Virus record (IMG/VR): IMGVR_UViG_3300046007_011247
Coordinates: 1-29,347 of that record
Strand: one strand, 5' to 3'
Origin: a virus
DNA length: 29,347 nt
The notes under the pieces are model-generated. The model did not search any database. It worked only from the letters and a program-made list of their open reading frames with translations, and was not told the origin of the DNA. A program made the translations under genes and the position numbers. Positions 1-29,347 of this stretch are shown piece after piece. Within the stretch, counting starts at the first letter, position 1. Each line of letters starts with the position of its first letter.

Positions 1-1
1 C

Positions 2-271
2 GCTATTAAGAAAATGATTGAATACCATGGTGATTATCATTTTAAACCAGTTTGTAATCCTATTGAAATGCCTGAAGCATGGACTGAAATTGAAGCATTT
101 AGAGTTGAAATGGATATTCCAAAACGTAAAACTTGGTTAATGCCTCCTGGTGATACAAGAGATGAGTTAATTAGAGTATACCCAATGGTGATGGATTTTT
201 GTAGAGATAATGGTTATAACTTCACAGGACGTGAACATATAATTGCTTTTGATACTGAGAGATGTGTTTAA
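2..271 (+). CDS. queE: 7-carboxy-7-deazaguanine synthase (QueE)-like, C-terminal part
   Basis: This is the 3' end of a gene that begins before the window. The frame is open to the first bases, and the internal Met at 14 is probably not the start. The visible 89 codons resemble the C-terminus of QueE radical-SAM enzymes: a strand with 'WLMPPGDT', a helix, then 'GYNFTGREHI' and the terminal 'FDTERCV', matching the usual 'GYrfs.RlHi...g.krGV' ending. QueE converts 6-carboxytetrahydropterin to 7-carboxy-7-deazaguanine on the preQ0 pathway. The radical-SAM CxxxCxxC motif would lie upstream and cannot be checked. FolE, the first enzyme of the same pathway, lies 0.8 kb downstream, which supports the call. 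The assignment rests on a short C-terminal segment. Confidence 0.7.
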   Translation, partial: AIKKMIEYHGDYHFKPVCNPIEMPEAWTEIEAFRVEMDIPKRKTWLMPPGDTRDELIRVYPMVMDFCRDNGYNFTGREHIIAFDTERCV

Positions 272-289
272 CCCAAAATAAAGAGTATA

Positions 290-565
290 ATGGATAAAAA
301 ATTATTAACTGAAGCACTTAAAACTAAAAATACTGTTACATTTTTCTACGCTGATTGGTGTGGAGGATGTAAAGTAGCAACTCCAATGATTAATGAAATA
401 GCTGAAAAATTAAACTTCCAGCTTATTAAAATTAATGAAGATGCTGATCTAGAAACTGAATTCTCAATAGATTACTACCCACATGCTATTTTATCAAGTG
501 GTGGAAAGATCAAACATTACCCAGGATTACATTCAATAAAGGAACTTTATGACAGTCTTATTTAA
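290..565 (+). CDS. Thioredoxin-like protein
   Basis: A 91-residue single-domain thioredoxin fold. The active site is WCGGC (about residues 23-27) after a 'TFFYADWC' strand. A proline at the expected cis-Pro position follows in 'YYPHAIL', and there is a final amphipathic helix. The usual WCGPC is changed to WCGGC, which would be expected to alter redox potential. No signal peptide is seen, so it should act in the cytoplasm. Phage thioredoxins commonly reduce ribonucleotide reductase or serve as polymerase processivity factors. Here its place beside purine and pterin genes favours a redox role in nucleotide metabolism, which is inference. Its 3' end overlaps the next gene by 17 bases. Confidence 0.85.
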   Translation: MDKKLLTEALKTKNTVTFFYADWCGGCKVATPMINEIAEKLNFQLIKINEDADLETEFSIDYYPHAILSSGGKIKHYPGLHSIKELYDSLI

Positions 566-1058
566 TAAAGAAGAAATTGAAAAACGAGTAGATGAAATTG
601 CTACTCAAATTATAAATCGTCATAAACGAGAAAGAATACCTATTGTATTAGTATGTGTATTAAATGGTGGGTTTTTATTTTTTAATGAAATAGTTAAAAA
701 ATTATCATCATTAGATCCTGAGATTGATTTTGTAAAAACAAAATCATATGAAGGTAAAGAGCGAGGCGACTTACAAATGTTACTAGAAAAATCAACAGAC
801 GTAACAGATAAACATGTTTACCTTATAGATGACATCTATGACTCAGGAGTGACTATGAATGCTTTAGCTAATTATTTTTATTCATACAACCCAGCTTCAG
901 TCCAGTTAGTTACATTAATTAAACGATATATTAATGAAGTAAATATGCCTGTTGGCTCAATATATGGTTTTGTAATTGAAGATGAGTGGGTTGTTGGTTA
1001 CGGAATGGATGATGATTTAGGAAAGAAAAGAAGTTTGCCTTACATTTTGGCAATTTAA
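549..1058 (+). CDS. hpt: Purine (hypoxanthine-type) phosphoribosyltransferase
   Basis: A 169-residue type I phosphoribosyltransferase, about the normal length for bacterial Hpt. 'VCVLNGGFLFFNEIV' matches the N-terminal strand-loop, and 'KSYEG' begins the flexible catalytic loop. 'VYLIDDIYDSGVTM' (about residues 91-104) is the PRPP-binding signature with its two acidic residues. The C-terminal 'WVVGYGMDDD...RSLPYI' matches the hypoxanthine/guanine PRTase ending. The family transfers phosphoribose from PRPP to a purine base. The base used cannot be read from sequence. Given QueE and FolE on either side, a deazapurine substrate is possible but untested. The start overlaps the thioredoxin gene by 17 bases and has a purine-rich AAAGGAAC just upstream. 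Confidence 0.82.
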   Translation: MTVLFNKEEIEKRVDEIATQIINRHKRERIPIVLVCVLNGGFLFFNEIVKKLSSLDPEIDFVKTKSYEGKERGDLQMLLEKSTDVTDKHVYLIDDIYDSGVTMNALANYFYSYNPASVQLVTLIKRYINEVNMPVGSIYGFVIEDEWVVGYGMDDDLGKKRSLPYILAI

Positions 1059-1063
1059 TAAAG

Positions 1064-1076
1064 TTTTATTATATTA
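1064..1076 (+). promoter_or_regulatory. Promoter-like box TTTTATTATATTA upstream of folE
   Basis: The 13-base box ends 6 bases before the folE ATG. The identical 13-mer precedes the polymerase gene at 3855-3867, and the core ATTATATTA recurs before the clamp gene (7698-7706) and the GT2 gene (17812-17820). If TATATT acts as a -10 element, transcription would begin at or very near the start codon. Promoter function is inferred. Confidence 0.45.
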
Positions 1077-1082
1077 GGTTAT

Positions 1083-1778
1083 ATGAAAAATAATAGAAAA
1101 AAATTTCACAATGACATTGAATGTGTACCTATGGGGTACGCCAATGGATCAGCATCTGATCGTCCGTTAACAGATGAAGAAAAACAACAAATGATTGAAG
1201 ATGCGTCTTATTTCTTTGGACAATTTTTAGACGCTTTAAAATGTGACTGGAAAAACGATCCTAACTCTGCTGATACACCTCGTCGTGTAGCTAAAGCATA
1301 TGTTAATGATTTATGGGCTGGTCGTTATAATGGGTTTACTGACATTACTTCATTCCCATCAGATGGTTATGATGGAGTAATTATTGAGCGTAACATCCAA
1401 TTAACTTCAATGTGCTCACATCATCATCAAACAATTCGAGGTGTAGTTCATATTGGTTACATTGCGGGTGCTGAAGGTAGAGTAATTGGTTTATCAAAAC
1501 TAAATCGTATTGTAGAACACTTTGGTCGTAGAGGAGCTATACAAGAACAATTAACAGCAGCAATTCATCAAGCAGTAAATAAAGTTTGTGAAGGTAATAA
1601 AGGTGTCATTGTTACTGTAGTTGCAACCCACAATTGTGTAAGTTGCCGTGGTATCAAACATCAAGGTGCCGCAATGGTCACCACTAAAGCATCAGGTGTG
1701 TTTATGGAAAATGATAATTTAGCGCGTAAAGAATTTTTTGATTCACTTAAAATAAATAATGGTCATGTCTCAATCTAA
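1083..1778 (+). CDS. folE: GTP cyclohydrolase I
   Basis: A 231-residue FolE-type GTP cyclohydrolase I, which converts GTP to 7,8-dihydroneopterin triphosphate. Zinc ligands are visible: C111 and H114 in 'TSMCSHHH', and C185 in 'THNCVSCRG'. Downstream are the family block 'GLSKLNRIVEHFGRRGAIQEQLT' in part (residues 136-158) and the 'VTTKASGVF' end motif. The usual C-E-H-H reads C-S-H-H here. The extended N-terminus (1-35) is low complexity. In a phage with QueE, the most likely use is the 7-deazaguanine pathway rather than folate. It overlaps the next gene by 20 bases, suggesting coupled translation. Confidence 0.93.
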   Translation: MKNNRKKFHNDIECVPMGYANGSASDRPLTDEEKQQMIEDASYFFGQFLDALKCDWKNDPNSADTPRRVAKAYVNDLWAGRYNGFTDITSFPSDGYDGVIIERNIQLTSMCSHHHQTIRGVVHIGYIAGAEGRVIGLSKLNRIVEHFGRRGAIQEQLTAAIHQAVNKVCEGNKGVIVTVVATHNCVSCRGIKHQGAAMVTTKASGVFMENDNLARKEFFDSLKINNGHVSI

Positions 1779-2253
1779 AGAAAATTATGTCCCATTTGTT
1801 AGCGAAGTAGAGGAATTTAATGCTACAATGGGTAAACCAAATAATTATGAACCAACAATCCCAGATAAAAAAGAATGGATGTTTGTTTATGATTTTATTC
1901 TAGAGGAACTAGAAGAATATAAAGACGCTTGTGAAACAGGAAATATTGTAGAAGTGTTAGATGCTCTTTGTGATATTGCCTATGTTTCATTAGGTAATGG
2001 AGTTATGCTCCATGGTTTAAAAGATCAAATCTTACCCGCTTATGCTGAGGTTCAAGCCTCAAATATGAGTAAAGCTTGTAAAACAGAAGAGGAAGCTAAT
2101 TTTACAGTCCGAGTTCGAGAACAAGAACAAGGTGAAAGATGTCATTATGAAAAACAAGGTGATTATTATATAGTATATCGTTCTCGAGATCGCAAAGTAA
2201 TGAAATCAATTAATTATTTTAGACCGAATCTTAAACAATTCTTAGATAAGTGA
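1759..2253 (+). CDS. MazG-like nucleotide pyrophosphohydrolase
   Basis: A 164-residue protein with the all-alpha NTP pyrophosphohydrolase signature. Acidic residues E49, E50 and E53 in 'EELEEYKDA' are followed by E65, D68 and D72 in 'EVLDALCDIAYV', the magnesium-binding EExxE...ExxD pattern. The following 'EVQASNMSK' is typical of phage members. After residue 110 there is an extra small basic/aromatic domain ending near 'NYFRPNLKQFLDK', whose role is unknown. The family hydrolyses (d)NTPs to monophosphates. In phages it has been linked to dNTP clean-up and, for MazG, to proposed ppGpp effects. An alternative ATG at 1765 would remove two residues. A terminator follows. Confidence 0.8.
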   Translation: MVMSQSKENYVPFVSEVEEFNATMGKPNNYEPTIPDKKEWMFVYDFILEELEEYKDACETGNIVEVLDALCDIAYVSLGNGVMLHGLKDQILPAYAEVQASNMSKACKTEEEANFTVRVREQEQGERCHYEKQGDYYIVYRSRDRKVMKSINYFRPNLKQFLDK

Positions 2254-2277
2254 TAAATATATTACTTAATTACAATT

Positions 2278-2305
2278 AAAGATCTAAATTATTAGGTCTT
2301 TTTTT
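2278..2305 (+). terminator. Rho-independent terminator after the nucleotide genes
   Basis: Stem AAAGATCT (2278-2285) pairs with AGGTCTTT (2294-2301) over 8 positions with one G-U pair and an 8-base loop. A T-run continues to 2305. It closes the transcription unit of the nucleotide-metabolism genes. Confidence 0.75.
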
Positions 2306-2327
2306 ATGTATATTTATAATAAAAAAT

Positions 2328-2528
2328 ATGGGTTTAAGAAGCAAAAAAGGATTAATCACTAAAACAAGCATATTTTCCACCCCAAATCCTAGAAAATATG
2401 ATCCTTTTCCTATAGGAACATTTTCTTCTACAACTCAATCCCCACCAGTACCTCCTCCAATACCCCCTACTCCTCCAACACCTACAGGTGCTTTTTCTAA
2501 CGCATTTTCAAACGCTTTTAATATATAA
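2328..2528 (+). CDS. Small proline-rich protein of unknown function
   Basis: A 66-residue protein I do not recognise. It has a basic N-terminus (GLRSKKG), a central Pro/Thr stretch of alternating PP and PT (about residues 38-52) and a C-terminal short tandem repeat 'AFSNAFSNAF'. No membrane segment or signal peptide is seen. It lies between a terminator and a tail-fibre-like gene 7 bases downstream, so a small structural or tail-associated role is plausible but unproven. Codon use and the position of its ATG just after the intergenic region make it a credible gene. 'ATATTTATAATAAAA' at 2310-2324 precedes it and recurs at 6491-6505. Confidence 0.55.
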   Translation: MGLRSKKGLITKTSIFSTPNPRKYDPFPIGTFSSTTQSPPVPPPIPPTPPTPTGAFSNAFSNAFNI

Positions 2529-2535
2529 TTAAATA

Positions 2536-3810
2536 ATGTCACAACAAAGTAAAACTACATTACAATCTGCTATCAATACTCAAATAGCAGATAATACATC
2601 TGGAGATATATCAGCGGCAGACATAAGAGATAATCTTATTAATATAACTGATAGTTTGCTATTTAACACTGGATCAGAACAATCTCTTACTGGATCATTA
2701 AATGTTACTGAAGGGATTACAGGTTCATTATTAGGTACAGCTAGTTTTGCTACAACTGCTTCATATGTTTTAAACGCTGTAAGCAGTAGTTTTACTACTT
2801 TAGCTCAAACAGCTAACACAGCCTCTTATATAGTAACAGCTCAAACAGCGTCATTTGTTGCTACTTCAAGTTGGGCGGTAAGTGCCTCACAGGCTATATC
2901 AGCTTCTTGGGCACCAAGTGTAGCATCAAATCCATTCCCATTTACTGGAAGTGCAATTATAAGTGGTAGTTTAGCTGTAAGTGGTGGGTTATTATTACCA
3001 ACAGTCCCTGATGGTAACCCAGTAGTATCTCCAACTTATGGAAATATGAATATGTTTTCTCGTGGTGGAATTCATATATATGACCCTAGTGTATATCATA
3101 ATAAGATTATTATTAGTAATATATTTGGAATGGAGACTCAACTTGGGTGCGAAACGCTTCAGATGTCTAATTCTGACGGTAACGCGTTAAGTTTGTTGAT
3201 TGCTAGTACAACTTCAGGATTAACCGAAAATACTTTATACTCTGCAGGAACGGCTAATCTACAAATACAATCAGAAACACAATTAATATTATCTGGATCA
3301 TCATCAAAATTAACATTATCAGGCTCAGCTGTAACTGTAACTGGTAGTTTAAGAGTGACAGGTAGCTCAGGAATAACAGGGTCTTTAAGTTTAACAAATG
3401 GCTCTATCATTATGCGTACAGGCTCTACATCTTTAACCCCAGGCCAAGGGGCAGTTAATTTACAATCTAGTGTTACTAATCGTATACCATCATTAATATT
3501 AGCCTCATCTGATAATTCTAACACTGTCAAAATCGGTTCATATGCTGATAGTTCTCATTATATAACATCATCTAATAATTTAACTGTTATTTCCCCATCA
3601 TTAATACTTCAATCAGATATTCATGAAGTATATGGTAATATGTTATTATATAATAATATTACTATAACAGGTACTACAAACATTAACGGGCTAATGACTT
3701 TAGAACCAACAGACCCACTACCCTCAGCTACTAATGGATCAATAGCTTATTCATCAAGTGGAGATTTTTATTTTGCTAGTGGAAGCGCTTGGAGAAAATT
3801 AACATTGTAG
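2536..3810 (+). CDS. Tail-fibre-like structural protein with Ser/Thr/Ala-rich repeats
   Basis: A 424-residue protein with the look of a trimeric phage fibre. The N-terminus has 'ISAADIRDNLINI'. Residues about 65-130 are a run of degenerate units around 'TASF', 'TASY' and 'SASW'. The middle and C-terminal parts repeat 'GSL.V(T/S)G' units ('ISGSLAVSGG', 'VTGSLRVTG', 'ITGSLSLTNG'), suggesting beta-structured shaft elements. The end 'YFASGSAWRKLTL' is like the closing segment of many phage fibre proteins. No chaperone or hydrolase domain is evident. The receptor is unknown. A terminator follows, so this and the preceding small gene may form one structural unit. Confidence 0.7.
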   Translation: MSQQSKTTLQSAINTQIADNTSGDISAADIRDNLINITDSLLFNTGSEQSLTGSLNVTEGITGSLLGTASFATTASYVLNAVSSSFTTLAQTANTASYIVTAQTASFVATSSWAVSASQAISASWAPSVASNPFPFTGSAIISGSLAVSGGLLLPTVPDGNPVVSPTYGNMNMFSRGGIHIYDPSVYHNKIIISNIFGMETQLGCETLQMSNSDGNALSLLIASTTSGLTENTLYSAGTANLQIQSETQLILSGSSSKLTLSGSAVTVTGSLRVTGSSGITGSLSLTNGSIIMRTGSTSLTPGQGAVNLQSSVTNRIPSLILASSDNSNTVKIGSYADSSHYITSSNNLTVISPSLILQSDIHEVYGNMLLYNNITITGTTNINGLMTLEPTDPLPSATNGSIAYSSSGDFYFASGSAWRKLTL

Positions 3811-3833
3811 TTTTTAATAATATATTTTAAATT

Positions 3834-3858
3834 AGGCTTGGTTACCCAAGCCTTTTTT
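3834..3858 (+). terminator. Rho-independent terminator before polymerase part A
   Basis: AGGCTTGG (3834-3841) pairs with CCAAGCCT (3846-3853) across a TTAC loop, followed by a T-run to 3858. Its core GCTTGGTTACCCAAGC differs by one loop base from the terminator before polymerase part B (6757-6785). Confidence 0.85.
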
Positions 3859-3867
3859 ATTATATTA
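3855..3867 (+). promoter_or_regulatory. Promoter-like box TTTTATTATATTA before polymerase part A
   Basis: This 13-mer is identical to the one before folE. It ends 5 bases before the ATG at 3873 and overlaps the T-run of the upstream terminator. A TATATT at 3861-3866 would place the transcript start at about the ATG. Function is inferred from recurrence. Confidence 0.45.
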
Positions 3868-3872
3868 AAGTT

Positions 3873-5621
3873 ATGTATCAATCAATATATTACGATCATC
3901 AAACCTATACTTATTATTTAAGAGATGATAAACAAGGCTGGCTGGACTTCCAACTCCAGCCAACTTTTTGGAAACGTGTTCCTGGGTGGCAAGAAGGTGC
4001 TAGACCAGTTTTAACTGGTGGTTGGGCTATTCCAACTAGAAAATATGATAAAAATGATCCTGACTTATTAGAAAAGGATATTGATAAATCATTATATGCT
4101 TTACGAGAGCTATACTATAAAGAAGATGATGTTGTACCTTCATGGCATAATGTAGTCTATATAGATATTGAGATTGAAATGGGAGGTGCACTTACACCTT
4201 ACTATATTCAACAAGCACCTATGCCTTTAACATCTATTGCTTTAATAGATGTAACTACTAAACAAAAGATATGTCTTATTGTTGATCCATCAGGCCAAAT
4301 TGAAGAAATAAACCAAGATGGTAAACATATTATGCCTTGTAAAAATGAGCGTGAACTAATAGGTAAGTTTTTATCTAAATTTGAAGAATTAGACCCAACA
4401 ATATTAGTTGGTTACAACTCAGATTATTTTGATATGCCTTATCTTTACCATCGCTTAGTACAAGTTGTAGGTGAAGAACAAACATCACGTTTATCTCCAA
4501 TTAGAAAAGTATCACAACGTGAATTTAATGGTGAATCTCAAATTACTATTGGAGGTGTTAATTGTCTAGACTATATGTTACTTCATAAGAAGTACATTAT
4601 GAAAGAAGAACCATCATATAAATTAGGTGATATTGGAACTAAATATGTTGGTTTAGGTAAGATTGAATATGAAGGTAATTTGAACACATTGTTTAAAAAT
4701 GATATTAATTCCTTTATTGACTATAACTTACGAGACGTTGAAATTATTGAAGCGTTAGAAGGTAAATTAAAGTTCATTGACTTAACAATTATGATTTCTC
4801 ATATTTGTAATATCCCATATGAATCAATTTATTGGAATACAGTTATGAATGAAGGAGCTATTCTAAAGCATTTAAAACGTGAAGGCATAGTATCACCAAA
4901 TAAACCAACCACTCATAACCCAGCGTTAAAATCATTTAAAGATACTTATGCTGGTGGTTATTTATTAGAACCAATACCTGGTTTGTACTTTGATGTTATT
5001 GACTTAGACTTTACCTCACTATATCCTTCAATTATCAAATCACTTAATTTAGGTATTGAAACATTAGTTGGTAGAATTAAAGTAGATAATAGACCAACTT
5101 ATGAACAAAACCATAGTTTAGAAAAACTAAAAGAACGTGACCCTAAAGAAGTTATTACTATTGAAAAAGTAAATAAAAAGGATTATACTACAACTCAAAC
5201 TAAAGTTACTATTGGACAATTAATAGGAATTATTGAAGAAAGTAACCTAACAATAGCAGCATCAGGTGCTATGTTTAGAACAGATAAAAGAAGTGTTTGT
5301 AGTACAATTCTTGAAGGATGGTTTAATAAACGAGAACATTATAGAGGTTTAAAAAAGAAAGCAGGTAAAGAAGAAGATTGGACTAATTATAAGTTATATG
5401 ATCTGTTTCAACATGCATTTAAGATCTTACAAAACGCTATGTATGGTACTTACGCCAAATCAGGATGGAGATACACTGATGGTCAATTAATTTGTAGTGC
5501 CGCTATTACTAACAGCGGACAGTCCCTTACACAAAATACAATTCGTTTTACAAATGATAAAATTAATAATGAATATTTACATTTAAGTAAAGATGAATTA
5601 ATTACTAAATTTGGTTTGTAA
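3873..5621 (+). CDS. 43A: Family B DNA polymerase, part A (exonuclease and palm motifs A and B)
   Basis: A 582-residue T4 gp43-like polymerase that stops before motif C. The 3'-5' exonuclease motifs are intact: Exo I 'YIDIE' (D98, E100), Exo II 'YNSDYFD' (D187) and Exo III 'YNLRD' (Y284, D288). Polymerase motif A 'DLDFTSLYPS' (D377, Y384) and motif B 'KILQNAMYG' (K517, N521, Y524, G525) are present. After motif B it continues through 'SGQSLTQNTIRF' and ends at 'ITKFGL'. The second catalytic aspartate pair (motif C), thumb and C-terminus are in the separate gene at 6807-7688. There is no intein signature at the end. Activity must need both products. The two parts total 875 residues, close to T4 gp43 (898). 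Confidence 0.95.
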   Translation: MYQSIYYDHQTYTYYLRDDKQGWLDFQLQPTFWKRVPGWQEGARPVLTGGWAIPTRKYDKNDPDLLEKDIDKSLYALRELYYKEDDVVPSWHNVVYIDIEIEMGGALTPYYIQQAPMPLTSIALIDVTTKQKICLIVDPSGQIEEINQDGKHIMPCKNERELIGKFLSKFEELDPTILVGYNSDYFDMPYLYHRLVQVVGEEQTSRLSPIRKVSQREFNGESQITIGGVNCLDYMLLHKKYIMKEEPSYKLGDIGTKYVGLGKIEYEGNLNTLFKNDINSFIDYNLRDVEIIEALEGKLKFIDLTIMISHICNIPYESIYWNTVMNEGAILKHLKREGIVSPNKPTTHNPALKSFKDTYAGGYLLEPIPGLYFDVIDLDFTSLYPSIIKSLNLGIETLVGRIKVDNRPTYEQNHSLEKLKERDPKEVITIEKVNKKDYTTTQTKVTIGQLIGIIEESNLTIAASGAMFRTDKRSVCSTILEGWFNKREHYRGLKKKAGKEEDWTNYKLYDLFQHAFKILQNAMYGTYAKSGWRYTDGQLICSAAITNSGQSLTQNTIRFTNDKINNEYLHLSKDELITKFGL

Positions 5622-5643
5622 TATTTATTATTAAAATACAATT

Positions 5644-6213
5644 ATGATAAAATTAATAGACTTATTAAATGAAAATATGGATCCTTTAAAACCTCAAAAT
5701 AGTGAGGAAAAATTATTATCTCCTCCTAAAAAAATAAAAGATAATAAAGGAAATATTATAACATTAATAGGTCAAGAATCTAAAAATATATATTGGGACA
5801 CTAATGGAAACAGATGGAACTCAGATGGTGAAAATAATTATGGTAAATTTAAAATGAACAGATATGATTCAATAGAATTTAAAAAACAACCTAAAATAGA
5901 ACCAGAAGTTATAGATAAAGCTTGGGAAAAAGCCTACGATGAACATACAGATTCATTAAAAATATTTGTTAATGATATATTAGAAGTTCCGTATGATGTT
6001 AATTTAGGATGGAGAGATGGTGTTGATGAAAATATTATTTTTATTACATCTAAAATATATGGTGATAATCCAACTACTTTTACTACTTACCATAAAGAAA
6101 TAAATGGAGATCAAATAGACTACAGATATGAATCCTATAAACCAATAAATGTTACTGCAGATGAAATTGAAGATGCTCTAACTAAAAGAAAACTAAAAAA
6201 ATTAGGTTTATAA
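5644..6213 (+). CDS. Unknown protein with a short amphipathic N-terminal peptide, between polymerase halves
   Basis: A 189-residue protein with no recognised domain. The first ten residues 'MIKLIDLLNE' form an amphipathic segment ending in L-N-E. This resembles the N-terminal targeting peptides of T4-like head proteins, which are cut after (L/I)xE by the prohead protease, so packaging into the capsid is a possibility (inference). The rest is charged and soluble, rich in Asp, Lys and Asn, with 'WRDGVDENIIFITSKIYG' near residues 119-136 and a Lys-rich end. It sits 22 bases after polymerase part A and is closed by its own terminator. It is one of three small genes separating the two polymerase genes. 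Confidence 0.6.
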   Translation: MIKLIDLLNENMDPLKPQNSEEKLLSPPKKIKDNKGNIITLIGQESKNIYWDTNGNRWNSDGENNYGKFKMNRYDSIEFKKQPKIEPEVIDKAWEKAYDEHTDSLKIFVNDILEVPYDVNLGWRDGVDENIIFITSKIYGDNPTTFTTYHKEINGDQIDYRYESYKPINVTADEIEDALTKRKLKKLGL

Positions 6214-6216
6214 AAG

Positions 6217-6240
6217 AGCTTGGATAACCAAGCTTCTTTT
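6217..6240 (+). terminator. Rho-independent terminator, exact inverted copy of the one near 6759
   Basis: AGCTTGG (6217-6223) pairs with CCAAGCT (6228-6234) across an ATAA loop, followed by a T-rich tract. The 18-base unit is the exact reverse complement of 6759-6776. Confidence 0.8.
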
Positions 6241-6262
6241 TTATTTTTAATAAAAATAGGTT

Positions 6263-6481
6263 ATGTCAAATAAAGAATATATTAACTTAATGCAAAAACG
6301 TTTAGATTGGTGTGTTCAAACTGAACACTATGAAATGGCTGCTCGTTTAAGAGATTTGATTGTTTATGAAACAACAGATGACGAGCAGTTTAAACATCAA
6401 TACTATTTAGATCTACTTAGAAAATATGCTCCTGAAACTCCTGAGTTTTATGAAAAAATGAAAACAAAATATAATTTATAA
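6263..6481 (+). CDS. Small UVR-motif (UvrB/UvrC-like) protein
   Basis: A 72-residue protein whose first half matches the UVR helix-hairpin motif of UvrB and UvrC: 'LMQKRLDWCVQTEHYEMAAR' continuing 'LRDLI' (about residues 9-33), with the characteristic 'E.YE.AA.LRD'. The second half is a helical Tyr/Lys-rich tail. In UvrB and UvrC this motif mediates their contact. As a stand-alone phage protein it could bind a host Uvr subunit or another partner, which is unproven. It lies between the polymerase halves, after a terminator, with 'AGGTTATG' at the start, so it seems to be its own transcription unit or the first gene of a two-gene unit. Confidence 0.7.
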   Translation: MSNKEYINLMQKRLDWCVQTEHYEMAARLRDLIVYETTDDEQFKHQYYLDLLRKYAPETPEFYEKMKTKYNL

Positions 6482-6490
6482 AAAAAATAC

Positions 6491-6505
6491 ATATTTATAA
6501 TAAAA
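6491..6505 (+). promoter_or_regulatory. Recurring AT box ATATTTATAATAAAA
   Basis: This 15-mer occurs identically at 2310-2324 upstream of the proline-rich gene, and here 11 bases before the ATG at 6517. A related GATATTTATCATAAA lies at 8446-8460. It is a candidate for a second promoter class distinct from the ATTATATTA box, but the evidence is recurrence only. Confidence 0.3.
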
Positions 6506-6516
6506 TACTTAATAAA

Positions 6517-6750
6517 ATGGCAAAACAAATTATATCTGAAGAATTTAAAAAAATGCAAAAATTAGCAGGAATTGTTAATGAAGCAGTTGATACTCCACAA
6601 TGGCCTGATGCTATTCGTAATTTTATTACAACTAATTTATCTAATGATGAGAAAGAATTATATTTAGTAGTTAAAGCATTAGAAAAAACATTAGAATCAT
6701 TTAAAAATGAAATGGGAGAATACGACCCCGATTTTCATTATGATATTTAA
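6517..6750 (+). CDS. Small phage protein with 'MQKLAGIVNE' N-terminal motif
   Basis: A 77-residue protein. The N-terminus 'ISEEFKKMQKLAGIVNE' (residues 6-22) is a short amphipathic helix of a kind I recognise from the N-termini of small proteins in marine T4-like phages. It ends in V-N-E, similar to the (L/I)xE sites of T4-type prohead proteases. The remainder is an acidic helical segment ('DEKELYLVVKALEKTLESF') and an acidic tail. No enzymatic motif is visible. Together with the 5644 gene it suggests that capsid-targeted proteins have been inserted into the polymerase locus. That reading is inference. A strong terminator follows 6 bases after the stop. Confidence 0.6.
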   Translation: MAKQIISEEFKKMQKLAGIVNEAVDTPQWPDAIRNFITTNLSNDEKELYLVVKALEKTLESFKNEMGEYDPDFHYDI

Positions 6751-6756
6751 TTAACA

Positions 6757-6785
6757 AAAGCTTGGTTATCCAAGCTTTCTTTTTT
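6757..6785 (+). terminator. Rho-independent terminator before polymerase part B
   Basis: AAAGCTTGG (6757-6765) pairs perfectly with CCAAGCTTT (6770-6778) over 9 bp with a TTAT loop, followed by a T-rich tract. It separates polymerase part B from the upstream genes, so part B likely has its own promoter in 6786-6806. Confidence 0.85.
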
Positions 6786-6806
6786 ATATTTACCTAAATA
6801 AAAGTT

Positions 6807-7688
6807 ATGCAAAACATCATCATAAGTGATACAGATAGTTTATATATAGGTTTAAACCCTATACTAGAACATATGCGTTCTCAAGGTATAGATATCAATG
6901 ACTCAAATAAAAATGATATCATATTAAAGATAGCTACTCAAATTCAAGACGAAGCAAATAATAATCTTAACACAATGTGTAAAGATCTATTTAACATTGA
7001 CCCATCCAAACATTACTTCCAGTTAAAACAAGAAGTAATTGCTACTGGTATTTTAGTTACTGGTAAGAGAAGATACGCTATGTATGTTACTAATAAGGAA
7101 GGTGTCGCTGTTGAAGAGCTAGATATGAAAGGTCTAGAGTTGATGAAGTCTAATATGAATAAACGATTCAAAGGATTTGGTGAACAATTTATTAAAGACA
7201 TTTTATTTGGTAAACCAAAATCTGAATTAGATGCTTCAATTATTAACTTCTATAAATTAATTAAAACATTAGATCCTAAAGAATTAGGCAAACCAACAGG
7301 AGTAAAACAAATCAACTCATATAAAGTACCAGCCCGAGCAGGTGAGATGTTTAGTTCATTTAAATTAAAAGCACCAGCCAATACTAAAGCAGCAGTTCGA
7401 TATAATGACTTACTTAAATTTAAGAGATTAGATAAACAATATGAATCAATTATTGAAGGTGATAAAATCTTTATTATTAACTTAAAAGCCAATCCTTATA
7501 AATTAGAAACAGTTGGATTACCAAACGCTAAAGTTCCTGATGAAATAGAAAAATTTGTTAAAGATTATATTGATATAGATGAAATTTTCGAATCACTATT
7601 ACTAAACAAATTAAAGGAACTTTATAGTGATTTAAAATGGGAGTTCCCACCTTTGAATGCAAATGTTACAAAATTCTTTGCTTTCTAA
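6807..7688 (+). CDS. 43B: Family B DNA polymerase, part B (motif C, thumb, C-terminal tail)
   Basis: A 293-residue protein that begins seven residues before polymerase motif C: 'MQNIIISDTDSLYI', catalytic D8 and D10. It continues through the conserved 'GKRRYAMYV' (about 86-94, primer-template contact), 'MKGLELMKS' and the thumb, as in the C-terminal third of T4 gp43. It ends 'NVTKFFAF', comparable to the clamp-binding tail 'SLFDMFDF' of T4 gp43, and the clamp gene follows directly. Polymerase part A ends after motif B, so the palm must be assembled from two chains. The start is fixed by the terminator upstream and by 'AAAAGTTATG', the same leader as part A. No intein C-terminal signature is seen. 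Confidence 0.94.
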   Translation: MQNIIISDTDSLYIGLNPILEHMRSQGIDINDSNKNDIILKIATQIQDEANNNLNTMCKDLFNIDPSKHYFQLKQEVIATGILVTGKRRYAMYVTNKEGVAVEELDMKGLELMKSNMNKRFKGFGEQFIKDILFGKPKSELDASIINFYKLIKTLDPKELGKPTGVKQINSYKVPARAGEMFSSFKLKAPANTKAAVRYNDLLKFKRLDKQYESIIEGDKIFIINLKANPYKLETVGLPNAKVPDEIEKFVKDYIDIDEIFESLLLNKLKELYSDLKWEFPPLNANVTKFFAF

Positions 7689-7694
7689 AAAATA

Positions 7695-7706
7695 TTTATT
7701 ATATTA
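7695..7706 (+). promoter_or_regulatory. Promoter-like box TTTATTATATTA before the sliding clamp gene
   Basis: It shares 12 of 13 bases with the boxes before folE and polymerase part A and ends 5 bases before the ATG at 7712. This supports 7712, not an upstream in-frame ATG at 7637, as the clamp start. Confidence 0.45.
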
Positions 7707-7711
7707 CAAAT

Positions 7712-8437
7712 ATGATATCAAAAATAGAATTACAATCGGTTATTGAAAAATACCATTTAAATGGTTTAATTGAGAGTGTTAAATGGTCAATTGATGATAA
7801 AAAACAATTAACTATTAACTTTACATCTCCTACTCGTGAAATGATAGGAACGCTAATCCATACTGACTTCCCATTACCAAAATCAGAGGTAGGTATTAAT
7901 GACACAACACAATTAGATAAGTTATTATCTATCACTAGTGGAGATTTAATGTTGAATTTCTCTAAAGAAAAAAACATACTCACTAAATTATTAATCTCTG
8001 ACAACCAGTATAATCTAGACTATACACTAGCAGATTTATTTATCATACCTAAATCAGGTACATATAATGGTCCTGAAGAATATGATATTGAAACAACATT
8101 AACTGATGAGGTAGTGACAGCATTAATTAAAGCTAAAAACGCATTATCAAATAGTGAAAATGTTGTTATAAAACCGGGTTTACTTGGTTTAGAATTTACT
8201 TTTGGAGGAGATGTCGAACATGCAAATAAAGTTACTTATGCTGTTCAAAATCTAGAAATTAACACTGGGAATACATTTACTTTAATCTATAACTCATCTT
8301 TATTAAAAGAAATATTAGTAGCTAATAGAGATATGGAAAGTGGTAGAATTCATATTAATTCAAATGGTTTAATGAAACTTACATTTGATCACAAAACATT
8401 CACAAGTCTTTACTATATTGTTGCGAAAGAACAATAA
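7712..8437 (+). CDS. 45: Sliding clamp, DNA polymerase accessory protein (gp45-like)
   Basis: A 241-residue protein with the size and order of a T4 gp45-type clamp. The N-terminal domain has 'LTINFTSPTREMIGTLIHTDF' spread over residues 34-54. A middle segment 'SGDLMLNFSKEKNILTKLLISDNQYNLDYTLAD' lies at about residues 79-111. The second domain ends 'LKLTF..KTFTSLYYIVAKEQ'-like, as phage clamps do. Sequence identity to T4 is low, and the call leans on position between polymerase part B and the clamp-loader genes. The clamp trimer encircles DNA and tethers the polymerase. In T4 gp45 also activates late transcription. The frame is open upstream to 7637, but that start lies inside the polymerase gene and the promoter-like box points to 7712. 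Confidence 0.82.
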   Translation: MISKIELQSVIEKYHLNGLIESVKWSIDDKKQLTINFTSPTREMIGTLIHTDFPLPKSEVGINDTTQLDKLLSITSGDLMLNFSKEKNILTKLLISDNQYNLDYTLADLFIIPKSGTYNGPEEYDIETTLTDEVVTALIKAKNALSNSENVVIKPGLLGLEFTFGGDVEHANKVTYAVQNLEINTGNTFTLIYNSSLLKEILVANRDMESGRIHINSNGLMKLTFDHKTFTSLYYIVAKEQ

Positions 8438-8455
8438 TCTGTGATATTTATCATA

Positions 8456-8491
8456 AACAATTTGGCTTTTTAGTAAAAAATTGTTATATTA
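8456..8491 (+). promoter_or_regulatory. Sigma-70-like promoter with embedded inverted repeat, upstream of the groES-groEL unit
   Basis: TTGGCT (8462-8467) and TATATT (8485-8490) are separated by exactly 17 bases, the classical -35/-10 layout. An 8-bp inverted repeat, AACAATTT (8456-8463) and AAATTGTT (8478-8485), overlaps both elements and could be an operator. The predicted transcript start is near 8497, 15 bases before the next ATG. Confidence 0.5.
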
Positions 8492-8511
8492 AGTTATAAA
8501 TTAAATAAGTT

Positions 8512-8829
8512 ATGAGTGAAAATCAATTACCGTCTTCAATGACGATGATCAAAGATCCATCTATCGAACCGTATTTTATCGGTAGAGACGCAAACAGTTA
8601 CACAGTCTATGAAACTGTTTACCCAGGTACAAACACTAAGGGAAGAGGTCGTAAAACACGATCTAAAGAAGCAATCAAAACACTTTCATTCCATTCTACT
8701 TTAGGATCAGCATTAGGTTCTATTGCTAAATTAAAAGTTGAAAAACGCCCTGTTTATAATACTATTAAAGAGTATATTACAGAATGGACTAGAGTTAAAG
8801 AAGAAATCAATCAAATAGTTAATTTTTAA
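8512..8829 (+). CDS. Conserved-looking phage protein of unknown function
   Basis: A 105-residue protein without a recognised domain. It has a beta-rich first half ('DPSIEPYFIGRDANSYTVYE'), a basic linker 'GRGRKTRSK' at about residues 43-51, then helices with 'GSALGSIAKLKV' and 'YNTIKEYITEWTRV'. The layout recalls small proteins in other T4-like aquatic phages, but I cannot name a function. It is the first gene after a good sigma-70-like promoter and ends one base before groES, so it is probably co-transcribed with the chaperonin genes. Confidence 0.6.
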   Translation: MSENQLPSSMTMIKDPSIEPYFIGRDANSYTVYETVYPGTNTKGRGRKTRSKEAIKTLSFHSTLGSALGSIAKLKVEKRPVYNTIKEYITEWTRVKEEINQIVNF

Positions 8830-8830
8830 T

Positions 8831-9130
8831 ATGAAACAGTTACAAGCAACGTTTAACGCAGTTATTGTGAAGCCTCGAGAAGAGGAAGAATCAATGTATG
8901 GTGGAATCATTGTACCTGATTTGGGTAAGGAGAAAGCGCTTATTGGTACTATCGTATCTGTAGGCCCTGGCCAGCACTCATATTCAGGAGAGTTTATTCC
9001 CACTATGTTACAAGTAGGTCAAGAAGTTATGCTACCCGCTTTGGGACCTAATAAAGTCGAATTAGAAGGACAAGAATATTGGGTATGCCCAGAAAATCAA
9101 GTGTTAGCAATTATAACAGAACAAGAGTAA
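8831..9130 (+). CDS. groES: Co-chaperonin GroES
   Basis: A 99-residue Cpn10 of normal length. The beta-barrel opening 'ATFNAVIVKP' is followed by the mobile loop region 'EEESMYGGIIVPDLGKEKA' (about 18-36), whose hydrophobic 'GGIIV' is the part that docks on GroEL. Then come 'GTIVSVGPG' and a C-terminal 'VLAIITEQE'. It forms a heptameric lid over the GroEL chamber. T4 instead encodes the divergent gp31, whereas this one is a plain GroES. The next gene, 4 bases on, is groEL, giving the host-like groES-groEL order. Confidence 0.95.
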   Translation: MKQLQATFNAVIVKPREEEESMYGGIIVPDLGKEKALIGTIVSVGPGQHSYSGEFIPTMLQVGQEVMLPALGPNKVELEGQEYWVCPENQVLAIITEQE

Positions 9131-9134
9131 AATT

Positions 9135-10751
9135 ATGAGTAAGATTATTGAATTCGGACCCGAAGCAAGAAAAAAACTCGTAACAGGTATTGATAAATTA
9201 GCTAATGCCGTTACGTCAACATTAGGACCAAATGGTCGAAATGTTGTTATAGCAAATCAAAATGGTTACCCACAATCAACAAAAGATGGTGTAACTGTAG
9301 CCAAAAACATTTCACTTGAAGATCCAATTGAAGAATTAGGTGTACAACTTGTAAAACAAGCAGCTATTAAGACAGCTGAGGGAGCAGGTGATGGTACAAC
9401 CACATCTACATTATTGGCTCAAGAAATGGTTAAAGCTGGTTTAACCCACTTAAACAATGGAGTAAACGCAGTAACTATCAAACGTGATATTGATGCCGCA
9501 GTTAAGGATGTAGTTGCGGAATTACGTAGAGGTATATCACAAGATATCAGCTCTGAAGACCAATTAAAACAAGTCGCTACTATCTCTGGTAATAATGATC
9601 CTGAAGTAGGAGAATTAATCGCAACCGCAATGAATAAAGTAGGTCGTGAAGGTGTAGTTTACATTGAAGAATCTAAATCAGGTGAAACATATCTTGAAAC
9701 AGTTGAAGGTATGCAATTTGATCGTGGTTACAAATCACATTATTTTGTAACTGACAATAACACAATGAGTTGTACACTTGAAAATGCTTATATCTTAATT
9801 GCTGATAAGCGTTTTTCATCTGTAAAAGAATTATTACCAATCTTAGAAAATGTAGGTAGTCAAGGTAAATCATTACTTATCATTGCAGAAGACATTGATG
9901 GTGAAGCATTAGCAACACTTATTGTTAATAAAATGAGAGGTACACTTAAAGTAGCAGCAGTTAAAGCTCCTGATTTTGGTGATCGTAGAAAACTTATTTT
10001 AGATGATATTGCAATTTTAACAGGAGGTGAGGTATTTAGTTCCGATAAGGGTATGAAACTAGATCGTTTTGATCCAAAATGGTTTGGTCAAGCCCGATTA
10101 GTTACAATTACAAAAGATGAAACAACAATCGTTGATGGACGAGGAGAATCTGAACGAATACAAGCACGTATTGAAGAGTTACAGCTCCAAATCGAAAAAG
10201 CAAAAACACCTTTCGAACAAGAAAAACTACAAGAAAGACTCGCGAAATTTGTCGGAGGAGTAGCTATTGTTCATGTAGGTGGAAATACTGAAACTGAGGT
10301 CAAAGAAAAGAAAGACCGAGTTGATGATGCACTTCAAGCAACTAAAGCCGCAATTGAAGAAGGTATTGTTCCTGGAGGTGGTGCTGCTTTATTATATGCT
10401 CGTGAAGCAATCAAGAATCGCAAATCAGTAGGTGGCCAAATTGTTTACACAGCATGTGGTGCACCATTTATGAAAATTCTTACTAACGCTGGTTCTACAG
10501 AACAAGAGGCTTATTATTTAATTAATAAGTTAGGTGGTAATGATAACTGGAAAGGATATAATTTAGTGACTGAAAAATTCGTTAACATGAAGGATGCAGG
10601 TATTATTGATCCAACTAAAGTTACTCGTACCGCAATTGAGAACGCGGCATCAGTAGCTGGAACAATTCTATTAACAGAATGTACTGTCGTAGATAAACCT
10701 GAAGATAAAAAACAGGATGATATGATGGGCGGAATGGGAGGTATGTTCTAA
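9135..10751 (+). CDS. groEL: Chaperonin GroEL
   Basis: A 538-residue group I chaperonin, essentially full length. Equatorial ATP-site motifs are intact: 'TLGPNGRNV' (29-37), 'GDGTTT' (85-90) and the catalytic D398 in 'DRVDDALQATKAA'. The 'GIVPGGGAALL' block and the flexible tail 'MMGGMGGMF' are present. The apical segment is continuous, so GroES binding is expected. It should therefore be an active ATPase rather than a remnant. It contains more CGN arginine codons than AGA, unlike the glycan genes downstream. Capture from a bacterial host is likely on general grounds. It overlaps the following gene by one base (TAATG). Confidence 0.97.
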   Translation: MSKIIEFGPEARKKLVTGIDKLANAVTSTLGPNGRNVVIANQNGYPQSTKDGVTVAKNISLEDPIEELGVQLVKQAAIKTAEGAGDGTTTSTLLAQEMVKAGLTHLNNGVNAVTIKRDIDAAVKDVVAELRRGISQDISSEDQLKQVATISGNNDPEVGELIATAMNKVGREGVVYIEESKSGETYLETVEGMQFDRGYKSHYFVTDNNTMSCTLENAYILIADKRFSSVKELLPILENVGSQGKSLLIIAEDIDGEALATLIVNKMRGTLKVAAVKAPDFGDRRKLILDDIAILTGGEVFSSDKGMKLDRFDPKWFGQARLVTITKDETTIVDGRGESERIQARIEELQLQIEKAKTPFEQEKLQERLAKFVGGVAIVHVGGNTETEVKEKKDRVDDALQATKAAIEEGIVPGGGAALLYAREAIKNRKSVGGQIVYTACGAPFMKILTNAGSTEQEAYYLINKLGGNDNWKGYNLVTEKFVNMKDAGIIDPTKVTRTAIENAASVAGTILLTECTVVDKPEDKKQDDMMGGMGGMF

Positions 10752-11008
10752 TGGCTACTGAGGTCAAAGAAGAATTAGTACTAATCGCTAAGCGCGTCCC
10801 ACCTTCAGATAGGTGGGCGTTGCTAAGCGATCCTAATCATGTGTACCCTTCATTAACTGAGGCATTAGAAGGTTACTTTCAAGAAACTCAACAACCATGT
10901 GACTTCAGATTATCACCTATAAAAGGTGAATTGTATGCTATTGTATCAATTGTAGCAGAAATAAAACCAATTCCTCCAAAGAAGTTTAACATGTATGGTG
11001 ATTATTAA
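10751..11008 (+). CDS. Small protein of unknown function coupled to groEL
   Basis: An 85-residue protein I do not recognise. It starts on the last base of the groEL stop codon (TAATG), so translation is probably coupled. Features are 'LVLIAKRVPPSDRWALLSDP' (residues 10-29), 'SLTEALEGYF', a mixed beta segment 'DFRLSPIKGELYAIVSIVAE' and a basic end. There is no membrane segment. Its 5' part encodes a long RNA hairpin (10784-10831) that is GC-rich against the surrounding sequence. A terminator with a TTCG loop ends the unit. The gene could be a chaperonin accessory or simply a neighbour. Confidence 0.6.
   Translation: MATEVKEELVLIAKRVPPSDRWALLSDPNHVYPSLTEALEGYFQETQQPCDFRLSPIKGELYAIVSIVAEIKPIPPKKFNMYGDY
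10784..10831 (+). other. Long imperfect hairpin inside a coding sequence
   Basis: Arms 10784-10803 and 10812-10831 are 20 bases each with an 8-base loop TTCAGATA. Sixteen of 20 positions pair: the inner CCCACC/GGTGGG, an outer ATCGCT/AGCGAT and an inner AGCG, interrupted by one A-A mismatch and a 3-base internal loop. It is unusually GC-rich for this genome. Confidence 0.6.
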
Positions 11009-11017
11009 AATAAAATT

Positions 11018-11037
11018 TGGCCTTCGGGCCATTTTTT
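11018..11037 (+). terminator. Rho-independent terminator with TTCG tetraloop
   Basis: TGGCC (11018-11022) pairs with GGCCA (11027-11031) around a C(TTCG)G tetraloop, followed by six Ts. It ends the chaperonin unit. Confidence 0.9.
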
Positions 11038-11053
11038 ATTATCTTTATATTAT

Positions 11054-11974
11054 ATGAAGGAAAATAGTTTATTTGTAGAAAAATATCGCTCTAAAACATT
11101 AGATGAATATGTTGGTAATGAGCAACTAAAACAAATTGTTGAAAAATATATCAACAGCAATGATTTACAAAATTTATTATTGTATGGTACACCAGGAACA
11201 GGTAAAACTACATTAGCTAAATTAATTGTAAATAATTTTAATTGTGATTATCTTTACATAAACACAAGTGATGAAAGGGGGATCGATACTATTAGAGATA
11301 AAGTTCAAGGTTTCGCATCTAGTGCTTCATTCAAACCTATCAAAATCATTATTTTAGATGAAGCAGATTTTTTAACTATTCAAGCCCAAGCATCGCTTAG
11401 GAATATTATTGAAACTTATTCTCGTACCACACGTTTTATTTTAACATGTAATTACCTTGAACGAATTATCGATCCCCTTCAATCACGTTGTCAAGTATTA
11501 AAGATTACACCTCCATCTAAAAAAGAAGTAGCACAACATGTATCTACTATTTTAGATCAAGAGAATGTTAACTATGAATTAGAGGATCTAGCATTAGTAG
11601 TTAATAAACATTATCCTGACATTAGAAAAATATTAAACACTTGTCAAGTGAATAATGTTGAAGGTACTCTTAAAATAGATAAAACAGTACTAGCATCAAA
11701 CAGTTACAAAGATGGAGTATTAAAAGAACTTAAATCACCATCTAAATCTAGTTTTAAAAACATTAGACAAATACTTGCTGATAGTAATTTGGATGATTTT
11801 GAAGAGATTTATAGATTCCTATATGATAATTTAGATGAATATGGTAATAATGATCTAGTAAAAGCAATGATTGTTATTGAAATAGAAAGTTATATGTACC
11901 ATGCTAACTTTAGAATTGACAAAGAAATTAACACAATGGCATTAATATGCGCAATATTAAAAATCATCCAGTAA
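11054..11974 (+). CDS. 44: Clamp loader large subunit, AAA+ ATPase (gp44-like)
   Basis: A 306-residue AAA+ clamp loader subunit, similar in size to T4 gp44 (319). It begins with the family's 'FVEKYRSKTLDEYVGNE'. Walker A 'GTPGTGKT' spans 45-52, Walker B 'IIILDEAD' 98-105, sensor 1 'TCNY' 131-134, and the SRC arginine-finger motif is 'LQSRCQ' at 142-147. The C-terminal collar domain follows. With gp62 it opens the sliding clamp and loads it at primer-template junctions in an ATP-driven step. The ATG lies directly after 'TTTATATTA' and the terminator of the previous unit. Its end overlaps the next gene by 28 bases. Confidence 0.93.
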   Translation: MKENSLFVEKYRSKTLDEYVGNEQLKQIVEKYINSNDLQNLLLYGTPGTGKTTLAKLIVNNFNCDYLYINTSDERGIDTIRDKVQGFASSASFKPIKIIILDEADFLTIQAQASLRNIIETYSRTTRFILTCNYLERIIDPLQSRCQVLKITPPSKKEVAQHVSTILDQENVNYELEDLALVVNKHYPDIRKILNTCQVNNVEGTLKIDKTVLASNSYKDGVLKELKSPSKSSFKNIRQILADSNLDDFEEIYRFLYDNLDEYGNNDLVKAMIVIEIESYMYHANFRIDKEINTMALICAILKIIQ

Positions 11975-12168
11975 TTCACTTCACAACATACTTGTTATTA
12001 TGGATATCAAGTAACTTATCAGTACCATTTTGGATGATAGGACATGTTCATTTAACAATGAATGTATATGAAGATATAATTGAAATATTATCATCATTTG
12101 GGATGAATATTTTAGTAGCTATTGGATTTTATATAGATTGGAAAAATTATAAAAAACAAATAAAATGA
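11947..12168 (+). CDS. Small membrane protein between the clamp loader genes
   Basis: A 73-residue protein with two hydrophobic segments, about residues 12-32 ('FTTYLLLWISSNLSVPFWMI') and 46-64 ('EILSSFGMNILVAIGFYI'), and a basic C-terminal tail 'NYKKQIK' that would favour a cytoplasmic end. It overlaps the clamp loader gene by 28 bases and the next gene by four (ATGA). No family is recognised. A holin-like or membrane-anchoring role can be imagined, but nothing in the sequence decides it. An internal ATG (codon 30) is a less likely start because it would cut the first membrane segment. Confidence 0.6.
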   Translation: MRNIKNHPVIHFTTYLLLWISSNLSVPFWMIGHVHLTMNVYEDIIEILSSFGMNILVAIGFYIDWKNYKKQIK

Positions 12169-12419
12169 GCAATCAACAACAAAATCTCAACATTAAAGTT
12201 GATCCAAGTCAAACAACACCTATTGTTTCTCCTGAAGGAAAACAAGTATTCACTGAGGGTGTTTTGTTACGTAAGGTGTCTAAATTTTTAGCTGGTACAG
12301 CAGAGGATGCAATTATGCCTGTTCCTTGTTTCTATGATCCTACTTCAGGTAAGATCTTAATTGAAATGTTACCAACTGAATTTAGAGAAGAATATCAGAA
12401 GTACAATGACTCTCTTTGA
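12165..12419 (+). CDS. Unknown 84-residue phage protein
   Basis: The sequence 'NIKVDPSQTTPIVSPEGKQV' (about 9-28), 'VLLRKVSKFLAGTAEDAIMP' (33-52) and 'VPCFYDPTSGKILIEMLP' (53-70) follows a pattern I associate with small phage proteins that in relatives carry a zinc-ribbon of cysteine pairs. Here only one cysteine remains, so metal binding is unlikely. This family link is from memory and weak. The ATGA overlap with the membrane protein gene and a 14-base overlap with the gp62-like gene place it in the clamp-loader chain. Confidence 0.6.
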   Translation: MSNQQQNLNIKVDPSQTTPIVSPEGKQVFTEGVLLRKVSKFLAGTAEDAIMPVPCFYDPTSGKILIEMLPTEFREEYQKYNDSL

Positions 12420-12822
12420 TTGGCTTAACCAGATCACTTATGAGAAAAAATCTTGGAATTCATTTACTGAGGAAGAGAAAGAATCATTTAACTGTTATAT
12501 GGTTCATCGATTCCTTAGTATGAATCCTGAGTACATTGAGTTTGTAAATTTAGTTCAGACTTTTCCATATACTGATAAGGAAAAAACATATAATATATAT
12601 TTATATATGATACCCAAAAACAAAATGTTCCTTAAATATATTAAGTCCTCTAAATCAAAACCTAAAGAAGCTCTATTAAAATATATTGCTTCTTATTATG
12701 AATGTTCGCTTGGCGAAGCAGAAGAGTATACTTATATTTTAAGAGAAACAGGTGTTAAATCTATTCTCACTAAATTAGGTGTTGAAGAAAAAGAACAAAA
12801 AAAGTTATTAAAAAATGGATAG
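12406..12822 (+). CDS. 62: Clamp loader small subunit (gp62-like)
   Basis: A 138-residue all-helical protein. 'TLFDWLNQITYEKKSW' at the start, 'NCYMVHRFLS' and 'IYLYMIPKNKMFLKYIK' match the pattern of gp62 in T4-like aquatic phages ('PFDYLNAIN.tKK', 'PFMVNR.LS', 'r.Kkrf.kW.K'). It is shorter than T4 gp62 (187). gp62 forms the A subunit of the clamp loader with four gp44 copies. The frame extends upstream to a TTG at 12361, but the ATG at 12406 aligns with the family start and overlaps the previous gene by only 14 bases. Two genes separate it from gp44, which in T4 is adjacent. Confidence 0.75.
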   Translation: MTLFDWLNQITYEKKSWNSFTEEEKESFNCYMVHRFLSMNPEYIEFVNLVQTFPYTDKEKTYNIYLYMIPKNKMFLKYIKSSKSKPKEALLKYIASYYECSLGEAEEYTYILRETGVKSILTKLGVEEKEQKKLLKNG

Positions 12823-13012
12823 TATAGTTTTGTCAATAATCAAACAGTTCGAAGATCGAAGTGTTAAAGGAAAAGAAAAATATGGTACTGATTTAGATAG
12901 AACTGATCTGTCTTTATTAGATTGGATTGAACATGCTAAACAAGAGCATATGGATGCTATCTTGTATTTAGAAAAATTAAAACAGCAGTTCATTCAAGAA
13001 ACCACAAAGTGA
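12815..13012 (+). CDS. Short helical protein, MazG/DUF5664-like
   Basis: A 65-residue, mostly helical protein. 'FEDRSVKGKEKYGTDLDR' (12-29) followed by 'LLDWIEHAKQEHMDAILYLEKL' (about 34-55) has the 'KYGT...W..H...E..DA..YL' pattern of small phage proteins related to the N-terminal part of dATP/dGTP diphosphohydrolases or MazG-like helices. Only one acidic metal-binding set (E44, D47) is obvious, so activity is uncertain. It overlaps the gp62-like gene by 8 bases and the nuclease gene by 4. Confidence 0.6.
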   Translation: MDSIVLSIIKQFEDRSVKGKEKYGTDLDRTDLSLLDWIEHAKQEHMDAILYLEKLKQQFIQETTK

Positions 13013-13944
13013 GTAAGAAAACACCATTCGTAGTAAGGGCTATTAAAAATCATACCCCACAAGATATTAACTATTCTTTCCAGAAAACAATATCTTATAG
13101 TCAATTTTCTACTTATAATGACTGTCCTTTAAAATGGAAGTTACAATATAAGGATGGTCTTCAAGAGTATACACCTACAATTCATACTGTATTTGGAACA
13201 GCAATGCATGAAGTAATTCAACATTATTTAACTATAATGTATGAAGAAAGTGGAGCAGCTGCTGATAGGATAGATATAGAGCAAGAATTTGAAAATAAAT
13301 TTAGAGAAGTATACCTAGAAGAATATAAACGAAATAAAAATATTCATTTTAGTTCATCTCCAGAAATGAGAGAGTTTTATGATGATGGATTAGCTATTTT
13401 AAATTTTCTAAAAAGAAAACGAGGCCAATACTTCAGTATTAAAGGATGGCATTTAGTAGGTTGTGAAATACCTATTGTGATTAATCCAAATGAGAGATTT
13501 AAAAATTTGTTATATAAAGGTTATCTTGACTTAGTTTTATATAATGAAAACACAGATAAACACAAAATCATTGATTTTAAAACATCTACTCGGGGTTGGA
13601 ATAATGATGCTAAAAAAGATGAAGGTAAGCAGTTTCAACTAATGTTTTACAAAAATTATTATAGTAAACAATTTAAAGTACCTGAAGAAAACATTGATAT
13701 TGAGTTTGTTATTCTAAAGAGAAAAATATGGGAAGAAAGTGATTTTCCACAAAGTCGAATCCAAGAATTTGCTCCTCCAAGTGGTAAAATTAAAATGAAA
13801 AAAGCAATTACTACTTTAGATAATTTTCTTGAACAATGTTTTAATACTGATGGAACATTTAAAGATACTGACCATCAACCAGTAGTAAATAAGAACTGCC
13901 AGTATTGCCCATTCTATAATAGAAAAGATTTATGCTCAGTGTAA
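13009..13944 (+). CDS. PD-(D/E)XK nuclease with Fe-S cluster (RecB/Cas4-like)
   Basis: A 311-residue nuclease of the RecB/AddB/Cas4 type. Active-site residues are H67 in 'GTAMHEVI', D174 in 'YKGYLDLVL', D189 and K191 in 'IIDFKTS', and Q208 in the 'QFQLMFY' motif IV. Four cysteines, C39 ('NDCPLKW') and C297, C300 and C309 ('NCQYCP...LC'), match the 4Fe-4S ligands that pin the two ends of this fold. It probably acts as a 5'-3' or recombination exonuclease on viral DNA, which is inferred from the family. The start is a GTG that overlaps the previous stop codon (GTGA). It closes the replication gene chain. Confidence 0.85.
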   Translation: MSKKTPFVVRAIKNHTPQDINYSFQKTISYSQFSTYNDCPLKWKLQYKDGLQEYTPTIHTVFGTAMHEVIQHYLTIMYEESGAAADRIDIEQEFENKFREVYLEEYKRNKNIHFSSSPEMREFYDDGLAILNFLKRKRGQYFSIKGWHLVGCEIPIVINPNERFKNLLYKGYLDLVLYNENTDKHKIIDFKTSTRGWNNDAKKDEGKQFQLMFYKNYYSKQFKVPEENIDIEFVILKRKIWEESDFPQSRIQEFAPPSGKIKMKKAITTLDNFLEQCFNTDGTFKDTDHQPVVNKNCQYCPFYNRKDLCSV

Positions 13945-13960
13945 TCTATATATCTTTATA

Positions 13961-13968
13961 TATTTTTG
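13961..13968 (+). promoter_or_regulatory. Possible Bacteroidota-type -7 element TATTTTTG
   Basis: The sequence fits the TAnnTTTG -7 consensus known from Bacteroidota, 15 bases before the GIY-YIG ATG, in a very AT-rich 39-base spacer. No convincing -33 TTG element is visible. AT-rich sequence makes a chance match likely. Confidence 0.25.
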
Positions 13969-13983
13969 TATATTTATATATAA

Positions 13984-14421
13984 ATGGATATGAGAATACC
14001 TAATACATATGTTTACGAGTTAATAAAAGATAATGAAGTATTCTACATTGGAAAAACTATAAACCCTGAAGGAAGATTATTAGATCATTATCAAAAATAT
14101 GGTACTAGTATAATAATGAAAATAATTAATATATTCACTGATCCTGAACATGAAATTATTCTTGAGTATAAAGCAAAAGGAATTAATTTAAAAAATAAAG
14201 AATTTTATGTTGATAAAGATAAAACATATTCTGTAGGGGATATTATTGAATATAAGAAAAAACAAAACTCAAACCGAATATGGGATAATAAAACTCAAAC
14301 TGAGTTCCCAAGCGTATATGCTTTTGCTAAACATTTTAACTACTCAGATTATTTAGTTTCCGCCCATTTAAAAGGAAAAAATACAAAAATAAGTAAATTT
14401 TTAGATATTAAAAGCATATGA
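13984..14421 (+). CDS. GIY-YIG endonuclease, probable free-standing homing endonuclease
   Basis: A 145-residue protein. The N-terminal GIY-YIG domain is read from 'YVYELIKDNEVFYIGKT' (9-25) with the conserved R31 and H35 in 'PEGRLLDHY'. The C-terminal part 'DNKTQTEFPSVYAFAKHF' (about 101-118), 'LVSAHLKGK' resembles the NUMOD/IENR DNA-binding repeats of homing endonucleases. No intron is evident around it, so it would be a free-standing (Seg-like) enzyme. It overlaps the next gene by four bases (ATGA). A fixed Glu typical of the catalytic site may be E70 or E75, which I cannot decide by eye. Confidence 0.82.
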   Translation: MDMRIPNTYVYELIKDNEVFYIGKTINPEGRLLDHYQKYGTSIIMKIINIFTDPEHEIILEYKAKGINLKNKEFYVDKDKTYSVGDIIEYKKKQNSNRIWDNKTQTEFPSVYAFAKHFNYSDYLVSAHLKGKNTKISKFLDIKSI

Positions 14422-14606
14422 GTAAAACAAACATGACACTAACAAGTGTTAAAGTACAGAGCGAGTTATTTGAAGATTTTAAAATGAGTTGTGTTAAACA
14501 TAAGTTTTCTTTACAGAAGCTTGTAGATCGTACAATCCATTTATATCTTACAGATGATGAGTTTAGAAAGTCAATTCACAATCACAATAATTTAGAAAGA
14601 AAATAA
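14418..14606 (+). CDS. Ribbon-helix-helix DNA-binding protein
   Basis: A 62-residue protein fitting the Arc/MetJ ribbon-helix-helix plan: a short beta strand 'TSVKVQSELF' (9-18), helix 'EDFKMSCVKHKF' and helix 'LQKLVDRTIHLYLTDDEF' (32-49). Such dimers bind operators and often regulate nearby genes. It is translationally coupled to the GIY-YIG gene and immediately precedes the glycan locus, so it could control either. No operator pair was identified. Confidence 0.72.
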   Translation: MSKTNMTLTSVKVQSELFEDFKMSCVKHKFSLQKLVDRTIHLYLTDDEFRKSIHNHNNLERK

Positions 14607-14611
14607 GTTTT

Positions 14612-16045
14612 ATGAATTCAAGTTTTGCTTACCTTCCTCAAAATGAGAGGAAGAAAATTTTGCTAATCTGCGATGATATTAGAGTTCATTCAGGTGTAGC
14701 AACAGTTGCTCGAGAAATGGTATTAAATACAGCTCAGCATTTTAATTGGGTCAATGTAGGTGGAGCAATTAATCACCCAGAACAAGGTAAACGTTTAGAT
14801 TTAAGCGCTGATACTAATAGTAATACTGGGTTAACTGATAGCTCAGTTATATTATACCCAACTAACGGATATGGAGATGCTGGTTTAATTAGACAACTAA
14901 TAACAATAGAAAAACCAGATGCTATTTTCTTAATCACAGACCCAAGATATTTTATTTGGTTATTTCAGATTGAAAATGAAATTAGAAAGAAAACACCTAT
15001 TATATACTTAAACATTTGGGATGACTACCCAGCACCAATGTATAATAAAGCTTATTATGAATCATGTGATGCTTTATTAGCTATTTCAAAACAAACTAAA
15101 AATATTAATGAGTTAGTATTAGGTGATAAAACAAAAGGTAAAATTATTGAGTATGTACCTCATGGTTTAAACCATGATGTTTTTAAACCACTTGATAAGA
15201 ATGATAAAGAGTTAGTTGAGTTTAAGAAAAATTTATTTAAAGGAAAAGAATATGATTTTGTTATGTTCTTTAACTCTAGAAACATTCGTCGGAAACAAAT
15301 TCCTGATACAATGTTAGCATTTAGATTATTTCTAGATAAATTAACACCTGAACAAGCTAAAAAATGTGCTTTTGTACTACATACTCAAGTAGTTGATGAA
15401 AATGGTACTGATTTAGAAGCTGTAAGAGAATTATTATTAAATGAAGATCATCATAATGTTATTTTTTCTAATCAAGTGTTAGACCCTAAAGGAATGAATA
15501 TGTTATATAATTGTTCTGATGTTCAAATTTTATTAACTAACAATGAAGGATGGGGGTTAAGTTTAACTGAAGCTATTTTAGCAGGTAATCCAATTATTGC
15601 TAATGTAACAGGTGGAATGCAAGATCAAATGCGGTTTAGTAAAAAAGGTAAATGGATTAATTTTAGCGCTGATTTTCCTTCTAACCATAATGGAACAATT
15701 AAAGAACATGGTGAATGGGCATTCCCAGTATATCCAACTAATAGATCAATTCAAGGTTCTCCATTAACACCTTACATTTGGGATGATAGATGTAATGCTG
15801 AAGATGCAGCTAAACAAATAATGAATGTTTATGAACTATCTAGAGAAGAAAGACAATCACGAGGATTAAAAGGACGTGAATGGGCTTTATCAGATGAAGC
15901 AGGCCTTACAGGTGAAAAAATGGGTCAAAAAATAATTAGTATTTTAGACACATTATTTAAAACTTGGAAACCAAGAGAAAAATATGAATTTATAAACACA
16001 GATGAAGTTAAAGACAAAGTAGTACCTCACAAATTAGTATATTAA
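14612..16045 (+). CDS. GT4-type glycosyltransferase (GT-B fold)
   Basis: A 477-residue retaining-type glycosyltransferase. The N-terminal Rossmann half starts 'ILLICDDIRVHSGVATVAREM' (16-36). The C-terminal half has 'FFNSRNIRRKQIP' and the E-x7-E motif E312...E320 in 'NNEGWGLSLTEAILAGNPI'. GT4 enzymes move a sugar from a nucleotide-sugar donor. Donor and acceptor are not predictable here. Arginine codons are mixed CGN and AGA, as in the replication genes, so this gene looks long-resident in the phage. A similar GT4 gene follows 6 bases later. Confidence 0.87.
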   Translation: MNSSFAYLPQNERKKILLICDDIRVHSGVATVAREMVLNTAQHFNWVNVGGAINHPEQGKRLDLSADTNSNTGLTDSSVILYPTNGYGDAGLIRQLITIEKPDAIFLITDPRYFIWLFQIENEIRKKTPIIYLNIWDDYPAPMYNKAYYESCDALLAISKQTKNINELVLGDKTKGKIIEYVPHGLNHDVFKPLDKNDKELVEFKKNLFKGKEYDFVMFFNSRNIRRKQIPDTMLAFRLFLDKLTPEQAKKCAFVLHTQVVDENGTDLEAVRELLLNEDHHNVIFSNQVLDPKGMNMLYNCSDVQILLTNNEGWGLSLTEAILAGNPIIANVTGGMQDQMRFSKKGKWINFSADFPSNHNGTIKEHGEWAFPVYPTNRSIQGSPLTPYIWDDRCNAEDAAKQIMNVYELSREERQSRGLKGREWALSDEAGLTGEKMGQKIISILDTLFKTWKPREKYEFINTDEVKDKVVPHKLVY

Positions 16046-16051
16046 AAAGTT

Positions 16052-17359
16052 ATGAGTAAACCGTTATTTTTTATATCCTGCCCTATTGATACTTATAGTG
16101 GTTATGGAGCACGCTCTCGAGATTTAGTTAGAGCAATCATTCAATTAGATAAATATGATGTTAGAATCTTACCACAAATGTGGGGTAATACACCTTGGGG
16201 ATTCATTAATGATAATCCTGAATGGGAATTTTTAAACAGACATATTCATACTCAACCTCAATTACCTAAGCAGCCTGAGATTTGGATGCAAATCACTATC
16301 CCAAGTGAGTTTCAACCAATTGGAAAGTACAATATTGGAGTAACAGCAGGAATTGAAACTACAGTATCACCTGGAGATTGGATTGAAGGATGTAATAGAA
16401 TGAATTTAGTATTAACTTCTTCTGAGCATTCTAAAAATACATTTGTTAAGACAGTAATGCAAAAGGTAGATCAACGTACTAATCAAATTATAGGTGAGTT
16501 AAAAATTGAAAAACCAATTGAAGTATTATTTGAAGGAGCTGATATAGAAATCTATAAGCCACTTGATAAAGTATCTTTATTCCCTGAATTAGATGAAATT
16601 AAAGAAAAATTTGCGTTTTTATTTGTTGGTCATTGGATTAATGGAGATTTAAGTGAAGATAGAAAAAATGTTGGTTTATTAATTAAAATGTTTTTTGAAG
16701 TATTCAAGAACAAAAAAGACAAACCAGCGCTTATCTTAAAAACATCTCAAATGGGTTCATCATATATTGATCGAGATGAAATTTTAAAGAAAATTAAATT
16801 GATTAAAAAATCAATTAATAGTAAAGATTTACCAAATATTTATTTAATTCATGGTGAATTTACAGATGTTGAGATGAATGAGTTATATAACCATCCTAAA
16901 ATAAAAACGATGGTTAATTTAACTAAAGGTGAAGGATTTGGTAGACCATTACTTGAATTTAGTTTAACTAAAAAACCAATTATAACAACAGGTTGGAGTG
17001 GCCATATAGATTTCCTAAACCCAGAGTTTACAACATTATTACCAGGTCACTTAACAAATGTCCATCCAAGTGCTGCTAATAATTGGTTATTAAAAGAATC
17101 ACAATGGTTCTCAGTAGATTTAGGTCATGCCGCTACCACTATTAAAGATATATTTGAAGATTATAAAAAATATATTGATGGTGCTAAACGTCAAGCACAT
17201 AAGAGTAAAACTGAGTTTAGTTGGGATAAAATGAAGGATAAAGTAGATGAATTATTTACTAAATATATTCCTGAGTTTCCTAAAGAAGTTAAATTACAAT
17301 TACCTAAATTAAAGAAAATTGAATTACCTAAATTACAAAAAGTAGAAGATAATGGATAA
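16052..17359 (+). CDS. GT4-type glycosyltransferase
   Basis: A 435-residue GT-B glycosyltransferase. The N-terminus 'GYGARSRDLVRAI' (18-30) resembles a glycine-rich donor/acceptor loop. E-x7-E is E294...E302 in 'KGEGFGRPLLEFSLTKKPI'. The last 23 residues carry a degenerate Lys/Leu/Pro repeat ('LQLPKLKKIELPKLQK') that looks like a flexible basic tail. It sits directly after another GT4 gene and overlaps the next gene by 8 bases, so the three are probably translated from one message. Substrates are unknown. Confidence 0.85.
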   Translation: MSKPLFFISCPIDTYSGYGARSRDLVRAIIQLDKYDVRILPQMWGNTPWGFINDNPEWEFLNRHIHTQPQLPKQPEIWMQITIPSEFQPIGKYNIGVTAGIETTVSPGDWIEGCNRMNLVLTSSEHSKNTFVKTVMQKVDQRTNQIIGELKIEKPIEVLFEGADIEIYKPLDKVSLFPELDEIKEKFAFLFVGHWINGDLSEDRKNVGLLIKMFFEVFKNKKDKPALILKTSQMGSSYIDRDEILKKIKLIKKSINSKDLPNIYLIHGEFTDVEMNELYNHPKIKTMVNLTKGEGFGRPLLEFSLTKKPIITTGWSGHIDFLNPEFTTLLPGHLTNVHPSAANNWLLKESQWFSVDLGHAATTIKDIFEDYKKYIDGAKRQAHKSKTEFSWDKMKDKVDELFTKYIPEFPKEVKLQLPKLKKIELPKLQKVEDNG

Positions 17360-17810
17360 AATTATAAATTGCCCTAAATCAGGAGGTGATTTGTGTTATG
17401 AAACACAAGTTACACCTGAGATAACCAACTGGATGTCTTTATCATGTGGATATTGGACTAACAGCTTAATGACAGAAGGAAGTGAATTCTATACTCAACA
17501 AATGGAAATGTTACCTGAATTATATAAAGCATTGGCTTGGGAGGATAAGAGTACAGGTTTAATATGGTTACCACAAACTATCAATGAACCTAAACAAGGT
17601 ATGATATTTGCTAATGGGAATGAAGCCTCAAATTGGAAATGGGCAGCTGTTAAAGCAGTCCCAGTAACTGAAGAAGAAAAACATAAATACCCAATCCCAA
17701 AACAACCAGGTAAGTTTTATGAATATAGAATGGATATGACTACTCTTCAACATTTTGATGAAAGAGACTTTATAGATGCTTTAAGTTATATTGGCTTACT
17801 ACCAGAATAA
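17352..17810 (+). CDS. Unknown protein in the glycosyltransferase operon
   Basis: A 152-residue protein with no identified domain. It starts 'CPKSGGDLCYETQV' (7-20) and 'WMSLSCGYWTNSLM' (27-40), giving three conserved-looking cysteines, possibly a zinc site. Later it has 'GLIWLPQTINEP' and 'WKWAAVKAVPVTEEEKHKYP', and ends in an acidic helix. I associate the cysteine/Trp N-terminus with uncharacterised proteins of aquatic phages. Overlap with the preceding GT4 gene suggests a shared task, but the function is not known. Confidence 0.6.
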   Translation: MDKIINCPKSGGDLCYETQVTPEITNWMSLSCGYWTNSLMTEGSEFYTQQMEMLPELYKALAWEDKSTGLIWLPQTINEPKQGMIFANGNEASNWKWAAVKAVPVTEEEKHKYPIPKQPGKFYEYRMDMTTLQHFDERDFIDALSYIGLLPE

Positions 17811-17811
17811 T

Positions 17812-17820
17812 ATTATATTA
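17812..17820 (+). promoter_or_regulatory. Promoter-like box ATTATATTA before the GT2 gene
   Basis: It has the same 9-base core as the boxes before folE, polymerase part A and the clamp gene, and ends 8 bases before the ATG at 17829. It is the only such box seen in the glycan region and may start the long downstream operon. Confidence 0.4.
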
Positions 17821-17828
17821 ATGGTTAT

Positions 17829-18446
17829 ATGAAAATTAGTTATGCGATCACAGTATGTAATGAGTTAGAAGAAGTAAGTCGTTTACTTAACTTTCTTCAT
17901 CAACATAAACGACCTGAAGATGAAATTTGTGTTTTATTAGATAAACCAAAAGCATCTCAACAATTATTAGATGAACTTTATTATTGGTCATCTAAAGATA
18001 TAATCATATTAAAAGAAAGTGAATTTAAAGGACACTTTGCTGATTGGAAAAATGAATTAACTAGAATGTGTTCTGGTAATTATATTTTTCAAATTGATGC
18101 TGATGAAATACCTAATGATAATTTAATTGAATCACTTCCATCTATATTAGAAAATAATGTAGATGTTGTTTTAGTTCCTAGAGTGAATTTAGTTGAAGGT
18201 ATAACACCTCAACATATTCAAATGTGGGGTTGGAAACAAAATGAAAAAGGATGGATTCAATGGCCTGATCCTCAATGGAGAATATTTAAAAATGACCCTG
18301 ATATTAAATGGAAAAATAAATTACATGAGGTGTTAGACGGTTATAAAACATATTCTAATCTACCAGAAATGGAAGAGTATGCTTTATATCATTTTAAAAC
18401 AATAGAACGTCAAGAAAAACAAAATAATTTTTATAGTAAATTATAA
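17829..18446 (+). CDS. GT2-type glycosyltransferase (GT-A fold)
   Basis: A 205-residue family 2-like enzyme. It begins 'MKISYAITVCNELEEVSRLL', typical of the nucleotide-binding start of GT2. The metal-binding DxD is in 'FQIDADEIPNDNL' (about 92-104). The second half has 'WQWPDPQW'-like aromatic residues and 'KLHEVLDGY'. It is shorter than many GT2 proteins but has the full GT-A core. Arginine codons are mixed. The promoter-like box 8 bases upstream makes it a possible first gene of a transcription unit. Confidence 0.8.
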   Translation: MKISYAITVCNELEEVSRLLNFLHQHKRPEDEICVLLDKPKASQQLLDELYYWSSKDIIILKESEFKGHFADWKNELTRMCSGNYIFQIDADEIPNDNLIESLPSILENNVDVVLVPRVNLVEGITPQHIQMWGWKQNEKGWIQWPDPQWRIFKNDPDIKWKNKLHEVLDGYKTYSNLPEMEEYALYHFKTIERQEKQNNFYSKL

Positions 18447-18447
18447 G

Positions 18448-18954
18448 ATGGATATACCTAATAAACCAATGATGAGTGATATAGATATTAACTTATTATC
18501 TTCATACTTGTCTCCAAATGATATAATGTTAGAATGGGGATCAGGAGCTAGTACATTATTTTTCTCTAAATTTGTTAGTAAATATTACTCTATAGAACAT
18601 GATGCTAGTTGGGCTAACACACTTCATTTTCATCTCCCAGATAATGTTGTATATAATTTAGTGAAACCTGATTTGTATTTAACTGAGCCTTGGACAAAGT
18701 ATGATGAAATTAAAAGTTATGTTAACTATATAGATAATTTAAATGTTAAACTTTTTAATAAAGTTTTTATAGATGGGAGAGGAAGAGGATTTTGTGCTTT
18801 AAAAGTATTAAATTATATAAATGAAGATTCTTTAGTTTTTATACATGATTTTTGGACTAGAGAATGTAGAGGATATTTTGAGGTATTTAAATATTATGAT
18901 ATAATAGATTATACCACATCTAAAGAAGGATTAATTATCTTAAAAAAGAAATAA
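18448..18954 (+). CDS. SAM-dependent methyltransferase-like protein
   Basis: A 168-residue Rossmann protein. 'IMLEWGSGASTLFFSKF' (about 26-42) is a glycine-containing motif I for S-adenosylmethionine, 'YYSIEHDASW' holds the acidic residue at the end of strand 2, and 'KVFIDGRGRGFCALKVL' forms the next strand-loop. It lacks an obvious specificity domain. In a sugar locus it may methylate a sugar or a terminal residue (inference). All its arginine codons are AGA, unlike the replication genes. It lies one base after the GT2 gene. Confidence 0.65.
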   Translation: MDIPNKPMMSDIDINLLSSYLSPNDIMLEWGSGASTLFFSKFVSKYYSIEHDASWANTLHFHLPDNVVYNLVKPDLYLTEPWTKYDEIKSYVNYIDNLNVKLFNKVFIDGRGRGFCALKVLNYINEDSLVFIHDFWTRECRGYFEVFKYYDIIDYTTSKEGLIILKKK

Positions 18955-18956
18955 TT

Positions 18957-19937
18957 ATGACTATAGGATACATAGGTTCTTTTCATAGAATTCATGATGA
19001 AGAAGGAATAGCTTGTTCTTTAGAAAAACTAAATATTAATGTTGTTAGATTTCAAATTGATGATTTTTACTTAAACTATGAAGATAATATAAATAAAATA
19101 TTTTCTTCTAATTTAGATTTCTTAATGTCCCCAACATGGGAAATACCAAATTCCCAGTATATCATAGAAAAATGTAAAAAACATAATATTAAAACAATTA
19201 CATGGCACCCAGATGGTTATTATAATTATACTATTAGCCATGAACAATATATGGTTATGGGGAACCCAAATTGGATAGGTACAAGACATGACTCTGTGAT
19301 AGCCCCAAAAGAATCTAGAAATTTAGCTTATTGTACTGATTATGTATGTACTCCTGAAGGGTATGCTAATGAAATATATAGAGAATTAGGCATTAATCAT
19401 TTTGTTTTAAGACAAGGTATATATAATGAGTGTTGTTATAAAGGAATACCTAATTACCAACCATATGATATTCTGTTTGTAGGAAGTACTTCAAATGCAT
19501 ATCATACTTATAGAAAATCTTTAATTAATTATTTAAAAAATACATATGAAGATAGATTTTTACATATTGGTGAAAATGAAAATGATGTTAGAGGAGATGA
19601 GTTAAATAATTTAATAGCATCATGTAAAGTAATTATTGGTGAAAGTATTTTCCATCCTCAATATTGGTCTAATAGAATATATGAAACTATAGGAAGAGGT
19701 GGGTTTTGTTTACACGCCTATCATGAAGGTATTGAAAATGAATATAAAATAAAAGAACATTTTGATGTTTTTTATAGGGATGAATCTTTTGAAGTGATAA
19801 AAGAAAAAATTGACTATTGGATAAATAATAATGAAGAAAGAGAAAAAATAGCTATTAATGGTATGATACATACTCAAAAATATCATACTTTAGCTAATAG
19901 AGCAAATCAATTAATTGACATATTAACAAATAATTAA
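18957..19937 (+). CDS. CgeB-like GT-B glycosyltransferase
   Basis: A 326-residue protein with the C-terminal glycosyltransferase module of the CgeB/Glyco_trans_1_2 kind. The hallmark is 'WSNRIYETIGRGGFCLHAYH' (about 233-252), preceded by 'ILFVGSTSNAYHTYRKSLIN'. The N-terminal half has a degenerate Rossmann start 'MTIGYIGSFHRIHDEEGIA'. It probably transfers a sugar with an unknown donor. Thirteen of 14 arginine codons are AGA and one AGG, none CGN, which is the clearest codon shift in the window. Confidence 0.75.
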   Translation: MTIGYIGSFHRIHDEEGIACSLEKLNINVVRFQIDDFYLNYEDNINKIFSSNLDFLMSPTWEIPNSQYIIEKCKKHNIKTITWHPDGYYNYTISHEQYMVMGNPNWIGTRHDSVIAPKESRNLAYCTDYVCTPEGYANEIYRELGINHFVLRQGIYNECCYKGIPNYQPYDILFVGSTSNAYHTYRKSLINYLKNTYEDRFLHIGENENDVRGDELNNLIASCKVIIGESIFHPQYWSNRIYETIGRGGFCLHAYHEGIENEYKIKEHFDVFYRDESFEVIKEKIDYWINNNEEREKIAINGMIHTQKYHTLANRANQLIDILTNN

Positions 19938-19942
19938 ATTTT

Positions 19943-20896
19943 ATGAGAAACATTAAAAACACCAATGTTTGTGTTATAGGAGGAGCTGGATTTTTAGGTT
20001 CCCATTTAGTAGACCATCTTATAAATGACCGTAAATGCACAGTACTAATACTGGATAATTTGATTACAGGAAAAAAAGAGCATCTTCATCCTGAATCTAA
20101 ATTTATATGGTTTGATATTAGAGATGATGAACATGAGTTAGCTAAAATATTTACCCAAAATAATATTGAATATGTTTTTAATTACGCTGCTGAGCCATAT
20201 ATTCCTGAATGTTTTGAAAGACCAATGCATTTTTTTGATATCAATGCTACTTCTGTTTTAAAAGTATTGAATGCATGCCAAATAGCTAAAATTAAAGGTT
20301 TATTACAAGTTAGTTCAGCAGAAATATATGGTGATATGGTTGGAAAAATTAAAGAATCAGATCCTGTCACACCCCATTCTACTTATGGGGTTTCAAAAGC
20401 AGCAGCTGATGGTTTAGTACAAGTTAGATGGAAAGAAGCTAAAGTCCCAGCTATAGCTATGAGACAATTTAACTGTGTTGGTGAAAGAGAAACTCATGAA
20501 TATGTAATCCCAGAAATTATTTCTCAATTAGCTAAATCCAATGAAATTAAATTAGGTAATAATTCATTTAGAGATTTTCAATACGCTGGTGATGCTGTTA
20601 AAATGGCTGTTGAGTTACTTGAAAATGGAAAATTTGGTGAAGTATATAATATGGGAAGTGAAGATGGTGTAAAAATATATGATTTGGCTAACATAATTGG
20701 AAAACTTATGGGTCATGATTCTATTAAGATTGAAGTTGACCAAACAAGAGTTAGACCCTGGGAAATATGGCATTTACAATCTGATAACACAAAACTATAC
20801 TCAGTTATAGGTACTAAAACTCCAACTTCATTAGAGGTAGCTTTACAAAAAACAATAGAATATTATTATAACAATAATCAAAAATGGGCATTTTAA
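19943..20896 (+). CDS. Extended SDR sugar-nucleotide dehydratase/epimerase
   Basis: A 317-residue NAD(P)-dependent sugar-nucleotide enzyme. The cofactor motif 'GGAGFLGS' spans 13-20. The active site has S124/S125 in 'SSAEIYG', Y148 and K152 in 'YGVSK', and a substrate-end motif 'RPWEIWHLQSDNTK'. Dehydratases of the RmlB type have a D-E pair, but here the D position is A126 with E127 kept, which is closer to the S-x-E of GDP-mannose 4,6-dehydratase or LegB-like enzymes than to 4-epimerases. It would supply the keto-sugar for the aminotransferases downstream. Whether it is a dehydratase or an epimerase is not settled by sequence alone. Confidence 0.85.
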   Translation: MRNIKNTNVCVIGGAGFLGSHLVDHLINDRKCTVLILDNLITGKKEHLHPESKFIWFDIRDDEHELAKIFTQNNIEYVFNYAAEPYIPECFERPMHFFDINATSVLKVLNACQIAKIKGLLQVSSAEIYGDMVGKIKESDPVTPHSTYGVSKAAADGLVQVRWKEAKVPAIAMRQFNCVGERETHEYVIPEIISQLAKSNEIKLGNNSFRDFQYAGDAVKMAVELLENGKFGEVYNMGSEDGVKIYDLANIIGKLMGHDSIKIEVDQTRVRPWEIWHLQSDNTKLYSVIGTKTPTSLEVALQKTIEYYYNNNQKWAF

Positions 20897-20897
20897 T

Positions 20898-21401
20898 ATG
20901 AAAGAACCAGTAATGGACCCAAATTTTTGGGCAACTAGATTAAAAAATTCTTCTCAACTAAGACATTCAGTATTTTTGTGTAGTGATAATGATTGGGAAG
21001 AGATAAATATACATCATTATCATATGTTAACTAAATATATAGATGTGAAAAAAGATAAGGTTTTAGAAGCAGGATGTGGATATGGTAGATGGTCTCCCTT
21101 ATTTAAAAATTATACTGGGGTGGACATATCACCAGATTTTATTAATTTAGCTAAGGATAAATTTCCTATGCATAAAAATAATTTTATATGTGAAGATTTA
21201 AAAAAACTACCTTTTAATGATAAAGTTTTTGATTGGTGTTTTACTGTGTCAACAAAAGCTATGATAATTAGAGAGGTAGATTTAAACACTTGGATTGAAA
21301 TGGAAAATGAATTAAAACGAGTAGCTAAAAAAGTATTAATTTTAGAATATTCATATAGTTTACCTTCTAATACTAATAGAGACAATGTTGAAATTATATG
21401 A
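20898..21401 (+). CDS. Class I SAM-dependent methyltransferase
   Basis: A 167-residue methyltransferase of the type 11 kind. Motif I is 'VLEAGCGYGRWSPLF' (about 55-69), followed by 'YTGVDISPDFINLAK' and the post-motif 'CEDLKKLPFNDKVFDWCFTV' (about 95-114). The chain ends shortly after strand 5, so it is compact but has the core fold. In this locus a sugar O- or N-methylation is plausible. It begins one base after the SDR gene stop and overlaps the next gene by four bases (ATGA). Confidence 0.8.
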   Translation: MKEPVMDPNFWATRLKNSSQLRHSVFLCSDNDWEEINIHHYHMLTKYIDVKKDKVLEAGCGYGRWSPLFKNYTGVDISPDFINLAKDKFPMHKNNFICEDLKKLPFNDKVFDWCFTVSTKAMIIREVDLNTWIEMENELKRVAKKVLILEYSYSLPSNTNRDNVEII

Positions 21402-22264
21402 AAATAGCTTTTTTTACAATTGGGGGACAAATTTTAGGTCCTATAGAAAATGAATTAAAAAAACAAAATATAGAATTATTAATAAATACTTGTGATGATA
21501 GTTGTGATTTAATTTATTTATCAACACTTAGTGCTACTTCTGAAGCATACTCAGCGGCTCAATCATATCCTGATATCCCGGTAATAGTATACAATTGGGA
21601 TCAATATAAATGGTATAAATCACAAACTGGATATAAATGGGATATGTTTAATGAATTACAAAAACAAAGTATAGAAATTTGGACTCCAAGTAAGGCTGTT
21701 AATTTAAGAGTAGAAGAATTTTTAGGATTAGGTCATAAATGTTATATTATAAAATCATTTGCTCGATTATTTGATTATAATAAAGAAGAAATTAAAGATA
21801 ATAGATATGTGTTTCAAGTTGTTAGAAACTATAACTCTGACCCAAATTTTTATTGGGCTAAGCAAGCATGTGAAGAATTAAATATTCCTCTTTATACAAA
21901 TGATAATCATCATAGATCAGAAGAAGAATTCCAAAAATTTATAGCTGAGTCTACTCTACTACTATGCCATTATGATGAAGCATCTACAGGTGGTTTAACA
22001 TTAATAGAAGGACATAAGTTAGGAAAACCAGTATTAGTGTGTGATTCTCCATATATGGGGGCTAAAGATTATTTTGGAGATAGAGCTATATATTTTGAAA
22101 GAAATAACTATGAAGATTTTAAAAACAAATTAAAAGATACTTTTGATAACCCACCTAAATATGATATATTAGAATGTGAAGAATTTACTAATCAATATGT
22201 TATTGATAATATGGTAAAAAATATGGTTGATAGATTTAATTATTTAAAAGACAATAATGGATAA
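21398..22264 (+). CDS. GT4-like glycosyltransferase
   Basis: A 288-residue GT-B enzyme, somewhat short. The N-terminal half 'MKIAFFTIGGQILGPIENEL' and 'IPVIVYNWDQYKWYKS' form the acceptor domain. The C-terminal half holds 'DEASTGGLTLIEGHKLGKPV' (about 190-209), the E-x7-E donor motif in modified form. Overlap of 4 bases with the methyltransferase and 8 bases with the acetyltransferase gene indicates one operon. The acceptor is unknown. Confidence 0.78.
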   Translation: MKIAFFTIGGQILGPIENELKKQNIELLINTCDDSCDLIYLSTLSATSEAYSAAQSYPDIPVIVYNWDQYKWYKSQTGYKWDMFNELQKQSIEIWTPSKAVNLRVEEFLGLGHKCYIIKSFARLFDYNKEEIKDNRYVFQVVRNYNSDPNFYWAKQACEELNIPLYTNDNHHRSEEEFQKFIAESTLLLCHYDEASTGGLTLIEGHKLGKPVLVCDSPYMGAKDYFGDRAIYFERNNYEDFKNKLKDTFDNPPKYDILECEEFTNQYVIDNMVKNMVDRFNYLKDNNG

Positions 22265-22706
22265 ATTAAGTAATATATTAAATTATCAAACTATAGCAGA
22301 TTGTAAATTTGGTAAAGATGTTAAACTCATGCAACCATATAACATATATGGTTGTGAATTTGGAGATGGATGTTTTGTAGGACCATTTGTAGAAATACAA
22401 AAAAATGTAAAAATAGGAACTAAAACTAGAATAAGTTCACATACTTTTATTTGTGAGTATGTAACTATTGGAGATAATTGTTTTATAGGACATGGAGTGG
22501 TATTCACAAATGATAAATTTACAGATGAAAACTCTACATTATATCCCACAAAAATAGGAAATAATGTAAAAATAGGGTCTAACTCTACTATTTTACCTGT
22601 GTCTATTGGAGATAATACTATTATAGGAGCAGGAACTGTAGTAACTAAAGATATTCCTCCTAATAGTATAGCATATGGTAACCCAATTAAAATAAAATCA
22701 ATATGA
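22257..22706 (+). CDS. Left-handed beta-helix sugar N-acetyltransferase
   Basis: A 149-residue hexapeptide-repeat acyltransferase. Repeats of [LIV]-G-x-x-x-x run from about residue 16 to 140 ('FGDGCFVGPFVEI', 'IGTKTRISS', 'IGDNCFIGHGVVFTND', 'IGNNVKIGSNSTI', 'IGDNTIIGAGTVV'). 'GHGVVFTNDKF' is the hallmark of sugar-nucleotide N-acetyltransferases such as WbpD/WlbB and FdtC, with H77 a likely catalytic residue. The end 'AYGNPIKIKSI' matches 'vyGnPAk'. It would acetylate the amino group installed by the DegT enzymes, using acetyl-CoA. Overlaps both neighbours. Confidence 0.88.
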   Translation: MDKLSNILNYQTIADCKFGKDVKLMQPYNIYGCEFGDGCFVGPFVEIQKNVKIGTKTRISSHTFICEYVTIGDNCFIGHGVVFTNDKFTDENSTLYPTKIGNNVKIGSNSTILPVSIGDNTIIGAGTVVTKDIPPNSIAYGNPIKIKSI

Positions 22707-23701
22707 AAATAGGAACTATAAATTATGCTACTCACTCTGGATTAGGGATATTAGTTAAAGAATTTTATGATAATAAGATAATAACTGATATATTGGTGGT
22801 AGAACATTTTAAGTATACTAATCACCATAATGAATGGTACCCAAATTCAAAATCAATTAAATACAGTAATATTGACATTAATATTATTATAGAATTTATT
22901 AAATCAATAGATATATTATTCTTATTTGAAACCCCATTCTCAGATCAAGTTATACCATTAGCTAAAACTTATAATAAACCTATAGTTATGATGCCAATGT
23001 ATGAATGGAGTTCATTCCCATTAGATGTGGATTTATTTATAGTGCCTAGTCAGTTAGATTATGATTATTATAAACAAATGTATCCTGATCATAGAATAGT
23101 TTTATTACCTGTTCCTTCAAACTCTAATATAAAATGGAAGTTAAAAGAAAAGGCTTTAACTTTTATGCATAATGGAGGAAATGGGAGTCATTATGATAGA
23201 AATGGTACTTTATCTTTAATTGAAGCTTTACCTTATATAAAAAGTAATTGTAAAATTAAAATTAAAGCTCAAAAATTAAATTTACCATATATAAATGATT
23301 CTAGAGTAGAAGTAATAAATGAAAATTTACCATTTGATAAACTTTGGGAAGATGTAGATGTTTTTATATTTCCTGAAAGATTTAATGGGTTATCATTACC
23401 ATTACAAGAAGCTCATGCTGCTGGATGTTTAGTTATAGCTGGGAACAGAGATCCCATCAATACATGGTTGCCTAATAAACCACTAATTAATCCTATTGGC
23501 TATAATGAATACTCATTTGTTCCAAATGTACCCTTTAAATCAGCTATATATGACCCAAAAGATATAGCGGCTAAAATAGATGAATTTTATGGTACTGATA
23601 TAACCCATTACTCATTAATGGGTAAATATTGGGGTGAAGGGAATAGTTGGGAAATTCTAAAATTTAGATACTTAGATTTAATATATTCATTAAAAAAATA
23701 A
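22703..23701 (+). CDS. GT4-type glycosyltransferase
   Basis: A 332-residue GT-B glycosyltransferase. It begins 'MKIGTINYATHSGLGILVKE', has 'DVDVFIFPERFNGLSLPLQE' followed by 'AHAAGCLVIA' (about 221-250) as the donor-site block, and an N-terminal acceptor domain with few recognisable motifs. All six arginine codons are AGA, consistent with the AGA-biased block. It overlaps the acetyltransferase gene by four bases (ATGA). The sugar it transfers is unknown. Confidence 0.82.
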   Translation: MKIGTINYATHSGLGILVKEFYDNKIITDILVVEHFKYTNHHNEWYPNSKSIKYSNIDINIIIEFIKSIDILFLFETPFSDQVIPLAKTYNKPIVMMPMYEWSSFPLDVDLFIVPSQLDYDYYKQMYPDHRIVLLPVPSNSNIKWKLKEKALTFMHNGGNGSHYDRNGTLSLIEALPYIKSNCKIKIKAQKLNLPYINDSRVEVINENLPFDKLWEDVDVFIFPERFNGLSLPLQEAHAAGCLVIAGNRDPINTWLPNKPLINPIGYNEYSFVPNVPFKSAIYDPKDIAAKIDEFYGTDITHYSLMGKYWGEGNSWEILKFRYLDLIYSLKK

Positions 23702-23706
23702 AACTT

Positions 23707-24033
23707 ATGGAAGACTATTTCTTTGTACCTAAAGTATTTGAAAATACATTAGATGTTAATTTAATATATAGAGTAGGACCTAATTTAACATGCGAAATTA
23801 TTGATATTGTTTCTAATAAACCATATGTGGGAAATGGTTCTATAGTTTATAAAGAATTTGAAGTATTTGCTAAAACACAATATGATGTAAAAAATATGTA
23901 TGCTTTTACTCGTTTTTCAAACATAAAAGCTCTTAATTGGTATCTCAAAATGGGTTTTTCAGCTACATGGATACCTAATTTTTATTTTGATGAACCTGAA
24001 TATAAGGCTATAGTATTAACTAAAAGTATTTAA
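23707..24033 (+). CDS. Short GNAT-like N-acetyltransferase
   Basis: A 108-residue protein whose second half looks like the C-terminal part of a GNAT fold: 'VGNGSIVYKEFEVFAKT' (about 41-57) in the place of the acetyl-CoA loop and helix, then 'TRFSNIKALNWYLKMGF' (about 68-84), the 'N..A...Y.k.GF' motif. GNAT domains usually need about 140-150 residues, so the N-terminal strands are reduced or lost. It may be a compact sugar N-acetyltransferase or a decayed copy. It ends two bases before an aminotransferase start that is itself N-terminally short. Confidence 0.55.
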   Translation: MEDYFFVPKVFENTLDVNLIYRVGPNLTCEIIDIVSNKPYVGNGSIVYKEFEVFAKTQYDVKNMYAFTRFSNIKALNWYLKMGFSATWIPNFYFDEPEYKAIVLTKSI

Positions 24034-24034
24034 A

Positions 24035-25006
24035 ATGAAATTTTTAGAATTAGAAAAAACATACGCTGATTATTTAAATGTAGCTGGGGCAGTTACATGC
24101 AATACAGGAACAGCTGCTTTACATTTAGCTTTAGAAGCTCTTAAATTACCAAAAGATAGTGAAGTAATAGTCCCTGAGTTTACTATGGTAGCCACAGCTT
24201 GGGCTGTTTATTATTCTAGATTAACCCCAATATTTGTAGATTGTGATGATAATATGTTAATTGATTTAGATTTAGTTGAAAAAGCAATTACTCCAAAAAC
24301 AAAAGTTTTAATGGTGACTCATGTTTATGGAAGAGTAGTTAACATGACTAAAGTAATGGAATTAGCTAAAAAATATAATTTAAGAGTTATTGAAGACGCA
24401 GCTGAGGCTCATAATGCTACTTGGGAAAATAAATTAGTAGGTACTTTTGATATTGGATGTTTTAGTTTTTATAAAAATAAAATTATACACGGTGAAGAAG
24501 GTGGATTAGTAACTAGTAATGATCTAAATTTTTTATCAACAGTTAGAGACATGAAATCAATGTCATTTGGTAAAGAACATAATTATCAACATAATCAAAT
24601 TGGATTTAATTATAGAATGACAGATAGTCAAGCTAAATTAATATTAAAGAGTTTTAATAAATTAGAAAAAAATATAAATCATAGAAAAAAAATTGAAAAA
24701 ACATATGATAAATATTTAAATAAGTCTTTATTATTACCTAATAGAGAAGTAGTATGGGTTTATGATATAAAAGTTCCTAAGGAAAAAAAGGACGGTTTAG
24801 TTAATTATTTAGTATCTCAAGGAATTGATGCTAGACATAGTTTTAAACCTATGTCAATTCAATCTCCTTTTAATTATTCTTTAAAAGAAAATTTAAAAGC
24901 CTTTGGATTCTCAAAAAATATATGTTATCTTCCATCTGGTGAAAATATAACTATAAAGAAAGCTAAATATATATCTAAATTAGTAAACCAATTTTTATCT
25001 AAATAA
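24035..25006 (+). CDS. DegT/DnrJ/EryC1 sugar aminotransferase, N-terminally short
   Basis: A 323-residue PLP enzyme. The cofactor lysine is K149 in 'FSFYKNKIIHGEEGG', D121 in 'IEDAAEAH' would bind the pyridine nitrogen, and 'NTGTAALHLALEAL' (23-36) binds phosphate. The family transfers an amino group, usually from glutamate, to a keto-sugar nucleotide. Members normally have about 370 residues. This one begins at the equivalent of residue 38 of the aminotransferase at 25228, so it lacks the segment that includes the substrate loop 'SGWW.KGPKV'. No upstream in-frame start exists, since the GNAT-like gene stops two bases earlier. Activity is therefore in question. Confidence 0.87.
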   Translation: MKFLELEKTYADYLNVAGAVTCNTGTAALHLALEALKLPKDSEVIVPEFTMVATAWAVYYSRLTPIFVDCDDNMLIDLDLVEKAITPKTKVLMVTHVYGRVVNMTKVMELAKKYNLRVIEDAAEAHNATWENKLVGTFDIGCFSFYKNKIIHGEEGGLVTSNDLNFLSTVRDMKSMSFGKEHNYQHNQIGFNYRMTDSQAKLILKSFNKLEKNINHRKKIEKTYDKYLNKSLLLPNREVVWVYDIKVPKEKKDGLVNYLVSQGIDARHSFKPMSIQSPFNYSLKENLKAFGFSKNICYLPSGENITIKKAKYISKLVNQFLSK

Positions 25007-25219
25007 ATGAATCTAAACTCATCAGTAAATGAAATATGTGGTGATCTTGTAACACAAATTATCCATTTTGTAGGTGGAGAAAAACGCACATATAAAAATA
25101 TAGAATCTAAAACAATTAGACAAGGTCAATTCACTAAATTTAAACAAAAAGATGGACCTTGGATTATGATTAATGATAAAAATGTACTTTGTATAGAAGT
25201 TTTTGAACAAAATAAATAA
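25007..25219 (+). CDS. Small protein of unknown function between two aminotransferases
   Basis: A 70-residue protein with a beta-rich look: 'LVTQIIHFVGGEKRTYKNIE' (14-33), 'QGQFTKFKQKDGPWIMINDK' and 'VLCIEVFEQ'. It is reminiscent of a small SH3-like or barrel domain, but I do not recognise a family. It begins immediately after the stop of the preceding gene and ends 8 bases before the next, so it is part of the operon. A role in glycan synthesis is suggested only by position. Confidence 0.55.
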   Translation: MNLNSSVNEICGDLVTQIIHFVGGEKRTYKNIESKTIRQGQFTKFKQKDGPWIMINDKNVLCIEVFEQNK

Positions 25220-25227
25220 ATAAAAAT

Positions 25228-26358
25228 ATGAAAATTAGAGAAAAAATGTTACCTGTGCTTCAACCTTATGGTGATCAGAGTGATATAGATGCTGTAACAG
25301 AAGTAATAAAATCAGGATGGTGGGGAAAAGGACCTAAAGTAGAACAATTTGAAAAGGAGTTTGCTGAGTTAGTAGGGGCAAAATATGCTATAGCTGTCAC
25401 TAGTAATTCTCATGGTCAAGATTTGATAATGAAAGCATTAGATATTAAAGATGGTGACATTATTAATCCAACTATATCATTTATGGCCACAGCTATGATA
25501 CCAATTTGGAATAATTGTACTACTAATGTTGTAGATGTTGACCCAGTAACAATGTGTATTGATCCAGAAGATGTTCGCAAACATATAACTCCTAATACTA
25601 AAGCTGTTATCGCTGTTAATCAAGCTGGGGTACCCGCTCCTATTAAAGAAATTAGAAAATTCTATAACGGATTAATTATTGAGGACTGTGCTCATAGTTG
25701 TTACACCCCAGGCGCTGGCCAACAAGGAGATATAGCAGTATGGTCATTTCAAGCTGTAAAAACAATGCCATCAGGTGATGGAGGAATGATAACTCTTAAT
25801 GATGAGGAACTATATCATAAATTAAAAGAAATGACATGGTTTGGAGTATCATCTACCTTTTCTAGAGTAAATAAAAAAGATAATGTAACTGGTCGTCCTG
25901 GATATACTTGGGATTATGAAGTAGATAAAATAGGATATAAATGTTATATGATTGATCTAACAGCAGCGTTATGTTTATCTCAACTAAAAAAATTACCAGC
26001 TATGATGGATTGGAGAAGACATATTCAAGAAAGATACAACAATGAGTTATGTGAACAAGTTACTCGCCCACCATACTCAGATACAGTTCAATATTATTGT
26101 GCTAAAGTTCCTCATGAGCATCGAGATACAATAATTGATTATTTAGCAAGTAAAAACATTCACACATCAGTCCATTTTAAACCACTTCATAAATATGAAA
26201 TTATTAAAAAACATATGACCCATCCTAATAGAACATTTGAAGTAGCTGATCATGAATGGTTAGGGTTAGTATCTTTACCTGTACATTCAGCAATGAGTGA
26301 AGATGATATAGATTATGTTATTTATTGGGTTAATCAATATTTTAAAGAAAATAATTAA
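25228..26358 (+). CDS. DegT/DnrJ/EryC1 sugar aminotransferase, full length
   Basis: A 376-residue PLP-dependent aminotransferase with the whole fold. The N-terminal substrate loop 'SGWWGKGPKVEQFE' spans 29-42, phosphate-site 'AVTSNSHGQDLI' 56-67, D153 is in 'IEDCAHS', and the Schiff-base lysine is K178 in 'SFQAVKTMPSGDGG'. It aminates a 3- or 4-keto sugar nucleotide in making amino-deoxy sugars, using the SDR product as likely substrate. The typical 'GTAAL' is replaced by 'SNSHGQ', which is unusual in the phosphate-binding region. Arginine codons are a mix of AGA and CGN, unlike several neighbours. Its gene is followed four bases later by the next start. Confidence 0.9.
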   Translation: MKIREKMLPVLQPYGDQSDIDAVTEVIKSGWWGKGPKVEQFEKEFAELVGAKYAIAVTSNSHGQDLIMKALDIKDGDIINPTISFMATAMIPIWNNCTTNVVDVDPVTMCIDPEDVRKHITPNTKAVIAVNQAGVPAPIKEIRKFYNGLIIEDCAHSCYTPGAGQQGDIAVWSFQAVKTMPSGDGGMITLNDEELYHKLKEMTWFGVSSTFSRVNKKDNVTGRPGYTWDYEVDKIGYKCYMIDLTAALCLSQLKKLPAMMDWRRHIQERYNNELCEQVTRPPYSDTVQYYCAKVPHEHRDTIIDYLASKNIHTSVHFKPLHKYEIIKKHMTHPNRTFEVADHEWLGLVSLPVHSAMSEDDIDYVIYWVNQYFKENN

Positions 26359-26362
26359 GAGT

Positions 26363-27103
26363 ATGGACAATCATGTAATATGTATGATATTTAATTTACA
26401 ATATGAGGGAAAACCACTCCCTCATGAAGGTAACCCAAGTTGGTTAAGAAATAGATTAGATATTTTTAAAAAATATTGTTTAAATGCTTTTGCTAATCAA
26501 ACAGATAAAGAATTTCATTTACTATTATACTGCGACTCAGAAACTCCAGATCCATATAGAAGTGAATTATTAGAATTAGAACATAATTATGATTTTATTT
26601 CTATAGCTTGGGATTTATCTAAAACATATGGAGATGAATATAGTGAAGAAAAATTCAAACAATCTATATTAGATAACTATAAACGTATAAGAAAAAATGA
26701 TAATGAAGAGGTAATATGTAGCCGCTTTGAAAACGATGACATCCCAGATATTAGATATAATGAGTTTGTAAAATTAGCTCATCAACATTATAATATTATT
26801 TCCTTAGGTAAGGGATACTATTGGGATATAAATACTAACCAATTTTTAGACTCAATATTCCCAACAGGTCCATTTATTAGTGTTAAGTCTACATTAGATA
26901 ATTTTATATCACCTTTAGAAGATGAACATCATAATTATATAACTCAAAGAGGAGGAACACCCATTATAACTGAGGATAATTTATGGATTCAATTAGTACA
27001 TGGAGATAATTTATGGAATAGATTAGACAGAATGCCAGGTCAATTATTCCAACCAAATATTGAAGAATTAAAACAATGTTTTGCTTTAAATAATGTTTTA
27101 TGA
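26363..27103 (+). CDS. Putative rhamnosyltransferase-like glycosyltransferase
   Basis: A 246-residue protein. 'WLRNRLDIFKKYCLNAFANQ' (about 27-46) continuing 'TDKEFHLLLYCD', and 'VICSRFENDDIPDIRYNEFV' (about 115-134), follow the pattern of the putative rhamnosyltransferase family (R..iF..ycl.s...Qt, then a R.D.DDa metal site). The fold is GT-A-like with 'ENDD' in the DxD position. The longer frame starting at 26315 lies inside the preceding gene, and the ATG at 26363 after its stop is the better start. It overlaps the next gene by four bases. Confidence 0.65.
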   Translation: MDNHVICMIFNLQYEGKPLPHEGNPSWLRNRLDIFKKYCLNAFANQTDKEFHLLLYCDSETPDPYRSELLELEHNYDFISIAWDLSKTYGDEYSEEKFKQSILDNYKRIRKNDNEEVICSRFENDDIPDIRYNEFVKLAHQHYNIISLGKGYYWDINTNQFLDSIFPTGPFISVKSTLDNFISPLEDEHHNYITQRGGTPIITEDNLWIQLVHGDNLWNRLDRMPGQLFQPNIEELKQCFALNNVL

Positions 27104-27996
27104 TTTATATAGGTACACACATAATGCCTTGGGAAATAGGTGAGTTTAGACATCAAGTAAGACTTCATAGATTAACTATGATTAATTTATCTAAAGATGA
27201 ATTATCTAATATTACATTAATTCCTACTTTAAATTTAAATGATGATATAATTGATTGGAGTAATTCTAAATTATCTAAAGAATACTATATTGAACATTTC
27301 AAAATCAGTTGTAAAACATTAGAAGATATAATCAATATTAAACCTAGAATAGGAAATATAACATCTACAACTGATGCTTTAAAAAAGAATATTGATGATA
27401 TATTAACAGATGATGATTTTTATCTTTGGATAGACCCAGACATTAGTTATCCTTATACTTACTGGAATTCAATTATAGAAACTTTAAATATTGTAAAAGA
27501 TAAATCTGAATATTTTATTATATCTCCTTCTACAACAAAATTGTGGGATAGTTCATGGGATGTATTAGTTGATTCATCTCAAATTAATCTTCCATATGGA
27601 GATGAAGGATGGTACAATTCAGATTTTGAAAAATATTTTTATTTAGATAGTCCTAATATATCTTATACCCCATATATTAAATTTGGAGGCGGATTCGGAA
27701 ATCTATTCTCAGCTAATATATTAAGGTTATTTGGAATACCTGAAGAATATGTTTTATATGGAGGAGTAGACACATATATAATGAAAGGAGCTGATGTTTT
27801 AAACAAACAAGGAAAATTAATACAATATAAATTAGAAAATTTAATTACAATACAAGATTTTAAATTCTCAGATAAAGAAATGTATAAAAATTTTACACCA
27901 ATTCTTTTAAATAAAGATAAACAAAGAGAATTAAATGAAAAAATTAATAATATATATCAAAAATCAACTAAAGAATTATTAAATAAATTAAAATAA
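27100..27996 (+). CDS. GT-A-type glycosyltransferase-like protein
   Basis: A 298-residue protein whose centre reads as a GT-A nucleotide-sugar site: 'DDFYLWIDPDISYPYTYW' (about 106-123) contains D-P-D as the likely metal motif. A later 'KFGGGFGNLFSANILRLFGI' and 'YGGVDTYIM' resemble the acceptor/catalytic region of family 2-like enzymes. The C-terminus is Lys/Asn-rich and helical. The family is not certain. ATGA overlap upstream and single-base overlap downstream keep it in the operon. Confidence 0.62.
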   Translation: MIYIGTHIMPWEIGEFRHQVRLHRLTMINLSKDELSNITLIPTLNLNDDIIDWSNSKLSKEYYIEHFKISCKTLEDIINIKPRIGNITSTTDALKKNIDDILTDDDFYLWIDPDISYPYTYWNSIIETLNIVKDKSEYFIISPSTTKLWDSSWDVLVDSSQINLPYGDEGWYNSDFEKYFYLDSPNISYTPYIKFGGGFGNLFSANILRLFGIPEEYVLYGGVDTYIMKGADVLNKQGKLIQYKLENLITIQDFKFSDKEMYKNFTPILLNKDKQRELNEKINNIYQKSTKELLNKLK

Positions 27997-28697
27997 TGAG
28001 TTTAAATATAAAAGTTTTTGTTCGACATTGTAATTTCTCATCTAATTCAGTAGGTAAAAATCGACCTGATTGGTTTTCAAGAAAAAAATGTTGGGATAAT
28101 CTTAAACAAACTGTAGACTTAAATACTGAGATTAATGTTGTGTTTGATGGTGACCCTAATGAAGATCATTTTTTATATAATGATAAAGAAGGATACAATT
28201 TAATATGTAAACAAGGAGGGAATGATGGTCAGTCATTTTTAAATTTATTAAATTATGTCTATGAACAAAATATTAATGATGAGACAATATTATACTTTTT
28301 AGAAGATGATTACTACCACAAACCAGGATGGACTAATATTTTAAGAGAAGGTTTTAAATATATAGGAGTAGATTATATTACTTTATATGATCATAATGAT
28401 AAATATTTTCTTCAAGCTTATGAAAATTTACAAAGTAAAATTATAGTTACTCCTTCTATCCATTGGAGAACTACACCCTCAACTACTAACACATATGCTA
28501 TGTTGGCTAAAACATTTAAAAAACATTTTAAAATTCATAAAGAGTATTGTGATTTACAAAAAGGATACACTAGAGACCATGATAAATTTATTAGACTTTG
28601 GAATGAAGGATCTAATTTAATATCTTGTATACCAGGTTATTCAACTCATTGTGAAACTGAGTATTTATCACCTTGTGTAAAATGGAATGAAATATGA
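27996..28697 (+). CDS. GT2-like glycosyltransferase
   Basis: A 233-residue GT-A-like protein. 'EINVVFDGDPNEDHFLY' (about 45-61) follows the first Rossmann strands, and 'TILYFLEDDYYHKPGWTNIL' (about 97-116) has the acidic E-D-D metal motif followed by the conserved W. Near the C-terminus 'GYTRDHDKFIRLWNEG' resembles the 'D..(F/L)...w' helix of GT2 enzymes. It starts on the last base of the preceding stop codon and overlaps the following GT2 gene by 4. The donor is unknown. Confidence 0.68.
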   Translation: MSLNIKVFVRHCNFSSNSVGKNRPDWFSRKKCWDNLKQTVDLNTEINVVFDGDPNEDHFLYNDKEGYNLICKQGGNDGQSFLNLLNYVYEQNINDETILYFLEDDYYHKPGWTNILREGFKYIGVDYITLYDHNDKYFLQAYENLQSKIIVTPSIHWRTTPSTTNTYAMLAKTFKKHFKIHKEYCDLQKGYTRDHDKFIRLWNEGSNLISCIPGYSTHCETEYLSPCVKWNEI

Positions 28698-29347
28698 TTA
28701 GTTTAATTATCCCGACATATAGAAATCCTGATTACTTAAACATATGTTTAAAATCAGCTATTGAAAACCAAACTTATAAAAATGAGATAATAGTAGTTAT
28801 AGATGGTTATTATGAAGAAAGTAAAGAAGTACTTGAAAAATACCATAATGATATTATAGTATTAGATTTAGGTGAAAATCAAGGTATGCAAACTGCTCTT
28901 AATTTAGGAGTGATGAATGCTTCTAATGAAATAATTTGTATTATTAATGATGATAATGTTTTATCTAAAAACTGGGACATAATCATTAAACAAGAGTACC
29001 ACCCAAACTCAGTTTTAACTATTAATCAAATTGAACCTATAGGACCAGGTATATTTAATTTCCCAATTAAGGACTTAGGTAAACATCCTAATGAGTTTAA
29101 ATATGAGGAATTTCTTCAATATGAGTTAACATTAAGGAAAGATTTAATAACATTAGATGGAGGTATATTTCCATTTGTTATTAGTAAAAAAAATTATATG
29201 ATTGTGGGAGGGTTTGATACATTATATCAATCACCATTTATTTGCGATTGGGACTTTTTCTTAAAGTTAGATTTAAATAATATAGGTTTTTCTCGTACTC
29301 ATAAACTTCATTTCTATCATTTTGGAAGTGCAGCTACTAAGAAAGGA
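28694..29347 (+). CDS. GT2 glycosyltransferase, 3' end outside the window
   Basis: At least 218 codons, open to the right edge with no stop. The start 'MISLIIPTYRNPDYLNICL' is the classical GT2 opening. 'EIIVVIDGYYEES' is the second strand, 'ICIINDDNVLSKNW' (about 74-87) the DxD, 'GGFDTLYQSPFICDWDFFLK' (about 175-194) the ED/D-W acceptor-site block, and 'HLHFYHFGSA'-like residues near the end match the usual C-terminal His motif. It is the best-preserved GT2 in the window. The ATGA overlap with the preceding gene indicates translational coupling. Confidence 0.9.
   Translation, partial: MISLIIPTYRNPDYLNICLKSAIENQTYKNEIIVVIDGYYEESKEVLEKYHNDIIVLDLGENQGMQTALNLGVMNASNEIICIINDDNVLSKNWDIIIKQEYHPNSVLTINQIEPIGPGIFNFPIKDLGKHPNEFKYEEFLQYELTLRKDLITLDGGIFPFVISKKNYMIVGGFDTLYQSPFICDWDFFLKLDLNNIGFSRTHKLHFYHFGSAATKKG

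Follow-up and report, generated by a model that had tools for sequence, protein, structure and literature searches.

Family B DNA polymerases that are made from two genes are known from T4-like phages and from archaea. For example, the gp43A and gp43B halves of Aeromonas phages 44RR2.8t and 25 co-purify with polymerase activity, according to the account of Petrov et al. 2010 cited in PMC2988022. Their gene is interrupted in the fingers region, after motif A and ahead of motif B; 43B contains motifs B and C, and phage 25 has a homing endonuclease between the halves. The halves in Acinetobacter phages ZZ1 (PMC4177764) and vB_AbaSI_3 are separated by six small unrelated genes, with no annotated endonuclease; the ZZ1 break is also at the fingers site, so that motif A is separated from motifs B and C, which share a chain. 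The gene of Serratia phage PS2 is broken after about 308 residues, ahead of motif A. The Methanobacteriales also build a family B polymerase from two genes (Kelman et al. 1999, as cited in PMC4104785).

Two other kinds of broken gene are relevant here. Split inteins interrupt family B polymerases such as PolB16 OarG (PMC10189870), where the natural break is at motif C (GDTD/S), Aes123 PolB1 (PMC11923092) and that of Nanoarchaeum equitans (PMC4104785), and the halves are ligated by trans-splicing. In the nrdA gene of Aeromonas phage Aeh1, split by MobE, and gene 60 of T4, split by MobA, a free-standing homing endonuclease divides an essential gene into two functional polypeptides (PMC2988022). 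Polymerase splits are also described for the Jug phages of the gut, which in that source have genomes rich in group I introns (PMC12363816).

A polymerase gene broken between motif B and motif C

The locus described here lies in a viral contig fragment of 29,347 nt (positions 1-29,347 of IMGVR_UViG_3300046007_011247), which comes from a larger genome and which we call the window; all features given below are on the + strand. It encodes a T4 gp43-type family B polymerase whose gene is broken between motif B and motif C. The N-terminal half, 43A (3873..5621, 582 aa), contains the exonuclease domain and palm motifs A and B. Motif A, DFTSLYPS, carries the first catalytic aspartate (5007..5030, 43A residues 379-386) and is nearly all invariant in the A-half alignment, where K517, N521, Y524 and G525 of motif B, KILQNAMYG (5421..5447, residues 517-525), are also invariant. 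The C-terminal half, 43B (6807..7688, 293 aa), contains motif C, the remaining palm and the thumb. It opens directly with polymerase sequence, MQNIIISDTDS, in which motif C, DTDS, with the second catalytic aspartate (6828..6839, residues 8-11), is invariant across all aligned relatives. The order of the exonuclease domain followed by motifs A, B and C is kept across the two genes.

Profile matches define the break closely. 43A matches Pfam DNA_pol_B (2e-23), DNA_pol_B_exo1 (3e-16) and phrog_262 (1e-99), the last match stopping at profile position 574, and 43B matches phrog_262 from position 573 (1e-40). Mapped to RB69 gp43 (PDB), the 43A profile covers approximately 186-609 and the 43B profile starts at 617; thus, the break is just upstream of the motif C strand. 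RB69 gp43 is also the top Foldseek match for the separate AlphaFold2 models of 43A and of 43B. These models, made for each half singly, are moderate (mean pLDDT 62 and 75, respectively), and since confidence in the palm of 43A is low, the 43A model is left out of the interface evidence. The halves are separated by 1185 bases (5622-6806) that hold three ORFs and two terminator-like stem-loops. A first-pass annotation, made from the letters alone, had put the exonuclease motifs and palm motifs A and B on part A, had started part B seven residues ahead of DTDS, had assigned the two active-site aspartates to two proteins, and had seen three small genes and two terminators in the gap. The ORFs, profiles, motifs and located stem-loops bear out this arrangement. 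Its statement that such splits occur in T4-like phages and archaea also holds, as seen in the Aeromonas, Acinetobacter and Serratia phages and the methanogens.

The break position is new with respect to the characterised precedents that we compared, namely those of 44RR, 25, ZZ1, PS2, Methanobrevibacter and PolB16 OarG. It is a new entry among the natural break positions of split family B polymerases, one that parts motif C from motifs A and B. Like 44RR2.8t and 25, the window has a T4-type polymerase in two parts with its catalytic aspartates on two chains. However, its break comes after motif B, and we therefore rejected its assignment to the gp43A/gp43B class of 44RR, 25 and ZZ1. Active-site aspartates on two chains (44RR/25, ZZ1) are already known, as are halves parted by several unrelated genes, the ZZ1 arrangement that resembles the cargo-only insert of the window. 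The break in PS2 is on the other side of motif A. The Methanobacteriales polymerase is likewise one enzyme from two genes, with no intein on the parts compared. In four Methanobrevibacter genomes, reached with a 16S probe known from the literature, the large part runs past motif C before it ends (IYADTDGFYAKYKKEK), which places the two catalytic aspartates together on a single chain, and the two genes are on different contigs. We therefore rejected this class too, its break coming after motif C. The window also differs from the polymerases with split inteins in having no intein and in being broken seven residues upstream of motif C, and from the Jug phages in that no group I intron was found at its locus.

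Spread and origin of the break

The first-pass annotation had proposed searching virome contigs for intact and split homologues, and both are found. About 22 contigs (the window, L074 and about 20 others) are split at the identical point, with insert content that is unrelated among contigs. They include members of the window's clade (L006, L010, L011, L016, L017, L022, L036, L053, L069, L098), of a second clade at approximately 45-60% identity (L238, L239, L241, L242, L243, L248, L270) and of a third at approximately 50% (L274, L275, L276). More than 50 relatives are intact, among them L002 and L003, the closest to the window, and uninterrupted homologues are the majority among close relatives.

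Judged from alignments and trees, the split is a mobile allele: the window gene resembles intact genes on both sides of a junction that is foreign. We compared trees of 71 polymerases, 16 of them split, built by quick searches. On the flanking trees the split label changes 15 times (A 335-530) and 15 times (B 90-293), the shuffled mean being about 14.6. Since 15 changes for 16 split rows is no better than chance, the split does not track the gene phylogeny. On the junction tree (A 545-566 plus B 2-60), which has few columns but shows a large contrast, there are two changes, one per clade, and none of 500 shuffles is as low. Along the gene, the number of changes goes from 15 (A 500-545) to 6 (A 530-566) on the A side, and is 2 (B 2-60), 2 (B 30-80), 12 (B 60-130) and 14 (B 130-210) on the B side.

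Identities follow the same course. The window is approximately 99% identical in nucleotides to the intact L003 at the beginning of A, and to the intact L002 it is 98-99% identical shortly before the junction (A 1126-1500), 97-99% shortly after it, and 95-99% over all of the gene from B 361 on. At the junction, the best intact gene reaches 78% (A 1576-1725) and 62% (B 1-120), and other split genes reach 84% and 83%, respectively. The A side of the foreign tract is placed at approximately 5448..5621, where identity to the best intact relative drops from 98% to 78% and the label changes drop from 15 to 6. The B side, approximately 6807..7046, covers the first 80 or so codons of 43B; here identity to the best intact relative is 62% (B 1-120), compared with 99% further on (B 361-540). 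This pattern is what would be expected from gene conversion of the flanks in homing, or from homologous recombination around the insert. Because near-identical intact and split genes coexist (flanks 95-99%), matched pairs can be used to test what it costs to split an active site, how the parts assemble and how the break can be repaired.

The inserts of the relatives (0.6-4.2 kb, variable in content) include endonuclease genes at the same site. A GIY-YIG endonuclease (phrog_314, homing endonuclease) is in the gap of L010 and L053 and, with added cargo, of L239, L242 and L243; the GIY-YIG gene of L011 is interrupted by an in-frame stop, that is, the endonuclease has decayed. HNH endonucleases with endonuclease VII-like profile matches are found in L006, L238 and L248, and a phrog_559-type endonuclease in L022. 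The 4.2 kb gap of L036 has tail-fibre-like genes, and L016, L017, L069, L098 and the window have small cargo genes alone. In L010, L006, L238 and L248 the 3' end of the endonuclease gene overlaps the start of 43B. Alignments of the GIY-YIG and HNH enzymes, searched as exact short patterns against 2.9 million viral contigs, gave 11 GIY-YIG and 3 HNH relatives, all 14 inside a family B polymerase gene that has its break between motifs B and C, though with exact short patterns distant endonuclease relatives at other places may have been missed. The 14 loci are spread over three polymerase clades that are mutually only about 50% identical. With intact genes, endonuclease only, decayed endonuclease, endonuclease plus cargo, and cargo only, the relatives provide a readable history from selfish insertion to permanent gene break.

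Since endonucleases occupy the same site in relatives, 14 of 14 in split polymerases, the window looks like an old homing-endonuclease insertion in which the endonuclease has been replaced by cargo. We consider it likely that this is the two-chain gp43 of a T4-like phage and that its break is the trace of a free-standing homing endonuclease. The endonuclease gene, whose product would cleave at motif C, would have inserted just ahead of the motif C codons, so that 43A came to end in a new, short, helical tail and 43B acquired a start codon. 43A, with the motif A aspartate, and 43B, with that of motif C, would then assemble non-covalently into one active replicative enzyme. Gene conversion driven by the endonuclease, together with recombination, would have carried the split junction from one polymerase gene to another, and the window copy would have lost the endonuclease, its place being taken by three cargo genes that have terminators of their own. 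As for MobE and nrdA, there are intact homologues, same-site endonucleases in relatives and a sequence pattern of mobility with co-converted flanks. In contrast to MobE/nrdA and MobA/gene 60, the host gene is a polymerase, and at the window's own break profile searches found no endonuclease gene, only the three cargo ORFs. The 43A tails of the third clade differ from the others, which suggests that insertion occurred more than once or that the tail has been remodelled.

An objection to a homing origin is that six split contigs of the window's clade, the window included, have no endonuclease. Such contigs would also fit a split older than the endonucleases, in which cargo or regulatory DNA broke the gene and homing endonucleases settled in the gap later. 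Such an order has also been considered for the split gene 43 of the Aeromonas phages 44RR and 25; PMC2988022 states that which came first could not be settled there. For the present locus we think it unlikely, since the short-pattern search placed both endonuclease families only at this site (14 of 14), endonuclease 3' ends supply the start of 43B in several contigs, and a conversion-like tract travels with the junction. Possible, though on balance doubtful, is a reading in which the gap between motifs B and C is a lasting mobile slot in an essential active site, the split junction goes on spreading as an independent allele with exchangeable cargo after the endonuclease is lost, and the two-chain form with its new interface helix performs as well as the one-chain form.

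Two halves under selection

43A, 43B and the new 43A tail are under purifying selection. In the split genes the pooled pN/pS is 0.22 (A 335-549), 0.25 (A 550-582) and 0.22 (tail, 567-582) for 43A, and 0.22 (B 2-80) and 0.21 (B 81-293) for 43B; the intact genes have 0.22 (A 335-549) and 0.20 (B 81-293). The split-specific tail (5571-5618) is at the end of the A-side junction tract. Its consensus, NEYLxLSKEELIKKFNL, stands in place of the intact linker and is missing from intact relatives. In the low-confidence AlphaFold2 model of 43A it is predicted to add a helix (573-580), and it may act at the new interface between the chains. The halves complement each other, each is under purifying selection, and three split contigs contain no further family B polymerase; on these grounds, assembly of the enzyme from two chains, as the first-pass annotation had proposed, is very probable.

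Rejoining of the halves into one chain, by an intron at the RNA level or by a split intein at the protein level, is very improbable. Split inteins do exist at motif C of family B polymerases elsewhere, as in PolB16 OarG with its N-extein SGDTD (PMC10189870). Jumbo phage LR756508 (484 kb) likewise has a polymerase gene with its break between motifs B and C, and there the two halves have Hint/intein-like domains, located near motif B and at motif C. However, neither the window nor any of ten split loci gave an Rfam match at the gathering threshold, to an intron or to any other RNA family, and profile searches gave no intein domain on 43A or 43B, in agreement with the earlier reading of the window. 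The direct start of 43B in polymerase sequence, the conservation of a 43A tail that intact relatives lack, and inserts that are unrelated to one another also argue against rejoining.

Equally improbable is a dead gene, with decaying halves and another polymerase doing the work. The first-pass annotation had raised the possibility of an intact polymerase elsewhere in the genome, and since the window is a 29 kb fragment, a second gene could lie outside it; in three split contigs of 155, 128 and 99 kb, though, there is no second PF00136 (family B polymerase) gene. All motifs are retained, and pN/pS is as low as in the intact genes. An assembly artefact fusing two genomes, which the metagenomic origin of the window could suggest, is excluded for practical purposes by the independent contig L074 (IMGVR_UViG_3300046009_011680), which aligns to 4664-15685 through the junction and the whole insert (11,022 bp, 10 mismatches, 99.91%), and by the approximately 20 contigs that share the break with other inserts.

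Cargo genes and host

The insert of the window begins with cargo ORF 1 (5644..6213, 189 aa), which matches no known family in profile searches. A terminator-like stem-loop (GAGCTTGGATAACCAAGCTT, 6216..6235) separates it from ORF 2 (6263..6481, 72 aa), which has a weak UvrB/C-motif match. ORF 3 (6517..6750, 77 aa) is followed by a second terminator-like stem-loop (AAAGCTTGGTTATCCAAGCTTT, 6757..6778) upstream of 43B. Both were located by a stem-loop search, which found 7 such structures in the region, on both strands, against 1.2 expected. The N-terminus of ORF 1, MIKLIDLLNE, seems to resemble a capsid-targeting leader, and the N-terminal peptides of the cargo may be T4-like capsid-targeting leaders; genes with similar leaders are between the halves in LR756508.

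In L047 and L098, homologues of ORF 2, with its UVR motif, follow the polymerase at a distance of approximately 4-5.5 kb. The first 23 or so residues of ORF 3 head unrelated proteins, several of them directly after the stop of intact polymerase genes. In addition, polymerase sequence recurs in the L098 insert, which contains the 3' end of the gene (FPSLNPNIKKFFAF) once more and the 43A tail as a tandem copy. The cargo therefore probably arrived by recombination with DNA that lies close to the polymerase gene.

A small GIY-YIG protein elsewhere in the window (13984-14421) was considered as the missing endonuclease; at 35% over 68 residues against the L010 enzyme, it is unsupported as a direct counterpart. 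The GroEL of the window and the one of Flavobacterium phage immuto share 60% identity, and a Bacteroidota host is plausible.

Leader-like peptides in the inserts

Short N-terminal peptides (MAKQIISEEFKKMQKLAGIVNEA, MKKSxLRQIIKEEI.. and MDNFDLKKYL..) begin otherwise unrelated proteins encoded between the two polymerase halves. They are found at 5644-5673 and 6517-6585 of the window, and in the inserts of five related contigs whose polymerase is split at the same point (L069, L016, L098, L006 and L239). These peptides resemble the capsid-targeting sequences of T4, and the proteins that carry them may possibly be packaged into the phage head.

The motif B-C break is also present in the polymerase of the 484-kb jumbo phage LR756508.1 (10001-13054 and 16060-17925). 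There, a Hint-like domain lies at motif B in the A half, and motif C in the B half is the site of an intein-like domain. Between the halves are four genes: one encodes a cytidine deaminase, and the products of the other three have short N-termini that look like leaders.

Repeats and recombination

Three adjoining units in the window are each closed by a nearly identical terminator stem-loop, GCTTGG..CCAAGC (3834-3853, 6216-6235 and 6757-6778). The repeated copies could provide homology for module exchange. In L098 (752-1783), the insert carries a copied polymerase 3' end as well as a tandem duplication of the split-specific C-terminal tail of the A half. Both are marks left by recombination with the region downstream.

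Other genes in the window

A small GIY-YIG protein of 145 aa (13984-14421) has weak similarity to the endonuclease at the polymerase break of relatives. GroES and GroEL are phage-encoded (8831-10751), and the GroEL shares 60% identity with its counterpart in Flavobacterium phage immuto. Judging by translations, the ~14 kb at 14612-28697 appear to contain glycosyltransferase, methyltransferase, aminotransferase and epimerase genes, which would make this region a phage-borne cluster for sugar synthesis.
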